Translations under genes and position numbers: made by a program | From: Nitrospirota bacterium | GTDB taxonomy: Bacteria; Nitrospirota; Nitrospiria; JACQBW01 | DNA: 64,000 nucleotides | NCBI GenBank assembly: GCA_016194305.1 | Contig: JACQBW010000025.1 | Coordinates: 1-64,000 of the forward strand | Reading direction: 5' to 3' | Part shown: positions 1 to 64,000 of the stretch, piece by piece | Position numbering within the stretch: position 1 is the stretch's first letter | How the letters are laid out: each line of letters starts with the position of its first letter | Notes under the pieces: generated by a model | What the model saw: only the letters and a program-made list of their open reading frames with translations | Databases searched by the model: none | What the model was told of the DNA's origin: nothing

Positions 1-44
1 AAGGGGAAGATATTGAAAACCCATCAGGAAGAGCATCCATTCTC

Positions 45-974
45 TTATAAGAGTTTTTTTTCATCCCCTTGCAGATATTTCTTCATCTTTTCCATCATTT
101 CGCGATCAAGGAGCCCGACTTCTCCCCTCTGATCCATATATTCTTTAATCTCTCCCAGCCGGGTTGCGGCTTCAGGATTGCCTTGCAATCTCCTCGTTTT
201 GGCCAGAGCATCTTCAAACGCATCAAACGTAAGGGTTTGGTATCCAAATTGACGGATCCGTATGACGGCTTTCATCATGGCTTCATTTCGAAATCGGGTC
301 AACATTTCAGAAGTAATTTCATCGGCTTTTGCTCTCCGGGCGCGCCTTTCCGCTGCCTTTTTAATCCCGGAGCGGACAAAATCGGGAGAGGTCTGAAGGC
401 GCTTCCAGGCCTCAGGCGACCATTTCATCTCTTTTTCCGTTTCGCTCCAGATCAGATGAAGCGATTCCTCGGTAATCTCTTTGAATCCTTTGGATAGCGC
501 AATCTCTTCCGCGTCCTCTTTCAGCATCTGGGTGACAAAATCCATCGCCATGGGAGGCGTTTCCTGCAATTTCTTTCGAAGAAGTTGCGTGGCCCCCACT
601 GTCCAGTTCAGCTTTGAAGGAGCAGCGTCATTTTTTAACCCAAGACCTTCTATCTTTGAAAAGAGTTCGGAGTTGACTTCGAGATGTCCCCCTTCTCTTG
701 CGATCTCTTCAGCGATTCGCTGGGTCATCGGACGCATAAATTCGGGGACAGTATCGAGCATTTCTTTTGCCTTCTTGGTCCAGAATATTCCACCGGGCTG
801 GGCCGGAATTTCGACGCCCGCCATCCCTTCATTCTTCCAACGGGATAGGTGCTCCGGCGTAATCTCGGCTATACCCTCCGTTTCCGCTTTCTTTTCGGCC
901 AGCTTCTTCACCATCCCTCTCAGAAAGAATGGCGCCTGCTCGATTTTTTTTAGTGCGTCCGGTGTCCAGTTCAT
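45..974 (-). CDS. Protein with four tandem PCP_red-like domains
   Basis: A 309-residue soluble protein of four diverged copies of one module, at about residues 1-50, 62-111, 121-178 and 183-234. Each opens with (N/F/K)W(T/S)xxA and continues with a proline-aromatic motif (PFFLR, PEFMR, PDFVR), a charged helix and an 'EIT'-type end. This is the pattern of the PCP_red domain (Pfam PF08369), known as the C-terminal domain of the BchB/ChlB subunit of dark protochlorophyllide reductase. No chlorophyll genes are visible, so a pigment role is unlikely. The last 75 residues are charged and helical with no recognised domain. It is the last gene of a tight three-gene minus-strand set, 7 nt after the haem-oxygenase-fold gene. 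The function is unknown. Confidence 0.8.
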   Translation of the reverse strand: MNWTPDALKKIEQAPFFLRGMVKKLAEKKAETEGIAEITPEHLSRWKNEGMAGVEIPAQPGGIFWTKKAKEMLDTVPEFMRPMTQRIAEEIAREGGHLEVNSELFSKIEGLGLKNDAAPSKLNWTVGATQLLRKKLQETPPMAMDFVTQMLKEDAEEIALSKGFKEITEESLHLIWSETEKEMKWSPEAWKRLQTSPDFVRSGIKKAAERRARRAKADEITSEMLTRFRNEAMMKAVIRIRQFGYQTLTFDAFEDALAKTRRLQGNPEAATRLGEIKEYMDQRGEVGLLDREMMEKMKKYLQGDEKKLL

Positions 975-981
975 TTTTTCT

Positions 982-1668
982 CTAAATCAATACGGGCGAA
1001 AAGATTGCTTTTTCCAGACCATCCCAGAAAAGCTTGCGGGCTTCAAGCGATTTCATCGCGCCGGAACGGATCAACTGCTGGTCTTCCGCGGTATCAAAAT
1101 GCGAGATCAGCTCATTGAATATTTCGGCATGATGGACATCCTGAACCATATGACAGGTAAAATATTCATAATCTTCTGCCTTGAGGCTGGTGTTCTTTTC
1201 TATCCCTTTCACCAGATAGGAAAACATGGTCGGGATGGAAAATTCATGTCCAGGACCAATCGCTCCGAGGGCAATTCGAAAATCATCGTCCCGCGTCAAT
1301 TCCATATGCGTTTCCACAAAGCTTTCCACCTCCGAAAGTCGGATCACCCTTCCCCAGGCGTTATCCTCAAGCCCAAGAGATTTGAGAAAATTCCGATAGA
1401 GAGCCGGGTGACTCCTGAAAATGGTGTGTTGCCCAAATTCATCGTCGTATACATGTCGAAAAAGGGCCGCCGCTGAAGAATCGGGAATTCTCGGCTGAAG
1501 ATTCGTCATATAATTGACAAAGATTTTAACAAGCTGATAATGCTGAAGACCAAATATTCTGATCTGATCAAGCGTGAGGGGGAGAGTCGAAAATTTCTTG
1601 AGAAACGGATGATGCACCGCATCGTGTTCTTCAATTTCCCTCTGCAGATGCTGAATAAACGGAATCAT
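982..1668 (-). CDS. Haem-oxygenase-fold iron-containing redox enzyme family protein (TenA/PqqC-like)
   Basis: A 228-residue all-helical protein resembling the TenA/PqqC/CADD superfamily (iron-containing redox enzyme family). Candidate metal ligands are the E/H residues in DAVHHPF, the DDEFGQH segment, GPGHEF and the late VQDVHHAEIF segment. Members bind mono- or dinuclear iron and carry out varied oxidations, so the substrate cannot be named. The frame is open for 23 more codons upstream, but that would overlap the preceding gene by 44 nt. The ATG at 1668 lies about 10 nt after a GGGGA ribosome site, so I start there. It is sandwiched between two PCP_red-domain genes with gaps of 7 and 25 nt, so the three products probably work together. 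Confidence 0.85.
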   Translation of the reverse strand: MIPFIQHLQREIEEHDAVHHPFLKKFSTLPLTLDQIRIFGLQHYQLVKIFVNYMTNLQPRIPDSSAAALFRHVYDDEFGQHTIFRSHPALYRNFLKSLGLEDNAWGRVIRLSEVESFVETHMELTRDDDFRIALGAIGPGHEFSIPTMFSYLVKGIEKNTSLKAEDYEYFTCHMVQDVHHAEIFNELISHFDTAEDQQLIRSGAMKSLEARKLFWDGLEKAIFSPVLI

Positions 1669-1693
1669 CTTATTCGTATTCCCCAATGTCCGA

Positions 1694-2383
1694 TTACATC
1701 GACATGAATTGACCAAACTTACTTTTGACTTCGTCAATCAATTCTTCCGATATTTGAACAACTCCTTTTTCCATCGCCATACGCTCGATCTCTTTTTTCG
1801 CCAACGGTCTGATAAATCCGGGAATATTTTCAAGTTTCTGACTCGCTCCGGCCGTCCATTCAAAACCGGCCTGGTCATTCTTGGATTCATCAATGACTTT
1901 GGGCGTAACCACCTGGTAACCCTGCTTTTGCGCAAAGGCCTCGATTCCACTCTTGACCATCGGTCTGACAAAATCCGGGATCTTTTCCATTCTTTCCAAT
2001 GCTTCCGGAGACCAGGTGACTTTGGGGACTTCCCCCTCTTTCATTCCAGCGAGCATCGAGGAGAAGGGACATTTTCCCGCTTCCGCGGCAACCTGTTCCT
2101 GCACGGGAGACTTCGCCACCGCAGGTGGCGATGACGCGATGGGTGTCTGCGAAGATTCTTTTAATGTACCCCGCGTCAATTCGAATGGTTCCGGCTCAGT
2201 TGTCCTTCCGCCCAATTTGACACCGAGGGCACTGACCATCTGCGTTTCTCCCGGATTGGTGACCATGGCTACCCGGCTCCCACAGGTCGGGCATTCAAAC
2301 ATCACCCCGAGTGAGTCTTCTCCCGGTTTTTCCACTTTTTGAAATAACATAAAGGCTTCGCACTTCATACAAACAAACTTCAT
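1694..2383 (-). CDS. Zinc-ribbon protein with two PCP_red-like domains
   Basis: A 229-residue protein. Residues 1-55 form a metal-ribbon module with CMKC (5-8) and CPTC (31-34), the spacing of a small zinc ribbon or rubredoxin-like knuckle. A proline/alanine-rich linker follows (about 60-105). Two PCP_red-like modules then lie at about 122-168 and 173-222, with VTWSPEALERMEKIPDFVR and FEWTAGASQKLENIPGFIR. A lone CPF motif sits at residue 105. It is the first gene of the minus-strand trio that also encodes the haem-oxygenase-fold enzyme and the four-domain PCP_red protein. No signal peptide or membrane segment is seen, so it should be cytoplasmic. The domain match is by eye; the biochemical role is unknown. 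Confidence 0.8.
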   Translation of the reverse strand: MKFVCMKCEAFMLFQKVEKPGEDSLGVMFECPTCGSRVAMVTNPGETQMVSALGVKLGGRTTEPEPFELTRGTLKESSQTPIASSPPAVAKSPVQEQVAAEAGKCPFSSMLAGMKEGEVPKVTWSPEALERMEKIPDFVRPMVKSGIEAFAQKQGYQVVTPKVIDESKNDQAGFEWTAGASQKLENIPGFIRPLAKKEIERMAMEKGVVQISEELIDEVKSKFGQFMSM

Positions 2384-2538
2384 AGTTCCCTTTCTGGCTG
2401 CCGATAAGCGCTCATCTGTTTTATTCTCGAATTTTCAGTCTTGCGACTCTCCCATAAATATCCGATCAGGGAAGTCCGAAGAGGGAGCACGTGGGCTCTT
2501 CCCAGCACCCTGTATTAAATCTATTTATTACCCCTAAG

Positions 2539-3450
2539 TTATTGAACTGCCATCTTAAATTTTAGCTGAGCGGCAAGTTTCAGAGCAATTTCATTAAACT
2601 TTTGCACTGTCGGTTCAGATTCGTCATTCAAAGGTTTGCCCTGATCGCAAGCACGACTCATTTTACGACTAAAAGGTATCTTCCCCAGAAGCTGAACCTT
2701 CAAGTCCTGACAGAGCTGATCGGAATTCCCTTCGAATAGTTCGCTTTCGGTATGGCAATCCGGACACAAAAAGCCGCTCATGTTTTCGATGATACCGAGC
2801 ACTTTGATTCCGACGTCCCTGGAATAAATAATGGACCTCTTCACCACATCCCCGGTGACCTCTGAGGGAGTGGTTACGACAATCGCACCGTCAAGTTCCG
2901 GAATATACCCGACAATTGCCGGCGGCTTGTCCGCCGCTGCGCCGGGAGGAAGATCGACCAGTAGAATATCGAGATCTCCCCAGATAATATCACCTAAAAA
3001 TTCCCGGATGACATTCATTTCAACCATTCCGAGCCAGATCGGAGAAAGATCCATCGCGCCCTTCCACTGCAAAGGAGTATCCTTTTTCAAAAAAAACTCC
3101 ATCGAAGCCACTTTCATCCCATAGGGTCCAATCGGAGGTAGCGCTCCTTCCGGTGTCAATGTAAATTTTTCATCGCTCATTCCGAGCATTTTCGGAACAC
3201 AGGGACCATTTAAATCGACGTCAAGTATTCCAACCTTCAATCCAATCCGGGCAAATGCCAGGGCCATATTCACGGTGGTCATGCTCTTGCCGACGCCCCC
3301 TTTTCCGCTGAGGACAAGGATTTTCCTCCGGATTCTTCCCATCCGGGTTTTAACAGTCAGGGATTGGTCTATCAACTGTTTCATCACCTGAGCATCATCA
3401 GGATATTGGAGCTTATTGAGGATGCTTTTCAGGCTTTTCGTCTCTTCCAT
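2539..3450 (-). CDS. mrp: Mrp/NBP35-family Fe-S cluster carrier ATPase
   Basis: A 303-residue P-loop ATPase of the Mrp/ApbC/NBP35 family, which binds a bridging 4Fe-4S cluster and passes it to target apoproteins in the cytosol. The deviant Walker A motif GKGGVGKS is near residue 50. DVDLNGP (switch region) and DLPPGAAAD follow, and CPDC near residue 230 is the family's cluster-binding CxxC. Length is normal for the short form without the N-terminal DUF59 domain. It is transcribed away from the PAS-GGDEF-EAL gene and has its own 155-nt upstream separation from the PCP_red trio. Supply of Fe-S clusters fits the redox-rich neighbourhood, but that link is inference. Confidence 0.92.
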   Translation of the reverse strand: MEETKSLKSILNKLQYPDDAQVMKQLIDQSLTVKTRMGRIRRKILVLSGKGGVGKSMTTVNMALAFARIGLKVGILDVDLNGPCVPKMLGMSDEKFTLTPEGALPPIGPYGMKVASMEFFLKKDTPLQWKGAMDLSPIWLGMVEMNVIREFLGDIIWGDLDILLVDLPPGAAADKPPAIVGYIPELDGAIVVTTPSEVTGDVVKRSIIYSRDVGIKVLGIIENMSGFLCPDCHTESELFEGNSDQLCQDLKVQLLGKIPFSRKMSRACDQGKPLNDESEPTVQKFNEIALKLAAQLKFKMAVQ

Positions 3451-3605
3451 GTCTCTATCTCTACTCGTTTTATTAAAATCGGATTCGTCCAGAACTCCAA
3501 AGCTCGCCTATTTTAATGGTTAAATATGCATGAATTGCCACGCAATTTCAAGGTCTAATTTGGAATGACAGCCTATCCGGATAGAGGGTGCTCCGTTTCA
3601 GAAAC

Positions 3606-3635
3606 TTGAATTGGACCGTCAGATGATATTATGAT
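3606..3635 (+). promoter_or_regulatory. Candidate sigma70-type promoter for the PAS-GGDEF-EAL gene
   Basis: TTGAAT (3606-3611), an 18-nt spacer and TATGAT (3630-3635) precede the signalling gene by about 65 nt. Both boxes are close to consensus, but the region is AT-rich, so chance matches are possible. Confidence 0.35.
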
Positions 3636-3699
3636 CTAAATGATTTACTTTCTCCCGTTTTTTTTATATTCTCTTAAAAATTAAAAATTTGAGATCTTT

Positions 3700-5421
3700 A
3701 TGCCGAATCCAGAAGAGCTCGATAAGAAATTTCGTGAAAGTGAAACCCGCTTTCTTGCCATTACCTCCCTGATTCCCGACGCCATTATAACCATCAATTC
3801 GCAGCATCAAATTACGTTTTTCAGTCCTGGCGCAGAAATAATCTTTGGATATAAAGAGCGTGAGGCCGTTGGTCAACCACTCGACATTCTTCTCCCTGCC
3901 CGATTTATCGAATCCCACGCAAATCACATTCAAGATTTTGAAAATCAACATCACAATTCTCTCACAATGGATTCACGCAAATTAACCCTCATCGGACGCC
4001 ATAAGAATGGCCGCGAGTTTCCGGCCGAAATTTCTATTGTCAAATGGAAGCGTCAGGGTGAAATTTTTTTTGCAGCGCTTGTAAGAAATATTACCGATCG
4101 GATCCGGAACGAAGAAACCATCCATCGCCTGGCATACTATGACACCCTTTCCGGTCTCCCAAGCCGTATTCAATTTATGGAAAGACTTCAGGAGATAATC
4201 AGAAATGTCGCAGGGGACAAGCAGCAATCGCTTGCCATACTTCTCCTCGACCTTTCAAGATTTCAAGAAATCAATCAGTCTCTCGGTTCAGGTTACGGAG
4301 ATTCTTTAATAAAAAGCGTTGCGCAACGGATCAGAGAGAATATTCATGAAAATGATTTCCCAGCAAGGCTGGGGGGGGATGAATTCGGAATTATTCTGAA
4401 ATCGGATGCCGAGCATGCTTTTTCAGTTGCGACAACACTTTGCGAAGCCATGAGAAAACCATTTAAAATCGAAAACTTTCCGCTGGTTGCGGAAGCTTCC
4501 ATTGGCATTTCTCTTTTTCCTGAGCACGCCATGACCCCGGAAGGACTTATTCAAAAGGGAGAAATTGCACTCTCCGAATCAAGGCGAAGCGGAACCGATT
4601 TCTCGATCTATGAATCGAAAAAAGATCCTTTCATCAATTCCAATCGCCTGGGTCTCCTGGGTGAACTCTCGCACGCGATTGACTCGGGTCAGCTCTTCCT
4701 CCTCTATCAACCCAAGATCGATCTGCGTTCCGGGAAGATTATCGGAGTGGAATCCCTGATCCGATGGAAGCACCCGAAGCGCGGGGTCATCCTTCCGTCG
4801 GAATTTATCTCTCCCGCTGAAAATACTGATTTAATCAAGAGTCTCACCCTCTTCGTCATCAAGGAAGCACTAAACCAGTTTCAGACCCTTTTCAATCTCG
4901 GAAAGAACCTCAATATCGGGGTCAATATTTCCACACGAAATCTTCACGATCCGGTCCTGCCAGGCCAAATTGTAAAAATGCTCATTGCGAACAAGATCAC
5001 TCCCGAATCACTTGAACTTGAGATTACCGAAAATGCGATCATGGAATATTCGGAAAGTGCCCAAAATGTCGTCCAGCTTCTGCAACGAGCGGGTATCCAC
5101 TTAACGATTGACGAGTTTGGAATCGGATATTCTTCACTCAACATCCTTAAGAAACTCCCTATTCGGTCGCTGAAAATCCCGCGCTCGTTTATCAAAGAGA
5201 TCTCAACCGGAAAAGAAGACCTAAAAATCGTTCGATCGATTATCGACCTGGCCCATTCTCTTGAACTCAAAGTCACCGCAGTGGGCGTGGAGGACAAAGT
5301 AACACTCTTGAAACTGATTGAATTGGGGTGTGATTCGGCCCAGGGACATTATATGAGCCCTCCGATCCCGATTAAGGAGGTTTTTGGCATGATATTTAAA
5401 CCTCTGGAACATTGGATCTAG
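3700..5421 (+). CDS. PAS-GGDEF-EAL cyclic-di-GMP signalling protein
   Basis: A 573-residue cytoplasmic protein with a PAS sensor (about 12-135), a GGDEF diguanylate cyclase domain (about 140-305) and an EAL phosphodiesterase domain (about 315-570). The cyclase signature is intact (RLGGDEF, 223-229), with metal-site residues D184 and N192 present. In the EAL domain the signature reads ESL (E351). The asparagine of VNIS, the EITE glutamate, K492 (LKIP), E531 and Q548 are present, but the usual DDFG is DEFG (D471-E472) and LKID is LKIP. Phosphodiesterase activity may therefore be altered. No membrane segment is seen. The stop overlaps the convergent DUF420 gene by 4 nt. PilZ proteins elsewhere in the window could read its signal. 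Confidence 0.95.
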   Translation: MPNPEELDKKFRESETRFLAITSLIPDAIITINSQHQITFFSPGAEIIFGYKEREAVGQPLDILLPARFIESHANHIQDFENQHHNSLTMDSRKLTLIGRHKNGREFPAEISIVKWKRQGEIFFAALVRNITDRIRNEETIHRLAYYDTLSGLPSRIQFMERLQEIIRNVAGDKQQSLAILLLDLSRFQEINQSLGSGYGDSLIKSVAQRIRENIHENDFPARLGGDEFGIILKSDAEHAFSVATTLCEAMRKPFKIENFPLVAEASIGISLFPEHAMTPEGLIQKGEIALSESRRSGTDFSIYESKKDPFINSNRLGLLGELSHAIDSGQLFLLYQPKIDLRSGKIIGVESLIRWKHPKRGVILPSEFISPAENTDLIKSLTLFVIKEALNQFQTLFNLGKNLNIGVNISTRNLHDPVLPGQIVKMLIANKITPESLELEITENAIMEYSESAQNVVQLLQRAGIHLTIDEFGIGYSSLNILKKLPIRSLKIPRSFIKEISTGKEDLKIVRSIIDLAHSLELKVTAVGVEDKVTLLKLIELGCDSAQGHYMSPPIPIKEVFGMIFKPLEHWI

Positions 5422-6137
5422 TGAATGGGAGGCCAAAATACGTAAAGCATAAAATAAGTGGCACTGCTCGTAAATAGAGCGGTCAGGTAAAGGATCATGG
5501 TAAATGTTCCCAACGCCCGATGCCTTTTGGCTCCATCGGGGAAAAGATAGCTGATGCCCCCCTCCAATGCGATCAGCAACAATCCACCTCCGACGCAAAG
5601 CGAGAACCAGGCAATAAATAACCCGAGACTCGGGGGCCTGAATAGGATCCGAAGCGAAAACAGGATCAGCGCCAGCAGAATCGAGACTCCAAACGTCAGG
5701 AACGAAAATCTTTTGAAAGTTAGCGAAGGCACTCCTTCCCGAAGCACTCTTTTCCCCTCCTTCATGCCGGATGACCTGAATCCTAAAAGGATCATATAGA
5801 CTGCCAGGATGATTCCGATCGTCACCACCCAAATGTGGATCGTCAGGATGGGTGAAAATAGCCATGAATAAAGGAAATCTCCGCCTCCGAATCCTTCCTT
5901 ATTTTCGAACGCAACAGCTCCCAACTCCCGGGCGAGATAATAAATCACGAAATAACCGAGCATGGCAACCATTCCGACGAGCGTCAGGGTATGGTGGGAC
6001 TGTCCCAGGCCCTTCTTGGCTTTAACCCATCCCAGCATGAACAAGAAGGTGAAGGCTATTGCCAGGAGATAACTGAGATCTGCTCCGAAAGTGCCGTAGG
6101 GTGAGATGAACCCGCTCTTTTCAAATAAACTTTTCAT
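5418..6137 (-). CDS. DUF420-type multi-span membrane protein
   Basis: A 239-residue protein with six to seven membrane spans. Histidines in QSHHTLTL, the LTIHIW span and KRHRALGTFT match the conserved-histidine pattern of DUF420 (PF04238; YozB/CtaM type). CtaM-type members help make active haem-copper oxidases in Firmicutes. Here the neighbours are c-type cytochromes and a bd-like oxidase, so a role in oxidase assembly or haem handling is a reasonable inference. The ATG is preceded by AAAGGA at a good distance. It lies 24 nt after the thioredoxin-like gene and probably shares its transcript. An insertion between the third and fifth spans makes it longer than the shortest DUF420 proteins. Confidence 0.75.
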   Translation of the reverse strand: MKSLFEKSGFISPYGTFGADLSYLLAIAFTFLFMLGWVKAKKGLGQSHHTLTLVGMVAMLGYFVIYYLARELGAVAFENKEGFGGGDFLYSWLFSPILTIHIWVVTIGIILAVYMILLGFRSSGMKEGKRVLREGVPSLTFKRFSFLTFGVSILLALILFSLRILFRPPSLGLFIAWFSLCVGGGLLLIALEGGISYLFPDGAKRHRALGTFTMILYLTALFTSSATYFMLYVFWPPIH

Positions 6138-6161
6138 TTGATCGTCCTTTCATGGCGACAT

Positions 6162-7235
6162 TTATCCAAATGTAAAAGAATAACTTTCTACTCCTGGTTC
6201 AAAAAGGATTAACGATAGAAGATGCTTGCCATACCCGCCCTGGTGGCGAATAATCCGATAGAGTTTTTTTTGCGAAACAAAGACTTTGCTCCTCCCCTCC
6301 GAGTCGATCACGATATCCTCCCCGGCCTCTTCAGAATTTAAGTAGTGGCGGTCTAGCATGACTTCCACCCAGATCCCGTTTTGATTTGTCCCTGCTACCC
6401 AATTGACGCTCTTGGCATCATAAATTAGGCGGACTTCCCCTCGCTCTCGCCCTGTGTAAAGCGCAAATTGGTCCTGGATATTCCAGGAGCCGGACAAATA
6501 GAACGCATTTTCTTCAAATTGCGGGGGAAATTGATAGGGTCGTCCCGAACCTGAAAGAATCCCGAGCGGATTTCCAATGAAACCGCCATGAAATGTGCCA
6601 AAAAAGATTTCGGGGGTTTTGATTTTCTGAAACTGGACCTCTTCTCCGGCCATCCGGTTTAAGTGATCTTTTTTGAATTCGACCCCGGTTTCAGTAAGAA
6701 GCTCCTGTATCTTATCCTCCGATTCGTCATACCGTCCTTCGCCGACCACTTCATATCGAAGCGTGCCATCCGGGCCAAAAAAATATTTGTGCGGCCAATA
6801 ATGATTTCCAAAAGCATCCCAGGTCTTTTTCTGGTTGTCGAGACCCACCGCATATTTTATTTTGAGGAAAGAGACCGCTTCTTTCACTCTTTCAACCTCT
6901 TTTTCAAATGTAAATTCGGGAGTATGAATGCCGATAATGACAAGACCCCGATCATGATATTTGTCATACCAGTCATTCAGATATGGAATGGTCCGGATAC
7001 AATTAATGCAACTGTAGGTCCAAAAATCAACAATAACGACTTTTCCTTTTTCCCGGGAGACGGCCATCGGAGAGGAGGTGTTCAACCACTCGTCAATGCC
7101 CTGAACTTCCGGCCCGATCTTCTGTTTTACCGATTCCCCACCTATTTGAACCAGGAGGAGAGGTGCAAGTCCCACGACAATCATGACAATCAGAAGATAA
7201 AAGAGGGCTCTGGCATTTGGGATTCTTTCAAACAC
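6162..7235 (-). CDS. Membrane-anchored TlpA/DipZ-type thioredoxin-like protein
   Basis: A 357-residue protein with an N-terminal membrane anchor (about 10-30), a periplasmic thioredoxin domain (about 40-185) and a C-terminal beta-sandwich of the type found at the end of DipZ (Thioredoxin_10-like). The active site reads CINC, within the FWTYSCINC context typical of DipZ-type thioredoxins. Such proteins reduce or exchange disulphides in the periplasm and often serve cytochrome c maturation, keeping CxxCH cysteines reduced. The position next to three cytochrome c genes supports that. The start is GTG; the frame closes just upstream and no other good start precedes the anchor. An intrinsic terminator separates it from the cytochrome genes upstream. 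Confidence 0.88.
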   Translation of the reverse strand: MFERIPNARALFYLLIVMIVVGLAPLLLVQIGGESVKQKIGPEVQGIDEWLNTSSPMAVSREKGKVVIVDFWTYSCINCIRTIPYLNDWYDKYHDRGLVIIGIHTPEFTFEKEVERVKEAVSFLKIKYAVGLDNQKKTWDAFGNHYWPHKYFFGPDGTLRYEVVGEGRYDESEDKIQELLTETGVEFKKDHLNRMAGEEVQFQKIKTPEIFFGTFHGGFIGNPLGILSGSGRPYQFPPQFEENAFYLSGSWNIQDQFALYTGRERGEVRLIYDAKSVNWVAGTNQNGIWVEVMLDRHYLNSEEAGEDIVIDSEGRSKVFVSQKKLYRIIRHQGGYGKHLLSLILFEPGVESYSFTFG

Positions 7236-7271
7236 ATCCCTATTTTACTTCAGTTGATTTCAGGAATCTGC

Positions 7272-7304
7272 AAAAAAAAAGGGAGGGTATATCAATACCC
7301 TCCC
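7272..7304 (-). terminator. Intrinsic terminator after the cytochrome c operon
   Basis: A perfect 10-bp stem GGGAGGGTAT/ATACCCTCCC (7281-7304) with a 4-nt loop is followed, on the minus strand, by a run of nine T (7272-7280). It lies 29 nt past the stop of the dihaem cytochrome gene. Confidence 0.9.
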
Positions 7305-7332
7305 GATCAACTCATGATGATTAACAGTTAAA

Positions 7333-9039
7333 CTATTTTTTACCGAATTTTCGTCTCAACCAGAATTCAATTCCAATGACGACGATGACAACCACCACGG
7401 GAACCGAATAGACTTTTGAAGGTACCGGTGGTTTCAGAATCGTATAATACCAGGTGGAAATGGCTGTTTTGGCTCCTTTATCGCCATTGTTGCCATCCCA
7501 GGCATAAAACGAAGTCGGGATAAACTTGCCCGTGCTAAATTGAACGTCATTGTCTTTGTCCCCGGTTTCGCGGCTTCTTTTCAAAATAACGCGCCATCGT
7601 CCATTTGAGTAGTCCGAGGCGATCGCTTTGACATCCTGGGCCTCTCGACGGGTTAATGGACTCGCTATCCCTTTTCCTGTATACTCGGCGACACCGCCAC
7701 TGGCATCCCATTTCCAGATATCCGCTGGATTTTTTTCATCTCCAAAAATGAACCTCGGTTTTTCCGGACTATTTAACGCTTCCCATTTTTGAGGAAACTG
7801 TATACCGACAGAATCATTAAATACCGTCCAGCCGTCGCCACCCTTAACGGCAACAGGTTCTCCCGCAGGTGGCACTTCCTTGACATCTGCCGGTTGCAAC
7901 TCATAATTCCCGGCTTCCGCAGGTCCGACACTCTTGTTTCGATCATCCCATTCCAGAAGATAAGCGACTTCTTTATCGTTATAAAGAGATCTGACCCAGA
8001 CTTCGTCCACTAACCGGACAAAATTCCTCGGCTTCTCGGTAATCTGACCTGCAAGTCCCACCCAGGTGGCTTCTGTATCAGCCCACGCGTTGCTGTTCAA
8101 ATCACCCGAAATTTCCCCTTGCGTAAAGCTGGATTTCACGACAAAGTCAATGGCCGGTTTATTGGTATTCCTGTCAATATTTTTCTTCGGACAGAGCGAG
8201 ATCACAAAATTGGCGACATTCCACCGCTCCTCAATACTCAAGGCGTCAGCGAAACTCGGCATCGGTGTCCCGTTCAAACCGGTTGAAACTTCTCTGAAAA
8301 TATTCTTGGGATTATAAGGGTCTTCACGATTACCTCTGAAATTCCAGCATTTGTGGAGATCAGCGGGGAAGATCGGAAATCCCCATTCATCTTTCTGGGT
8401 TTTATTGCCATCTCCGCGCCCTTCGTTACCATGGCACTCGACGCATTTCCCCTTGGTCATGAAAACTTCTTTTCCTTTTGCGAGACTATCCGCAGAAGTC
8501 GAGATCTGCTTTCCAAAATCAATCACATGGAACTCTTCGGTATCTTTATCGAGAAAATTCCGATCTTTCACCAATTCCGTTCTGACAAACCGGACCACCT
8601 GCAATCTCTGGGTATCAGACAGAATACCTCCCCAGGGTGGCATCGCTGATCCGGGAAGACCGTGGGTTACCGTTAGAAAAAGATCCTGTTCGGTGGGTAA
8701 CTCCCCTGACCCCGTATGTCGAATTTTGAAGGTTCCAGCGTTGAAATTTCTCGGACGAGGCCAAAGCCGATCCGCAGCCGGACCGTCGCCAGCGCCCTGG
8801 GGACCGTGACACCAGACACATTTCTTGAAATAGATCGCTTTTCCGGCTTCCAAATCTTCGGGACTGGCCTTATCAGGACGTCCGGATTGGGCAGCGGCAG
8901 CAGTCGGTTTACCGGCATCCTTCCCTTTGTCATCGGCTGAACTGACCGCGATCAGCAAAAAAGACGCTGCAAAGAAGACCCCTGCAAGGATCAAAAAGAA
9001 GAACTTGTTTTTATTTCGAGAGCCATTCACTTTATTCAT
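7333..9039 (-). CDS. Dihaem cytochrome c fused to an ethylbenzene-dehydrogenase-type haem domain
   Basis: A 568-residue exported protein with a signal peptide or anchor (about 11-34). Two cytochrome c domains follow with haem sites CVWCH (74-78) and CVECH (199-203) and likely methionine ligands in AMPPWGG and PMPSFAD. From about 285 to 540 there is an EB_dh-type domain (PF09459), the haem-b-binding fold of the gamma subunit of DMSO-reductase-family dehydrogenases, including the nitrite oxidoreductase NxrC type. A C-terminal span (about 545-562) followed by basic residues anchors it. The ATG has AAGGAGA about 9 nt upstream. No molybdopterin catalytic subunit is encoded nearby, so here it is more likely an electron carrier for the oxidase than a dehydrogenase subunit. 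Confidence 0.88.
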   Translation of the reverse strand: MNKVNGSRNKNKFFFLILAGVFFAASFLLIAVSSADDKGKDAGKPTAAAAQSGRPDKASPEDLEAGKAIYFKKCVWCHGPQGAGDGPAADRLWPRPRNFNAGTFKIRHTGSGELPTEQDLFLTVTHGLPGSAMPPWGGILSDTQRLQVVRFVRTELVKDRNFLDKDTEEFHVIDFGKQISTSADSLAKGKEVFMTKGKCVECHGNEGRGDGNKTQKDEWGFPIFPADLHKCWNFRGNREDPYNPKNIFREVSTGLNGTPMPSFADALSIEERWNVANFVISLCPKKNIDRNTNKPAIDFVVKSSFTQGEISGDLNSNAWADTEATWVGLAGQITEKPRNFVRLVDEVWVRSLYNDKEVAYLLEWDDRNKSVGPAEAGNYELQPADVKEVPPAGEPVAVKGGDGWTVFNDSVGIQFPQKWEALNSPEKPRFIFGDEKNPADIWKWDASGGVAEYTGKGIASPLTRREAQDVKAIASDYSNGRWRVILKRSRETGDKDNDVQFSTGKFIPTSFYAWDGNNGDKGAKTAISTWYYTILKPPVPSKVYSVPVVVVIVVIGIEFWLRRKFGKK

Positions 9040-9090
9040 TGAAAGTATTCTCCTTAAAATACTACTAAATTACTTCAAATCATTAATGGA

Positions 9091-10011
9091 TTAATCCCAG
9101 GTTCTTGGATAATAACCGGTATGCCAATATTCAAATTCAATCACTTTCCAGATTTCATCGGTGGTCAAATGTTTTTCCCAGGGCGGCATGGCAGATGCCC
9201 AGGGGAATCCCTCTCGGGGAAGGCCAATTCCTCCTTTTGCAACACGCCAGAAAACGAAAGTCTGCTGGAGCTGGGCAAGCGTCCCCGGATCCGTAAAGTT
9301 TGCCGGAATGGGATTAAAGGCGAATGCGAACATCCCCGCGCCATTTAAATTGTCCCCATGACAAAAGTGGCAATTTTGAAAAAAGATCTCGCCCCCTTCG
9401 CGCACATATTTCAGATAGGCGACCCCTTTATCATCGAAAGGATTTGCCTTCAGATAGCGATCTTCGACTTTTTCATCATAATCCCCTTTTTCATTGACCC
9501 GGAAAGGACTCCTTGCCTTTTGCAAAATCAGCTCAGAACCATGTACCTGAATCGAAGCGGGTGGCGCCGGATGAACCGTTCTCAATTCAATCGGTTCCTG
9601 ATATTTTGGATACATATAATTGTAAGAGCCATAACCTGCCAGAACCGGAACCAAGACAAAGGTGACCATCCGAATGGTCTTAAATCTGGGAGAGCCCCCT
9701 TCAAGAGTCTTTACAATGGGATCTTTAAATTCATTCCATGACTGATCGGTCGTCGATAGCAGCAGGAAAACCACCAGCGTAATCAATCCCATGTAGGTAT
9801 AAAGAAGGGCCGCCGGGATCGGGGGGAAAATAATATACTTGAAAATAATATAGGCGGCGATAAGAAGTAAAACACCCTGGAAGAATTTGGAAACCCCTCT
9901 TCCATATACTTTTTTCAGAAAATAATTACCTGCCAAAAACAAAAATAACGCGAAAACTTCGACCAAGATCAGTTCTATGGGCATTGCGCCGGGTATCCAC
10001 AATCCTTTCAC
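9091..10011 (-). CDS. Membrane-anchored monohaem cytochrome c
   Basis: A 306-residue protein with about four membrane spans (11-30, 43-62, 64-86, 113-130) and a periplasmic cytochrome c domain. The haem site is CHFCH (214-218), and SAMPPWEKHLT supplies the likely methionine ligand. The start is GTG, with AGGGGG 8 nt upstream; no better start precedes the first span. It is the middle gene of three adjacent membrane cytochrome genes downstream of the bd-like oxidase gene. The several spans suggest a structural subunit of a membrane complex rather than a soluble shuttle. Its partner is most likely the oxidase, by position. Confidence 0.88.
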   Translation of the reverse strand: MKGLWIPGAMPIELILVEVFALFLFLAGNYFLKKVYGRGVSKFFQGVLLLIAAYIIFKYIIFPPIPAALLYTYMGLITLVVFLLLSTTDQSWNEFKDPIVKTLEGGSPRFKTIRMVTFVLVPVLAGYGSYNYMYPKYQEPIELRTVHPAPPASIQVHGSELILQKARSPFRVNEKGDYDEKVEDRYLKANPFDDKGVAYLKYVREGGEIFFQNCHFCHGDNLNGAGMFAFAFNPIPANFTDPGTLAQLQQTFVFWRVAKGGIGLPREGFPWASAMPPWEKHLTTDEIWKVIEFEYWHTGYYPRTWD

Positions 10012-10112
10012 CGCATTTCCCCCTCTTTAATTAATCCTATATTAATTTGTCTATTTGAAAATCACGACCTCTCACATTTAAGGAAAGATCGTGCGATTTA
10101 TGTCCAGCCCGA

Positions 10113-11264
10113 TTACGGGAGCAACCCATCTTTTTTAGCGACCGATTCGTCAATAGATAACAGGAAATCAGCCAGGTTTGAAATTGCCTCATAGGTCATT
10201 TTTTTTGAAAATTCTTTTGGCATCGGGGATTCATCCTTTTTAGGTCCCTGTCCAAACGTGGGAACAATGAAAGCGTTCGGATTAACGATCGACTCCATGA
10301 CATATTCCTTGGGGCTCATAGCATGCGCTTGTCCTGCCGCAACTCTTGCCTTATATTCCGGCGAAGCAATTCGTTTCTTTGCATTGGTTCCCTCCATCAG
10401 GAGAGGGCCAACCGTACCAAAACGGGCTGCGGTGGTTGGAATCTTGTGGCACGCAATACAGCCCATCTTCATAATAATATCTTGCGGTTTATCAGCGCCG
10501 GTCAAAATAACAGGGCCAGACGGTTTAGGAGCTCCACCCGCTGTATCTGTACCGGGTTTAGGTCTTTCCGCTTCCGGAATAAACTTTTCATAGGCGGATC
10601 TTATCTCTTTCGCTGTGGGGGGTGTGGCGCCTTCCCGGACAAATAACCAGGTATCGACGGCGATCTGCTCCTCAATAGAAAGCTCAATCGGGGCCTTATG
10701 GATTGTCGGCATCGGACTTTCTTTATCATTCGATCCTTTTACGCCATAGCCTGGAACCACAAAACAGGAGGGACAGGAGTGGGATTCGGCAATATACTCC
10801 TCCGCGGTTGTAGCTCTTCCGCAGCCCGAACAAGACTCTTTGACGCTAGTGACTTGAGTCTTATAGATTGGATCTTTAATTCTTTCAGCGGCTCGGGCCG
10901 GAATTCCCGCCAGATTAGGCGCTCTTTCACTCACTACGCCGGCAAAGAATCCATGACAGAGGGGACATTGCCCCTTACCCGCTCCTTTTAAGGCTTTGGC
11001 GTCATCAAAAATGATTGACGCCCCCATTTCCGCAAGTTTATCGGAAGGCATCGCGTCGACATCCAGTTTTGATGTATCAACCGGGGCTGGTACTTCTCCT
11101 CTGGTTTGGGGCAACCAATTGGCATAGCTCGCAAAGGCTCCCGTGACCAGCATATAGAATCCGATTGTAAAAACCAAGGATCTGCCGGACTTTAACTTGG
11201 ATGCAATGGCCAGAACGGTAAACGCGATTGCAAGAAGTAACAACGCAAAAGTCATCTTATCCAC
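10113..11264 (-). CDS. Membrane-anchored dihaem cytochrome c with an inserted four-cysteine site
   Basis: A 383-residue protein with two N-terminal spans (about 5-24, 29-47) and two cytochrome c domains with haem sites CPLCH (100-104) and CIACH (269-273). Methionines in ESPMPTIH and ESPMPKEF are likely sixth ligands. Between the first haem and its methionine lie CSGC (145-148) and CPSC (164-167), without the histidine needed for haem. They look like a small zinc- or iron-binding knuckle, or a lost haem site. The start is GTG with AAGGAG 9 nt upstream. It is the first of three cytochrome genes and lies just past the oxidase terminator. Probable role: carry electrons to the bd-like oxidase. Confidence 0.88.
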   Translation of the reverse strand: MDKMTFALLLLAIAFTVLAIASKLKSGRSLVFTIGFYMLVTGAFASYANWLPQTRGEVPAPVDTSKLDVDAMPSDKLAEMGASIIFDDAKALKGAGKGQCPLCHGFFAGVVSERAPNLAGIPARAAERIKDPIYKTQVTSVKESCSGCGRATTAEEYIAESHSCPSCFVVPGYGVKGSNDKESPMPTIHKAPIELSIEEQIAVDTWLFVREGATPPTAKEIRSAYEKFIPEAERPKPGTDTAGGAPKPSGPVILTGADKPQDIIMKMGCIACHKIPTTAARFGTVGPLLMEGTNAKKRIASPEYKARVAAGQAHAMSPKEYVMESIVNPNAFIVPTFGQGPKKDESPMPKEFSKKMTYEAISNLADFLLSIDESVAKKDGLLP

Positions 11265-11342
11265 TGAATATCTCTCCTTATGACGGGTTTACTGATGATT
11301 GCTTATATGAGTTCAATTAATATCTATTATCAAGCCGATTTT

Positions 11343-11381
11343 TAAAAAGAAAGGCCTTTTATTTTTCAAATAAAAGGCCTT
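11343..11381 (-). terminator. Intrinsic terminator after the bd-like oxidase gene
   Basis: A perfect 14-bp stem AAGGCCTTTTATTT/AAATAAAAGGCCTT (11351-11364 and 11368-11381) with a 3-nt loop and a downstream T-rich stretch on the minus strand. It starts 9 nt past the oxidase stop codon, separating the oxidase from the cytochrome c genes. Confidence 0.88.
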
Positions 11382-11389
11382 GACATCCC

Positions 11390-13321
11390 CTACTCAGACG
11401 CTCCCGCAATGGCATGCCCGTGTCGACCCGCTGTTTTCGCGACAGGACTGTCTTCCATTGAAGGAACTTCACGGTGACCGGACGAGAGTTCTGCCAGAGA
11501 GAAAACGAAAAGCGTGAAAATCCAGAATATAATCACATTGACGGACATCATATTCGACGCGAAACCGATCGGATGCGTAAACGCCCAGGGAGAATTATCT
11601 CTCATGATTTCCATGACATGCCAAAAAAGGCGGACGGAAGAGCGCACATAACCCATCAGAGCCATCAGCCAGGTAAATGAAACCGCCAAAGCAAAAATCG
11701 CAAACTGAGAGCGATTCGATATGGTTCCCCAAAGAACAGGACCGGTTGATTTAGCCCCCTTCATCATCGCCACATTAATAGCCGTACCCACAAAAAGGCA
11801 GGTTAAAGTGCCGGCGACCTGAGGAACCGATAGGCCAACCCTGACGTTTGCTGGAATATAGTACCCATAAATCGCTAACCACCAGTTATTTGCCAAAGCA
11901 ACCCCAAACATCGTAAAGAGCATCGCGTTTCCAAAGTTTTTCCATTTTACGGTAATCTCTTTATTGGCACGCTGATAGATAACAAATGTCAAAACCGTCA
12001 GGATAAGCATGGTATTTACAGCTCCGTTTTTGGCGGACATCACGCCAAAATTACCCACAACAGGATGCTGCTGACCGCCAATCGCTTTAAGTTCCGAACC
12101 GGTCATCACGAGCGTGTGAGGGGTTAGCCAGACCAGGAAAGCCGCCGTCACGCCAAAAAAGATATATTTGGTTATTTTTTCATACCGCTCGGCCCCTTTC
12201 ATTCTCTGCATGCCATTAAACAGGTAATAAATTACCGAAAAGAAGAGGGACCCGATCAACACCGCCTGAAGAATGAAGAGCCAGGCTAACAGCCCTCCCA
12301 TTAATGTAATTCCCATCTGTTGACGGTAAGCGTAAACTTCTCTCATCAGCCAGTATCCGGCAAAGGGAAGGGGAATCAGCGAACCGACTGCAAAGAACAT
12401 CGAAATGTAACCCATCCAGTCGTAATAAGCTTTCTCTTCTTTCGTCTTGGATGAAAGAAATTTATAAGCCGAGTAAGCCGCCACGATACCACCGCCAAAC
12501 ACCATATTTCCAATAATCCGGTGGACGTTAATCGGATTCCACAACGCACTGTGGAGAAGATGGGCATAATTACCTAAAAACTGTCCTTTTTCATCCACCC
12601 CCGCGGGAGACATCATATAAGAGAGCCATGAATTAGCCAACATCATGAGAATCGTTCCGAAAACATTCAAAAGAATACCGAGGGTGGCGTGAACCCATTT
12701 CAGGAATCCTTCTTCCATACGATGCCATCCATAATAGTAGAGGTAAAGCGTGCCACTTTCGGCGAGGAAGAGTAATGCGTAGATATGCATAAAGGGTCTA
12801 AAGAGCGAAGCAAGGTAGGCAAAAAATCCCGGGTACATGGTAATAAACGTAAAGATCAGAAGCCCCCCTAAAATCGCAGTAACCGAATATGCCGTCAAAC
12901 TGATCTTGATAAAATCATAGGCGAGCTGGTCATATCTTTTCGAAGCAACCGGATCTTTGGTCAATAGGCCAATCAGCTCGATGACCATGCAAAAGATTGG
13001 AACAGCGAGGACAAAGCTCCCGAAATAGAGATGTTGCTGTCCGATAACCCATACAATCAGGCGGCTCTCTTTTGCAACCCCCGGAAGATTCGGCATTGGA
13101 TAATCGCCTACTTTCAATTTTGGTGCCGGAGGGCCGGACACCGGACCTTCGTTCTTGTAATAAACATCCTTTCCCATGACTGGCGCCGCCGGAGCAGCCG
13201 CTTCATCGGCATACGCTTTGGACTGGAAGAAAAGAGGAATCGCAAAGGAAAAGAGTGAAAGAAACAAGATTCCCAGAAGAGCAAGGGAGAGAAAATTTTT
13301 TGATTTTTTAAGGGCCTTCAT
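11390..13321 (-). CDS. Cytochrome bd-like oxidase subunit I (CydA-like, extended)
   Basis: A 643-residue membrane protein with a cleavable-looking leader (1-38), a short periplasmic segment and about 13-14 spans. By eye, several CydA landmarks align: GQQHLYFGS (H97, like CydA H19), LAESGTLYLYYYGWHRM (E188 in the place of E107) and NVHRIIGNMVFG (H267, like H186). The GRQPW quinol-binding loop of true CydA is absent, and roughly five extra spans lie at the C-terminus. This matches the bd-like oxidases described in Nitrospira and relatives, proposed to take electrons from cytochrome c rather than quinol. No CydB homologue is seen. The ATG has GGAG 7 nt upstream. Tiny membrane-protein genes precede it and an intrinsic terminator follows. 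Confidence 0.88.
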   Translation of the reverse strand: MKALKKSKNFLSLALLGILFLSLFSFAIPLFFQSKAYADEAAAPAAPVMGKDVYYKNEGPVSGPPAPKLKVGDYPMPNLPGVAKESRLIVWVIGQQHLYFGSFVLAVPIFCMVIELIGLLTKDPVASKRYDQLAYDFIKISLTAYSVTAILGGLLIFTFITMYPGFFAYLASLFRPFMHIYALLFLAESGTLYLYYYGWHRMEEGFLKWVHATLGILLNVFGTILMMLANSWLSYMMSPAGVDEKGQFLGNYAHLLHSALWNPINVHRIIGNMVFGGGIVAAYSAYKFLSSKTKEEKAYYDWMGYISMFFAVGSLIPLPFAGYWLMREVYAYRQQMGITLMGGLLAWLFILQAVLIGSLFFSVIYYLFNGMQRMKGAERYEKITKYIFFGVTAAFLVWLTPHTLVMTGSELKAIGGQQHPVVGNFGVMSAKNGAVNTMLILTVLTFVIYQRANKEITVKWKNFGNAMLFTMFGVALANNWWLAIYGYYIPANVRVGLSVPQVAGTLTCLFVGTAINVAMMKGAKSTGPVLWGTISNRSQFAIFALAVSFTWLMALMGYVRSSVRLFWHVMEIMRDNSPWAFTHPIGFASNMMSVNVIIFWIFTLFVFSLAELSSGHREVPSMEDSPVAKTAGRHGHAIAGASE

Positions 13322-13415
13322 ATTGGACTCCGTTTAATGATTAAAGTTCTTAATCGTGTTTTGGTCCTCTTCTTATAAGCTTAAACCGCGATCTTACGAT
13401 CGCTTTGGGTCATCG

Positions 13416-13544
13416 TTAAAAAACTGATCGGATAAATTCAAAATATTTCAAACCCTGAACACCCATGAGAAGCCAGTCGACAACTTGAAAATAAACAAAC
13501 CATACCGCGACAGCTACGACGACTCCTGCGATCATGTTATTCAT
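13416..13544 (-). CDS. Single-span 42-residue membrane protein upstream of the oxidase gene
   Basis: A 42-codon frame starting MNNM, with a hydrophobic span at about residues 4-20 and a short amphipathic tail ending in SVF. A GGGGG ribosome site lies about 7 nt before the ATG. The gene sits 94 nt upstream of the bd-like oxidase gene on the same strand. Known bd oxidases carry tiny accessory subunits (CydX, CydH/CydY, CydS) encoded beside cydAB. By size, topology and position this could be an analogous subunit, though no sequence similarity to them is claimed. Ribosome site plus context make it likely real. Confidence 0.65.
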   Translation of the reverse strand: MNNMIAGVVVAVAVWFVYFQVVDWLLMGVQGLKYFEFIRSVF

Positions 13545-13605
13545 AAAAAACCCCCGTTTTTAATAAAACCAAAATAAGGAAATCGCCTTGAAAGATCATG
13601 AAGCT

Positions 13606-13689
13606 TTATAAGGTTCCAAACCAGAAAATAAATAAAACTGAGATGACAAAAGTGACGATATAAAGAATGGGTCCGGCGTTTTTTGGCAT
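13606..13689 (-). CDS. Single-span 27-residue membrane microprotein
   Basis: A 27-codon frame (MPKNAGP, then a hydrophobic span at about 8-24, ending FGTL) with a strong GAGGAA ribosome site 5-6 nt before the ATG. It is the first gene downstream of a consensus-like promoter and precedes the 42-residue membrane protein and the bd-like oxidase gene, all on the minus strand. A membrane peptide this short is common among oxidase accessory subunits (CydX is about 37 residues, CydH about 30). Ribosome site, promoter and hydrophobicity support it; function is inferred from position only. Confidence 0.62.
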   Translation of the reverse strand: MPKNAGPILYIVTFVISVLFIFWFGTL

Positions 13690-13815
13690 TTTTTCCTCGT
13701 CTTGAATTGACTTATTTTTAATCTACTTCTATTCGATTTGCCCGCCCTCTTTGTCGTGCAAAAAGTGTCTCCGGCTCCAGTGTAAAAGCGGATGAAATAG
13801 ACTTTATGCGAGGGG

Positions 13816-13844
13816 AATGTACTACACTGTTTTTTTTTTGTCAA
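13816..13844 (-). promoter_or_regulatory. Sigma70-type promoter for the bd-like oxidase unit
   Basis: On the minus strand TTGACA (13844-13839), a 17-nt spacer and TACATT (13821-13816) point toward the 27-residue gene about 125 nt away. The -35 box is perfect and overlaps the last codons of the upstream SUMF1-like gene, so the oxidase unit can be transcribed separately. Confidence 0.6.
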
Positions 13845-14752
13845 GCACTTTTCGCACATCGAAAACCAATGGTCACGTCCCGATATTCCGGCGTCATTTT
13901 GAACCTGTTAACAACCTCTCCGAGCCGGATTGTATCATTCCAGGATCCGCCCCGGATGACCTTGAGTTGGCCCCTGTCGGGACCTTTTGGATCGATGGTT
14001 TCGATATTTTGGTATCCGTTTTCCTGATACCAATCGTTGACCCATTCCATCGCGTTACCCGCCATGTCATATACGCCAAGCGGACTCTTATCCAGTTTGA
14101 AACTGCCGACAGGCGCCGTATAGAAATACCCGTCCCGTTCCCCGGAAAAATTTGCATTTTGCGGGAGCTCCTCATCGCCCCATGGCCATTTTCGTTGCAC
14201 CTCCCCTTTCGCGGCTTTTTCCCACTCCGCTTCGGTTGGAAGACGTTTCTTTTTCCAGTGACAATAATCCTTTGCATCCTCCCACGAAACCCCGACGACC
14301 GGATTAAAAGGATTCATGAGAAGCGGAAGGCCTTCAGAACCCACAGCGAGATACCCGGCCAGACGGGGCTTCCGATGCCCGGTCAGGTCCACAAACTGAT
14401 AAAATTGTGCAAAGGTGACTTCATATTTATCGATGGTGTAAGCACTTAGGAAAATTTTACGAGCGGGATGGACCGAAAAATCAAGCGAAGCGTCGTCTCC
14501 GAGCGTAAAATAACCCAATGGTATGTGAACCATCGTTTCAAGCTCGGGATTCGGTTTCACCCGACGGATATTCTCTTCCGATTTGGCAAAATTCTCTTTC
14601 GTTTTCTTAATTTTTTCCGAAAGCGGGGTGAATCCTTTTTCCGGCTGGAGTGAGCTAACCGAGGGGTGATTGCCTTTATAAATTGAATATTGGATAATTC
14701 CGACAAATACGAACATCAATCCGATATAGATCATGACGAGGTATTTGCTCAA
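13841..14752 (-). CDS. Membrane-anchored SUMF1/FGE-fold protein lacking the catalytic cysteines
   Basis: A 303-residue protein with an N-terminal membrane anchor (about 4-24), a charged linker and a periplasmic SUMF1 domain (FGE-sulfatase, PF03781) at about 70-300. Landmarks include MVHIPLGYFTLG, EVTFAQFYQF, RLPTEAEWEKAAKG, YDMAGNAMEWV, VIRGGSWND and TIGFRCAKSA. In active formylglycine-generating enzymes the segment after RGGS holds two copper-binding cysteines; here it reads NDTIRLGEVVNRF without cysteine. It should therefore not make formylglycine, and no sulfatase is nearby. A binding or structural role beside the oxidase is inferred. The start is TTG, about 11 nt after a GGAGG site that lies past the preceding small gene. 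Confidence 0.85.
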   Translation of the reverse strand: MSKYLVMIYIGLMFVFVGIIQYSIYKGNHPSVSSLQPEKGFTPLSEKIKKTKENFAKSEENIRRVKPNPELETMVHIPLGYFTLGDDASLDFSVHPARKIFLSAYTIDKYEVTFAQFYQFVDLTGHRKPRLAGYLAVGSEGLPLLMNPFNPVVGVSWEDAKDYCHWKKKRLPTEAEWEKAAKGEVQRKWPWGDEELPQNANFSGERDGYFYTAPVGSFKLDKSPLGVYDMAGNAMEWVNDWYQENGYQNIETIDPKGPDRGQLKVIRGGSWNDTIRLGEVVNRFKMTPEYRDVTIGFRCAKSA

Positions 14753-14769
14753 CTCAGGTCATACCTCCG

Positions 14770-14907
14770 TCAGCGCCCGGTCGATTGATCTTTGTCGAAT
14801 TCTTTCTGGGTGTTCTTTCTCTCGAGCCATTGCCCTGCAAAAAGACCTGCCAGGAATACCGCCGCGGCGTAAAGACTCACATACAGAACATATAGAAGAT
14901 GTTTCAT
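14770..14907 (-). CDS. Single-span 45-residue membrane protein
   Basis: A 45-codon frame beginning MKHLLYVLYV, with one hydrophobic span (about 3-26) followed by a hydrophilic, charged tail (WLERKN onward). It lies 13 nt after the 72-residue gene and 17 nt before the SUMF1-like gene, so it is the third of four closely packed minus-strand genes. No homologue is recognised. The tight packing and clear one-span topology, with a charged cytoplasmic-type tail, support a real gene. Confidence 0.6.
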   Translation of the reverse strand: MKHLLYVLYVSLYAAAVFLAGLFAGQWLERKNTQKEFDKDQSTGR

Positions 14908-14920
14908 CGGAAAACGTTTC

Positions 14921-15139
14921 CTAAGATAGGGGTTTCTGATTCCTGTTTCGATGTTCTTTCATTTGGCTTAACCAACGTTTCTCGGACCTTTGACCATACT
15001 GCATTCCAAGCAGGAAGAAGGTGGAGGTAAAGAGGATCATATATCGTATATAAAGTTTGCCGAAGATCTGGTCAATCACAATCACCGCAAGGGTCATGAC
15101 TAAAAAGAAGTGAAGGTAGAATTTACCTTTAAAGCTCAT
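14921..15139 (-). CDS. Two-span 72-residue membrane protein
   Basis: A 72-residue protein with two hydrophobic segments (about 7-25 and 29-47) and a basic, hydrophilic C-terminus rich in R, K, N and Q. It starts 8 nt after the stop of the 48-residue gene, so translation is probably coupled. No family is recognised. It belongs to the four-gene unit ending in the SUMF1-like gene, which suggests a small membrane complex of unknown role in the respiratory locus. Confidence 0.65.
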   Translation of the reverse strand: MSFKGKFYLHFFLVMTLAVIVIDQIFGKLYIRYMILFTSTFFLLGMQYGQRSEKRWLSQMKEHRNRNQKPLS

Positions 15140-15147
15140 CCGAACGC

Positions 15148-15294
15148 TCAGGCTTCCCGATTATTAAAACGCTCTATCTTGTTCCGTTCCCATTTTTTGC
15201 CAACCTGAAAACCCAGATAGAAAAAAAAGGAGGTCATCGCAATAACAGCCAGGGGATAAAGGAGGTAATGACCGATTTTTGAATAATAATCCAT
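15148..15294 (-). CDS. Single-span 48-residue membrane protein, first gene of the SUMF1 unit
   Basis: A 48-codon frame starting MDYYSKIGHY, with one span at about residues 10-30 and the charged tail KKWERNKIERFNN. It is the first gene after a near-consensus promoter whose -10 box ends 33 nt upstream. The one-span-plus-charged-tail layout resembles the 45-residue protein two genes downstream; the phrase FQVGKKWERN here and FAGQWLERKN there suggest the two are distant duplicates. This similarity is by eye and weak. No known family is recognised. Confidence 0.62.
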   Translation of the reverse strand: MDYYSKIGHYLLYPLAVIAMTSFFFYLGFQVGKKWERNKIERFNNREA

Positions 15295-15326
15295 GCCGTG
15301 TTAGACCTGTAATTTTGAAAAGAGGT

Positions 15327-15356
15327 ATTATATTGAAATTGTGCGATGAACGTCAA
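15327..15356 (-). promoter_or_regulatory. Strong sigma70-type promoter for the small-protein/SUMF1 unit
   Basis: On the minus strand TTGACG (15356-15351), an 18-nt spacer and a perfect TATAAT (15332-15327). It faces the 48-residue gene, whose ATG is 33 nt past the -10 box. Confidence 0.7.
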
Positions 15357-15463
15357 GAAATGAAATTTGAACTTGACTCGATTTCAAAAGAATGTCATTT
15401 TATAAAAATTCTTCGACGTTGAGACAGGGCGCTTCTTTGTAACTGGGTGAGGAATGAGGAATC

Positions 15464-15592
15464 ATGGAAACTGAAATTAAAGACAAAAAATCAAGGAATA
15501 AGATTATATTTGATTATATCGTTTTGCTAGGCATGGTCGTCAATATTGTCATTGCCGTTTTTATGGTCCTCTATTATTTTAATTTGTTATAA
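15464..15592 (+). CDS. Single-span 42-residue membrane protein
   Basis: A 42-codon plus-strand frame with a lysine/asparagine-rich N-terminus (METEIKDKKSRNK), one hydrophobic span (about 15-38) and a short tail YYFNLL. A GAGGA ribosome site lies 5 nt before the ATG. It is transcribed divergently from the small-protein/SUMF1 unit and converges on the second SUMF1-like gene. The charged N-terminus followed by a span predicts an N-in topology. No family is recognised. The ribosome site and clear topology argue that it is real, though its isolated orientation lowers confidence. Confidence 0.5.
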   Translation: METEIKDKKSRNKIIFDYIVLLGMVVNIVIAVFMVLYYFNLL

Positions 15593-15633
15593 CAAATATT
15601 CCATGAGCGTCCCGGATCGACGCGAGCCCCTAT

Positions 15634-16533
15634 TTATGATCCTGCCACATCTTTCGCACAACGGAATCCAATGACCGCGCTAGTCTGGTGCGGTGCCGCC
15701 TGAAATCTCTTGGCGGTTCTGACATTGGTCAGGACATCCTCCCAACTCCCGCCGCGATACACTCTGAATTTTCCGCTTTCAGGCCCTTTTGGATTTTTGA
15801 ACGGACCGGACAAATAATAAGAACCGTCGTACCAGTCTGCCACCCATTCTCCAACATTTCCGGCCATATCATACAATCCGTAGGGGCTTCTTCCCGCTTC
15901 GAACTTTCCCGGGGGAGCCGTATATTTGAAATGGTCCTCTTCACCCTGAAGATTGGCTCTACCCTCCAAACCCTCGTTTCCCCAGGGCCACTTTAGACCC
16001 CGTTCACCTCTTGCCGCTTTTTCCCATTCTGCTTCGGTTGGAAGTCTTTTCCCCGCCCACTTGCAGTAGTCATTGGCTCCGTCCCAGGAAACGCCATTTG
16101 CCGGAAGCTCTTTTGAAGTCAATAATGCAGGGTTATCCATAAATACGGGAATGACCAACTTGGATTTCGATCCAATTCCTTTTAAATAATTCTGAAACTG
16201 CCCATGAGTCACTTCTTTAAGATCGATATAATACCCCGATAAATAAATTGTCCTCTGCGGAGATTCATCCGGATCACCTTCTACGGGAGGAGATCCCATT
16301 GCGAAAGTCCCCTCCGGAATCCACACCATCAGGGCATCGTCTACCCCTTTGATGGTTTTGAATTCCTTAAATCGGTCGGGATTCAACGCCTCGGCCTGCA
16401 TCTCCTTGACGGCAGACTGACGCTTCCCTCTCCCGACGAAATCTGAAACTGCAAAATAAATAAAGGTGCCGATCATCAGAACAAAAGCCGCACCGGCAGA
16501 GATAATTCCGTAATAGAGGGCATCTTTTTTCAT
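15634..16533 (-). CDS. Second membrane-anchored SUMF1-fold protein lacking the catalytic cysteines
   Basis: A 299-residue protein with an N-terminal anchor (about 8-30) and a SUMF1 domain (about 65-295), the same plan as the protein at 13841-14752. Landmarks are MVWIPEGTFAMGS, EVTHGQFQNYL, RLPTEAEWEKAARGERG, YDMAGNVGEWVADW, VYRGGSWED and VIGFRCAKD. After RGGS the sequence VLTNVRTAKRF has no cysteine, so formylglycine synthesis is not expected. The two proteins are clearly paralogous. No ribosome site is obvious before the ATG, and an intrinsic terminator of the upstream cupredoxin gene ends only 15 nt away. Expression may therefore depend on read-through. Role unknown; the respiratory context is shared. 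Confidence 0.85.
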   Translation of the reverse strand: MKKDALYYGIISAGAAFVLMIGTFIYFAVSDFVGRGKRQSAVKEMQAEALNPDRFKEFKTIKGVDDALMVWIPEGTFAMGSPPVEGDPDESPQRTIYLSGYYIDLKEVTHGQFQNYLKGIGSKSKLVIPVFMDNPALLTSKELPANGVSWDGANDYCKWAGKRLPTEAEWEKAARGERGLKWPWGNEGLEGRANLQGEEDHFKYTAPPGKFEAGRSPYGLYDMAGNVGEWVADWYDGSYYLSGPFKNPKGPESGKFRVYRGGSWEDVLTNVRTAKRFQAAPHQTSAVIGFRCAKDVAGS

Positions 16534-16547
16534 AAATTATTCGACTT

Positions 16548-16588
16548 AAAAAAAACAGGCTGAGACAAGAAGACCTTGTCCCAGCCTG
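16548..16588 (-). terminator. Intrinsic terminator after the cupredoxin-like gene
   Basis: A stem of 14 bp with one mismatch, CAGGCTGAGACAAG/CTTGTCCCAGCCTG (16556-16569 and 16575-16588), with a 5-nt loop and a run of eight T on the minus strand (16548-16555). It lies 22 nt past the cupredoxin stop and immediately before the second SUMF1-like start. Confidence 0.9.
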
Positions 16589-16609
16589 AAGAATCCCATG
16601 ACTGATCTT

Positions 16610-17425
16610 TTATTTCGTTGACGCAAAAGCAAAGTTTTGGGTGAGTTTTCCACCCGCTGCCACCGTGACCTTCGCTTCCTGCAGGCCTAAAATCGGATGC
16701 CACGCGTGCACTTCATATTCACCCGGAGGAATCCCGTCAATGCTGAACGTTCCGTCCGCACCCACGATTGCATAATAGGGATTTTCTACCGGATAATAGT
16801 AGGTGTTCATATAATTGTGCTGATCGCACTGCATATGAAGGATGCTGTCTTTCTTCCGGATAATCGTCGGTTTGTTTATGACCTGGTCCTTGTTCGGAAG
16901 AGGAAGATTAAAGATCGTCGAGCTCGAAGAACCGACTTCCTCATAAAGGTGAGGATTATGCAACACGCCCGTTGCCGCCTTGGGATCAGTCGGATCGGCA
17001 TCAAGGTTCTTGACCCGGAATTCCGCTTTCTTCATTGCTACGCCGACGAATTTCGAGGGTCCGCCCTGAACCAGGAACCGGCAAATATCGGCATTCGTAT
17101 CCGTACCGGCGAATTTAAACGGCTTTCCTTTTTCTACATGTTCGATCGCAACCACCACATCCTCTAGCGAGCCATCTTTACCGACATTCACATCATGTAA
17201 AAGGCGATGTCCCTTTCCATCGTTATCTTCTTTTCCGCAATATTTGGGCTGGGGGAATTTCTCAAGTTCAAACGATTTCGGTGCAGGCGCTGCTCCCTTG
17301 AAGGTGACCTTTCCGCTCAGTGTTCCTCCGTTCGCGACGGGCGCTTCGTCATAAGCCCATGCCGGCATTCCAACCATCGCCGACAACAATGTGGCCAAAG
17401 CCACTTTTTTACCAAAACCTTGCAT
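16610..17425 (-). CDS. Secreted cupredoxin-like protein with a carboxypeptidase-regulatory-like end
   Basis: A 271-residue exported protein with a signal peptide ending near PAWA. A cupredoxin-type copper motif CDQHNYM lies at about 203-209, the CxxHxxM arrangement of a family common beside respiratory and methylamine genes. A short beta-sandwich follows, with DGTFSIDGIPPGEYEVHAWH, typical of carboxypeptidase-regulatory-like repeats. It may bind copper and act as a periplasmic electron carrier or copper donor for the neighbouring oxidase locus. The ATG at 17425 has AAAGGAG 6-7 nt upstream; an in-frame TTG 15 nt earlier would swallow that site, so it is rejected. It has its own promoter and terminator. 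Confidence 0.85.
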   Translation of the reverse strand: MQGFGKKVALATLLSAMVGMPAWAYDEAPVANGGTLSGKVTFKGAAPAPKSFELEKFPQPKYCGKEDNDGKGHRLLHDVNVGKDGSLEDVVVAIEHVEKGKPFKFAGTDTNADICRFLVQGGPSKFVGVAMKKAEFRVKNLDADPTDPKAATGVLHNPHLYEEVGSSSSTIFNLPLPNKDQVINKPTIIRKKDSILHMQCDQHNYMNTYYYPVENPYYAIVGADGTFSIDGIPPGEYEVHAWHPILGLQEAKVTVAAGGKLTQNFAFASTK

Positions 17426-17529
17426 ACCTGCTCCTTTCAAAAATAGGGAGAGAAAAATCTCTTTTCTTCTCCCGGTTATATTATTTTTTATTCAGCACTC
17501 CGAAGTCCCAAAAAGAAAAACAGCGTCGC

Positions 17530-17558
17530 AATATAGCGGAAAAATATTCGGAAGTCAA
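17530..17558 (-). promoter_or_regulatory. Sigma70-type promoter for the cupredoxin-like gene
   Basis: On the minus strand TTGACT (17558-17553), a 17-nt spacer and TATATT (17535-17530), about 105 nt upstream of the start codon. Both boxes match the consensus at five of six positions. Confidence 0.6.
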
Positions 17559-17565
17559 GAATAAT

Positions 17566-18939
17566 TTACCCCTCTTTTAATTGGCGCGAAATCATTTTAC
17601 CCATTTCCAGTCCTTGCGAAAGACAGTCCCAAACTGAAACTCCTTTGGAATAATTTCCGGCCAGATAGAGACCCGGAATTCGTTTGAGTTCCCGGTTAAT
17701 CGTCTCAATTTTTCCGGAATGATTCAAATCATATTGAGGAATGGCTTTGGGATGAATGGTCGTATGAAAAAATTCCGGTTTTCCCTTCAGTCCCAGAAGG
17801 GACGTCAACTCGTCAAGTGCAGTCTGGATCAGTTCTTCCCTGGATTCACGGATAATGTCCTGATTTCGGACACCGCCCGCAAAGGAGGTCACCACCATCA
17901 TACCTGAAGGAGCTCTCCCTTGATAAAGATTCGAATTGATCCTAAAACCCAGAAGCGACCGATTCTCTTTCTTGGGAATAAGACAGCCTGAACCGGCAAA
18001 GGGTCTGGAAAGCGCGGAAAGGGGAAACCCAAGGTTCACGATAACCACAGGCGCGTAATGGATTGAATTTAGCTGATCAGAAATTGCCTCGGAAATCGGT
18101 TCGATAAGACTGGAACTGACATAGGCCGGAGTCGCCAGAACGACTCGATCAAACAAAAAGCGACGCTTTTCTCCTTTTTGAATTGCAGTCAGCGTAAATC
18201 CCGGGGTCGAAGAACTCCCTCGGGAAATTCCGCAGATCACTGCCCCATTTTCGAAGTTTTTTTCCAGTTTCTCGGAAAGCTTCACCGGAAGGGCTCCCAT
18301 TCCGTTTTTAAAGGAAAAGAGATCGATCCGTTTCTCCCGTTTCTCTTCCCTCTTCTTCACCATAAATCCTTTAAGAAGACTTCCATATTTTTCCTCCAGG
18401 AGCGTGAGTCGGGGGAAGGTCGCCGACATTGAAAGAATTTCCGGATCCCCTGCGTAGATTCCTTCAATCAAAGGATCTACGACATAACTCAAGATTTCCG
18501 GTCCGAAACGACGACTGACGAACTGGGCAACGGATTCGGGTCTCTTCTCTCCCAAGGGAGCCACGAATGGTTCCAATCCGGCTCTAATTTTACCTCTGAT
18601 ACTTAAGAGGGGGGTGAAAAGAAATTCTTTCGGGGTACGTGGTATCGGAATCAGTTTTCCGTTTTTCAATATGAAACGGGATTTGGAGTCGGGATTCTGA
18701 AAAATCTTCTCCGAATCAAGTTGAATCTTGTGGCAGAACTCATCAAGCTCGGCATTGATATTTAAGAGCGAGTTCGGTCCCGTTTCCAGGAGGTAACCTT
18801 CTTTCAACTCGCTTTTTATCAGGCCTCCGGCCGTTTCTTCCTTTTCAAAGAGGGTGACCTGAACCCCCTCTTTCTGGAGGGAATAGGCAACCGAAAGACC
18901 GGAAATGCCTCCTCCAATGACCGCAACGCTCCCCTTCAT
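17566..18939 (-). CDS. hemG: Protoporphyrinogen oxidase
   Basis: A 457-residue FAD-dependent oxidase of the HemY/PPOX type, which oxidises protoporphyrinogen IX to protoporphyrin IX, the penultimate haem step. The dinucleotide motif VIGGGISGLS is at residues 7-16, followed by LFEKEETAGGLIKS and ETGPNSLL. The C-terminal GLYLAGNYSKGVSVWDC is the second FAD contact typical of the family. Length is normal. The start overlaps the stop of the upstream ABC exporter gene by 4 nt (ATGA), so they are co-transcribed. Haem supply for the adjacent cytochromes is an obvious benefit. The gene name hemY is also used for this oxygen-dependent type. Confidence 0.92.
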   Translation of the reverse strand: MKGSVAVIGGGISGLSVAYSLQKEGVQVTLFEKEETAGGLIKSELKEGYLLETGPNSLLNINAELDEFCHKIQLDSEKIFQNPDSKSRFILKNGKLIPIPRTPKEFLFTPLLSIRGKIRAGLEPFVAPLGEKRPESVAQFVSRRFGPEILSYVVDPLIEGIYAGDPEILSMSATFPRLTLLEEKYGSLLKGFMVKKREEKREKRIDLFSFKNGMGALPVKLSEKLEKNFENGAVICGISRGSSSTPGFTLTAIQKGEKRRFLFDRVVLATPAYVSSSLIEPISEAISDQLNSIHYAPVVIVNLGFPLSALSRPFAGSGCLIPKKENRSLLGFRINSNLYQGRAPSGMMVVTSFAGGVRNQDIIRESREELIQTALDELTSLLGLKGKPEFFHTTIHPKAIPQYDLNHSGKIETINRELKRIPGLYLAGNYSKGVSVWDCLSQGLEMGKMISRQLKEG

Positions 18940-20723
18940 AGATCGCTCTTGGGGGATACGGCCTGATCGACGAGTTCCATTCCTGATAATTTCATGGTGT
19001 AAAGTCGATAATAAAGTCCTTCCCTCTTCAGGAGTTCAAGATGAGTGCCAGACTCCATGATTCGCCCCTTATCGATCACCAGAATAAGATGTGCCGACTG
19101 AATCGTTGAAAGACGGTGGGCGATCACAAAAGTCGTCCGATTCGCCATGAAGTGGTCCAAAGCATCCTGGATCAACATTTCCGATTCCGTATCCAGTGCC
19201 GAAGTCGCTTCATCCAAAATAAGAATTCTCGGATTCTTCAGAATGGCCCTTGCGATCGCTATTCTCTGCCGTTGTCCTCCGGACAGGTTGACTCCCCTTT
19301 CTCCGACCACGGTTTCATACTTCATCGGAAGCGTCTGGACAAACTCGTCGACATGGGCTCCCCTGGAAGCAGAGAGAAACTCCTCGTCGGTCGCCTGAAG
19401 CTTGCCATAAAGAATATTCTCCCGGATCGTTCCACCGAACAGGAGAGTCTCCTGCGGAACAAGTCCGATCTGCGAATAAAGTTCTTTTAAATTGACCTTA
19501 CTGATTTCTCTCCCGTCGATTTCTATCCTCCCCGAACGAGGATCATAAAATCGATGAAGGAGATTAACCAAAGTGGTTTTACCACCTCCGCTCGGTCCGA
19601 CCAGCGCGACAATCTGACCGCATTCCACCTCAAAAGAGATTTCTTTGAGAACTTCATGTCCGGAATCATAGGAGAAATTAACATTTTTAAACGAGACCCT
19701 TCCCGCAATCGTCCCCAGAGGTTGAGCCTCCCTGTTTTCAGTCACCTGTGGCTTTAAGTCGAGAAGTTCAAACACACGCGACGTTGCACCCTGTATCTCC
19801 TTCAACTGAGAGAATATTCTCGCGAACGCGGAAAATGGAAGCATTAAGATCCCCCCATATAGAACAAAAGCAATCAGGTCTCCCGGAGTCATCTTTCCAT
19901 CCAGAATCTGTAAACTTCCGTACCAAAGAACCATGGCCGCGGCTGAAAGGGTCAGAAAGGTAATCACGGGAACAAAAAGGGCCAGGACTCTTGACTTTTG
20001 CATGGAGAGATTGAAGATCGAATTCACCTGGCCGGTAAATCGCCTGAGTTCGTCTTCCTCCCGGACAAATGATTTAACGATTCGAATTCCGGAGAAGACC
20101 TCTTCGAGGAGCGTGCTGTTCTCCGCGTAGCGATCCTGCAGCTGGCTAGAAAAGTTTTTCAGTTTCTTTCCAAAAAAACGCGCGACAAGTATAAGAAAAG
20201 GAATCATTCCGAGCGTGACCATGCAAAGGCGCCAGTTCATATAGAATAAAACAGCCAATCCGCCCACCAGCGTGACCAGGTGTTTGGCCAGATCGGTCGG
20301 TATTGAAGTGGAAATTTTCTGGATCACTCCAACATCATTCGTTAATCTCGAGATAATTTCTCCGGTTCTTGTTTTGGAAAAAAAGCCGAGTGAGAGATTT
20401 TCAAGAGCCGAAAACAAGCTAATTTTGAAATCGGTTACGAGTTTCTGTCCGACCCAGGAAATCGTATAACTTTGAACCATGCTCAGCAGGGTTTGCACAA
20501 AAAAGAGGGATAAGAGAATCCAGATAATCGAAGAGATGGCAGAAAGATCCCGATGAACCATGACTTTATCAACTAATATACGAACGTTCCAGAGAATCGC
20601 GAGATTAATTGCCGCGACACCGGCAAATAAAAGGGCTGAAAAGCCAATCATTCGGGAATAAGGAGAGAGGTGTTTGAGGAGGCGATTAAACTCTCCCCGG
20701 TTTCGAAGGGGGCTTGTTTTCAT
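18936..20723 (-). CDS. MsbA-type ABC exporter (membrane plus ATPase fusion)
   Basis: A 595-residue half-transporter with six N-terminal spans (about 20-310) and an ATPase domain (about 345-580). The Walker A is GPSGGGKTT, the signature LSGGQRQR, the Walker B ILILDEATSALD and the H-loop IAHRLSTIQ, all intact. Homodimers of this type flip lipid A-core or other lipids and drugs across the inner membrane. The sequence looks most like the MsbA/lipid exporter group, but the substrate cannot be decided. The gene overlaps hemG by 4 nt, an unusual pairing that could also hint at porphyrin export. Confidence 0.92.
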   Translation of the reverse strand: MKTSPLRNRGEFNRLLKHLSPYSRMIGFSALLFAGVAAINLAILWNVRILVDKVMVHRDLSAISSIIWILLSLFFVQTLLSMVQSYTISWVGQKLVTDFKISLFSALENLSLGFFSKTRTGEIISRLTNDVGVIQKISTSIPTDLAKHLVTLVGGLAVLFYMNWRLCMVTLGMIPFLILVARFFGKKLKNFSSQLQDRYAENSTLLEEVFSGIRIVKSFVREEDELRRFTGQVNSIFNLSMQKSRVLALFVPVITFLTLSAAAMVLWYGSLQILDGKMTPGDLIAFVLYGGILMLPFSAFARIFSQLKEIQGATSRVFELLDLKPQVTENREAQPLGTIAGRVSFKNVNFSYDSGHEVLKEISFEVECGQIVALVGPSGGGKTTLVNLLHRFYDPRSGRIEIDGREISKVNLKELYSQIGLVPQETLLFGGTIRENILYGKLQATDEEFLSASRGAHVDEFVQTLPMKYETVVGERGVNLSGGQRQRIAIARAILKNPRILILDEATSALDTESEMLIQDALDHFMANRTTFVIAHRLSTIQSAHLILVIDKGRIMESGTHLELLKREGLYYRLYTMKLSGMELVDQAVSPKSDL

Positions 20724-20882
20724 TTAAAAAGTCTTGTTTTTCATCCGGTTGAACCGTTAATTATTACTCAAAGTGAGCATTCAATGTCAATAAAATAACC
20801 TGCTGGACTCCCGGATTGACTCCCTTTCCCCGATTTTTTATGATAGAGTTTTGGCTCACATGTCATGAACAGGAGTTTCAGA

Positions 20883-21911
20883 ATGATCCCCACACTTGAA
20901 TGGAAAAAAGGGGTGGTACGTATGCTCGACCAATCTCTTCTTCCGAACCAGATTAAATATATTGAATGTGAAAAATACCAGTCGATCGCGGAAGGAATAA
21001 GATCGCTTAAAGTCAGAGGAGCTCCTGCAATTGGCATCGCCGCGGCGATGGGCATCGCACTGGCTGCTCAGTCGATTCGAGCGGCAAATTTTTTCTCATT
21101 CAAAAAAAAGATGGAACCCATTTATGAAACATTCCGCAAGACCAGGCCGACCGCCGTCAATCTGTTCTGGTCAATCGAGCGAATGAAAACATTTGTGGAA
21201 GAGAGTGAAGACCTTCCCGTATCCAAGATCCAGAGTCTTTTAATCCGTGCTTCTCAGAAAATTCTGGAAGAAGATATTGAAATCAATCGATCTATCGGAC
21301 GATACGGCAATAAAGTCATTCGACAACAGGATACCATCTTGACCCATTGCAACGCAGGATCCCTCGCAACGGGCGGCTATGGAACCGCGCTTGGAGTCAT
21401 TCGCGCAGCGCATGAATCCAACAAGAAGGTGCGCGTCCTGGCTGACGAAACGCGTCCGGTCCTGCAGGGGGGGAGATTGACTGCCTGGGAATTGATGCAG
21501 GACAATATTGACGTTGTTTTAATTACCGATAACATGGCCGGATCATTCATGCAAAAAGGAGAAGTCAACGTCTGTATTGTGGGAGCCGACCGAATCGCCC
21601 GTAACGGGGACACCGCCAACAAAATTGGCACCTATTCCGTCGCTGTACTCGCCAAGTATCATGGCATTCCATTTTACGTCGCCGCCCCGCTTTCAACGAT
21701 CGATTTTTCGATTCAAACCGGAAAGGAAATTCCGATCGAACAGAGAGATCCGTCTGAGGTGACTTCGATCTTGGGAAAAATTCAAATCGCGCCGCACCGG
21801 GTAAAGGTCTTGAACCCGGCGTTTGATGTGACTCCGGCGGAATTAATTACCGGAATTATCACTGAAAAAGGGATTTACAAACCGAAAGATTTGAAACAGC
21901 TGATGCGGTAA
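20883..21911 (+). CDS. mtnA: S-methyl-5-thioribose-1-phosphate isomerase
   Basis: A 342-residue enzyme of methionine salvage that converts methylthioribose-1-phosphate to methylthioribulose-1-phosphate. Family motifs are complete: VRGAPAIGIAAAMG, THCNAGSLATGGYGTALG with the catalytic cysteine, ADETRPVLQGGRLTAWEL, and GADRIARNGDTANKIGTY with the catalytic aspartate. I start at the ATG at 20883, 7-8 nt after AGGAG; an in-frame ATG six codons earlier has no ribosome site. Other methionine-salvage genes are not adjacent, so it may feed a partial pathway. The related eIF2B-like ribose-1,5-bisphosphate isomerases share the fold, but the motif set favours MtnA. Confidence 0.94.
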   Translation: MIPTLEWKKGVVRMLDQSLLPNQIKYIECEKYQSIAEGIRSLKVRGAPAIGIAAAMGIALAAQSIRAANFFSFKKKMEPIYETFRKTRPTAVNLFWSIERMKTFVEESEDLPVSKIQSLLIRASQKILEEDIEINRSIGRYGNKVIRQQDTILTHCNAGSLATGGYGTALGVIRAAHESNKKVRVLADETRPVLQGGRLTAWELMQDNIDVVLITDNMAGSFMQKGEVNVCIVGADRIARNGDTANKIGTYSVAVLAKYHGIPFYVAAPLSTIDFSIQTGKEIPIEQRDPSEVTSILGKIQIAPHRVKVLNPAFDVTPAELITGIITEKGIYKPKDLKQLMR

Positions 21912-21917
21912 AAAGAG

Positions 21918-22184
21918 TCACAAAATTATTTTAGCCGGTTTGCTGTTTTTTTCTGTTCTTTCGCCGATCGAAGAGCCGCAATGGACACAGCGATATTCAA
22001 ATAGCTGTCCGTCGGGAAGAACCAGCAAAAGTCGTTCTCTGACCTGCACCGCCCTTTTGCATTTTGGACAATGAAGAAGTGAAGCCTGAAGCTGATCAAA
22101 ATTCCGGTTCTGTTTCGGCTGAGAAGGGGGCATTCGATTCAATCCGGACGGTATCGCATTCGGATTGATCTTTTTATCACGCAT
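21918..22184 (-). CDS. Small zinc-ribbon protein
   Basis: An 88-residue protein with a disordered basic N-terminus and a zinc-ribbon core: CPKC (about 39-42) and CVHC (about 66-69), separated by a hydrophobic beta-like stretch (RLLLVLPDGQLFEYR). No enzyme domain is present. It is convergent with mtnA (6-nt gap) and lies 23 nt downstream of the VOC gene, so it may share that transcript. The function is unknown; nucleic-acid or protein binding would be typical for such ribbons. Confidence 0.75.
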   Translation of the reverse strand: MRDKKINPNAIPSGLNRMPPSQPKQNRNFDQLQASLLHCPKCKRAVQVRERLLLVLPDGQLFEYRCVHCGSSIGERTEKNSKPAKIIL

Positions 22185-22207
22185 TCTTGATTCCTTTATC
22201 CATGTCT

Positions 22208-22588
22208 CTATTTTCCTTTCTCAATTAATTCAATTTCATATCGATCCGGAGCATCGATAAATGCGAACATGCCCCCGCCGCCCGAGTTTGTCGGACCATC
22301 CGTCAAGGGAATTCCTTTTGACATCAGGTATCCGGTGAACGACTTTAAGTCGTCCACTTCAAATGCGAGATGGACGAGATCCTCCTGAACTTCAACCTTT
22401 CCGCTCGCCGGAAAATGGCAAAGCTCGATCTCCTCCTCGCTTCCAGGCACCTGCAGAAAAACGAGTTCCGAGCCTCTCGGAGACTTTCGCCGGCTTAAAA
22501 GTTTGAGACCAAGGATTTCGCAAAAGAATCGGACATGCTGGTTCATATCGTTGACTCTAAGACGCGTATGAAGGAATTTCTTAATCAT
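22208..22588 (-). CDS. VOC-superfamily (glyoxalase I-like) protein
   Basis: A 126-residue protein with the paired beta-alpha-beta-beta-beta modules of the vicinal-oxygen-chelate fold. Likely metal ligands are the histidine of FLHTRLRV, the glutamate of EIELCHF, the histidine of DLVHLAFEV and the glutamate of YEIELIE, the H-E-H-E set of glyoxalase I. It may detoxify methylglyoxal, but the small size and lack of a glutathione context leave the substrate open. The ATG at 22588 is used; an in-frame GTG abuts the stop of the upstream gene and is an alternative. Confidence 0.82.
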   Translation of the reverse strand: MIKKFLHTRLRVNDMNQHVRFFCEILGLKLLSRRKSPRGSELVFLQVPGSEEEIELCHFPASGKVEVQEDLVHLAFEVDDLKSFTGYLMSKGIPLTDGPTNSGGGGMFAFIDAPDRYEIELIEKGK

Positions 22589-22597
22589 TCTGTGCAC

Positions 22598-23536
22598 CTA
22601 TTCTAGTAAGACCTGCATGTGGGTTGCAACTGATTCTCCCAAAGCGGTCAGATGGTAACCCCCTTCCAAAACCGAAACAAGCTTTCCGTCGCAATAAGCT
22701 CCGGCCATCTGTTTGACAATGCGGGTCAACTTTCCAAATCCCTCTGTCGAAATTTCCATTTGGGCCAGCGGATCCATTTGGTGGGCGTCGAAGCCGGCCG
22801 AAAGGATGATCAAATCTGGTTTAAATAGAGCCATTTTATGAACCAGGATATTTTCAAAAACATTGAGGTATTCCCGGTCTCCCGAGCCCCGCGAAAGCGG
22901 AACGTTTAAAGTCGCTCCCTCCCCTTCTCCCTCGCCGATATCTTCGGAAGCGCCTGTTCCGGGATAAAAGGGATATTGATGTACAGAAAAATAAAAAACC
23001 GAAGGATCTTCGTAAAAAATCTCCTGTGTTCCATTACCATGATGGACATCCCAATCGAGAATAGCAATCCTTTTTAAACGAAATTTTTCCTGCGCATACC
23101 GGGCGGCAACGGCCACATGATTAATCAGGCAGAAACCGGTCGCGGAGGAAATTCCGGCATGATGACCGGGAGGACGAATCGCACAAAAAGCATTTTGAAT
23201 GGCGCCAGAAAAAATGTCGTCGACCGCCTGGCAGATTCCTCCTGCCGCCCAACGGGCGGTGGCCAGAGATTCGGATGAAATCGGGGTGTCAGGATCCAGA
23301 TAGATGAAATCCGAGGAGGGTCTTAGCGATATGAGATCGTTAAGAAATCGTAGGTCGTGAACTTTGGAAAGGACATCCAAATCAATTAATCTGGGAGACA
23401 CAGGAGTGACCCGTTCGATCAGTCCATTTTTCAACATCATCCGGTCGATCGCATCGAGCCGGTCAGGTCTTTCAGGATGCCCATATCCGGTCAAATGATC
23501 CCGATAACGGGGACTCGAGAGGTAGCCGCTCTTCAT
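22598..23536 (-). CDS. Histone-deacetylase-family amidohydrolase (AcuC/class II type)
   Basis: A 312-residue zinc hydrolase of the HDAC/AcuC/acetylpolyamine amidohydrolase family. Landmarks are RPPGHHAG (catalytic histidine pair), DWDVHHGNGTQ (zinc Asp and His), SAGFDAHQMDP (second zinc Asp) and LEGGYH. These enzymes remove acetyl groups from small molecules or lysine side chains in the cytosol; the substrate is not predictable. It sits directly upstream of the VOC protein, with 9 nt between the stop and that ATG, and 45 nt after the TPR-like gene, so the genes may be co-transcribed. Confidence 0.9.
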   Translation of the reverse strand: MKSGYLSSPRYRDHLTGYGHPERPDRLDAIDRMMLKNGLIERVTPVSPRLIDLDVLSKVHDLRFLNDLISLRPSSDFIYLDPDTPISSESLATARWAAGGICQAVDDIFSGAIQNAFCAIRPPGHHAGISSATGFCLINHVAVAARYAQEKFRLKRIAILDWDVHHGNGTQEIFYEDPSVFYFSVHQYPFYPGTGASEDIGEGEGEGATLNVPLSRGSGDREYLNVFENILVHKMALFKPDLIILSAGFDAHQMDPLAQMEISTEGFGKLTRIVKQMAGAYCDGKLVSVLEGGYHLTALGESVATHMQVLLE

Positions 23537-23581
23537 CTTGCACGGAATGGCCTCACACAGTGAAACCGAGGCGGATGGAAA

Positions 23582-24328
23582 TTACAACTTCGCAATAAGT
23601 TCATAAAATTCTTTGTGAGGCGAACTGTTCAGCTTTTCTGCCAGTCTTCGCGCTTCTTCAAAGAGTCCCCCTTTTTCGTAACAAATCATCGCGTCACGAA
23701 ATTTTTCAAGGAGTTCAAAAAGTCGTCCGGCTTGTCCGAACTGTCCCCCGTTTTGATAGATCTCGATTGAACGATTAATCATTCCGAGTTTTTCAGCCAT
23801 CTTACAGGCTTCGTCAATCATTCCTTCCTTTTCCAGCTCATCAATCTGACGTCGAAACAGTTCAGAGGCTTTTTCCTTTTGGTTTGATACTTCGGCCAGG
23901 CGGGCCGCATCGTCAAACCAGCCCGCTTTTTCATAAAGAGCAATCGCACGATTAACCTCTTTCAACCCTTCGGCGATTTCGGCTGCCTTCTGAAACTTGC
24001 CACTCTTCTCAAAATGGCCAATCGCCTCGCTGGCTAATCCAAGGTATTGAGCGATTCTTCCAGCTTCTTCCATTCTATTTTCCCGAAGCAGAAGTTCGTA
24101 GAATTGGCGGTAAAGGGACAGGGAGCGATCCGTGTCATTAAGTTGTTTTGCCAATCTTCCGGCTTCTTCAAGCTCTCCGTTTTCTTCATAAAGGGTAAGG
24201 AGAAGGGGCGATGCCTTTGAGATGGCGGCTTTCATCGCTTTTTTCAGAAATTCGATCTTTCCTTCCCGGCTCGAGATGGCATCCAATATTTCTTCGAACT
24301 GTTGCTCCACCTGATTCTTAACGCTCAT
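23582..24328 (-). CDS. TPR-like helical repeat protein
   Basis: A 248-residue all-helical protein made of about six irregular repeats of 20-40 residues. Each carries (E/K)EAxRLAxxL or similar, then xRAIxLYEKAGxFxxAA. Examples are EEAGRLAKQL, FQKAAEIAEGL, FDDAARLAEV and FEEARRLAEKL. Such superhelices scaffold protein complexes. No signal peptide is present. It lies between the ABC-F ATPase gene (61 nt away) and the deacetylase-family gene. The binding partner is unknown. Confidence 0.8.
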   Translation of the reverse strand: MSVKNQVEQQFEEILDAISSREGKIEFLKKAMKAAISKASPLLLTLYEENGELEEAGRLAKQLNDTDRSLSLYRQFYELLLRENRMEEAGRIAQYLGLASEAIGHFEKSGKFQKAAEIAEGLKEVNRAIALYEKAGWFDDAARLAEVSNQKEKASELFRRQIDELEKEGMIDEACKMAEKLGMINRSIEIYQNGGQFGQAGRLFELLEKFRDAMICYEKGGLFEEARRLAEKLNSSPHKEFYELIAKL

Positions 24329-24389
24329 GTGAGTCCTTTGGCAAATTTCGTATTATTCAGGTCATCATAATAGAAAGAAAAGATTCGAG

Positions 24390-26390
24390 TCAACCTTTGG
24401 GGGACTCCTTGTCTGCCATCTCAATCTCCCTGGAAAGATCTTCCCACCTTGTCATCAGCTGGATCTGATCTTTTTCGGCAATTTTATGTTCCTCCATGAC
24501 CTGAAAAAATTTTTCCTTCCGGGAGTAGAGGTCAGGGTCGGCAAGGAGTGCGGTGAGCTCTTGAATCCGGCGATTCTTTATTTCAAGCAACTTTTCCAAT
24601 TCTTCGATCTCCTTTCGCTTTGCATAGGTTTGCTGAAATCGCCGATTCCGTAACTCAGCTTCTTTCCGCTTCTCTTCCTTTGATTTTCTGACAGTACTCT
24701 TGTTTATCATGCCCGCATGTTTCTCCTCACCCGACCGAGAGCCTGTTTTCAAAACGGGTGGAGACATCGATTCCAATTCACGAGCTGCCTGAAGCTCCTT
24801 TTTATGGAGGTAATAGTCGTAATCGCCGGGAAACACTTCCGCTTTTCCATCCCGGACTTCAATGACCTTGTTAGCCACCGCGCGGATGAGATGCCGATCG
24901 TGGGTAATCAGGCAATAAGTGCCTGTATACTCCTTTAGAGCCTCCTCCAAAACATTTCGCGACTGAATATCGAGATGGTTGGTCGGTTCATCCAGCAGCA
25001 GAAAATTAGCCGGCTTGACCAGCATTTTAGCGAGGGCCAACCGGCTTTTTTCACCGCCGCTCAAAACCGAAACTTTTTTGAAAACATCGTCGCCGCTAAA
25101 AAGAAACGATCCGAGAATTCCTCTCAGAAAGGAGATCGGTTCAGTCGGCGCCACAGTCAGAATTTCCTCGATCACTTGATTCTTGGGATTCAACAGATCG
25201 AGCTGATGCTGAGCATAATAGGCGGTCTGAACATGATGACCCAGAATCCTTTTTCCTTTTTGAAACAGCGTAGCATTGGCCAAAAGCTTTAAAAGGGTTG
25301 ATTTACCTGCGCCGTTCGGACCGACAAACGCTACTTTATCTCCTCTCTGAAGGGTCAAATTCAGATCGGCATAAACTACATTATTGCCATATCTTTTTTC
25401 AATTTCCTTCAATTCGATCACGACTTCCCCGGAACGAACCGGTTGTGGAAACTTGAACCGGACTTTTTTGCGTTCGCCCGCCAATTCAATCTTATCCATT
25501 TTTTCCAGCATCTTGACCCGGCTCTGTACCTGGCTTGCCTTACTTGCCTTGGCGCGAAACCTCTCGATAAATTTTTCAGTATCCTCTATTTTTTTCTGCT
25601 GATTCTGGTATGCGGAGATAAGAATTTCCTGGGCCAGCGCTTTTGCTTTTTCGTACTGGTCATAGTTCCCTGAATATTCGATCAGGTTTTTCTGGTCTAT
25701 TTCTACAATCTTGTGGACCAGATTATTCATAAAGTGCCGATCATGGGAAATCAGAACGATTGCACCCTCATATTTTTTCAGAAATGCTTCAAGCCATAAT
25801 ACCGACTCGAGATCAAGATGGTTGGTCGGTTCATCGAGCAGAAGGAGGTCCGGTCCTGCCAAGAGGAGTTTTGCCAGCGCAAGACGCATTAGCCAGCCTC
25901 CACTGAACTCATCCGTTTGGCGGTTCAAATCACGCTCTTTAAAACTGAGCCCAAAGAGAATTTTTTTTGCTTCCGTCTCAAGATGATAGCCTCCCATATT
26001 TTCAAATCGGGTCTGCAGTTCTCCGTAATAGTGAACCAGTTTTTCAAGCTCGTCCGGATCTTTCGTGTCGGAAATCTCGGTTTCCAGCATTTTTAAATGA
26101 TGTTCCAGGTTTTGAGCCTCTGTGGAAACCATCAGAATTTCTTCCAGAATGCTCTTGCCCTTGAAATAGGTGATGTCCTGGGGAAGGTACCCGATGACCG
26201 CTTTCTTGTTTTTGACAATCGTCCCTGAATCGGCGGAGGTCATCCCGGCAATAATCGTCATTAAAGTTGACTTTCCGGCTCCGTTTGGACCGATAAAGGC
26301 AATTCTGTCGTTTGGCCCGATCCGCAGCGAGACATCGGAAAAAAGGGTTCTGCTTCCAAAGCTCTTCGAGATATTATTCAAAGAAATCAA
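24390..26390 (-). CDS. ABC-F family ATPase
   Basis: A 666-residue soluble protein with two ATP-binding cassettes and no membrane spans. Walker A motifs are GPNGAGKST in both halves. Signatures are [16 protein letters not shown] and [16 protein letters not shown], and Walker B motifs [12 protein letters not shown] and [12 protein letters not shown]. The linker (about 240-300) holds the P-site interaction motif region with basic [11 protein letters not shown]. The C-terminal 100 residues form a charged coiled coil, as in Uup/YheS. ABC-F proteins act on the ribosome in translation quality control or antibiotic protection; this layout fits the housekeeping YheS/Uup branches. The start is TTG, 7 nt after GGAG. 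Confidence 0.92.
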
Positions 26391-26430
26391 ATTCTTGCTC
26401 CATTTTTTATCATTTTATCGACCGATTTTT

Positions 26431-26458
26431 TTGACAAATCAGAAATATCGACTATACT
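26431..26458 (+). promoter_or_regulatory. Sigma70-type promoter for the PilZ gene
   Basis: A perfect TTGACA (26431-26436), a 16-nt spacer and TATACT (26453-26458), about 77 nt upstream of the PilZ start. It may also serve aroC downstream. Confidence 0.55.
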
Positions 26459-26534
26459 TTTATTATGAACAAACATGAACTGTTGATTATATCATACTCA
26501 CCTTTTATTTTGAGAAAGAATTGTCAGGTTTTCT

Positions 26535-26873
26535 ATGGATAACACGCCGTTTAACATGGAACTCGATACCCGTTTTGGAACGCGCATCCCCTACAATCAG
26601 GAAGTTCTGATCAATAAACAGACTTTCGGAACGATCAGAGATATCTCTGCTTCGGGCTGTTTTATAGAGACAAAGAAGATCTACGGTCTCGGACAAGATC
26701 TTATGCTCAAATTTTACCTCATCTCTCCGATTCAGGCCTCGGTTGAAACAAAAGCCCGGGTCGTCAATATCAAGCCGGGAGAAGGAGTCGGTGTCAAATT
26801 CACCTTTGAAACAGAAAAGCCCGCTCTGATTGTCAAACAGTTTATCGACGCACTCCTCCATAAATCAAAATAG
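26535..26873 (+). CDS. PilZ-domain protein
   Basis: A 112-residue single-domain protein. The PilZ pattern is seen as an N-terminal arginine region (TRFGTRIPYN), then IRDISASGCFIET (the DxSxxG motif) and a beta-barrel ending in GVGVKFTFE. PilZ domains bind cyclic di-GMP through the N-terminal arginines and DxSxxG. Here the usual RxxxR is only partly recognisable (R at about 13 and 17), so binding is plausible but not certain. It is one of four PilZ proteins in the window. Confidence 0.85.
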   Translation: MDNTPFNMELDTRFGTRIPYNQEVLINKQTFGTIRDISASGCFIETKKIYGLGQDLMLKFYLISPIQASVETKARVVNIKPGEGVGVKFTFETEKPALIVKQFIDALLHKSK

Positions 26874-26955
26874 AAAGTTCGATCTTCACTCTTCCTGATA
26901 CCTCTATCCAAGAAATTCTCTTTTCCTCACTCTTTAATTATGCTATCTATTGCAC

Positions 26956-28023
26956 ATGGCTGGAAACAGTTTTGGAGATCAGTTTAGAATCACAACATTT
27001 GGGGAGAGCCATGGGGTTGCACTCGGCGTCATTCTGGACGGATGTCCTGCCGGAATTCCGATAGAAGAGGCGGAAATTCAGCGAGAACTCGACCGAAGAA
27101 AACCGGGACAAAGTCTGATGACCTCCCAGAGAAAAGAGCCGGACCAGGTTAAACTTCTCTCCGGGACTTTCGAGGGGAAAACAACCGGGACCCCCATCTC
27201 AATGGTCATTTATAATGAAGATCAAAAATCCAAGGACTACCAGGCGATCCAAAACCTTTTTCGACCAGGCCACGCTGATTTCACCTACCAGAAGAAGTAT
27301 GGACTGAGGGATTACCGCGGAGGGGGACGTGCTTCGGCCCGGGAGACGGTCAGCCGGGTTGCTTCAGGTGCCGTTGCAAAAAAAATGCTTGGAATGAGCG
27401 GAATTAAAGTGACCGGCTATTTAAGGCAACTGGGACCAGTTAGAATCACTCAGATTGATTTATCCCAGATAAACCAAAACCCTTTCTTCTCTCCTGATTC
27501 CGGTGCGGCCAAAGAGATGGCGCGTTTCCTCGAAAAGATTAAAGGGGAAAGAGATTCAATCGGAGCGCTGGTTGAAATTATCGCTACGGGCGTGCCGGCC
27601 GGACTGGGAGAACCGGTATTTGACAAACTGGATGCAGACCTGGCCCGTGCCATGATGTCGATTAATGCCGTGAAGGGAGTTGAGATTGGAGATGGATTCA
27701 AAGTGGTGGAAATGAAAGGGTCTGAAAACTCCGATCCCATTACGCCTAAAGGGTTCAAATCAAATCATGCAGGCGGAATTCTCGGTGGCATCTCTAACGG
27801 CGACACGCTCATTGTCCGGATTGCGCTGAAACCAACCTCATCTATTGCAATTGAACAGGATACGATTGACATTCATGGAAAACCGGCTAAGATTTCGACC
27901 AAAGGGAGGCATGATCCCTGTGTCGGAATCCGCGCCGTCCCGATCGCCGAGGCTATGATGGCGCTCACTCTCGCCGACCATTGGCTTCGCTCAAAGCTCT
28001 CCAGAATCGATCCGCTCCTCTAA
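26956..28023 (+). CDS. aroC: Chorismate synthase
   Basis: A 355-residue enzyme making chorismate from 5-enolpyruvylshikimate-3-phosphate with reduced flavin. The N-terminal signature [18 protein letters not shown], the central [12 protein letters not shown] segment and the late [17 protein letters not shown] are all present. Length is normal. I use the ATG at 26956; a TTG two codons earlier is less likely. No clear ribosome site is seen before either. It is a housekeeping gene for aromatic amino acids, folate and quinones; aroQ of the same pathway lies at 63.2-63.6 kb. Confidence 0.95.
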
Positions 28024-28060
28024 ATAAATTAAAACAATTCCAGGCACCGGCTTATTCTGG

Positions 28061-28192
28061 ATGACGCTATTGCCTCACATTTCTTCGTCTCCGACGGCGC
28101 CGAATATCAACCTCATTTGCGACTTTTTCATTTTGGAAGGTCAACCGATATTCGCCGAGTCTCCGCTCAGAAACATGAGGCAATGGCGTCAT
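28061..28192. repeat. Long imperfect palindrome, copy 1
   Basis: Outer arms of about 48 nt (28061-28108 and 28147-28192) pair closely, with ATGACGC(C/T)ATTGCCTCA at the ends and a GAATATC/GATATTC match at the inner ends. They flank a roughly 38-nt AT-richer centre. The arm read on the minus strand contains GAGCGGAGACTCGGCGAA, also present in copy 2. Minus-strand reading gives an ATG-led 41-codon frame (28067-28192) with no ribosome site. It lies in the gap between aroC and rnd. Confidence 0.75.
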
Positions 28193-28269
28193 GAATCGTG
28201 CACTAAAAAAGTAAATTCCTTATCTTTTAACATTCCTATGCTAAGGTGAGAAATAGCATGGTAAAAACT

Positions 28270-28396
28270 CCGAAAACGAATGATGTTCCCGAGCGGAGAC
28301 TCGGCGAAATTCGTCGATGCCACCTCATCATTGTTTAATAGCGATAATCATGAATTTCGGCGCTGTCGGAGAACCAGGAATGTCATCCGCTTTCGG
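28270..28396. repeat. Long imperfect palindrome, copy 2
   Basis: Arms CCGAAAACGAATGATGTTCC (28270-28289) and, as reverse complement, CCGAAAGCGGATGACATTCC (28377-28396) pair with few mismatches. The pairing continues inward through an 'actcggcgaaattcg'/'gaatttcggcg' region. GAGCGGAGACTCGGCGAA at 28291-28308 is shared with the minus strand of copy 1. A plus-strand 26-codon frame (28258-28338) with an AGGTGAG-like site overlaps it. The rest of the 405-nt gap between aroC and rnd holds nothing else I recognise. Confidence 0.7.
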
Positions 28397-28428
28397 ATAG
28401 GTAAAACGATCTGGCATGGAGACCAGAA

Positions 28429-29568
28429 CTATTTACTCTTCGGAAAAAACGAACAAATCTTGGCAGCGTAGCGTTTAAATTGCCAATGCCGCAGGAGGCC
28501 TAACTCTAGGAGCTGGTCGGGATATTCAATGGTTTTACTGGAAATCGCTCTTAACATGTCGGTCGACAAAATCATCGCCGGTTCGACCCCTTCTTCGACA
28601 GCCTGGCTATCACGCCATTTTTTCATCTCGCTAAACCGTTTCTCCTCTTCCGGGGTTGGCGGAGTACCGTTCTTTTTGGCTTTGACCGGCAGCGGAATCT
28701 GGCTCTGTTCACCTTCATGAATCGCTTTGATCCAGAATGCAGGATTTCGATAGACGGGCGCCGATTCTCTCGGAAAAAGCAGTTTAAGCTCGGCAAGAGA
28801 ATGAGGTCTTCCTGTTGCCATCTGAAGCAAATCTTCGTTGGAGATCACTTTAAACGGAGGACGATCAACTTCTCGAGAAAGATTTTCACGAGTCACGACC
28901 AACTCTCTCAGGACTTTCTGCGAATCAGGTAAAAGCTCTTTCGCCCCTTTTAGTTTAAGGTATTGTTCTGATGAAAAGCGTTTTTCGTCCCACTCTCTTT
29001 TCTCCAATAAATGGCACTCTTCTTCAATCTGATCCCATCTGCCCTTATTTTTTACCTCAGTAGATAATTTTTCATATAGCTCCGGCAGGAAAAAAGTATC
29101 TTTATAGGCGTATTCCAGTTGGTCTTTCGGTACAGGCCGTCTGGACCAGTTTGCTTTCTGATGCGTTTTCTCGAGAGGTATATTAAAATAAAGCCATACC
29201 AGATGCTGCAAGGAAAAGGCTTTAAGACCGAGCGCCCGCGCCGCAAGCACCGTATCAAAAATTGAAATGATCGAAAACTTAAAATCCCGTTTCAGAGAAA
29301 TCAGGTCATACTCAGCCCCGTGAAAGATTTTAACAATCCTCTCGTTTTGAAAGAGAACCGAAAGACTTTCTACGGAGTCAAGCAGCAGCGGATCGAATAT
29401 AAAATTTTTTCCATTTCCGGTGATTTGAATCAGGCAGACCCGGTCCTGATAATGAAACAGCGAGTCTCCTTCGATGTCGACTCCAATCTCGGAGCAGGCA
29501 CTTAGATCCCTGACCGCTCCTAACAACTGATCTTTTTCCGTTACATATTGAAAGGGTAATAGGTTCAT
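28429..29568 (-). CDS. rnd: Ribonuclease D
   Basis: A 379-residue 3'-to-5' exoribonuclease acting on tRNA precursors and small stable RNAs. The DEDDy exonuclease core covers about 1-175: VDIEGDSL (first D and E), GAEYDLISLKRD and EYAYKDTFFLPELY (final Y and D). An HRDC-type helical domain follows (about 210-290), and a second HRDC-like half is likely at the C-terminus. Length matches bacterial RNase D. The ATG starts at 29568. The stop lies about 30 nt from palindromic repeat copy 2. Confidence 0.93.
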   Translation of the reverse strand: MNLLPFQYVTEKDQLLGAVRDLSACSEIGVDIEGDSLFHYQDRVCLIQITGNGKNFIFDPLLLDSVESLSVLFQNERIVKIFHGAEYDLISLKRDFKFSIISIFDTVLAARALGLKAFSLQHLVWLYFNIPLEKTHQKANWSRRPVPKDQLEYAYKDTFFLPELYEKLSTEVKNKGRWDQIEEECHLLEKREWDEKRFSSEQYLKLKGAKELLPDSQKVLRELVVTRENLSREVDRPPFKVISNEDLLQMATGRPHSLAELKLLFPRESAPVYRNPAFWIKAIHEGEQSQIPLPVKAKKNGTPPTPEEEKRFSEMKKWRDSQAVEEGVEPAMILSTDMLRAISSKTIEYPDQLLELGLLRHWQFKRYAAKICSFFPKSK

Positions 29569-29659
29569 ACTTGCAGTTTAACATTTATTTTCGAACTCTT
29601 GTAGCTGATCTTGCTGATTTTCTCATGAATTCGACTCTCTTCTTCCCGTTCAATATATT

Positions 29660-29688
29660 TTGACTTCAATAGAATCTTTACTTAAGAT
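29660..29688 (+). promoter_or_regulatory. Candidate sigma70-type promoter for the glutathione-transferase-like gene
   Basis: TTGACT (29660-29665), a 17-nt spacer and TAAGAT (29683-29688), about 140 nt upstream of the start codon. The leader holds a perfect 14-bp palindrome, GTCCCTGCAGGGAC (29732-29745), that could be an operator or hairpin. Confidence 0.4.
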
Positions 29689-29828
29689 GATCGGAGAAAA
29701 CAGGCGGAATTGCAGATTATTGTCAGAGGGAGTCCCTGCAGGGACCCGGCTCATTTTACTCACGACCCCTGTCAAATAAAGCGGGACGATCATCTTTTAC
29801 GCGACAGGTTTGGTAAAAGGGGGGATGG

Positions 29829-30758
29829 ATGGCATTTCCAAAGGAACAGAATCAGGCCGGTGAATTCAAACGCCAGGACGACCTCTTTCGAAAATGGATC
29901 AGCCGGGACGGTTCGTCAGGATACCCTGCGGAAAAGGGAAGGTATCATCTCTATGTCTCGTTTGCTTGTCCCTGGGCTCATCGAACCATTATCGTCCGAA
30001 AATTGAAGGAGCTGGAAGGGATTGTGGGTATGACAGTCGTCGATCCCGTTCGTGATGAACTCGGTTGGGCATTTCGGGATGGCGATGGATTTTCCAGGGA
30101 TCCCGTTAACGGATTCAAATATTTAAGCGAGGCATACTGGCTGACCGATCCGGAATTTCACCAGCGTGTTACTGTTCCGGTCCTTTGGGACAAAAAAGAG
30201 CGCAAAATTCTCAATAATTCAGAAGAAGACATTGTGCGAATGTTCAACAGCGCCTTTATTGACCTGACTTCCAATCGCCTCGATCTGTATCCTGAACCCT
30301 TACGACAGGAGATAGACCTCCTCAATGAATTCATTTATTCGAATATTAATGACGGGGTTTACCGCGCAGGTTTCGCGACGTCCCAGGCCGCATACGAAAA
30401 CGCGGCGTATAAGCTCTTTGAAGCGCTTGAGGTTATCGAAGAAAGGCTGGCCCGCAATCGGTATCTACTCGGAAATGACTTGACCGAAACAGACTGGCGC
30501 CTTTTTCCAACCTTGATCCGGTTTGACGCTGTTTACCATGGCCATTTCAAATGTAACATCCGCCGCATCGCGGACTACAAGAATCTGATCGGTTATTTAA
30601 AGGAACTCTACCAGCAGAAAGGTATTGCCGAAACCGTTCGTCTGGATCATATCAAACGACATTATTATATGACACATCCGGATATTAACCCAACCCGGAT
30701 CGTTCCGGTCGGTCCCCTGCTCGATCTCACTTCTGCGCATGGTCGCGGGTCACATTAG
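29829..30758 (+). CDS. Glutathionyl-hydroquinone reductase-like glutathione transferase (YqjG/ECM4 type)
   Basis: A 309-residue protein of the Xi class of glutathione transferases. The thioredoxin-like N-terminal half carries FACPWAHRT, with the catalytic cysteine. The C-terminal half is the helical GST domain, with NDGVYRAGFATSQ and LTETDWRLFPTLIRFD, typical family signatures. Members reduce glutathionyl-hydroquinones with glutathione, recycling quinones damaged by oxidation. The ATG at 29829 follows a run of G. The gene stands alone on the plus strand with its own candidate promoter. The organism's thiol is not shown by the window, so glutathione dependence is inferred from the family. Confidence 0.9.
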   Translation: MAFPKEQNQAGEFKRQDDLFRKWISRDGSSGYPAEKGRYHLYVSFACPWAHRTIIVRKLKELEGIVGMTVVDPVRDELGWAFRDGDGFSRDPVNGFKYLSEAYWLTDPEFHQRVTVPVLWDKKERKILNNSEEDIVRMFNSAFIDLTSNRLDLYPEPLRQEIDLLNEFIYSNINDGVYRAGFATSQAAYENAAYKLFEALEVIEERLARNRYLLGNDLTETDWRLFPTLIRFDAVYHGHFKCNIRRIADYKNLIGYLKELYQQKGIAETVRLDHIKRHYYMTHPDINPTRIVPVGPLLDLTSAHGRGSH

Positions 30759-30836
30759 AACAGAATTTATTTTATTTTCATCCCTATTTAAGCTATAACT
30801 GATGGGTCAAACTCAAGAAGGGTTCGGACTCGTTCC

Positions 30837-32081
30837 ATGATGACTAAACAAAGTGAAGAGGAAAATTATTTAATCGGCAGGCAGCCGATTTTAAACCGGG
30901 ATGAAGATCTGATCGCTTACGAGCTCCTCTTCAGGTCTGCCGCATCACGCACGCATGCGGAATTTTCCGACGTCACTCACGCCTCTGCATCCGTCATTTT
31001 AAATACCCTGTCCGGTTTTGGACTGGAACAGATGATCGGGAAAAATAAAGCCTTTATTAATCTCGATCAGAAGATGTTGATGGGTGACGCAATTGAACTT
31101 CTGCCCCGGGAGAGGGTTGTTCTCGAACTTCTGGAATCGGCTGTCATTTCCCCGGAACTGATCACACGCTGCAGGGAATTGAAAGAGGCCGGTTTTACTC
31201 TTGCTCTCGATGATCACTCGTTCAACCCGATTTACAAGGAACTATACGAAATTGTCCATATCATCAAAATTGATTTGATGCAGACCCCTCCGGAACGATT
31301 GGACGAAATGGTCAAATCATTCCGGGAGTATCCTGTGAAGCTGCTTGCTGAAAAAGTTGAAACGCGGGATATTTATATGCAATGCCATGCTCTGGGATTC
31401 GAGTATTTTCAAGGATATTATTTTGCCAAACCAACGCTCATGGAAAAGAAACGGATCGATGAAGCAGGAACGATACTGCTGAAACTGATTCGTCTTTTGC
31501 TGAACGATTCCGAGATCGAGGAGATAGAAAGGGCCTTTCGCTCCAGTCCCGGGCTGACCTACAAATTGCTTCTCCTGGTCAATTCCGTCTCGCTCGGATT
31601 TAAGGAACAGATTGAAACCGTGCGGCATGCCATCGCTCTCTTGGGAAGACAACGGTTAAAGAGGTGGGTCCAGCTGGCGCTTTTTGTTTCTGAGAAACAA
31701 CCTGGTTTGGAAAATCCTCTGGTGGAACTTGCCGGATCCAGGGCGACTTTTATGGAACAACTTGCCATCCGCCACCCACAGCTTAAAACCAATCGAAACT
31801 CCCCTGATCAGGCATTCATGATCGGAATTCTCTCTTTGTTGGAGGCCATATATCACATTTCTCTCGATGAAGTCGTCGCGAGCCTGAATTTGACCTATGA
31901 ATTCAAGGAAGCCCTGCTGACGAAAAGCGGAACGCTGGGAGCCATTCTGGAACTGGCTGAACTTTTTGAGCGGAGTTTTAGCAAAATGACACTGGAACAT
32001 TTTAAAAAGGCCGGATTTTCTCAGGATCAAGTTCTCGATGCGATAAAAAAATCGCAAAACTGGAAAACGGAGCTGGCTTGA
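30837..32081 (+). CDS. EAL-HDOD signalling protein
   Basis: A 414-residue protein with an N-terminal degenerate EAL domain (about 10-210) and a C-terminal HDOD domain (about 215-405), the YuxH/CdgJ layout. The EAL signature is replaced by YELLFR, and the metal-binding acidic residues are mostly lost (TLALDDHSF remains), so it should bind rather than cleave cyclic di-GMP, or act by protein contact. HDOD regions (SSPGLTYKLLLLVNS, AIALLGRQRLKRWV) are found in proteins controlling motility, biofilm and cell-cycle outputs. PilZ genes follow closely. It converges on the first of them, with a 26-nt gap. Confidence 0.92.
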   Translation: MMTKQSEEENYLIGRQPILNRDEDLIAYELLFRSAASRTHAEFSDVTHASASVILNTLSGFGLEQMIGKNKAFINLDQKMLMGDAIELLPRERVVLELLESAVISPELITRCRELKEAGFTLALDDHSFNPIYKELYEIVHIIKIDLMQTPPERLDEMVKSFREYPVKLLAEKVETRDIYMQCHALGFEYFQGYYFAKPTLMEKKRIDEAGTILLKLIRLLLNDSEIEEIERAFRSSPGLTYKLLLLVNSVSLGFKEQIETVRHAIALLGRQRLKRWVQLALFVSEKQPGLENPLVELAGSRATFMEQLAIRHPQLKTNRNSPDQAFMIGILSLLEAIYHISLDEVVASLNLTYEFKEALLTKSGTLGAILELAELFERSFSKMTLEHFKKAGFSQDQVLDAIKKSQNWKTELA

Positions 32082-32107
32082 TGTGCCTTCAGGCTGAAGG
32101 CCCTCAT

Positions 32108-32470
32108 TTAAAGGACGTTTTTATATTTGCTGTATTGCTTCTCAAGCAGGGAGAGATAGATAGTTAGTTCGGGCTGATCTTTTTCGTTAATGATTTGATC
32201 GAATTGAATCCCCAATAAACCGGAATCCCCCATCTTTTCGAAATTCTGAACAACTCCTGTTAAAGGATAGATGGACGTATCCGGTCCGGTAAACATAATC
32301 ACTTCCATAGAGATGCGCGTTCCTCGTGCGATCTTCTGATTGCAGTAAACACCAATTCCCCCCTGGGATATTTTCTCAATCATCCCTGAAAGGCTGATCT
32401 TTTTTTCTGAAGTCGTCAATTCGACCACTCCTGAAACGGAAAAACGGGGAAATTTTCTTCTCACATACAT
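32108..32470 (-). CDS. PilZ-domain protein
   Basis: A 120-residue single PilZ domain. The N-terminal RRKFPRFSV gives the RxxxR motif, and MIEKISQGGIGVYC covers the DxSxxG position with K-I-S-Q-G-G. The barrel ends with LGIQFDQI. Arginines for cyclic di-GMP are present; the DxSxxG aspartate is replaced. It lies 17 nt downstream of another PilZ gene on the same strand, so the two are co-transcribed, and converges on the EAL-HDOD gene. Probable role: local effector of cyclic di-GMP. Confidence 0.85.
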   Translation of the reverse strand: MYVRRKFPRFSVSGVVELTTSEKKISLSGMIEKISQGGIGVYCNQKIARGTRISMEVIMFTGPDTSIYPLTGVVQNFEKMGDSGLLGIQFDQIINEKDQPELTIYLSLLEKQYSKYKNVL

Positions 32471-32487
32471 CTTGGCACCTCACGGCA

Positions 32488-32865
32488 TCAAGTTTCCTGA
32501 GATTTCTTTTGCCAGGTCAGCATGATATTTCGAATCTGAATCATCGCTTCGTTTGAAATTTGATCAAATTGCACGCCATTCCGGAATTCCGTGGAATCGT
32601 TTTCCACGACAGGCTCGGACCAGACCACCTTTGAATTCAATTTAACCACATTGGCCCAGTGAAATAATCTGATTTGCAGAGGTGTCCCTAATGAAAGCGG
32701 CATCGGCGAAATAAACATCATCCCGCCCCCTCCCAGGGTCTTGATTTGGGTAGGAACGCGTTCCTTCTCCATATCCTGAAGAAGCAGAGAAAAATCGCCC
32801 CTCATTTCCAGGTTGACTCTCGGATATTTTCTTTTCCAGATCGTAGTTCCCAAGGAGACTCCCAT
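32488..32865 (-). CDS. PilZ-domain protein
   Basis: A 125-residue single PilZ domain. KRKYPRVNLEMRGDF supplies the basic N-terminus, and the motif strand reads IKTLGGGGMMFIS, where the DxSxxG motif has become LGGGG. The barrel closes with NGVQFDQISNE. It resembles the plus-strand PilZ protein at 32957-33307 in the phrase (S/L)GGG(L/M)MF(V/I)S, so the two are probably duplicates. It is first in a two-gene PilZ transcript. Cyclic di-GMP binding is uncertain because of the altered motif. Confidence 0.83.
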   Translation of the reverse strand: MGVSLGTTIWKRKYPRVNLEMRGDFSLLLQDMEKERVPTQIKTLGGGGMMFISPMPLSLGTPLQIRLFHWANVVKLNSKVVWSEPVVENDSTEFRNGVQFDQISNEAMIQIRNIMLTWQKKSQET

Positions 32866-32956
32866 ACCTACTATTATACCAGACTTTTTGTATTTTAATT
32901 TTTAATCAGGCGGGTCCTTCTGGCGCATTCTGGCATTTCATGTTACTCTTTTATGC

Positions 32957-33307
32957 ATGTCCATCAACCCATCTGCCCATTCCGAAATCAGAAGGCATCC
33001 CAGATTGGAAAAAAAGATCAAAGGAGAGTATCGGATGTTACTTCCCGTTGCGGACGAAGAACGGATTCCTCTCATGACAGAAACCATTAGCGGGGGTGGG
33101 CTTATGTTTGTTTCAGGCAGGCAGATACAAGAAGGGACCCATCTCGAATTCAGGCTGATGGTTAAAGATCAACCGATCGAGTTTACGGCCAGAGCAGTTT
33201 GGTCTCAGGAACAAAATTCTTCGAAAAAGTTTAAACCGAACTATGCCACGGGATTTCAGTTCACGGTGATCACACAGGAAGATATTTCAAAGCTCTTGTC
33301 CGATTAA
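32957..33307 (+). CDS. PilZ-domain protein
   Basis: A 116-residue single PilZ domain with SEIRRHPRLEKKIKGEY (RxxxR-like basic start), ETISGGGLMFVSG (motif strand, T-I-S-G-G-G) and a barrel end YATGFQFTVI. The strand pattern and SGGGLMFVS match the neighbouring minus-strand PilZ protein closely, suggesting a local duplication with inversion. It is transcribed divergently from that gene across a 91-nt gap and converges on cysE. Confidence 0.83.
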   Translation: MSINPSAHSEIRRHPRLEKKIKGEYRMLLPVADEERIPLMTETISGGGLMFVSGRQIQEGTHLEFRLMVKDQPIEFTARAVWSQEQNSSKKFKPNYATGFQFTVITQEDISKLLSD

Positions 33308-33324
33308 ACGCTCCGGCACTATCT

Positions 33325-33990
33325 TCAGCTGGAAGATTCTTTTTTTGTTTTCAGCGATGCCCGTTCCAGTATGAGATTGCGCAGTTCCTGAATCTCAAGT
33401 TCCAGCTCGTCGATCCTCTCGGATATGGGATCGGGAAGGTCGCCATGGTTCATATTAACCAAATTGGGACGCGGATCCCTTGATTTCAAGATTCTTCCCG
33501 GAACACCTACGACTGTTGACTGGGGGGGGACGGATTTCAGAACAACCGAATTTGCTCCGACCTTTACCCCTTCCCCTATCGTAATCCCTCCCAGAATTTT
33601 AGCCCCTACTCCGACCATGACATTGTCTCCAAGCGTGGGATGGCGCTTTCCACGCTCTTTTCCTGTACCTCCCAGAGTCACCCCCTGAAAAAGAGTGACG
33701 TTTTCACCAATTTCGGCGGTTTCGCCGATGACAACTCCCATTCCATGATCAATAAAGAACCCCCCTCCTATCTCCGCTCCCGGATGGATTTCGATTCCGG
33801 TGATAAATCGGGCAAATTGAGAGAGGACTCTCGGAAGAAAAGGAATATTCATTTTCCACAGAAGATGGGACAATCGGTAAATCAGGATGGCATGAAATCC
33901 TGAATAGGTGAGGAGGACCTCGAACTGGCTCACCGCGGCAGGATCTCTTTCGAAAATCACCCGGTAATCTCTTCTAATTCTTTGCATCAT
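33325..33990 (-). CDS. cysE: Serine O-acetyltransferase
   Basis: A 221-residue left-handed beta-helix acyltransferase that makes O-acetylserine for cysteine synthesis. Hexapeptide repeats run from about 65 to 165, with [19 protein letters not shown] carrying the catalytic histidine region, then [22 protein letters not shown] and [20 protein letters not shown]. The N-terminal helical region is shortened relative to E. coli CysE, as in the SRPB/CysE short form of many bacteria. The start overlaps the ispF stop by 4 nt. It is the last gene of the PIN/TRAM-ispD-ispF-cysE unit. Confidence 0.94.
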
Positions 33991-34460
33991 AGGGGTATTA
34001 AGAGGGCCACCGCGTGGACAGCAATCGCCTCTCCTCTTCCAATCGCATCCAGCTTTTCCCCTGTTTTTGCCTTGATGTTGACCCTGGCTTCTTCCGTCGC
34101 AAGGTGTTGTGCCAGACTGGATCTCATTGCTGCCGTAAAAGGCGCAAGTTTGGGCGCTTCGGCAATGATAACCGTATCGAGATTTCCAATTTTCATCATT
34201 CTTTTTTCAAGTTCCTGTTTTAAGTCGTCAAGCATTCTCAGACTTGACATCCCCTTCAATCGGGGATCCGTATCCGGATAATAGTGTCCGATATCCCCCA
34301 TTCCAAGCGCTCCCAAAATCGCATCAGCTACGGCATGAATCAAGACATCCCCGTCGGAATGCCCCTGAAGTCCTTTCGCAAACGGGATTTCTATTCCCCC
34401 GAGAATCAGGGCTCTTCCTGCGAGGAGCAAATGAATGTCATAACCGTTCCCGATTCTCAC
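33987..34460 (-). CDS. ispF: 2-C-methyl-D-erythritol 2,4-cyclodiphosphate synthase
   Basis: A 157-residue enzyme of the non-mevalonate isoprenoid pathway. GNGYDIHLL gives zinc ligands D8 and H10, and [21 protein letters not shown] gives the third ligand H34 and the substrate loop. The terminal signature [22 protein letters not shown] is complete. Length is normal. The start is GTG, 22 nt after ispD, within the same operon. Together with ispD it feeds isoprenoids for quinones and cell-wall carrier lipid. Confidence 0.95.
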
Positions 34461-34482
34461 GAATCCCGCTGAGAAAGATAGG

Positions 34483-35184
34483 TCAAGTCCGGCTCACTTT
34501 TCGATGATTCGATATCATTTCCGCAAGGATCAAGTCTTCAGGAAGGGTAATTTTGATATTCAATGGCGAACCCGGAATCAATTTAACCGGAAAACCCATT
34601 TGCTCAACAAGCATTGAATCATCCGTCACCGAAAGGTCTTTTTCCAATGCCCTTTGATAGGCCTGGAGCAGGAGGGGAAAACGAAAGGTCTGCGGCGTTT
34701 GAGCCTGCCAGAGGCCTTCTCTAGGGATAGTACTATCAATAAAACAATCTTTCTTTTCCTGCTTCAACGTGTCCCGCAGTGGAAGTGCGATAATCGCCCC
34801 ACCAAACTTCTGGGCCGCGATGACCGATTCCTCAATCATCTTATCAGTTGCAAATGGCCTGCATCCATCATGTACGACGACATAGTCGCACTTCTGATCG
34901 ACCGCCTGTAATCCATTGAAGACGGAATCACGCCGTTCTTTTCCCCCGTCCACACGAGAGGAGATTTTCTTGAACGAATAAGGTGAAAAAATAAGTTCTT
35001 CGGCTAAATCCCGATCTGCCCTGGATAACACAACAACGATTTCATCGATAACTGAAGATTGTTCAAAGAGTGCCAACGTATAGAAAAGTACCGGTTTGCC
35101 ATCCAGCAGGAGATACTGTTTGGACTTTCCGGCCTTCATCCGACTGCCAAATCCTGCCGCTGGAATGACGGCCGAAACTTTCAA
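34483..35184 (-). CDS. ispD: 2-C-methyl-D-erythritol 4-phosphate cytidylyltransferase
   Basis: A 233-residue nucleotidyltransferase forming CDP-methylerythritol. The CTP-binding loop AVIPAAGFGSRM starts at residue 5. GGKERRDSVFNGL, VVVHDGCRPF and QTPQTFRFPLL are the other family motifs. It follows the PIN/TRAM gene with 7 nt between them and precedes ispF. This gene order (PIN/TRAM protein, ispD, ispF, cysE) recurs in many bacteria. Confidence 0.95.
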   Translation of the reverse strand: MKVSAVIPAAGFGSRMKAGKSKQYLLLDGKPVLFYTLALFEQSSVIDEIVVVLSRADRDLAEELIFSPYSFKKISSRVDGGKERRDSVFNGLQAVDQKCDYVVVHDGCRPFATDKMIEESVIAAQKFGGAIIALPLRDTLKQEKKDCFIDSTIPREGLWQAQTPQTFRFPLLLQAYQRALEKDLSVTDDSMLVEQMGFPVKLIPGSPLNIKITLPEDLILAEMISNHRKVSRT

Positions 35185-35191
35185 ATGAGGT

Positions 35192-36226
35192 TCACCTTGC
35201 TACCCTCAGCTCTTCCCGCTCATGTTCATCCTTTAATCTTGTAAAGATCATCCGTCCGGCAGTCGTCTGAAGAACGCTGGTGACAATCACCTCGACATTC
35301 TTGCCGATCCACCTTCTGGCATCATCCACGACAATCATTGTACCATCGTCAAGGTAGGCGATTCCCTGTCCAGATTCCTTGCCCTCTTTCAGAATAAAAA
35401 CTTTCATCGTCTCACCTGGAAGTACGACCGGTTTGAGGGCGTTGCTCAGTTCATTAATATTAAGCACTTTGACACCCTGGAATTCAGCGACTTTATTCAA
35501 ATTGAGGTCATTGGTTATTACTTTATAATTCATCTGCTTCGCCAGCGCAACAATTTTATCATCCACCTCTTTGATTGCTGGAAAATCATCTTCGACAATG
35601 CGAATATCGAGTTCAGACATTTTTTGGATGCGATTCAACACATCCAGACCCCTTCTTCCCCTCGCCCGTTTCATCGAGTCGGATGAATCGGCAATATGTT
35701 GAAGCTCGTTCAGGATAAAATGAGGAATGATAAAAGTCCCCTCCAGAAAACCGGTCTCGCATAAATCGGCGATCCGTCCGTCAATGATCACGCTGGTATC
35801 AAGGATCTTGCAGCTAAGTCCTGCATTTTCGTTTTTAGAGAAAAAGCTTAAGGGGAATCCCTCGGTGCCTGTTTTCAGACCGACAATCAGTCCAAAATAT
35901 CCTCCAATCATGACCATAGCCCAATGCCAGAGAAGAAGCAACGACGTTTCATTTGGAAAAAAGGGCTCTGTAATATTAAAGATCGTTTGAGCCGCACCAA
36001 AACCTACCAACAGCCCGATCAGCGAAAAGAGAAGAATTTTTGGAGAAATTTTTTGAAAGGTCAGTTCCAGGCCATATAAGAGAGCGGCAAGGAATATTCC
36101 CGCTCCCAATCCCCATGCGCTCTCTTCGGCTGAAAGGCCCTGCCCGTTCCCTTTTAAGAAATGACTAAAAAGATAAAATGCTCCCAGAACCGCTACTGAT
36201 AAATAGATAAGACGTAGAATTTTCAT
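35192..36226 (-). CDS. PIN/TRAM-domain membrane protein (YacL type)
   Basis: A 344-residue protein with four N-terminal spans (about 5-125), a PIN nuclease-fold domain (about 138-260) and a C-terminal TRAM domain (about 270-335). The PIN acidic residues are seen in LDTSVIIDGRIADL, ELQHIADS and VDDKIVALAKQ. TRAM is a small RNA-binding barrel. Together these suggest membrane-tethered RNA processing, though the substrate is not established for the family. The ATG follows a GGGGGGTGAG run. It is the first gene of its operon, with a good promoter upstream. Confidence 0.92.
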   Translation of the reverse strand: MKILRLIYLSVAVLGAFYLFSHFLKGNGQGLSAEESAWGLGAGIFLAALLYGLELTFQKISPKILLFSLIGLLVGFGAAQTIFNITEPFFPNETSLLLLWHWAMVMIGGYFGLIVGLKTGTEGFPLSFFSKNENAGLSCKILDTSVIIDGRIADLCETGFLEGTFIIPHFILNELQHIADSSDSMKRARGRRGLDVLNRIQKMSELDIRIVEDDFPAIKEVDDKIVALAKQMNYKVITNDLNLNKVAEFQGVKVLNINELSNALKPVVLPGETMKVFILKEGKESGQGIAYLDDGTMIVVDDARRWIGKNVEVIVTSVLQTTAGRMIFTRLKDEHEREELRVAR

Positions 36227-36321
36227 AACTCACCCCCCTCTCCAGGATGACACACCGCACACCCATGCTCTTATTTACCTCTTCATGAACCGATGATTAA
36301 TATAGAGTAATGCCTGTTTTA

Positions 36322-36350
36322 AATATAACAATAAACCGCAGACTCGTCAA
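36322..36350 (-). promoter_or_regulatory. Sigma70-type promoter for the PIN/TRAM-ispD-ispF-cysE operon
   Basis: On the minus strand TTGACG (36350-36345), a 17-nt spacer and TATATT (36327-36322), about 96 nt upstream of the PIN/TRAM start. Confidence 0.6.
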
Positions 36351-36369
36351 AAACGATGTCTCCCTCGTT

Positions 36370-37875
36370 TTAGGGTGTAAAGGTTAAAAAAAGTGTTCTT
36401 CCTTGCCGGTTGATCAGTAAAAGAAGTTCATGACCTTTTTTGATCTGGCTCATCGCATTATCATAGTCATCGCTATTCTTGATTGCCACCCGATTAATTT
36501 CCAATACGATATCTCCCCGCAGAACCCCGGCCTCTTCAGCGGAACTCCCGGATTCGACATTGGTAACCACGACCATATTTTCCTTAAAAGGTATTCCAAG
36601 TCTTCGTGCCAGCTCTTTTGTCAGGTTGGAGACATCGACGCCGCTCACTGCGCGGCTTTCTTCATTACTTTTCTCTTCCCCTTCTCCTCCGCCTTTGGTC
36701 AGATTCTTGGGTAACTCTCCTATCGTCAGCTGAACTGACAATTCCTTCTTGTCCCGAATGAGCGTCAATTTTACTTTTGCCCCGACCGGTGTCTCGGCAA
36801 CGGCATTTCTCAGATGACCCGGGTTGTCAACCGGTTTATCTTGAAACTGAATAATCACATCTCCGCGTTTAATCCCCGCTTTTTCAGCAGGGCTCTTTTC
36901 CATGACATCGCTCACCAGGGCACCCGCATTTTCTTTGATGCCAAACTGCTTGGCCAGATTCGGACTGACATCCTGTATGGAAACCCCAAGCCAGCCGCGA
37001 ACGACTTTTCCTTCTTTCTTAATACTTTCAAGAACCGTTTTGGCCATATTGCTTGGAATTGCAAATCCGATTCCCATATAGCCTCCGCTTCTTGAGAATA
37101 TCGCCGTATTAATTCCAATCAGTTCCCCTTTCGTATTCACAAGGGCCCCGCCGGAATTACCGGGATTAATTGCGGCATCCGTCTGAATAAAATCCTCGTA
37201 GTCCGAAATGCCGACATTGGCTCTTCCGAGTGCGCTGACGATTCCCATCGTTACGGTCTGATTGAGGCCGAATGGATTCCCGATCGCCAGGACATACTCT
37301 CCGACCTCCATTTTGCCCGAATCACCCCAGGGAATAGTCGGGAGGTTACTTGCCGAGATCCGGATTACCGCAATATCCGTTTTAGGGTCCGTCCCCACAA
37401 CTTTGCCTTTAAACTCCCTTTTGTCGGACAGGAGAACCTTAATTTCGTCCGCGTTTGCCACCACATGATTATTCGTCACAATAATTCCACTCGCTTCAAC
37501 TATGACTCCCGAACCGAGGCTCTGCTCTTTTCTCTCCTTCGGTTGTTCAAATTGACGCCCAAATTCTTCCCCGAAAAAACGACGAAAGAACGGATCTTCA
37601 AAAAAAGGATTCGGACCCGTCTCGTTCTTGATCAATCGGGTTGTTGAAATATTCACCACGGCAGGTGTGGCCGATTTGGAAATCTCGACAAAACTGACAT
37701 CCGGTCTCCCACTGGGTAACGAAGGCGTCATAACGGGTTTGACATCCGTGCTGACTGCCTTGCCAGGAGAAGTCAAATTGAAATTGGAAGTAATCGTAAT
37801 TCCCGCAACAATTCCCATTCCGATAAATAAAAAAGAAATCACGACCCATTTGCCGATCTGTTTCATTTTGTACAT
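36370..37875 (-). CDS. DegP/DegQ-family periplasmic serine protease
   Basis: A 501-residue trypsin-like protease and chaperone of the envelope. An N-terminal anchor or signal (about 8-30) precedes the protease domain (about 60-290), with catalytic His in VTNNHVV, Asp in DPKTDIAVIRI and Ser in NPGNSGGAL. Two PDZ domains follow (about 300-390 and 410-500), with the second starting after a glycine/glutamate-rich linker. This matches full HtrA/DegP architecture. The ATG has AAGGAG 7 nt upstream. It degrades or refolds damaged periplasmic proteins, and oxidising periplasmic respiration nearby would make that useful. Confidence 0.94.
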   Translation of the reverse strand: MYKMKQIGKWVVISFLFIGMGIVAGITITSNFNLTSPGKAVSTDVKPVMTPSLPSGRPDVSFVEISKSATPAVVNISTTRLIKNETGPNPFFEDPFFRRFFGEEFGRQFEQPKERKEQSLGSGVIVEASGIIVTNNHVVANADEIKVLLSDKREFKGKVVGTDPKTDIAVIRISASNLPTIPWGDSGKMEVGEYVLAIGNPFGLNQTVTMGIVSALGRANVGISDYEDFIQTDAAINPGNSGGALVNTKGELIGINTAIFSRSGGYMGIGFAIPSNMAKTVLESIKKEGKVVRGWLGVSIQDVSPNLAKQFGIKENAGALVSDVMEKSPAEKAGIKRGDVIIQFQDKPVDNPGHLRNAVAETPVGAKVKLTLIRDKKELSVQLTIGELPKNLTKGGGEGEEKSNEESRAVSGVDVSNLTKELARRLGIPFKENMVVVTNVESGSSAEEAGVLRGDIVLEINRVAIKNSDDYDNAMSQIKKGHELLLLINRQGRTLFLTFTP

Positions 37876-37990
37876 GAATCACTCCTTGTTTAATAAGATA
37901 AAGACAAAATTATTCCGAAAATCAGTTTCAGTCTCTTTTAAAGAAACTTCCATATAAAATGATTATAATGGATCACTATTCCTTAGTAAA

Positions 37991-39427
37991 GTGATCGATG
38001 ATCCCTTGCTTCTTTACGAAACATTCCTTAAACTAAAAACCGATATGACGACCCCTTCTTTCCATCGCGAATTGATTGAGATTGACCGTTACACTCTGTG
38101 GCATCCGTTTACCCAGATGCAGGATTGGATGTCCGAAGACCCGCTTGTGATTGAGAAAGGAGAAGGCGTTTATCTTTGGGATACATTAGGGCGCAGGTAT
38201 TATGACGGCTATTCCTCTCTCTGGGTTAATATCCACGGACATCAAAAGAAAGAGATAAACCAGGCCATCGAAAACCAGCTAAATAGGATTTCCCATTCGA
38301 CGTTTCTGGGCTTAAGTAATATTCCCGCTATTCAACTCGCTCAAAGGCTGACACAAATTGCACCGAAAGACTTATCGCGTGTATTTTATTCTGACAATGG
38401 TTCGACTGCGCTTGAGATCGGCGTCAAAATGGCGTTCCAATATTGGCAGCATCAGGGCGGAGCGTTAACGAAAAAGGTAAAATATGTCAGCTTCGTCAAC
38501 GCCTACCATGGTGATACGATCGGAACGATGAGCCTTGGAGGAATTCCCCTTTTTCAAGATCTTTTCAAATCGCTTTATTATCCCACTTATAAAATCGAAT
38601 CTCCTACCTGTTATCGATGTCCACTTTCGCTAGAATTTCCAGATTGCCACCTTGCCTGTGCTGAGAGCCTCGAAAAGATATTGAAAGAACACCATGCGGA
38701 GATTGCCGCAATTGTCATGGAACCTGGCGTGCAGGCGGCTGGAGGAATGGTCGTCCTCCCATCCGGATATCTCCAGAAAGTCAGAGCCCTTGCAACCGAA
38801 TTTCAGGTTCTATTGATCCTCGACGAGGTGGCAACCGGTTTTGGAAGGACCGGAAGGATGTTCGCCTGTGAGATTGAAGGGGTTAACCCGGATATTCTGG
38901 CCGTGGCCAAGGGAATGACGGGCGGATACCTCCCTCTGGCCGCTACTTTAACGACGGAAAAGATCTACGAAGCCTTTTTGGGCAAATATGAAGCATTTAA
39001 GACCTTTTTTCATGGACATAGTTACACCGGAAATCAGTTGGGATGTGCCGCGGCACTTGCCAATCTCGAAATATTCGAGAAAGAAGAGACCCTGAATACA
39101 CTCCAGGAAAAAATCAGTCTGATGAAAGACCGGCTTTCCACGTTTGATGAAATCCTTCCCGTTGGAAATGTTCGTCAAATAGGACTCATTGGAATCATTG
39201 AGCTGGTCAAAGACAGGAAGAATAAACATCCCTTTCCTCTGGAAGAAAAAAGGGGAATACAGGTTTGTCAGGAGGCCAGAAAGAGAGGTTTGTTGATTCG
39301 TCCGCTCGGGAATGTTCTTGCACTGATGCCCCCGCTCTGCTCGACGGCCGAAGAGTTAACTGAGATGATCCTGATACTCAGAGAAAGCATTCTAGCCTGC
39401 GACTGGTCTTCTTGCAATCCAGGGTAA
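37991..39427 (+). CDS. bioA: Adenosylmethionine-8-amino-7-oxononanoate aminotransferase
   Basis: A 478-residue PLP enzyme of biotin synthesis that turns KAPA into DAPA using S-adenosylmethionine. WHPFTQMQDW near the N-terminus is the BioA substrate-site signature. Others are FYSDNGSTALEIGVKMAFQY, YHGDTIGTMS, LILDEVATGFGRTG and AVAKGMTGGYLPLAAT with the PLP lysine. The frame opens with GTG at 37991, but the ATG at 38045 (MTTPSFHREL) gives a more typical length, and neither has a clear ribosome site. It stands apart from the bioF-SDR-bioD operon at 55.9-58.4 kb. Confidence 0.93.
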   Translation: MIDDPLLLYETFLKLKTDMTTPSFHRELIEIDRYTLWHPFTQMQDWMSEDPLVIEKGEGVYLWDTLGRRYYDGYSSLWVNIHGHQKKEINQAIENQLNRISHSTFLGLSNIPAIQLAQRLTQIAPKDLSRVFYSDNGSTALEIGVKMAFQYWQHQGGALTKKVKYVSFVNAYHGDTIGTMSLGGIPLFQDLFKSLYYPTYKIESPTCYRCPLSLEFPDCHLACAESLEKILKEHHAEIAAIVMEPGVQAAGGMVVLPSGYLQKVRALATEFQVLLILDEVATGFGRTGRMFACEIEGVNPDILAVAKGMTGGYLPLAATLTTEKIYEAFLGKYEAFKTFFHGHSYTGNQLGCAAALANLEIFEKEETLNTLQEKISLMKDRLSTFDEILPVGNVRQIGLIGIIELVKDRKNKHPFPLEEKRGIQVCQEARKRGLLIRPLGNVLALMPPLCSTAEELTEMILILRESILACDWSSCNPG

Positions 39428-39443
39428 TTTGCATTTGAAATAT

Positions 39444-40007
39444 TTACTTTTTTTTAATCTGGTGAGCATGATAATGCCTCATATAGGCCGGCGTTAATTT
39501 GCTGGCGTCGACCTTGAGATATTTTGCATATTCATTGAGATAGCTCTTGAGGTAAACCTCGGGAGGAAAATTTTTAAACTGGTCTCCTTCTATGGCAATC
39601 AAATAGTTAATCGCAATTCTCGTTTGGGAAACCATATTTTGAAGCGTCGTCCCCTTCGTTTCCCTCAGGTTTTTGAGAAATTGACCGTTAACTTCCTCCG
39701 GAATGAACGGCATTTCGCAGTCTTCTTTTTTTCTGCCGGGAACCCAGGGATTGGGTGAATCGGATCCTTTCTCCAGAAAGATATCATAGCTCTTCCTTCG
39801 GTCGAGATCAGAGAGGACCTGATAGGCCTCGTCCATTTTCTGCCAAAGCCATTGGCGCTCTTCTTCGCTAAAAAGAGAACGTGTACTTAAGTTCTTGTCC
39901 TTGTAAGTTTTTCTTGCCAGAGAATATGCGGCTTCTATCTCCTGAGGTGTTGCATTTTGGGAAATTTCCAGAAGTTCGTAATAATTGGAATCCTGAGGGC
40001 GTTTCAT
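39444..40007 (-). CDS. J-like plus helix-turn-helix protein, partner of the MinD-like ATPase
   Basis: A 187-residue protein. Residues about 5-80 resemble a DnaJ domain (YYELLEISQNATPQEIEAAY ... AYQVLSDLDRRKSYD), but the HPD tripeptide that drives DnaK is absent (the position reads TYKDK). Residues about 105-175 form a helix-turn-helix of the RodZ N-terminal type (FLKNLRETKGTTLQNM, INYLIAIE, YLKSYLNEYAKYL). It overlaps the MinD-like ATPase gene by 4 nt, so the two are translated together. A role as a DNA- or protein-binding adaptor for the ATPase is inferred. It is unlikely to be a working co-chaperone. Confidence 0.8.
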   Translation of the reverse strand: MKRPQDSNYYELLEISQNATPQEIEAAYSLARKTYKDKNLSTRSLFSEEERQWLWQKMDEAYQVLSDLDRRKSYDIFLEKGSDSPNPWVPGRKKEDCEMPFIPEEVNGQFLKNLRETKGTTLQNMVSQTRIAINYLIAIEGDQFKNFPPEVYLKSYLNEYAKYLKVDASKLTPAYMRHYHAHQIKKK

Positions 40008-40978
40008 CCATTAACCAGGAAATCAAAACTGAGTTGTTCTTTTTTCAAAAGATTAAAAACAACCTTGTTAATTCCCTGGGCCGACTTGGAAAAGGGAAAT
40101 TCCAGCATCAACGGCCGACTCAATTTTGTCGCTTTCCATACATTATCGTCATATTCAATATAACCAATGTACTCGACTTGGATTCCAAAATATTTCGCGC
40201 ATGAACTCCTCATCGAAAACCCGAGTGTAATGTCATCTTTGGACCGGACCTGATTTACAATAATCTTGGGTCTCAGTTCATAAAGTTGTTCTTTTAGTTT
40301 TTTACCTACTTCAGGATCGATCTTTTCGACCTGCTCAATCAGATCGAAAGGCGTTCGTATTCCAAGGTCATTTTTTTGATCCATGGCCTGAGTGATGACG
40401 TTTTTTATTTCGGGTGCTTTAACCACTTTTTTGAAGCGGCGATAAAATGCACTTTTGATAAAACGATAGACATTTTCAATGGAAGTCGGTTCCGGCAATA
40501 CGGTCAAAATACCTACATCCGACATGAGAAAAAAATCTAAAATATTAAATGAAGTTCCTGCCCCTAAGTCTAGAATTAGATAGTCAAATTCAAGTTCTCG
40601 TATCTGCCGAATCAGTTTCATTTTTTCACGGTATTTCGGATTGGCAATTTCCAAAAAATCCTGCGCACCGTTGATCAGGGAGACGTTTGGTATTCCCGTT
40701 TCAAACAACACCTCTTGAATCGATTTCACTTTTCCACGGACAAAATCCGAAAGGGTGGCACCTGATACCTGGATGCCGAGGCAAGTGTGTAGGTTGGCAC
40801 ACCCAAGGTCCGCATCAACCAGAATCACTTTTTTTCCGGTTTTGGCAAGAGAGATGGCAAGGTTTCCCGACAAAAAGGTCTTCCCGGTGCCTCCTTTTCC
40901 TCCCCCGATAGCCCATATTTCTTTGTTCTGGGTACTGAACTTTCCTTTAAAGAATTCGGTGGATGGCATGGCTCTCAT
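40004..40978 (-). CDS. MinD/FlhG-like P-loop ATPase
   Basis: A 324-residue deviant-Walker ATPase: GGGKGGTGKTF (about 25-35), LVDADLGCANLHT and LILDLGAGTSFN are the A, A-prime and B motifs. These proteins place cell-surface or chromosomal structures in an ATP-dependent cycle. A C-terminal amphipathic membrane helix, as in MinD, is not obvious. It is co-translated with a J-like/HTH protein rather than minC/minE or flagellar genes, so a division or flagellar role cannot be assigned. Two ATGs nine bases apart (40978 and 40969) could start it. Confidence 0.88.
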   Translation of the reverse strand: MRAMPSTEFFKGKFSTQNKEIWAIGGGKGGTGKTFLSGNLAISLAKTGKKVILVDADLGCANLHTCLGIQVSGATLSDFVRGKVKSIQEVLFETGIPNVSLINGAQDFLEIANPKYREKMKLIRQIRELEFDYLILDLGAGTSFNILDFFLMSDVGILTVLPEPTSIENVYRFIKSAFYRRFKKVVKAPEIKNVITQAMDQKNDLGIRTPFDLIEQVEKIDPEVGKKLKEQLYELRPKIIVNQVRSKDDITLGFSMRSSCAKYFGIQVEYIGYIEYDDNVWKATKLSRPLMLEFPFSKSAQGINKVVFNLLKKEQLSFDFLVNG

Positions 40979-41030
40979 TTTTATATTATCCCGCTGATTT
41001 TTTCAAGCCTTTTAAGTTATAATCGGCCGG

Positions 41031-41933
41031 ATGGAAATGAGAGAACTGAAGACATTACTGATCATCAACCCGAATTCCGGGCCCTTCCACAGACGGAGAA
41101 ATATTCCAAAGTTAATGAAACGGCTTCAGGCCCATTTCCCTTCTTTGGAAATTGCGTTCACCAAAAAAGGAGGAGATGCGTTAATCTTTGCCAAAAACGG
41201 ACTTGAAAAGAATGTCAAACTGATCCTCTGCGCGGGGGGAGACGGAACCATCAACGAAGTGGTGAATGCGATATATGGAACAGACGCCATTCTCGGAATT
41301 CTTCCCACCGGCACGGGAAACGGGCTGGCCAGAGACGCCGGCTTCTCGATGGATCCTTTTATCGCCATGGAACAGCTCATAACAGGCACCCTGACTTCTG
41401 TTTATCCCGGACTGGTCAATGAAAAGCTTTTTCTGTTGGTTTCCGGCGCGGGATTTAATGCCTATGTCGCTCAACAAACCGACCAGAATTATCCTCGATT
41501 AAAGAAACTGACCGGGTTTCTTTCCTATTTAATCGTCGCACAGATTACGGGCCTGAGATACCCTTTTCCGCTCATTCTGGTCACACTGGACGGGAGAAAC
41601 CATTTTTGCTATGGTCTGGTCGTCCTGAAATCGAGTATTAAAATCGGTTCCCTGAAGTTGGCCCCTTCGCTTTCGCTTCAATCCAACCAACTCGGAGTCT
41701 TTCTGTTTAAAAAAAAAGGACTCTACAGCCTCTTTCGGTTTATGATCTCTTTCTTTTTTCAATCTCATTTAAGGCATCCGCACTTCTCTTTTTACTTATG
41801 CAATGAAGTGACCGCCACTTCGAACGAATCTGTCCCCGTTCAATCTGATGGAGAGGTCACTCATTCGCTTCCTGCGCAATGGAATCTGTCAAAAAAAGGA
41901 ATCCAGATGATTTTTCCTAAAGGCAAGCTGTGA
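41031..41933 (+). CDS. Diacylglycerol/lipid kinase family protein
   Basis: A 300-residue soluble lipid kinase of the DagK/YegS/LCB5 type. NPNSGPFHRRR opens the domain, GGDGTINEVVN is the nucleotide-binding motif and PTGTGNGLARDAG follows; the C-terminal half is the beta-sandwich with VQSDGE near its end. It phosphorylates a lipid alcohol, but the substrate is not predictable. The DUF192 gene starts within its stop (GTGA, 4-nt overlap). Confidence 0.9.
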   Translation: MEMRELKTLLIINPNSGPFHRRRNIPKLMKRLQAHFPSLEIAFTKKGGDALIFAKNGLEKNVKLILCAGGDGTINEVVNAIYGTDAILGILPTGTGNGLARDAGFSMDPFIAMEQLITGTLTSVYPGLVNEKLFLLVSGAGFNAYVAQQTDQNYPRLKKLTGFLSYLIVAQITGLRYPFPLILVTLDGRNHFCYGLVVLKSSIKIGSLKLAPSLSLQSNQLGVFLFKKKGLYSLFRFMISFFFQSHLRHPHFSFYLCNEVTATSNESVPVQSDGEVTHSLPAQWNLSKKGIQMIFPKGKL

Positions 41934-42373
41934 AACAGCCCCAGATTATCTCGTTTTTTCTTCCGATCATTTTAATGACTTTCTTTTTGTCCTCTTCACC
42001 TGCTCTCGAAAGGAAAGGGGTCCTGCTTCCGGATGGAAGATCCCTCGAAACCTTCGTGGCTGATACGGTCGAAACAAGGGAACGAGGTCTGATGGATTTT
42101 TCTAGGCTAAACCGGAACGAAGGAATGCTATTTATCTTCGGAAGCAATGATACCCATAGAATGTGGATGAAAAATATGGCTTTTTCGATCGATATTGTTT
42201 GGCTGGACGATAAGAAACGAATCGTAGAAATTCTCTCATCCCTCTCCCCTTGCCGGAGAGAACCTTGTCCGACATACGGTCCCGTCTTTCCTTCCAAATA
42301 CGTTCTGGAACTTTCGGATGGCGCGTCCCGATATTTCAATCTCAGAATAGGTGCCCAGCTTAAATTCCCTTGA
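41930..42373 (+). CDS. DUF192 exported protein
   Basis: A 147-residue protein with a signal peptide (about 5-25) and a DUF192 domain (PF02643; about 35-145). Family landmarks are the TRERGLMDFSRLNRNEGMLF segment and MWMKNMAFSIDIVWLD, with a mature segment starting near ALERKG. The cysteines in CRREPCPTYGP are of interest as a possible disulphide. The biochemical role of the family is unknown. The GTG start overlaps the lipid kinase stop by 4 nt, so they are co-translated. Confidence 0.85.
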   Translation: MKQPQIISFFLPIILMTFFLSSSPALERKGVLLPDGRSLETFVADTVETRERGLMDFSRLNRNEGMLFIFGSNDTHRMWMKNMAFSIDIVWLDDKKRIVEILSSLSPCRREPCPTYGPVFPSKYVLELSDGASRYFNLRIGAQLKFP

Positions 42374-42421
42374 TTGTCGTTTTTTTATTATGCTAGGATA
42401 AGAAAATTCTTAACTGAAACC

Positions 42422-42910
42422 ATGGAATTCATTATGATTTTACTGAACAAACGCTTAAAAATAAAGACAACTGTTTCAACGCCCTCGTGGTGGAAAATGG
42501 TCTTGAATAAGATCAGAAGAACTTACCTTTGTTATTTCGATCCGGAATACGTTAAAGTGAACGAGGCCGCTCGAGTCGGAGAATGCTTTGGATGCGGCAA
42601 GTGCTGCACGCTTGTATTCAAGTGCGTGTTTCTTCAAGGTTCAGAAGAACAGGCCCGGTGCCAAATATATGATATTGGGAGGCCGAAGCCCTGTGGTGCA
42701 TTTCCAATCGATCCCAGGGATCTGGCCGATGTCAATTTTCTATGCGGATATTCTTTTGTCACTCCCCAGCCGGGCGGAACCACAGCGGCACCTTCTCCTT
42801 CTCCCGTTTTAGTTCCTGTCCTGGAACCGGCCTACACTTTGATCCGCAAGATCGAACCCGCCGGAAGTTCTCAAACGCCTCTGATTCAGGCCAATTTGAT
42901 AAGCGAGTAA
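42422..42910 (+). CDS. YkgJ-family cysteine-cluster protein
   Basis: A 162-residue protein with the zinc/iron-chelating cysteine cluster of the YkgJ family. CFGCGKCC, a later C in FKCVFLQ, CQIYDIGRPKPCGAFPID and LCGY give at least seven metal-candidate cysteines in about 60 residues. The C-terminal third is proline-rich and low in complexity. The frame stays open upstream to a TTG at 42374; I choose the ATG at 42422, with another ATG at 42434 possible. It is followed 4 nt later by the aldolase gene, so they probably share a transcript. Confidence 0.78.
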   Translation: MEFIMILLNKRLKIKTTVSTPSWWKMVLNKIRRTYLCYFDPEYVKVNEAARVGECFGCGKCCTLVFKCVFLQGSEEQARCQIYDIGRPKPCGAFPIDPRDLADVNFLCGYSFVTPQPGGTTAAPSPSPVLVPVLEPAYTLIRKIEPAGSSQTPLIQANLISE

Positions 42911-42914
42911 TCTC

Positions 42915-44315
42915 ATGAATTCTATTCAAACCATGGATCACATTCTCAAAGATTATTCTGACACCATTAAGGTCGAAGAAAATCACCTGACGCTAATCAA
43001 TCAAACAAAATTTTTAGAAGAAGTCCTGGACCTAATACTTTACCAGGCCGTTTTTAACACGGATCAAAAAGTGAAGGGAACCTGCCGTTGGATCATTAAG
43101 AAGGCCGCTCTTGAATTAAAAGTGATATCGGCTTCGATTCAATCCTTATATGAAGCGATGGGTCAGGGTATAGAGAGCGGATATACGGTACCCGCGGTGA
43201 ATATCAGGGGGATGACTTTCGATGTGGCCAGGGCAATTGTCCGGGCCGCGAAAAGAAATAACTCGGGCAGCTTTATTTTTGAAATAGCAAAATCTGAAAT
43301 CGGATACACCCGGCAGACTCCAAGCGAATACTCGGTCGTCGTACTGGCCGCGGCCATGAAGGAAAAGTATACCGGCCCTGTCTTTATTCAAGGAGACCAT
43401 TTTCAGGCCAATGCCAAAAAGTATTCTGAAGATCCTAAGAAGGAAATCGAGGGACTGAAAACCTTGATTCAAGAGGCCATTGAAGCCGGGTTTTATAATA
43501 TTGATATCGACACATCGACTCTGGTCGATTTGAACCAGCCTACCGTTAAAGAACAGCAAAGAGTTAATTTTGAGCTTGCGGCCGAATTAAGTGCACATGT
43601 CCGATCTTTGGAACCGCGGGGCATTACGATTTCCATTGGTGGAGAGATCGGAGAGGTGGGAGGAAAAAACAGTACAATTGATGAACTCGAAGCCTACATG
43701 GACAACTATCTCGAAGTGCTTCACTCCCGCTACCAGGTCACCACCGGCATTAGTAAAATCAGTATACAAACCGGCACTTCTCATGGCGGGGTACCGCTTG
43801 CAGATGGAACAGTCGCAAAAGTAAAACTTGATTTTGAAACCTTGAAATCACTTTCACGTGTATCCCGGGAAAAGTATCACCTTTCCGGTGCGGTTCAGCA
43901 TGGCGCTTCGACATTGCCGGACGAAGCTTTTGACCGATTCCCCGCAACTGGAACATCGGAAATTCATCTCGCGACCGGATTCCAGAATCTGATGTATGAA
44001 CACCCGCAGTTCCCTTCAGATCTGAAAGAGGAGATTTATCAGTATCTGAGGGATCATCTTTCGGAGGAACAAAAAAAAGGCGAAACGGATGAACAGTTTA
44101 TTTATAAGACCCGAAAGAAAGGATTCGGATTTTTCAAAGAGAGAATCTGGAATCTCCCGCAGGCCACCAGGAAGGAAATTGGAAGTTCACTAGAAACTAA
44201 ATTTGATTTTCTTTTTAAAAAACTAAAATCGGTCAATACCTACGATCGGGTTAAAAAAGTAATATCGATCGTTCCGGTCATTCCTTCGCTCTCTTCTGAA
44301 ATAAAAAGAAGCTAG
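42915..44315 (+). CDS. Class II fructose-bisphosphate aldolase family protein, long form
   Basis: A 466-residue TIM-barrel protein with zinc-site motifs of class II aldolases: FIQGDHFQ (catalytic Asp and zinc His), GGEIGEVGG (zinc Glu), GTSHGG (zinc His) and SGAVQHGAST. The barrel spans about 80-350, preceded by about 80 helical residues and followed by a 110-residue tail, longer than the 300-360 residues typical of Fba. It probably cleaves or forms fructose-1,6-bisphosphate, and class I fructose-1,6-bisphosphatase is encoded 3.4 kb away, together suiting gluconeogenesis. A different ketose-bisphosphate substrate remains possible. Confidence 0.85.
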   Translation: MNSIQTMDHILKDYSDTIKVEENHLTLINQTKFLEEVLDLILYQAVFNTDQKVKGTCRWIIKKAALELKVISASIQSLYEAMGQGIESGYTVPAVNIRGMTFDVARAIVRAAKRNNSGSFIFEIAKSEIGYTRQTPSEYSVVVLAAAMKEKYTGPVFIQGDHFQANAKKYSEDPKKEIEGLKTLIQEAIEAGFYNIDIDTSTLVDLNQPTVKEQQRVNFELAAELSAHVRSLEPRGITISIGGEIGEVGGKNSTIDELEAYMDNYLEVLHSRYQVTTGISKISIQTGTSHGGVPLADGTVAKVKLDFETLKSLSRVSREKYHLSGAVQHGASTLPDEAFDRFPATGTSEIHLATGFQNLMYEHPQFPSDLKEEIYQYLRDHLSEEQKKGETDEQFIYKTRKKGFGFFKERIWNLPQATRKEIGSSLETKFDFLFKKLKSVNTYDRVKKVISIVPVIPSLSSEIKRS

Positions 44316-44502
44316 CACAACCTTCACAACAAGAAATTGCTTTTTAAAATATCGTCAATTATCCTACCGTTGATAATCAAGTGGATTCATGATGGCCTTT
44401 TCTGAAAAGACAAGAATGAATTCGTAATCTTCCCCATAAGCATTTTCCGAATACCACACATTCGAGGATTAATTATATCATTAAGTAGGAGAACAATCCG
44501 TC

Positions 44503-45537
44503 ATGAAAATCTCTAAGGAGGCCTTTCAAAAAGCTTCAATCGGGCTGATCTCAAATGAACAAGTCGAAACAATTTGGAAGGCGCTTGAGGAAAACGACCA
44601 AGTTCGGCCTCAATTCGATTTGGCGAATATTGCATACTACTTCGGAGCGATGACAGTTATTTCCGCGATGGGTTGGTTCATGACCCGGGCCTGGGAGCAG
44701 TTTGGTGGGGGTGGAATATTTGTCATATCGGCGATTTATGCGATTTGTTTCAACCTGGCGGGCCGGACTTTATGGAAGAAAGAACATTTGAAAATACCGG
44801 GAGGGCTTCTATTTACAATGGCTGTCAGCATGACACCGCTTGCCATATATGGAATTGAACGGCTGGCCGGGATCTGGCCGCAAGGGGATCCTGGCGCCTA
44901 TCCGGGTTACCATATATGGGTAAAAGGAAGCTGGTTTCTTCTGGAGGTCGGCACAATGATCGTCGGCATCATCACATTGTGGTTCATTCGTTTCCCTTTC
45001 CTGATGGCTCCGGTTGCCTTCTCCCTCTGGTATATGTCAATGGATATGACCCCCCTATTGTTTGGACAGTCCGATTTCTCCTGGAACCAAAGGCTGTGGG
45101 TATCTCTATATTTTGGATTGGCCATGCTTCTTGTATCCTATTTCATCGACAATCGGACAAAAAAGGATTTTGCGTTCTGGCTCTACCTCTTCGGCATGAC
45201 GGCTTTTTGGGGTGGGCTCTCATTGATGGAGAACCAGGGAGAACTCCAGAAATTTCTCTATTGTCTCATAAACATCGGATTAGTGGTTGTATCAGTTCTT
45301 TTGGACCGCCGCGTTTTTATCATTTTCGGTTCCGTCGGCGTGTTTGGTTATCTGGGACATCTGGCTCAACGGGTATTCAATGATTCTCTGATGTTCCCGT
45401 TCGTCCTAACTCTTATGGGAATATTAATCATTTATTTGGGGACGTTGTATCAGCGTAATCGCCAGTCAATCGAAAATGCCGTATTGGGATTCATTCCAGA
45501 TCGCCTGCGAAAACTATTGCCGAAGGAACGCACGTAG
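44503..45537 (+). CDS. Multi-span membrane protein, DUF2157-like
   Basis: A 344-residue integral membrane protein: a cytoplasmic N-terminus with a helical segment (1-45; LISNEQVETIWKAL), then about nine spans between 45 and 320 and a short basic C-terminus. The N-terminal helix followed by many spans resembles DUF2157-type proteins, but I cannot name it with certainty. An AGGAG site lies about 11 nt before the ATG. It is not obviously linked to its neighbours; the next 220 nt contain nothing I recognise. Confidence 0.8.
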   Translation: MKISKEAFQKASIGLISNEQVETIWKALEENDQVRPQFDLANIAYYFGAMTVISAMGWFMTRAWEQFGGGGIFVISAIYAICFNLAGRTLWKKEHLKIPGGLLFTMAVSMTPLAIYGIERLAGIWPQGDPGAYPGYHIWVKGSWFLLEVGTMIVGIITLWFIRFPFLMAPVAFSLWYMSMDMTPLLFGQSDFSWNQRLWVSLYFGLAMLLVSYFIDNRTKKDFAFWLYLFGMTAFWGGLSLMENQGELQKFLYCLINIGLVVVSVLLDRRVFIIFGSVGVFGYLGHLAQRVFNDSLMFPFVLTLMGILIIYLGTLYQRNRQSIENAVLGFIPDRLRKLLPKERT

Positions 45538-45757
45538 GTAATGAAAGTCTCTGTCTTACGGATCGGGAACTGTCAAACTCGTTCAAGTTGAGGATTGCTA
45601 TTGGCAGTCGAAGGCGTTTTCACTATTTGAAGCTTCTCTAAATTACAGGAAGAAACTTTCCGAATTATGTGGCATCACACCTCATTATTTTAAGAATTTT
45701 TGCCATAGGCGGATTTGAGCAAGCTCCAGACCCTTATCTTTCCTGTTAGCTCAAGGT

Positions 45758-46192
45758 TTAACTCGTCATTCCACCCGTATAAATTTCCGGTTTCTCATCG
45801 AACCGATTGACACATCCGGCAGTGCAAAAATAATAGATTTTCCCTTTATATTGCCGAGTCGCTGGAGCGTTACCTTTTTCTACCTCCGTTTGGCAGACCG
45901 GATCAAACGTCATATCCATTTTTGGAATTTTAATCTCATGTTGACATAATGGATATTCAGCTCTTCCCTCATATTCATTTTGCGAAGAAACCCGCCCAAA
46001 TTCCTTTACATTTGAGTTAATGATTCGGTCCAATAATTTTCTCAACCAAGATCGTTGATCCGATTCATCGGACATATCGTAAGACTCCTTGCAGAGTCTT
46101 GAACAGAAAAAGACAGTCCCGCCTGTGTAATGAGTATAAAACGAGGTTGTCTCTTCATTCACTTCCATGCCGCAGACTGGATCTTTAAACAT
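45758..46192 (-). CDS. Protein with two YHS domains
   Basis: A 144-residue protein with two YHS metal-binding domains. The first has DPVCGMEV, then a CSRLCKESYD segment. The second has DPVCQTEV and YYFCTAGCVNRFDEKPE. YHS domains bind soft metals and occur at the ends of copper or mercury transporters and in metal chaperones. This stand-alone two-domain form suggests a cytoplasmic metal sponge or chaperone. A GTG 3 codons earlier is possible; I use the ATG. The bd-like oxidase and cupredoxin upstream give the cell a copper economy, but no direct link is seen. Confidence 0.85.
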   Translation of the reverse strand: MFKDPVCGMEVNEETTSFYTHYTGGTVFFCSRLCKESYDMSDESDQRSWLRKLLDRIINSNVKEFGRVSSQNEYEGRAEYPLCQHEIKIPKMDMTFDPVCQTEVEKGNAPATRQYKGKIYYFCTAGCVNRFDEKPEIYTGGMTS

Positions 46193-46201
46193 TTCGTTCA
46201 C

Positions 46202-46503
46202 CCACTCATAGAATGTGACGAAAGTTGTTGTTGGATTCTTATATCTTCAATTAATTATAGTCTTCCAAACATGATAAAAAGCAAGGAATAACCTCCTGCC
46301 GGGAATTTCAAAGATCACTCTCGTAGGAAGCAAGGAACGTTGGTGCTTGAGAAGGGGGAAAATAATTGCTATTTAATAAGCACCGGATGCATCTATTTTT
46401 TTTTAATACCCGTGATAATTTCATAAGCATTGATCGTGATTCGTTTGTCCATATCTATTTGTATCATTTGAGTTTAGAATTGGTATTTATCGCAGGAGGT
46501 TTT
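46202..46503. other. 302-nt stretch without a recognised gene
   Basis: This AT-rich stretch lies between the divergent YHS and 47-residue genes. Its only notable element is the AGGAGG ribosome site at its right end, belonging to the 47-residue gene. The frame of that gene stays open leftward to 46366, but no initiation signal is seen there. Confidence 0.6.
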
Positions 46504-46647
46504 ATGAAGACTTGGAAAGTTAAAACAATTGTTGAACAAGACCACAGAGTTTCATTTATAGTTCCGGATGATATACCCGTGGGATTGAAGTTTATAATAC
46601 ATTATAAACGAGAACGGGAGATATTTGAAGAAGCCCTTAGTAAATGA
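46504..46647 (+). CDS. Short 47-residue protein
   Basis: A 47-codon protein starting MKTWKVKTIVEQDHRVSF with a perfect AGGAGG ribosome site 5 nt before the ATG. It alternates charged and hydrophobic residues, as in a small beta-strand protein, and ends with an acidic helix (ERE IFEEALSK). The phrase VPDDIPVG resembles the swapped-hairpin fold of AbrB-like or antitoxin proteins, but no family is certain. The last 11 nt overlap the convergent methyltransferase gene. Confidence 0.6.
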   Translation: MKTWKVKTIVEQDHRVSFIVPDDIPVGLKFIIHYKREREIFEEALSK

Positions 46648-47146
46648 AAGGTATAAACTGTTTCGTTTTTTTTCGATAGACTTCATATTCGGGAAATTTC
46701 TTTATCAACCAGACCTCTTCCCGATTGGCCTTAGCCTTAAGAAGAATAACGAGGACGACGGAAAGTCCTACAGCCAATACATTCCTTCGCCACATTGAAA
46801 CCCCGAATCCTCCCAGCATAACTCCAAAATACAACGGATGGCGAATGAAGTGATAGAGCCCCTCCTGAATGAGTGGAGCATTTCCAATTGGATGTGGAAA
46901 GGGCGTCAACCCTTTCCCCAGACTCTTAACTCCGATTAGGATAATGAGAGTGGCGGTTACTATAAATGTGCCGCCAACCAGGTGAAATGAGAAAGGCGAA
47001 AGAAAGATTTCTAAAAAGTCAGGTGTCGGGATGGTAAGAATGAGGATGAGCAGGGTAAACTGTCCGACAACCCACCAGCCTCCCCTTTGAAAAAACGCAT
47101 CTTCCCTTGAAAAGAACGGCATTTCTTTATTTCTATTTACCCACAT
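46637..47146 (-). CDS. Isoprenylcysteine carboxyl methyltransferase-like membrane protein
   Basis: A 169-residue protein with four to five spans. The C-terminal half has the family motif of ICMT/PEMT-type methyltransferases: LYHFIRHPLYFGVMLGGFG, then REEVWLIKKFPEYEVYRKKTKQFIPF, which closes over S-adenosylmethionine. Bacterial members are widespread and methylate small lipids or unknown acceptors. The start at 47146 lies close to the truncated SRPBCC remnant. The stop overlaps the 47-residue gene on the opposite strand by 11 nt. Confidence 0.85.
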   Translation of the reverse strand: MWVNRNKEMPFFSREDAFFQRGGWWVVGQFTLLILILTIPTPDFLEIFLSPFSFHLVGGTFIVTATLIILIGVKSLGKGLTPFPHPIGNAPLIQEGLYHFIRHPLYFGVMLGGFGVSMWRRNVLAVGLSVVLVILLKAKANREEVWLIKKFPEYEVYRKKTKQFIPFIY

Positions 47147-47182
47147 CGCACTAACAGTGTCCCACGATCTTTTGGATCGAGT

Positions 47183-47323
47183 TTATACTGAAGGAAATAT
47201 CTTTTCCGCAGGAATATTGATCAGACCGCTCCTTTCATAATGAAATGTTCCTGGGCGGGAGGCAATTAAAGCAACCATGGCTCCAAGCGCTATAACTATT
47301 ACGAAGAGAATGACCTTAATCAT
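47183..47323 (-). pseudogene. Truncated SRPBCC (polyketide-cyclase-like) gene
   Basis: A 46-codon frame with a hydrophobic N-terminus (about 2-20), then HYERSGLINIPAEKIFPSV and a stop. The last part matches the conserved start of SRPBCC/polyketide-cyclase proteins (typically ERS, then a stretch with I-aliphatic-PxE-x-VF). A full member needs about 130 further residues, but a stop follows at once and the next sequence does not continue the domain in any frame I could see. The methyltransferase gene starts about 37 nt later. Probably a remnant left by deletion; a functional short peptide is possible. Confidence 0.55.
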
Positions 47324-47338
47324 CTTGACCTTCCATAT

Positions 47339-47683
47339 TCAATTCTCGAATAGAATCTCCTTGTTCCCAATGTCCCCTATCGTATTTCCAATGCTTTCTC
47401 CAAGAATTTCAAATAAAGAGCTGAGGAGAAGGTGGTCGTCCCACATAAATGCCGTAGAATAAGTTCGACCTTCGAATTCGACTTCGATATCGAGATGGGT
47501 ATAATATTCTATCGTTTTCCTCAAGGAAGCTTTTTTTAACACACTTTGTTCTATTTCTCCCGTAGCCGCAAGGACTTTGCCCCCAGGCCCCATAAAATTA
47601 AGGTGGGGCCAGGTTAGATCTCCTTTGAGTTTCATTTCAAGATAATCGCGGAGTTTCATCTGTAGTCCAATTCCTATCTTCAT
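47339..47683 (-). CDS. Hypothetical protein
   Basis: A 114-residue soluble protein without a recognised family. It contains alternating beta-like stretches (LTWPHLNFMGPGGKVLAATG; HLDIEVEFEGRTYSTAFMWD) followed by a helix with LFEILGESIG. The ATG at 47683 is chosen; a TTG at 47695 and an ATG at 47659 are also possible. It ends 15 nt upstream of the SRPBCC remnant and lies 26 nt downstream of fbp on the same strand, so it may be co-transcribed with fbp. Confidence 0.5.
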   Translation of the reverse strand: MKIGIGLQMKLRDYLEMKLKGDLTWPHLNFMGPGGKVLAATGEIEQSVLKKASLRKTIEYYTHLDIEVEFEGRTYSTAFMWDDHLLLSSLFEILGESIGNTIGDIGNKEILFEN

Positions 47684-47709
47684 CTTTCTGAGCAATTCCG
47701 GATGAGAAT

Positions 47710-48726
47710 TTAAACTCTGTTTTTGGAAAACCTGTTAACAAATTCTTCATATCGCTTCACTTCCTTCTGGTTCCCAACTATAAATGGAACTCTTTGATGA
47801 AGCGAAGTCGGTTGAATATCGAGTATCGATTCTTTTCCGGTCGAAGCATATCCACCTGCCTGCTGGGCAATAAATGCAAGCGGCGCCGCTTCGAAAAGAA
47901 GTCTCAGCTTTCCTTCCCTTCGGTCTGGATCTTTGGAATCTGCGGGATAAAGAAAAATCCCGCCTTTGAGCAGGTTTCTGTGGAAATCTGCGACCAAAGA
48001 GCCGACATACCTCGCGTTCAAGGGACGGGACGTGGCCGGATCGATCATTTTAATATATTGAACATATTCCGCCGTCGGATGGTCCCAGTATTGGCTATTT
48101 GATTCGTTAATGCTATAAAGTGTTGTCCGCTCAGGAAAAGTCATTTTATCATGTGAAAGAAAAAATTCTCCTACCCCTTGATCGAGCGTAAATCCGTATA
48201 CGCCCAACCCGGTGGAATAAACCAGCATGGTCGAAGAACCATATATCAGGTATCCCGCTGCCACCTGAAGCGACCCCTTTTGCACACAATCTTCTTCACT
48301 CCCTTTCGACCCGGGGGATATCTTTTTATGAACGGAAAAAATCGTTCCAATCGCCAGATTCACGTCGATATTGGTAGAACCGTCTAACGGATCGAGATTC
48401 ACCGCATATTTCCCGGACATCTGGTCGTGCTCCAGGCTGACCACCTGTTCATCTTCCTCGGACCCGAAAGTACATACCCTTGAGCTTTGTTCAAATATTT
48501 TAAGGAAAACCGTATTGGCGAAAATATCGAGTTTCTGGACCTCTTCATTCTGAACATTCATTCTACCGGCGGATCCCAGGATATCCACCAGGCCCGCCCG
48601 GTTGACCTCTCTGGAAACAAGCTTTCCTGCCAGAGCAATATCATAGAGTAAATCTGAAAGATCTCCCGTCGACTTGGGAAATTTTCTCTGTTGTTGAATA
48701 ATATGCTGGTCCAGGGTTAATAACAT
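47710..48726 (-). CDS. fbp: Fructose-1,6-bisphosphatase, class I
   Basis: A 338-residue enzyme converting fructose-1,6-bisphosphate to fructose-6-phosphate in gluconeogenesis or pentose recycling. Metal-site motifs are intact: FGSEEDEQ, NLDPLDGSTNIDVNLAIGTIF, and the C-terminal AAPLAFIAQQAGG with E in LLFEAAP. Length is normal. The ATG at 48726 has GGAG 7 nt upstream; an in-frame TTG two codons earlier is less likely. It starts 2 nt after the stop of the TenA/PqqC-fold gene, so the two are co-transcribed, an odd metabolic pairing. Confidence 0.95.
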   Translation of the reverse strand: MLLTLDQHIIQQQRKFPKSTGDLSDLLYDIALAGKLVSREVNRAGLVDILGSAGRMNVQNEEVQKLDIFANTVFLKIFEQSSRVCTFGSEEDEQVVSLEHDQMSGKYAVNLDPLDGSTNIDVNLAIGTIFSVHKKISPGSKGSEEDCVQKGSLQVAAGYLIYGSSTMLVYSTGLGVYGFTLDQGVGEFFLSHDKMTFPERTTLYSINESNSQYWDHPTAEYVQYIKMIDPATSRPLNARYVGSLVADFHRNLLKGGIFLYPADSKDPDRREGKLRLLFEAAPLAFIAQQAGGYASTGKESILDIQPTSLHQRVPFIVGNQKEVKRYEEFVNRFSKNRV

Positions 48727-48728
48727 TT

Positions 48729-49469
48729 TCAATCTCCAGGATTAAAATGACATTCTTTTGCAACTCTTTCGCGGTATAACAACCATAGATCGAGGGATTT
48801 TTTCAAACAGCTCCTGACCTTTCCCTGCTTTTCCAAAGTGTCGGTATAATCCAGAACCATTTTCCAGGCCGACCTCCGGTGACCTCTTTCTACCAGGGTA
48901 TGTGCGCGAATCAAATCCATGTCTTTTGGCGAAACACCATGAAACTGGACCAAGGGGTGAGATAATATCTTTTTTTCTGTATCTTGCGGAGAGGAATCAA
49001 GATCTCTCTCCATCAACTCTTTTCTATCTTTGACGCTCCCCTCGACAAAAATAGTGATGACCGCTGCTGCTTCATACCATACTCCATTTAAGGTAATTTC
49101 ATCAAGCCAATCCCGATAGGCGCAGGATTCCTGAAAAAGCTCGATATTTTTGAAATCAGTTCTCTTAAAACCAAGACCCGACATCATTTTAAGAAATAGG
49201 AGCGGGTGCGGACCGAACTTTGAAATACCCCCGGTTTCTTCTTCGTAGAGATTTTCCGCGAGGTCATATCGCACTTCGCCGGGAGGATTTTTGGAATAGA
49301 TCCGGCCTAAGAAAACCGGGAAATCCCGGACATAAACGGCATATTCCTGCCTGAAATGAATTTTGAGCTGGGCTTTGGTAATATCCGCCCGGGTAAAACG
49401 TTTCCAGGCCCAATGGTCTTTTTGATCCATCAGTAAGAGAAGTTCTTCCTGGAACCGGGATCCAGTCAT
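48729..49469 (-). CDS. TenA/PqqC haem-oxygenase-fold protein
   Basis: A 246-residue helical protein of the same superfamily as the one at 982-1668, but of a different branch. NLYEEETGG and the following HPLLFLKMM give likely ligands (E, H), and LNGVWYEAAAVI and RAHTLVERGHRRSAW hold later E/H residues. The layout resembles the PqqC/CADD group (oxidative ring or side-chain chemistry) more than TenA thiaminase. No PQQ genes are visible. It is co-transcribed with fbp. The substrate is not predictable. Confidence 0.82.
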   Translation of the reverse strand: MTGSRFQEELLLLMDQKDHWAWKRFTRADITKAQLKIHFRQEYAVYVRDFPVFLGRIYSKNPPGEVRYDLAENLYEEETGGISKFGPHPLLFLKMMSGLGFKRTDFKNIELFQESCAYRDWLDEITLNGVWYEAAAVITIFVEGSVKDRKELMERDLDSSPQDTEKKILSHPLVQFHGVSPKDMDLIRAHTLVERGHRRSAWKMVLDYTDTLEKQGKVRSCLKKSLDLWLLYRERVAKECHFNPGD

Positions 49470-49483
49470 TTAATTTTTGACGG

Positions 49484-49702
49484 TCAGACGGGTGAGCTTC
49501 CAGCTGGTTTTGGGGCTGCTGGAGGAGGGGTGGCCGGCTTTATTGTATCTGTCGGTTGAGCTGCTGCGGAAGGATCGGCAATCTCTTCTTTATAGACCTC
49601 TATAATTGAATCGAGTTTTATATTTTTTGCCTCAAGCGCTTTTTTGATATCGAGCAATTTAGCATCCGTTACTTTCAATACAAAGTTTATTTTTTTCGAC
49701 AT
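49484..49702 (-). CDS. Small protein with a proline/alanine-rich tail
   Basis: A 72-residue protein. Residues 1-42 form a compact, possibly beta-alpha-beta, unit (MSKKINFVLKVTDAKLLDIK) with alternating hydrophobic residues. The last 30 residues are a P/A/T-rich disordered tail. AAGGA precedes the ATG. It lies 14 nt upstream of the TenA/PqqC-fold gene on the same strand, so it is the first gene of that unit. No family is recognised. Confidence 0.6.
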   Translation of the reverse strand: MSKKINFVLKVTDAKLLDIKKALEAKNIKLDSIIEVYKEEIADPSAAAQPTDTIKPATPPPAAPKPAGSSPV

Positions 49703-49827
49703 CCTTAAAATCCTTTCAAAATTGACAAATCGTTATAAAAATTAACAAAAACCTCTATTTAAGTCAAGATTAAACTCTTTCAAATCTATGTCTTCTCCAC
49801 CGTCATCTCGCTTCCTTTTCCTTCGAT

Positions 49828-49855
49828 TTGACTTGCTGTAAAATTATTGTAAAAT
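49828..49855 (+). promoter_or_regulatory. Candidate promoter giving a leaderless transcript
   Basis: TTGACT (49828-49833), a 16-nt spacer and TAAAAT (49850-49855). The gene's ATG is at 49863, 7 nt past the -10 box, so transcription would begin at or next to the start codon. No ribosome site is present. Confidence 0.45.
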
Positions 49856-49862
49856 ATACAGT

Positions 49863-50234
49863 ATGAACAACCAATCTGGAAAAATCACGCTCGGCTTTCT
49901 CCTTTTCTTAGGACTGGTTGCCGTGGGACTGGACGCTTCGTTTCAAATCGTTCCGATCTATATGAATTATCTGAATTTCAAGAGTGAAATTGAGAGCAGG
50001 GCCATGGAACCACAGGCCACGAGTGATAGTGGCGATCGCATCAGAAGTGTTCTGATTAAGAAGGCTGTGGAGTTTCAAATTCCACTCGACCCCGATGAGT
50101 TAAAGATTGAATATGGTGATCATTCGACCCATATCATCGCCTCATGGAAGTCCGAAGCGAAATTTCTGGGAGGCCATTTCTCCAAGATATGGCCTTTCAC
50201 AGTCGATGTGAATAAAGGCAATTACAGATCATAA
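49863..50234 (+). CDS. Small membrane-anchored protein, DUF4845-like
   Basis: A 123-residue protein with one N-terminal span (about 10-32; LGFLLFLGLVAVGLDASF) and an exported C-terminal domain. The layout, a short anchor followed by helix-strand-strand with a polar middle, resembles DUF4845 proteins, but the match is weak and unconfirmed. No ribosome site is seen before the ATG. Its last 6 nt overlap the convergent dusB gene. Confidence 0.6.
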   Translation: MNNQSGKITLGFLLFLGLVAVGLDASFQIVPIYMNYLNFKSEIESRAMEPQATSDSGDRIRSVLIKKAVEFQIPLDPDELKIEYGDHSTHIIASWKSEAKFLGGHFSKIWPFTVDVNKGNYRS

Positions 50235-51239
50235 AAGGACTAATTCATCCGGATTCAAGGACAAAAAATACTTTTCTACCGTCTCCCTGAAAACTGACTG
50301 ATCTGACACCTGGTTGATTTCGGCTCTAAACTCCCCCCCTTCCTTAAGGCCTCTGGTGTACCAACAGGCATGTTTTCTCATTAACACGGTTCCCTGTTCC
50401 TCCCCGTAACAAGTTTTCATAAATTCAAAATGCCTGAGGAGTACCTTCTTTCTCTCCTGATTCGCAGGTCCCTGATAACGAATTCCTGTTGCCAAATAAC
50501 CCCTGATTTCTTGAAAAATCCATGGGTTTCCGAATGCGGCCCGGCCAATCATGATGCCGTCGCATCCGGTACTCGTCAAGATTATTTCAGCGTCTTCTGG
50601 CGAGTTGATATCGCCATTTCCGATGACAGGGATCTTAACCGTCTCTTTGACTTTTCTGATCCAATTCCAATCTGCCTTTCCGGAAAAACCCTGTGCCACC
50701 GTTCTGGCATGAATGGTCAACGCGGAAATCCCGCAATCCTCAGCCATCTTTGCCAGTTCCAACGCATAAATATTCTGATCATCCATTCCGATCCTCATCT
50801 TCATCGTCACCGGAATCCGAACCGCTTTGACAACCCTTTCCATGATCGATTGAGCTCGAGTAGGATCATTCATAACACCGGCGCCTGCGCCTGAACGCGT
50901 CACCTTTCGGACTGGACAACCAAAATTAATATCTACGATATCACCTCCAGCATCTTCGGCAAATTGAGCAGCTTTCGCCATAGGCTCCGGATGGTGGCCG
51001 AAAATCTGGATTGATAAGGGCTTTTCGTCCGGAACGGAATCCAGATATCTCTTTGTCTTCTTGTTTTCCCTGACCAACCCTTCGCTGCTGATTAACTCCG
51101 TCACGACCAGTCCGCATCCGAATTCTTTAACTATCCTTCGAAAGGGAAGGTCACTCACCCCAGCGACCGGCGCAAGTATCAGGTTATTTTCGATTCGTCT
51201 GTTACCAATCGTCAGAGGGCGTAGCAATTCTTGAGTCAT
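50229..51239 (-). CDS. dusB: tRNA-dihydrouridine synthase B
   Basis: A 336-residue flavoenzyme reducing specific uridines in tRNA to dihydrouridine. A TIM barrel with LAPVAGVSDLPFRR, then NFGCPVRKVTRSGAGAGV with the catalytic cysteine, and GDINSPEDAE and GCDGIMIGRAAFGNPWIF at the FMN phosphate site. The C-terminal helical domain is shorter than in Escherichia coli but normal for the family. I use the ATG at 51239, which overlaps the tsaD stop (ATGA); an ATG four codons earlier is possible. Confidence 0.94.
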   Translation of the reverse strand: MTQELLRPLTIGNRRIENNLILAPVAGVSDLPFRRIVKEFGCGLVVTELISSEGLVRENKKTKRYLDSVPDEKPLSIQIFGHHPEPMAKAAQFAEDAGGDIVDINFGCPVRKVTRSGAGAGVMNDPTRAQSIMERVVKAVRIPVTMKMRIGMDDQNIYALELAKMAEDCGISALTIHARTVAQGFSGKADWNWIRKVKETVKIPVIGNGDINSPEDAEIILTSTGCDGIMIGRAAFGNPWIFQEIRGYLATGIRYQGPANQERKKVLLRHFEFMKTCYGEEQGTVLMRKHACWYTRGLKEGGEFRAEINQVSDQSVFRETVEKYFLSLNPDELVLL

Positions 51240-52249
51240 GTCAATTCCCATTCAAGCGGCAGGGACCCAACCGGATTAAGATCTAGAGTAGCGTATTGCT
51301 TCTTGTTATACCGTCCTATCGCTGCCATTGCAATCATGGCCGCATTGTCAGTGCAAAACCGGGGCGATGGAATGAGAATCTGAATCCCCTCCTTTTTCCC
51401 TTCTTCGTTCATTCGCTCTCTGAGGCGGGAGTTTGCGGCGACACCGCCCACGATGACCAGGCGCTCTACTTTGGATTGTACCGCCGCGGCAATGCTTTTT
51501 CTCACCAGGATATCCACGATCGCTTCCTGATAACTGGCCGCAATATCGGGCAAATAAAGTTGAATATTTTCTTCCTTTCTTTTTTCGAGAAAGGTTCGAA
51601 GCGAGGTCTTCAGTCCGCTAAAACTGAAATCAAGCGAGCCCTTCAGTTCAGCCCGGGGGAAATGAAATTTGTCCGGATCTCGCCCCAACGCAAGCCGGTC
51701 AATGACGGGTCCTCCCGGATAACCGAGATTTAACATTTTTCCTGCTTTATCCAGTGCCTCTCCTGCCGCATCGTCTAATGCATGACCCAGTGCCTGATAG
51801 GAGCCTTCATTTCTAACGCAATAAAGATTGGTATGTCCACCCGAGACCACGAGGGTGATAAACGGATATTTTAATTCCGGATTCTCAAGAAAGATAGAAT
51901 GGATATGCCCGGCCAGATGATGGACGCCGATCATGGGAATATCCAGTGCAAACGAAAGGGCCTTTCCAAACGATACTCCGACGATCAGCGCGCCGACCAA
52001 GCCCGGAGCAAAGGTGGCCGCTACCGCTGATAGCTCGGAGGCCGTGATATCCGCTTCCCTTAACGCCTCGTTCACCATGGGTTGAATCATCTCCATATGT
52101 TTACGGCTCGCCAACTCCGGTACGATGCCGCCGAAAGGGGCATGGGTCGCCACCTGGGTGGATAATAAATTGGAAAGGACGATTCTGCCGTCTTTCAATA
52201 TGGCAACGCCTGTTTCATCACAGGACGTTTCAATTGCAAGTAAATTCAT
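51236..52249 (-). CDS. tsaD: tRNA N6-adenosine threonylcarbamoyltransferase
   Basis: A 337-residue enzyme completing the t6A modification at position 37 of ANN-decoding tRNAs, together with TsaB and TsaE. IETSCDETGVAI opens the ASKHA fold. ELASRKHMEMI and HHLAGHIHS carry the iron-binding histidines, and LVVSGGHTNLY and VGGVAANSRLRE are nucleotide-site motifs. Length is normal. It overlaps dusB by 4 nt, a tRNA-modification pair. The partners tsaB and tsaE are not in this window. Confidence 0.95.
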   Translation of the reverse strand: MNLLAIETSCDETGVAILKDGRIVLSNLLSTQVATHAPFGGIVPELASRKHMEMIQPMVNEALREADITASELSAVAATFAPGLVGALIVGVSFGKALSFALDIPMIGVHHLAGHIHSIFLENPELKYPFITLVVSGGHTNLYCVRNEGSYQALGHALDDAAGEALDKAGKMLNLGYPGGPVIDRLALGRDPDKFHFPRAELKGSLDFSFSGLKTSLRTFLEKRKEENIQLYLPDIAASYQEAIVDILVRKSIAAAVQSKVERLVIVGGVAANSRLRERMNEEGKKEGIQILIPSPRFCTDNAAMIAMAAIGRYNKKQYATLDLNPVGSLPLEWELT

Positions 52250-52267
52250 ATTACCTTTTATATTCCT

Positions 52268-53116
52268 TTACCTGAGCAAGGTTGAGAGAGGCACCAGCTC
52301 CACATTTTCTACATCGACTCGGGTCAAAAAACGCTTCAATGCCCGAATCGTATTCTGCCTTGGATGTCCGATTGCAATTGCGCTTCCATTTTGATGAGCG
52401 AGGTGAACGAGATGTTCCAGCGCCTGACCAATTTCCTTTTCTCGATCGATATCGTCCAGGAAGACTTGCCTTTCGGCGGCCCTGATCCCCATTTTTTCCG
52501 CCAGGGAATAGGCTATGGACGAAGAGGTCGTACGACTATCTACAAAATAAAGATTTCGTGTCTTAATCTCATTTAAAATGATCCTCATTTTTGATTCGTC
52601 CGAGGTGATTTTGGATCCCATATGATTGTTCACCCCCTGGGCATCAGGAATCGCTTGGAGATCCAGCCTCACCTGACGAATGATCTCATCTGGATTCATG
52701 GATTGATAAATGGCTCCTTTTCCAGGATTCTCCACTGAACTTTCCGCTTCCATGGGAAGGTGGAGGAGAAGATCGTGATGTCCGTTCGATTGAATTTCTC
52801 TCGCTATTTTATTCGAATAGGTTTGAAAAGGCAAAATCGCAAAAGAGAGATTGGGATGGATGTTTCTAAGCCGATGAAATTCTCTCAGGTCGGGACCGAG
52901 ATCATCGATTAAGATGGCGATCTGATCTCTCCTCTTTTTTTCGGGACGCAAAGCCGTCTTTCCCTTTTCCATTCCGTATTGAGGCTTTATGAGATGGGAG
53001 GGTTTATTGAGTCTTCCGGCCTTCTCGATCGATTTCATAACGAGGAGGAAGCAAATGAAGAGGATAACCAGAGTTAAAAATATCGTTCTGAAAGACTTCT
53101 TTTTCCTCTTGCCCAC
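52268..53116 (-). CDS. Divergent polysaccharide deacetylase family protein (DUF610/YibQ)
   Basis: A 282-residue protein with a basic start, one N-terminal membrane anchor (about 10-28) and a periplasmic NodB-like barrel (about 65-280). Family landmarks are AILIDDLGPDLRE, SFAILPF, HDLLLHLPMEAE, NNHMGSKITSD, FVDSRTTSSS and AIGHPRQNT. The usual chitin/peptidoglycan deacetylase zinc site is only partly present, as expected for this divergent branch, whose substrate is not known. It lies downstream of the clpC terminator, 18 nt before tsaD. Confidence 0.88.
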   Translation of the reverse strand: MGKRKKKSFRTIFLTLVILFICFLLVMKSIEKAGRLNKPSHLIKPQYGMEKGKTALRPEKKRRDQIAILIDDLGPDLREFHRLRNIHPNLSFAILPFQTYSNKIAREIQSNGHHDLLLHLPMEAESSVENPGKGAIYQSMNPDEIIRQVRLDLQAIPDAQGVNNHMGSKITSDESKMRIILNEIKTRNLYFVDSRTTSSSIAYSLAEKMGIRAAERQVFLDDIDREKEIGQALEHLVHLAHQNGSAIAIGHPRQNTIRALKRFLTRVDVENVELVPLSTLLR

Positions 53117-53140
53117 GCAACCTCAACGCTATTTTCAAGA

Positions 53141-53181
53141 CAATAAAAAAACACACGTTCAAAATATCTGAACGTGTGTTT
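53141..53181 (-). terminator. Intrinsic terminator after clpC
   Basis: A perfect 13-bp stem AAACACACGTTCA/TGAACGTGTGTTT (53149-53161 and 53169-53181), a 7-nt loop and a T-rich run on the minus strand. It lies 40 nt past the clpC stop. Confidence 0.88.
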
Positions 53182-53221
53182 TAAATTCTGTTTCCAGAGG
53201 GGATTTTAAAAATCCGGCCAA

Positions 53222-55654
53222 CTACACTTCGGCCATCACCTCATTTTCAACAAACACCGGCAAATTCTCTTTCAACAACACCTTAATCTTTTTGATATCC
53301 TTAAAGCGCCCTTTTAAAATTTCCTCCGAAAGCGGATCTTCAAGTTTTCGCTGAATCGCTCTTCTCATCGGTCGAGCGCCGTAATTCGGCTCATATCCCT
53401 CTTTCACAAGCCATTTCTTTACTTCAGGCGTGACCTCCATTTGAAGTCCCTTAATCGCGATTCTCTTATTTACGTCATCCAGAAGCATATCCACAATTTT
53501 GAGGAGATGTTTTTTGTCCAGCTGATGGAAAACAACCATTTCGTCCAAACGATTCAAAAACTCGGGATTAAAAGTCTTTTTCAATTCAGCCATTATGCCG
53601 TCTTTCACTTTTTGATCCGCCTCTCCCTCTTCGCCCATTTTCTGGAAACCAAGGCTTGGCGCCTTTTCGACCAATCGAGCTCCCAGATTGGAGGTCATAA
53701 TTAAAACGGTATTTTTAAAATCGACTTTTCTTCCCAGGCTATCTGTCAGAACGCCGTCATCGAGAACCTGCAACAACACATTGAACAGATCAGGATGCGC
53801 TTTCTCAATCTCGTCGAAAAGGATTACAGAATACGGTCTGCGGCGGACTTTCTCGGTCAGCTGTCCCCCTTCTTCATATCCCACATATCCCGGAGGCGCG
53901 CCCATCAAACGGGAACTGCTGAACTTTTCCGAGTATTCAGACATGTCAATCCGGATCAAGGCATCCTCATCATCGAACATAAATTTGGCCAGAGTTCTCG
54001 CCAACTCCGTTTTACCGACTCCGGTAGGACCGAGAAATATAAATGACCCGATCGGCCTTCTTTCACCTTTCAATCCTGCGCGGGAACGACGGATGGCACG
54101 ACAGACCGCATCAATCGCCTCGTCCTGTCCTACAATTCTCTTGTGTAGTTCTTCCTCCATGTGGATGAGTTTTTTTGTCTCTTCCTCTTCCAAACGGAAG
54201 AGAGGAATCCCCGTCATCTTTGAGACCACATAGGCCACCTCTTCTTTATTGATATTCGGCTTGTTCTTCTCCTGCGTCTTTTTCCATTCTTTTTTCGAGT
54301 CTTCCATTAATCTCTTTAACCGCTCTTCCTCTTCTCTCAGACGTACCGCTTCTTCAAAATTTTGAAGCTTGATTGCGAGGTCCTTTTCCTTGGCAACTCT
54401 TTTAATTTCATTTTCAATATTCCGAATCTCCTGCGGCTGGGAATAGTTGATCAGTTTCGCTCTTGAACCGGCCTCGTCGATGACATCGATTGCCTTGTCA
54501 GGCAAAAATCGGTCCGTGATATACCGGTCCGACAGGCGGACTGCCTCGATGACCGCATCCTCGCTGATCTTTACGCCGTGATGCTCTTCATAACGGTCCT
54601 TCAATCCTTGTATGATCTGAATGGTCTGATCCATACTGGGAGGCTGGACAAAGATAGGCTGAAAACGTCTCTTGAGTGCAGAATCCTTTTCGATATGTTT
54701 TCGGTATTCATCCAGAGTCGTGGCACCGATGCACTGGACTTCCCCTCTTGCGAGGGCGGGCTTAAGCATATTAGAGGCATCGATCGAGCCCTCTGCCGCC
54801 CCGGCCCCGACCAGGGTATGTAATTCGTCAATAAAGATAATGACATTACCTGCGGTCATGATTTCTTTCATGACCACTTTGAGTCGCTCTTCAAACTGAC
54901 CGCGATATTTGGTTCCAGCGACCAGGGATCCGAGATCAAGCGCAATGACCCGTTGATTGAGCAGATTGTCGGGCACTTCGCTCGCAATAATTCTCTGTGC
55001 AAGTCCTTCCACAATCGCCGTTTTTCCGACACCAGATTCTCCAATTAAAACCGGGTTGTTTTTGGTTCTCCGGCTAAGGATCTGAAGAACGCGTTCAATT
55101 TCATCGGATCTACCTATGACCGGATCGAGAGTCCCTTCCGAAGCCAGTTGAGTCAAATCCCGGCCGAATTCATCCAGCGCCGGGGTATTGCTCTTTTTAT
55201 CTTTCTCTCTCGGGGATGTTTTTCTTAATAAGTTAATCGTCAACTGCCGGGCCGTTAAGAGATTTGAACCAAGGCTTCGAAGAATCTTTCCTCCGATTCC
55301 CTCTTCTTCTCTTAAAAGTCCGAGGAGCAGATGCTCGCTGCCAATATAGTTGTGGCCCAGGAGTTTAGCCTCTTCCATCGCATACTCAAGGACTTTCTTG
55401 ACACGCGGGGTAAATGGAATTTCCCCAAAGGTCATCGTGCTTCCGCCGCCCGGTAAATTTCTTTCAATTTCGAGACGAATTTGTTCGCTGGAAAGCCCCA
55501 TCTTTTTCAAGACGGCAAGTGCCATCCCGTCACCCTCCCTTAAGATAGCCAGGACAAGATGTTCCGTACCGAGATAGTCATTCTGATGTTTCTCGGCTTC
55601 CTCTCTGGCCAGGATGATGATTTTTCTTCCACGATCGGTGAATCTTTCGAACAT
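53222..55654 (-). CDS. clpC: ClpC AAA+ unfoldase of the Clp protease
   Basis: An 810-residue HSP100 ATPase. An N-terminal double repeat domain (about 1-145), first ATPase domain (Walker A GESGVGKT, Walker [12 protein letters not shown]), a middle region with a UVR-type helix hairpin ([19 protein letters not shown]) and a second ATPase domain (Walker [10 protein letters not shown], Walker [14 protein letters not shown]). This matches ClpC, which unfolds substrates for ClpP, and the UVR hairpin is its adaptor-contact feature. clpP is not nearby. Its own promoter and terminator make it a single-gene unit. Confidence 0.95.
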
Positions 55655-55729
55655 TACGCCTCCTCCAACGGAAAAACTTTATGATCATTGCTTGATAAAG
55701 GCTTTCAGACTCGTCTACGCTTTATTTTA

Positions 55730-55759
55730 ATTTTAACCCCACCTTCAATATTCTGTCAA
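55730..55759 (-). promoter_or_regulatory. Sigma70-type promoter for clpC
   Basis: On the minus strand a perfect TTGACA (55759-55754), an 18-nt spacer and TAAAAT (55735-55730), about 75 nt upstream of the clpC start. No CIRCE-type heat-shock operator is apparent. Confidence 0.5.
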
Positions 55760-55882
55760 GTTTTTTCCCCTTCCGGCAACTTGTCGCGGCCGCATTACAG
55801 GCAATTTTGGGTTCACTTTTTGAATAATCAATGCTTTAATAGAACATCTTTTGGAATCACGATTTGAAAGACGTGTTTGACC

Positions 55883-57043
55883 ATGTTTGACGATACAATC
55901 GAAAAATTGAAAAAAGAGGGACTCTATCGCGCGCTTGCTTCCAGAATGCCTGGAAACGGACCAGAAATCGTGATAGACGGCAAAACGTATCTCTCATTCT
56001 CTTCCAACGATTATCTTGGACTCTCCCGTCATCCGAGGCTCATCGAAGCAGGCCAGGATGCTCTGAAACAATATGGAGCGGGAAGCGGCGCCTCAAGGCT
56101 CTTGTCGGGATCATTTCTTCCACATCTCACGTTTGAAAACGAAATTTCAAAATTTAAAAACACCGAATCGGCACTTCTCTTCGGATCCGGGTATCTCGCC
56201 AACCTTGCTCTACTCTCTGCCCTGCCAAAAGAAGGAGATCTTGTTCTGGCAGATCGCCTGAATCATGCCAGCCTGATGGACGGGTGCCGGCTTAGCCGGG
56301 CCACATTCAAACTCTTTAGACATCGTGATATCGATCATTTGAGATACCTTCTTGACAAAAAGTCGAAAAACCAGAAGGCCTGGATCATTTCAGAAGGGGT
56401 ATTCAGCATGGAGGGGGATCTTGCAGATCTTCCGGAACTTGTTTCCACTGCCCGGCAATTTCAAAGTGAACTCATCATCGACGATGCCCACGGATTCGGG
56501 GTCCTCGGAAAAAACGGACGTGGCACATTTGAGCATTTCAATCTGGAACGGGAGAACAGGATTGAAATGGGAACCCTGGGCAAAGCAGCCGGTCTTTACG
56601 GAGCATTTGTTGCAGGTTCAAAATCGCTGATTGACTATTTGATCAATCGGGCCAAGCCATTTATCTATACCACCTCTCTTCCTCCTGCCATTCCAGCTAT
56701 GGGAATTGTCGCTTTGCAACTCCTTTCCGAAGGCGAGGCGCTGAGATCCCGACTGAAAAAAAATCAAGCCATTTTCTACGCCCGCCTTCTTAAATCAGGT
56801 TTCTCGGTTACTGAAGGCATTACGCCGATTATTCCGATTTTGACAGGAGATAATTTTAAAACAATGGAATTTTCCAAAGCCCTGTTTGAAGAAGGCCTTT
56901 ATATACCTGCGATACGCCCTCCCACGGTTCCTGGAGGAAAGGGACGCCTGAGAATTTCACTTTCTGCCGCCCACAGTGAGGCTGATATTGAAATCTGTGT
57001 AAAACTGTTGACAAAATGGGGTAAACATTTTGGGATTATCTAG
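55883..57043 (+). CDS. bioF: 8-amino-7-oxononanoate synthase
   Basis: A 386-residue PLP enzyme that condenses pimeloyl thioester with alanine in biotin synthesis. Motifs include SFSSNDYLGLSRHP, YGAGSGASRLLSGS, ADRLNHASLMDGCRLS, IIDDAHGFGVLG and GTLGKAAGLYGAFV with the PLP lysine. Length is normal. The ATG at 55883 is used; an in-frame TTG two codons earlier is also possible. It is the first gene of a three-gene biotin operon; the next gene starts within its last 14 nt. Confidence 0.94.
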   Translation: MFDDTIEKLKKEGLYRALASRMPGNGPEIVIDGKTYLSFSSNDYLGLSRHPRLIEAGQDALKQYGAGSGASRLLSGSFLPHLTFENEISKFKNTESALLFGSGYLANLALLSALPKEGDLVLADRLNHASLMDGCRLSRATFKLFRHRDIDHLRYLLDKKSKNQKAWIISEGVFSMEGDLADLPELVSTARQFQSELIIDDAHGFGVLGKNGRGTFEHFNLERENRIEMGTLGKAAGLYGAFVAGSKSLIDYLINRAKPFIYTTSLPPAIPAMGIVALQLLSEGEALRSRLKKNQAIFYARLLKSGFSVTEGITPIIPILTGDNFKTMEFSKALFEEGLYIPAIRPPTVPGGKGRLRISLSAAHSEADIEICVKLLTKWGKHFGII

Positions 57044-57770
57044 ACAAAATGTCCTGATCGTCGGAGGCTCCGGCGGGCTTGGAATGGAACTCGCGAAAAC
57101 TTTTTATGAAAAGCGGGACCGTTTGGCGCTTCATTACTTTCGTTCCGGAAAAAAGGCCAAACTTCTGATGAATGAACTGGGGCACTCCTCAGAATCAGAT
57201 GATGCATTTACGTGCCAGGCCGATCTCCGGCAGGCGCATTCTGTCGATACGCTATTTGACTTGATCAAAAAAAGATGGTCTCATCTCGATGTTCTCATCC
57301 ACAGCGGAGGATTAAATGAAGACGCCCTTTTTTCAAAGATCAGTGAAACAGACTGGAATGAAACCGTAAAGATCAATCTGACAGGGGTCTTTTTATGCAT
57401 GAAACTTGCCGCTGGATGGATGATGGCCCAAAAGAAAGGTCACATTATTAATATTGCGTCGCGAAGCGGAATGACAGGACGAATCGGACAAGCGAGTTAC
57501 GCCGCTTCCAAAGCAGGAGTCATCGGACTCACGAAAGCGGCTTCATTGGAATGGGGCATGGATCAGATACAGGTTAATGCAGTTTTACCAGGTTACCTCC
57601 CGACACCGATGGGATTAAAACTTTCACTCCGGCATCAGCAGAAGATGGTTTTGGAAAACTCCCTTCACAAATCGTCTTCTTTGAAAGAAGTCGCTCAATT
57701 TATTTTCAATCTGAGCCGAATGGAAAATGTCTCGGGACAGGTTTTTAATCTTGACAGCAGGCTTATTTGA
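57030..57770 (+). CDS. FabG-like short-chain dehydrogenase in the biotin operon
   Basis: A 246-residue SDR with NAD(P)-binding VLIVGGSGGLGMELAK, the active-site serine in INIASRSGMTG and YAASKAG with the catalytic Tyr and Lys. The substrate lid is not diagnostic. The start is TTG, 14 nt inside bioF, with GGGG upstream; the ATG 17 codons later would remove the dinucleotide loop, so it is rejected. bioD follows at once. Position between bioF and bioD suggests work in pimeloyl-chain formation, in the way FabG acts in the BioC/BioH route, but no BioC or BioH is visible. Confidence 0.88.
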   Translation: MGLSRQNVLIVGGSGGLGMELAKTFYEKRDRLALHYFRSGKKAKLLMNELGHSSESDDAFTCQADLRQAHSVDTLFDLIKKRWSHLDVLIHSGGLNEDALFSKISETDWNETVKINLTGVFLCMKLAAGWMMAQKKGHIINIASRSGMTGRIGQASYAASKAGVIGLTKAASLEWGMDQIQVNAVLPGYLPTPMGLKLSLRHQQKMVLENSLHKSSSLKEVAQFIFNLSRMENVSGQVFNLDSRLI

Positions 57771-58448
57771 ATGGGGGGACTCATCGGCCGTCACAAGAGG
57801 TTTTTTATAGCCGGAACCGATACCGAAGTCGGCAAGACTTATTTTGCCTGCCGTTTTATCGAACAGCTGATCGCTCGGGGCGAAAAGGTCGGCATTCTTA
57901 AGCCCATTGAAACAGGCATTCTGACCAGAGAGGATTCGGATGCCGTACGCCTGATCACTGCTGCCCGCTCGAATATCCCGATAGAATCCGTCTCCCCTTA
58001 CCGGTTCAGAACCGCCGCCGCACCCCGAGTCGCAGCACGCCTGGAAAAGAGACGGATTGATCCTCGAAGAATTGTGACCTCTTTCGAGTCAATCTCTTCC
58101 CAGCACAGATGGATGGTCGTCGAAGGGGCAGGTGGATTGAGGGTGCCGATTCAGAAACATTACGATATGACCGACCTGATCCTTGCTCTCGGGATTCCTG
58201 TCATTCTGGTCTCCCTTCAGAGGATCGGAGCGATCAATCAGACCCTCCTGTCCCTCCATTTTGCAAAAGATCGGGGTTTGAATGTCCTGGCGGTCATATT
58301 GAATCAGCCTGAAGCATTTCCGGCGGAATCCCCTCTCCACGAAAACCAGAAAATGATCGGGGAGGAATGCGACGTTCCCATCCTGACTTTTAGGAGCAGA
58401 AAGTCCGAAGCGGGAAGGAACTTCTTTTGGAAGAAACTTCTCGGCTAG
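57771..58448 (+). CDS. bioD: Dethiobiotin synthetase
   Basis: A 225-residue ATP-dependent ligase forming the ureido ring of dethiobiotin from DAPA, CO2 and ATP. The P-loop IAGTDTEVGKTYFACRF begins near residue 13, KPIETGI is the substrate lysine region and VVEGAGGLRVPI the second nucleotide motif. Length is normal. The ATG follows the SDR stop directly (TGAATG). Its last 4 nt overlap the convergent HD-GYP gene. Confidence 0.94.
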   Translation: MGGLIGRHKRFFIAGTDTEVGKTYFACRFIEQLIARGEKVGILKPIETGILTREDSDAVRLITAARSNIPIESVSPYRFRTAAAPRVAARLEKRRIDPRRIVTSFESISSQHRWMVVEGAGGLRVPIQKHYDMTDLILALGIPVILVSLQRIGAINQTLLSLHFAKDRGLNVLAVILNQPEAFPAESPLHENQKMIGEECDVPILTFRSRKSEAGRNFFWKKLLG

Positions 58449-59878
58449 ACTTTTTCTTGAATGACTTCGATGAATATTTTGACCAGATCCGGATCAAACT
58501 GCTTGCCTGAATAACGGATCAATTCATTTATGGCCGTCTGTGCGGGAAGAGCTTTTCGATAAGGCCGGTCGGTGGTCATGGCGTCATAGGTGTCCAGGAT
58601 TGCAACAATCCTGGATGCCATCGGAATTTTTTCACCGGCAATACCTTCCGGATAACCGGTTCCGTCAAAACATTCCTGGTGATGATAGATGATCGGAGCG
58701 ACGGGCTTTAGAAATTTTATCTTTCTTAAAATATCTGCTCCAATTCTCGGGTGGAGCTTCATCTCATCATATTCAACCGGGGTCAGCTTTCCCGGTTTTC
58801 CCAATATCGCATCTTTTATGCCGATCTTTCCGATATCATGAAGGGCCGCCCCATATCTTAACTGTTTTCGATCCTCCTGGCTCATATTCAACTTATCCGC
58901 AAGCAATAGGGAATAATCGACCAGCCTGTCACAGTGACCGCTGGTGTAGGAATCTTTCGCCTCGATCGCGGAAGCCAGCGCCTTTAATGACTCAAAGTGA
59001 GCGTTTTCAAGTTCTTCGATCAGTCCGTAATTTTCGAGAATAATGGAAAGTTGATGGCCGATGATTGAAAAAAGCTCTTTGTCCGGTGGCAAAAAGCCAT
59101 TTTTCGAAACGCTCTTTAGGCAGATCAGGATGCCGCGGGTATCATATTTGGAATTCAGCGGATAAACCATGAGCGATGAGAAATGAAAGGATTTAATTTG
59201 TTCGAAAACATCCTGATATTCATTATCCGAATCTGAAATGAGCAGGGCTCTGAGGAGGTTTGAAAAACGCTGCTCAAGCCATCGAATAAGATCCGAAAGC
59301 TCGGCTCTGTATCCTGACTGATTCGTTTTTATTTCCTGAAAGACCGGTACGGAATACCCTTTCTCTCCGAAGGTGAATGAAACCAGATCGGCTCCCGATT
59401 CCCGGGAAATGAGCGTAAAGATCTGCTGGAAAATATCCCCCATTTTGGGTCTTTCAGCCAGATTTTGCGTCATTTCAAAAAGAGGCATTAAAAGTTTAAG
59501 CCTAACATTCTCTTTGATAATCCGGGATCTCCAGAGAGATTCTTCGACCGTATTTAACATCTCCTGGCGGGTAAACGGTTTCAGAATAAACCCGTAAATT
59601 CCGGTCTTTAGAAAATCGTTCCCGCTCTCGAGATCGTGGGGAGCAATCAGGAGCAGGCAGGGAATGTCACGGTAGGACTCCTTAATGATCGAAAAAAGAG
59701 AATGCATCTCTTTGAACATGAGATTGATAAGAACCAGGTCAAAAGATTCTTCATTCAAACGCTGGAGAGCCAGCTGGGCAGAATTCACCGCAAGAACAGA
59801 ATAATCTTTCAAGACTTTCAACGTCACTTGCCGAATCGAATCTTCCGAATCAATCAGGAGCAGCTTCTCATTTGCCAT
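58445..59878 (-). CDS. HD-GYP signalling protein with degenerate receiver and GAF domains
   Basis: A 477-residue cytoplasmic protein with a receiver-like domain (1-125), a GAF-like domain (about 140-290) and an HD-GYP domain (about 300-475). The receiver's phosphoacceptor is replaced: DLVLINLM has N52 where D is expected, and the acidic pocket reads LLLIDSED, so it is probably not phosphorylated. The HD-GYP catalytic motifs are intact: HDIGKIGI and HHQECFDGTGYP with DTYDAMTTDRPYR. It should hydrolyse cyclic di-GMP. It links this region to the window's PilZ and EAL-HDOD set. Confidence 0.92.
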   Translation of the reverse strand: MANEKLLLIDSEDSIRQVTLKVLKDYSVLAVNSAQLALQRLNEESFDLVLINLMFKEMHSLFSIIKESYRDIPCLLLIAPHDLESGNDFLKTGIYGFILKPFTRQEMLNTVEESLWRSRIIKENVRLKLLMPLFEMTQNLAERPKMGDIFQQIFTLISRESGADLVSFTFGEKGYSVPVFQEIKTNQSGYRAELSDLIRWLEQRFSNLLRALLISDSDNEYQDVFEQIKSFHFSSLMVYPLNSKYDTRGILICLKSVSKNGFLPPDKELFSIIGHQLSIILENYGLIEELENAHFESLKALASAIEAKDSYTSGHCDRLVDYSLLLADKLNMSQEDRKQLRYGAALHDIGKIGIKDAILGKPGKLTPVEYDEMKLHPRIGADILRKIKFLKPVAPIIYHHQECFDGTGYPEGIAGEKIPMASRIVAILDTYDAMTTDRPYRKALPAQTAINELIRYSGKQFDPDLVKIFIEVIQEKV

Positions 59879-59934
59879 CGACTTTTTCCCGCCTGGTTAA
59901 AATGGGGTTAGACTAGCCATTCCACCCTCTTTTG

Positions 59935-60588
59935 TCAATCAGTAATTTGGTCGTCTTTCATCACTTTTCGAACTTCTTCAAACAAGGTTTTCACGGCATA
60001 TTTAATATTATCCTGCTCCCAGACCGCCGATATAACGGCTGCCCCTTTTGCACCGCATTCAAAGACCTTTTCGATATTTGACGCCGAAATCCCTCCGATC
60101 GCAATGACAGGGAGTTCCACTCCCCGTGCAACCTCCTGAAGCGCTCGTGTTCCAAGTTCAACCGATTCGTTTTTCGTCCCCGATGTAAAGACAGACCCAA
60201 ATCCAATATAATCAGCCCCTCCCTTCTGGGCCTCCAGGGCCTGATTCAGGTTGTGCGTCGAAACTCCGATGATCCACTTTTTCCCCAGGAGTTTCCGCGC
60301 TTCTTTAATCGGTAAATCTTTCTGGCCGATATGAACGCCATCCGCGTCGGAAGCAAGGGCAATATCGAGATCGTCGTTGACAATATAAATAGCCCGATAC
60401 CGTGCAGTTAATTCCCGCAGCCTAATCGAGATTCGAAGTGCCTCCTTTTTGGAGCATTCTTTGTTTCTGTACTGGACAAACCGGATTCCTTCGGAAAGTG
60501 CTTCGTTCAAACGGGTAAAAAAGAGATCCGGATTTCCGATGGAAGGAGGGGTAATAAGACAAATCTTCGCCTGGAGAATAGAGGTCAC
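59935..60588 (-). CDS. thiE: Thiamine phosphate synthase
   Basis: A 217-residue TIM-barrel enzyme that joins the pyrimidine and thiazole halves of thiamine phosphate. Family motifs are VQYRNKE, VNDDLDIALASDADGVHIGQ and the GGADYIGFGSVFTSGTK phosphate loop, then AIGGISASNIEKV. Length is normal. The start is GTG. It follows accC with a 12-nt gap, so it is co-transcribed with the acetyl-CoA carboxylase genes. No thiamine-riboswitch is seen, but an operon-internal position would make one unnecessary. Confidence 0.93.
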   Translation of the reverse strand: MTSILQAKICLITPPSIGNPDLFFTRLNEALSEGIRFVQYRNKECSKKEALRISIRLRELTARYRAIYIVNDDLDIALASDADGVHIGQKDLPIKEARKLLGKKWIIGVSTHNLNQALEAQKGGADYIGFGSVFTSGTKNESVELGTRALQEVARGVELPVIAIGGISASNIEKVFECGAKGAAVISAVWEQDNIKYAVKTLFEEVRKVMKDDQITD

Positions 60589-60600
60589 GTCTATACGATC

Positions 60601-61959
60601 TTACTGATGAAGGGTCGGAATTAATTTATCAAGATAGTTTGTAGCATATTTACTTTTGATAAATCCGGGGTCTTGAAATATTTTACGGTGAAGGGGAATG
60701 GTGGTCTCGATCCCTTCTATAATAAACTCGTCAAGGGCCCTGCGCATTCGGGCAATCGCTTCAGTCCGGTTTTCTCCCCAGACAATCAATTTCGCAATCA
60801 GAGAGTCGTAATAGGGAGGAACATGATATCCTGCAAAAGCCGCCGTGTCGATTCGAACTCCCGGACCCGTTGGCGTTCGAAACTGCTTGATTAAACCGGG
60901 TGAGGGTTTAAAATGATCCGGGGATTCCGCATTGATCCGGCATTCGATGCAATGGCCCCTTCTTCTGACCTGATTCTGTTTGAAGTCAAGAGACCGGCCC
61001 GCAGAAATCTTGATTTGTTCCTTGATCAGATCGACTCCGGTCACCATTTCGGTTATCGGATGTTCAACCTGTATCCGTGTATTCATTTCTATAAAATAAA
61101 ACTTATGATCCGTGTCCATTAGAAATTCGATCGTTCCGGCATTCACATATCCAATCGAATTCACGATCGACAGGGCAATTCTTCCCATTTCGTTCCGAGT
61201 CGACTCATCGACAACGGGCGAGGGAGTCTCTTCAATGATCTTTTGATGCCTTCTCTGAATGGAGCAGTCTCTTTCGCCCAGGTGGACCATATGGCCCTTT
61301 TCGTCACAAAGAATCTGTATTTCAATATGTCTCGGTTCAATAAAGAACTTTTCCATATAAACACTGTCATCTCCAAATGCAGAGAGGGCTTCGGATTGGG
61401 CGATTTGAACCGCGTTCATCAACTCTTCTTCCTTGTTGACCACTCTCATCCCGCGTCCTCCTCCCCCGGAGGATGCCTTGATAATTAATGGATAGCCAAT
61501 TCTTTTTGCAATATCCCTCGCATTTTCCTCTCCCATCAATTTCCCTTCACTCCCCGGAATGACAGGAATGCCGTTCTTAATCATCATCTCTTTCGCTTTG
61601 GCTTTGTTTCCCATCAGAGAGATCGACTCTGCCGATGGACCAATAAACTTCACCCCTGCTGATTCGCAGACTTCAGAAAAATAGGCGCTCTCGGCAAGAA
61701 ATCCATAACCTGGATGAATCGCCTCGGCGTCAGTGACTTCCGCCGCACTCAAAATATTGGGTATGTTTCGATAGCTCTGTGAAGCATCGGCAGGACCCAC
61801 ACAGACAGCCTCATCGGCAAATCGCACATGAAGGGAATTCAAATCAGCTTCCGAGTAAATGGCAACGGTTTTGATCCCCATTTCCTTACAAGCCTGAATC
61901 ACACGAAGTGCAATTTCTCCCCGATTTGCGATTAAAATCTTCTTAAACATCATGGCCAT
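60601..61959 (-). CDS. accC: Biotin carboxylase subunit of acetyl-CoA carboxylase
   Basis: A 452-residue ATP-grasp enzyme that carboxylates the biotin on AccB, the first step of fatty-acid synthesis. [15 protein letters not shown] opens the fold. [14 protein letters not shown], the glycine-rich loop [12 protein letters not shown] and [20 protein letters not shown] (catalytic site) are present. Length matches AccC. It lies 60 nt downstream of accB on the same strand. Two ATGs at 61959 and 61953 are possible. The biotin made by bioA/F/D in this window is used here. Confidence 0.95.
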
Positions 61960-62019
61960 TTTTCTAATCTAAAGGGTATTCAGAACAAGTTGATCAGGAA
62001 CCCCGACCGGAACAAAACC

Positions 62020-62484
62020 TTACTGGGGTTCAATGGCAAACAGAGGTTCACCAAACTCCACCGGGTGTGCATTTTCAGTCAGTATTTCAACAACCTTGCC
62101 ATCGACATCCGACTCGATTTCATTCATCAGCTTCATGGCTTCAATGATACAAACGATCTGCCCTTTTTTGACAACCGTTCCAATTTCGACGTAAGACTCT
62201 GCATCCGGAGACGGAGAACGGTAGAAGGTTCCCACAATAGGTGCTTTGATTACTTTTTGATTCAGCGATGAACTCTCTTCGCTTCCGGCCTCCGATTCAA
62301 CTGACAGCCCGTGGGTCAGGTTTGACGTTTTCGCGCCCTTTTTCTCGTGTGACCCGTTCGCAACGACCCAGTCGTCCGTTCCTTTTTTGATCCTCACTCT
62401 GACCCCGGATTTTTCGAGTTCGAACTCCACGATATCGGTTTTTTCCAAAACCTTTATAATTTCCCTTATCTCATCCATATTCAT
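62020..62484 (-). CDS. accB: Biotin carboxyl carrier protein of acetyl-CoA carboxylase
   Basis: A 154-residue carrier with an N-terminal helical part, a flexible serine/glutamate-rich linker and a C-terminal biotinyl domain (about 78-154). The biotin attachment site is intact: EAMKLMNEI with the lysine near residue 120. The ATG has AGAGGTG 8 nt upstream. It lies between efp and accC on the minus strand, the common efp-accB-accC order. Confidence 0.95.
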
Positions 62485-62554
62485 AATTCAAACACCTCTT
62501 CTCATATCATACTGGAAAATACATTTCGAGAATATGACCTGCCGTCTCCGACCC

Positions 62555-63118
62555 TTATTTGGAAACTCTTTCTATGTACGATCCTGTTCGGGAATCCACT
62601 TTAATCACGGCACCCTCATCCAGATGAAGGGGAACCTTGATCAGAGCGCCTGTTTCCACTTTAGCCATTTTGGAACCGCCTGTGGCAGTATCCCCTTTGA
62701 CACCCGGTGGAGTTTCAACTATCTTCAATTCGACAAACATGGGCGGAATGACTGAAAGCGCCTGTCCTTTATAGAAAACAACTTTTGCCTGCATATTTTC
62801 TTTCAGGTAATTCTGGGCACCTCCCATTTGACTTTCCGGTATAAAGAGCTGTTCATAGTTGCCGGTGTCCATAAAATAGTAGTTTTTCCCTTCCGCATAC
62901 AGATACTGCATCTCTTTTTCTTCGACATCGGGTGCATCAAACTTTTCACCCGAGCGGAAATTCCTCTCAAGAACATTTCCCGTTTTCAGGTTTTTCATTT
63001 TCGTTTTTGCGAAAGCTGCCCCTTTGCCGGGTTTAACATGTTGATATTCGATTATTTCATACGGGTCGCCATTATACTCAATTTTAAGGCCACTTCTAAA
63101 GTCGGTGGTGGAGATCAT
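62555..63118 (-). CDS. efp: Translation elongation factor P
   Basis: A 187-residue three-domain beta protein that rescues ribosomes stalled at polyproline. Domain I contains HVKPGKGAAFAKTK, in which the modifiable loop residue is lysine (K at about 32), matching the lysine type. Domains II and III carry ERNFRSGEKFD and ETGALIKVPLHLDEGAVIKVDSRTGSYIERV. Length is typical. Modification enzymes epmA/epmB are not in the window. It precedes accB by 70 nt on the minus strand. Confidence 0.95.
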   Translation of the reverse strand: MISTTDFRSGLKIEYNGDPYEIIEYQHVKPGKGAAFAKTKMKNLKTGNVLERNFRSGEKFDAPDVEEKEMQYLYAEGKNYYFMDTGNYEQLFIPESQMGGAQNYLKENMQAKVVFYKGQALSVIPPMFVELKIVETPPGVKGDTATGGSKMAKVETGALIKVPLHLDEGAVIKVDSRTGSYIERVSK

Positions 63119-63180
63119 TACGGGGATATTCCTTCTATTTTAAAGTTAAAAATCAGAATGATTAATTTTAAAGAACTCAA

Positions 63181-63645
63181 TTAAGACTGACGCAAGTGGT
63201 AGACGGCCGCCTGAAGGCCCAAAAGATAGCTTTTCGGACCAAACCCGGTAATTTGACCCAGGGCAACCGGCGCAATCATGGAATGGTGCCTGAACGGTTC
63301 CCTATTATAAATGTTTGAAAGATGAACTTCAACCGTCGGAATCAACAAAGCTGAAATAGCATCTCGAATGGCGATACTGGTGTGCGTATAGGCGCCAGGA
63401 TTAATAACCAGAGCATGGCATTTCACTCCGCTTGTGTGGATATGTTCAATCAATTCCCCTTCCGAGTTAGACTGATGGATTTCCACATCAATCCCCAGGC
63501 GGTCCGCCTCAACCGAAATTTCCTGATTGAGTTCTTCCAGTGTCAGACAACCATAGATCCCGGGCTCCCGTTTGCCCAATAAGTTAAGATTCGGGCCATG
63601 GAGAACCAGAATCCTTTGCCTCGACTTTGATTTATTTGAACTCAT
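63181..63645 (-). CDS. aroQ: 3-dehydroquinate dehydratase, type II
   Basis: A 154-residue enzyme of the shikimate pathway. Motifs HGPNLNLLGKREPGIYG (with the catalytic tyrosine), QSNSEGELIEHIH, NPGAYTHTSIAIRDAI and VHLSNIYNREPFRHHS (catalytic histidine) are complete. Length is normal. The start lies 14 nt inside the upstream gene, so the two are translationally linked. With aroC at 27-28 kb it serves aromatic synthesis. Confidence 0.95.
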   Translation of the reverse strand: MSSNKSKSRQRILVLHGPNLNLLGKREPGIYGCLTLEELNQEISVEADRLGIDVEIHQSNSEGELIEHIHTSGVKCHALVINPGAYTHTSIAIRDAISALLIPTVEVHLSNIYNREPFRHHSMIAPVALGQITGFGPKSYLLGLQAAVYHLRQS

Positions 63646-63991
63646 CTTTCAGCTGATCCATCTCCCGCCTGATGATAAACCGCCCTTTCCCAAAATTTCC
63701 GTCAGCGTCGAGAACCAGAACCAGGAAATATTCGTCATTGATTTTCTTGAATATCAAAATCGCCGATTCCATTTGAACCGTGAATTCAAGAGGAGAACCC
63801 TTCTTGAGAAATTCTGTTTTCTCCTTGAACTCCCGGAAAGTCTTGCAAAATTCAGCTCCCAATACATAAAGATCGAGGGGCTTCTCCTTCTTATATTCTT
63901 CGACCACAATGCCGTCATTTGCGACAATTGCGGCTCCCAGAGCCTTATCTGATTCTTCTACTACTTTTCGCAAGATTTCAGAAAATCCCAT
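63632..63991 (-). CDS. Roadblock/LC7-like small protein
   Basis: A 119-residue protein with the roadblock/LC7 pattern: an N-terminal helix, GAAIVANDGIVVEEY (first strand pair), a long central helix, then MESAILIFKKINDEYFLVLVLDADGNFG and a final helix. Bacterial roadblock proteins often regulate small GTPases (MglB type) or modulate partner enzymes. No MglA-like GTPase is visible here. Its 3' end overlaps the aroQ start by 14 nt, so aroQ is coupled to it. The start lies close to the window edge, and upstream genes are unseen. Confidence 0.72.
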   Translation of the reverse strand: MGFSEILRKVVEESDKALGAAIVANDGIVVEEYKKEKPLDLYVLGAEFCKTFREFKEKTEFLKKGSPLEFTVQMESAILIFKKINDEYFLVLVLDADGNFGKGRFIIRREMDQLKDEFK

Positions 63992-64000
63992 AGCGATCCG

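Follow-up and report, generated by a model that had tools for sequence, protein, structure and literature searches.

A CydA-fold bd-like oxidase, cytochromes and accessory genes are encoded at positions 5418–17440, mostly on the minus strand, of the window analysed here (the whole 64,000 nucleotide stretch from Nitrospirota bacterium contig JACQBW010000025.1), and our favoured reading, held with moderate confidence, is that this locus specifies a bd-like O2 reductase that takes its electrons from cytochrome c and has microprotein subunits and accessory factors. The preliminary description had proposed a multi-subunit, cytochrome c-fed terminal oxidase with its assembly factors; the genome's gene content agrees with this, but the parts are not all equal members, and we infer O2 reduction, the direction of electron flow and the physical association of the proteins in a complex. 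Pfam matches and conservation bear out the oxidase, three cytochromes c, TlpA/DipZ and DUF420 proteins and two SUMF1 proteins of that description, while several of its details need correction (below). The locus is not a chance assemblage, since dozens of genomes have the same block in the same order and its microproteins have pN/pS values of 0.14–0.30.

The oxidase, its cytochromes and neighbouring genes

The catalytic candidate is a 643 amino acid protein (11390–13321, minus strand) that matches PF01654 in a Pfam search with an E value of 8e-18 over profile positions 11–240 of 418. Its AlphaFold2 model (pLDDT 79; a deeper model that replaced a first one of pLDDT 68) has CydA chains as all ten of its best PDB matches, and H97 and H267, which are invariant in 34 sequences, align with the heme-ligand histidines H19 and H186 of CydA in 9r2g and 5doq. 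The subunit thus has both the CydA fold and the heme-ligand histidines and belongs to the cytochrome bd superfamily. No CydB gene is present in the cluster, and the similarity to CydA stops before the Q-loop region; an alternative quinone site is possible. A second CydA-type subunit (CydA') was not found in the window's genome or in genomes G001 and G002, each of which has one CydA-family gene. We found no biochemistry of this oxidase type in the literature.

Five CxxCH motifs are distributed over three membrane cytochromes c, all on the minus strand. The diheme cytochrome cytc_B (10113–11264; PF00034) has N-terminal hydrophobic helices and two CxxCH motifs in all orthologues, and the monoheme cytc_A (9091–10011; PF13442) has three hydrophobic segments and one CxxCH in all orthologues. 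The third, alt-NxrC (7333–9039; PF13442 and PF09459), joins a diheme cytochrome c part with two CxxCH motifs to a DMSO-reductase-type heme-b domain of the ethylbenzene dehydrogenase/NxrC kind and a C-terminal helix; it matches PDB chains 6h5l_B, 7b04_C (NxrC) and 2ivf_C, as well as TIGR03477. The order of this four-gene core (oxidase, two cytochromes and alt-NxrC) is kept across Nitrospirota families and in Nitrospinota.

Downstream of the core on the same strand lie a TlpA/ResA-like membrane-anchored thioredoxin with a DipZ-type C-terminal domain (6162–7235; PF00578 and PF17991), possibly a cytochrome c maturation factor, and a DUF420/CtaM-like membrane protein (5418–6137) with five hydrophobic segments that scores 51 bits against PF04238 (cut-off 30.5). 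The latter is probably an oxidase assembly factor. It resembles CtaM (PMC9145763, PMC4958251) in being a DUF420 membrane protein encoded at an oxidase locus, but CtaM is known for heme A-type heme-copper oxidases, and the window's genome is without a full COX1; among 40 relatives, 39 have DUF420 and only nine have COX1 above the cut-off. The previously drawn limits of the locus hold in part: the stretch from SUMF_A to alt-NxrC is a conserved block, but the TlpA/ResA-like gene is found at this position within the family only and DUF420 lies elsewhere in many relatives. At the other end, the exported protein at 16610–17440 (minus strand), earlier called a cupredoxin, has no cupredoxin Pfam match (only CarboxypepD_reg and fn3_3), leaving a type-1 copper site unproven; several other families in the class have it adjacent to or near the locus.

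Microproteins and SUMF1-fold proteins

Six single-TM microproteins were found in place of the five tiny membrane proteins first reported, and one of them is on the plus strand. Nearest the oxidase is mp1 (13416–13544, minus), 42 amino acids long with the motif YFxxxDxxLMxxQGL, followed by the 27 amino acid mp6 (13606–13689, minus), which was found by its conservation and has GAGGA upstream of its ATG; an 87 amino acid ORF at 13596–13859 was considered as the fifth microprotein and rejected, the conserved frame there being mp6. Also found by conservation was the 42 amino acid mp5 (15464–15592), the one encoded opposite to the rest. The remaining three, mp2, mp3 and mp4 (14770–14907, 14921–15139 and 15148–15294, all minus), are one family with the pattern FxxGxxxGxxxER, as their HMMs match the same ORFs; mp2 orthologues occur in several families of the class and were not found in Nitrospira-type loci. 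None of mp1, mp5 and mp6 has a credible Pfam match, and these three tiny genes, unannotated here, are easily missed by automatic annotation.

The evidence on the microproteins is genomic. Substitutions fall mostly at third codon positions, with pN/pS of 0.30 for mp1, 0.18 for mp6, 0.14 for mp5 and 0.21 for mp2, and the trio mp5/mp6/mp1 is under purifying selection. In a sample of the phylum, mp1 is present in 28 of 42 oxidase-bearing genomes and mp5 in 30, against none of 76 oxidase-less genomes in either case (Fisher 5e-17 and 1e-18, respectively, values that ignore shared ancestry), with one copy of each per genome. In 12 of the 42 oxidase-bearing genomes mp5 is not detectable; some of these have only divergent, fragmentary or contig-end oxidase genes and others are truly divergent, and, since the genomes are mostly MAGs, such absences are not absolute. 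The gene mp1 flanks the oxidase in 68 of 73 assessable loci and lies 81–127 nucleotides upstream of the oxidase gene in 24 genomes, mp6 is kept in about 85 loci, and mp5 homologues were found at 91 (E<1e-3). In two other Nitrospirota families mp5, an mp6-like ORF and mp1 share a strand and immediately precede the oxidase. Homologues of mp5 and mp6 (the latter with an E value of 1e-11) are found in Nitrospinota, where the trio is not beside the oxidase; there it lies together beside DUF420 at a separate locus. The three microproteins thus accompany the oxidase in two phyla and are likely to be subunits or assembly factors that have so far been missed.

The two N-terminally anchored SUMF1-fold proteins, SUMF_B (13841–14752; PF03781, E 1e-51) and SUMF_A (15634–16533; PF03781, E 2e-55), both on the minus strand, are not free of cysteine as first thought, but each carries two cysteines, outside the catalytic site. 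Aligned with human FGE, SUMF_B has no cysteine at the positions of the catalytic, copper-binding pair, and neither cysteine of SUMF_A is in the FGE catalytic segment; canonical FGE function is therefore rejected. SUMF_A flanks the oxidase in 57 of 64 assessable loci and SUMF_B in 66 of 71, so the gene-order comparison that the preliminary description had called for did not refute its proposal: in relatives, the Nitrospira moscoviensis locus included, the SUMF1 and small genes stay with the oxidase. The other lineages examined lack SUMF1 proteins. The four-gene core and the mp5/mp6/mp1 trio are old components; the SUMF1 pair, with a probably structural role, was added within the Nitrospira class, and mp2–mp4, TlpA and HemY are local.

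Relation to known systems

Bd-like oxidases near cytochromes were already said to be known in relatives of Nitrospira, and the locus core is indeed the published bd-like_3/alt_NxrC_2 cluster of Nitrospira (PMC6606698): a bd-like protein with two membrane cytochromes c and an NxrC-like diheme protein that has a TM helix, with the same gene set in the same order at the N. moscoviensis locus, where these genes rank within the top 40 by transcript level. The Nitrospina/Kuenenia counterpart (PMC3578206) has the same four components. Neither the SUMF1 pair nor the microproteins figure in the passages of these two papers that were consulted, and, as had been supposed, we found no account in the literature that joins them to the oxidase. 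Unlike the hosts of bd-like_3/alt_NxrC_2, the window's genome has a single bd-like gene and shows no sign of an NXR-like enzyme.

Other likenesses are by description. The OR-N family of the cytochrome bd superfamily (Murali et al. 2021, via PMC10839748 and PMC12342949) also comprises CydA-fold proteins with cytochromes c nearby in Nitrospirota and Nitrospinota, but OR-N1 and OR-N2 are proposed to pair as CydAA', whereas a single CydA-family gene is found here. The TO_1 complex of Ca. Manganitrophus (PMC9040806), said to occur in other Nitrospirota, has a bd-like protein and a periplasmic cytochrome b; a term search of that paper found no SUMF1 or small protein. CydX/CydS and CydH of canonical cytochrome bd (PMC8951039) are likewise single-helix proteins of ~30–40 amino acids tied to a CydA-type oxidase, and mp1 is encoded adjacent to one; however, three are conserved here rather than one or two, they are encoded upstream with one on the opposite strand, and they share no sequence family match. 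Homology of the microproteins to CydX was rejected for want of a Pfam match, and the comparison is one of presumed function only.

Function and its alternatives

In the proposed complex, electrons from periplasmic carriers would enter via the exported cytochromes, namely alt-NxrC (two hemes c and a predicted heme b) and the diheme and monoheme cytochromes c, and would then reach the CydA-fold subunit, the putative site of O2 reduction. Most likely mp1, mp6 and mp5 are small subunits or dedicated stabilising factors packing against that subunit, as do CydX/CydS and CydH, while the DUF420/CtaM protein may help assembly and the anchored SUMF1-fold proteins would be a later, class-specific periplasmic addition. 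A fuller version, in which a cytochrome c-fed O2 reductase common to Nitrospirota and Nitrospinota consists of one CydA-fold subunit without CydB or CydA', a periplasmic multi-heme entry point for electrons and the microproteins mp1, mp5 and mp6 as three obligate single-helix subunits, we put forward only tentatively.

Two near-complete genomes of the family, that of the window (95% complete) and G002 (96%), have no full COX1/heme-copper oxidase (a 126 amino acid COX1-like ORF in the former is below the cut-off and was rejected), so with their single CydA-family gene the complex is the only bd or heme-copper terminal-oxidase candidate there. The window's genome also has a complex I cluster and cytochrome b/Rieske genes, and an oxygen-type protoporphyrinogen oxidase gene adjoins the cluster. 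Its two molybdopterin proteins are a 1574 amino acid, assimilatory-looking enzyme and a NuoG-like subunit of the complex I cluster; no NxrA-sized molybdoenzyme was found, and a connection with nitrite oxidation was rejected for this organism.

The complex could instead be a periplasmic-donor:quinone oxidoreductase (alternative complex III-like, for reverse electron transport) and not an O2 reductase. Such a role has been proposed for the Nitrospina/Kuenenia bd-like protein, and related bd-like genes are reported in anammox bacteria (PMC3578206), which are anaerobic, so that O2 reduction is unlikely there, a point against our main reading; relatives, too, carry one copy of this oxidase alongside up to seven other CydA-like genes. 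We nevertheless regard this role as unlikely, for it would leave the window's genome and G002, if aerobic, without a terminal oxidase of these types, and the missing NxrA-sized enzyme also speaks against it. Somewhat less doubtful, though still on the unlikely side, is that the microproteins and SUMF1 proteins are transient assembly or stability factors outside the mature complex: the trio adjoins the gene for DUF420/CtaM, an oxidase assembly factor (PMC9145763), in Nitrospinota, and the restricted occurrence of the SUMF1 proteins points the same way, but inheritance with the oxidase as single copies, and the constant position of mp1 before the oxidase gene, are equally typical of true small subunits such as CydX. 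That the small ORFs arose by chance or represent conserved RNA elements, and that the SUMF1 genes are unrelated neighbours, might be suggested by ORF lengths of 27–72 codons with no Pfam family matched and by the nine SUMF1 genes of this genome; it is already contradicted by the dominance of third-position substitutions, by homologues that persist on a changed strand or at a separate locus and by the recurrence of the block, and we consider it very improbable.

Nitrospira-type nitrite oxidisers drive one step of the global nitrogen cycle. To our knowledge their terminal oxidase has been deduced only from genomes and transcripts since 2010, and its subunit composition has been unclear. The present analysis gives a concrete parts list for it, three tiny genes included, and identifies near-complete genomes whose sole terminal-oxidase candidate, within the bd and heme-copper families, is this complex; together these make its composition, and whether it is an O2 reductase, directly testable.

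Layout of the locus and its published core

The locus occupies minus-strand positions 17440 to 5418. Read in transcription order, it encodes an exported protein (the "cupredoxin" of the preliminary description), the anchored SUMF1-fold protein SUMF_A, the single-TM microproteins mp4, mp3 and mp2, a second anchored SUMF1-fold protein (SUMF_B), mp6, mp1, a bd-like oxidase, two cytochromes c (first a diheme, then a monoheme one), alt-NxrC (diheme, with a heme-b domain), a TlpA-like thioredoxin and a DUF420 protein; mp5 stands apart, on the plus strand between SUMF_A and mp4 (15464-15592). The preliminary description had this list correct in outline but undercounted the small proteins; mp5 and mp6 came to light when the gaps were compared with G002, a genome of the same family, and profiles were then run against all loci. 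It also called the SUMF1 proteins cysteine-less, which they are not; what they lack is the catalytic Cys pair.

Promoter-like sites at 13844-13816 and 15356-15327 (minus strand; 10 and 11 of 12 matches, consensus matches only) closely precede the mp6-mp1-oxidase stretch and mp4, respectively, and may mark internal transcription starts. A protoporphyrinogen oxidase gene (TIGR00562, over cut-off; 17566-18939, minus strand) directly adjoins the cluster on its upstream side, a placement shared by G002 and by several loci of another family. Two PCP_red-repeat proteins (PF08369) with 3 and 2 matched repeats (45-974 and 1694-2383, minus strand) flank a TenA/haem-oxygenase-like protein (982-1737, minus strand).

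The oxidase and the four-gene cluster are already known. The Nitrospira moscoviensis account (PMC6606698) describes a highly transcribed cluster, bd-like_3/alt_NxrC_2, in which a bd-like oxidase is accompanied by two c-type cytochromes and by an NxrC-like protein that has two heme motifs and a TM helix; a further bd-like copy lies a few genes away. The bd-like gene, two membrane cytochromes and alt-NxrC here are counterparts of that cluster as described there, and the N. moscoviensis locus in our set has the published order. For the SUMF1 pair and the microproteins, no account was found in the open literature searched, itself incomplete.

The oxidase (643 amino acids) matches Pfam CydA only in its first half (profile positions 11-240 of 418, E 8e-18). 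Searched against the PDB, a profile built from 34 relatives matches CydA chains only, and an AlphaFold model from those 34 sequences (pLDDT 79, pTM 0.80) has CydA chains as its best ten structural matches, then several CydB chains; CydA and CydB have their fold in common. H97 and H267, both invariant, align with the CydA heme-ligand histidines. The diheme domain of alt-NxrC (best PDB match 6h5l_B, E 1e-48) is joined to a second domain resembling NXR subunit C and ethylbenzene dehydrogenase gamma. In two loci of another family of the phylum (L170, 2628-4877; L171, 1021-3318) a single protein of 750-765 amino acids with three CxxCH looks like a fusion of the monoheme cytochrome with alt-NxrC.

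Companions of the oxidase

By the preliminary description's own criterion, its proposal would be refuted if relatives consistently lacked the small and SUMF1 genes; in most assessable loci they stand beside the oxidase. A genome-wide scan gave 80 loci; of those with enough flank to be assessed, 68/73 have mp1 ahead of the oxidase, 66/71 SUMF_B and 57/64 SUMF_A, the last two being told apart by best score because they are paralogues. All three are missing at two Nitrospinota loci (L142, L143) and at three solitary bd-like copies (L114, L126, L129), and SUMF_A alone at two further loci. Elsewhere in the window's genome (G000), a SUMF1-fold protein that carries two CxxCH in an N-terminal segment (locus L150 on contig C3, 6404-7402) suggests a direct cytochrome c-SUMF1 fusion.

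The trio of mp5, mp6 and mp1 is found more widely. Among the small-ORF sets examined, profile searches find mp5 in 91 sets and mp6 in about 85, and changes across loci are mostly at third positions (pN/pS 0.14 for mp5, 0.18 for mp6, 0.30 for mp1); between the window and G002, mp1-mp4 give 0.21-0.27, similar to the SUMF1 genes. Of the 42 genomes with an oxidase relative in a phylum sample of 118, 28 carry mp1 and 30 carry mp5, one copy per genome; none of the 76 others has either (Fisher p 5e-17 and 1e-18, which overstate independence because lineages are shared). The class member that has neither, G118, has its oxidase gene right at a contig start. In members of two other families of the phylum, the oxidase gene is directly preceded by mp5, an mp6-like ORF (assigned by position and weak similarity) and mp1, all on one strand. 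The Nitrospinota oxidase locus L142 consists of the four-gene core only, and the flank of L143 holds none of the small or SUMF1 genes; in the same two genomes the trio is found at another locus, arranged as DUF420, mp5 (reversed), mp6, mp1. That it stays together though apart from the oxidase gene is good evidence that the trio is one functional module.

The oldest layer is the four-gene core (sometimes with its monoheme and alt-NxrC genes fused) and the next is the trio. The SUMF1 proteins are a later layer within the window's class, none being seen in the other lineages examined. Most local are TlpA, HemY adjoining the cluster, and mp2-4, a tandem family with the common helix motif FxxGxxxGxxxER. 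DUF420 proteins (CtaM) are needed to assemble heme A-type oxidases in Bacillota (PMC9145763, PMC4958251); here DUF420 is present in 39/40 class relatives and a COX1 match over cut-off in only 9/40, so that it tracks the bd-like system, not heme-copper oxidases.

Proposed function and respiratory context

We infer that periplasmic donors would reduce the exported heme domains, from which electrons would reach O2 by way of the b-type hemes in the CydA-fold subunit. The microproteins most likely pack on the CydA helices, where they would hold the heme site or close access routes, as CydX, CydS and CydH do (PMC8951039). The SUMF1 proteins, anchored and without the catalytic Cys, probably have a structural role, for which the type IX secretion ring offers a precedent in its SUMF1-fold PorK/GldK (matches to PDB 9mzu and TIGR03525). 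The main rival to this cytochrome c-fed route is a quinone-linked role for the complex, published as a proposal for Nitrospina (PMC3578206).

The CydA family is represented by one gene in G000 (2.27 Mb, 95% complete), which also has a complex I cluster, cytochrome b/Rieske genes and, adjoining the oxidase cluster, the oxygen-type protoporphyrinogen oxidase gene; neither a full COX1 nor an NxrA-sized molybdoenzyme was found in it. G002 (96% complete) also has a single CydA-family gene and gave no COX1 match. The same-family genome G001 (82% complete) carries two adjacent COX1-family genes (contig C133, 14605-17558) that are absent from G000 and G002. In G000, a cytochrome b/Rieske pair (locus L151 on contig C7, 3961-14000) adjoins another SUMF1 gene, two proteins like the window's "cupredoxin" and a large multicopper-oxidase-like ORF. 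If the G000 and G002 organisms respire O2, the complex would be the sole candidate among the bd and heme-copper families, and would have to work without a second CydA-type subunit, unlike OR-N1 and OR-N2, for which a CydAA' pair is proposed (PMC10839748, PMC12342949).
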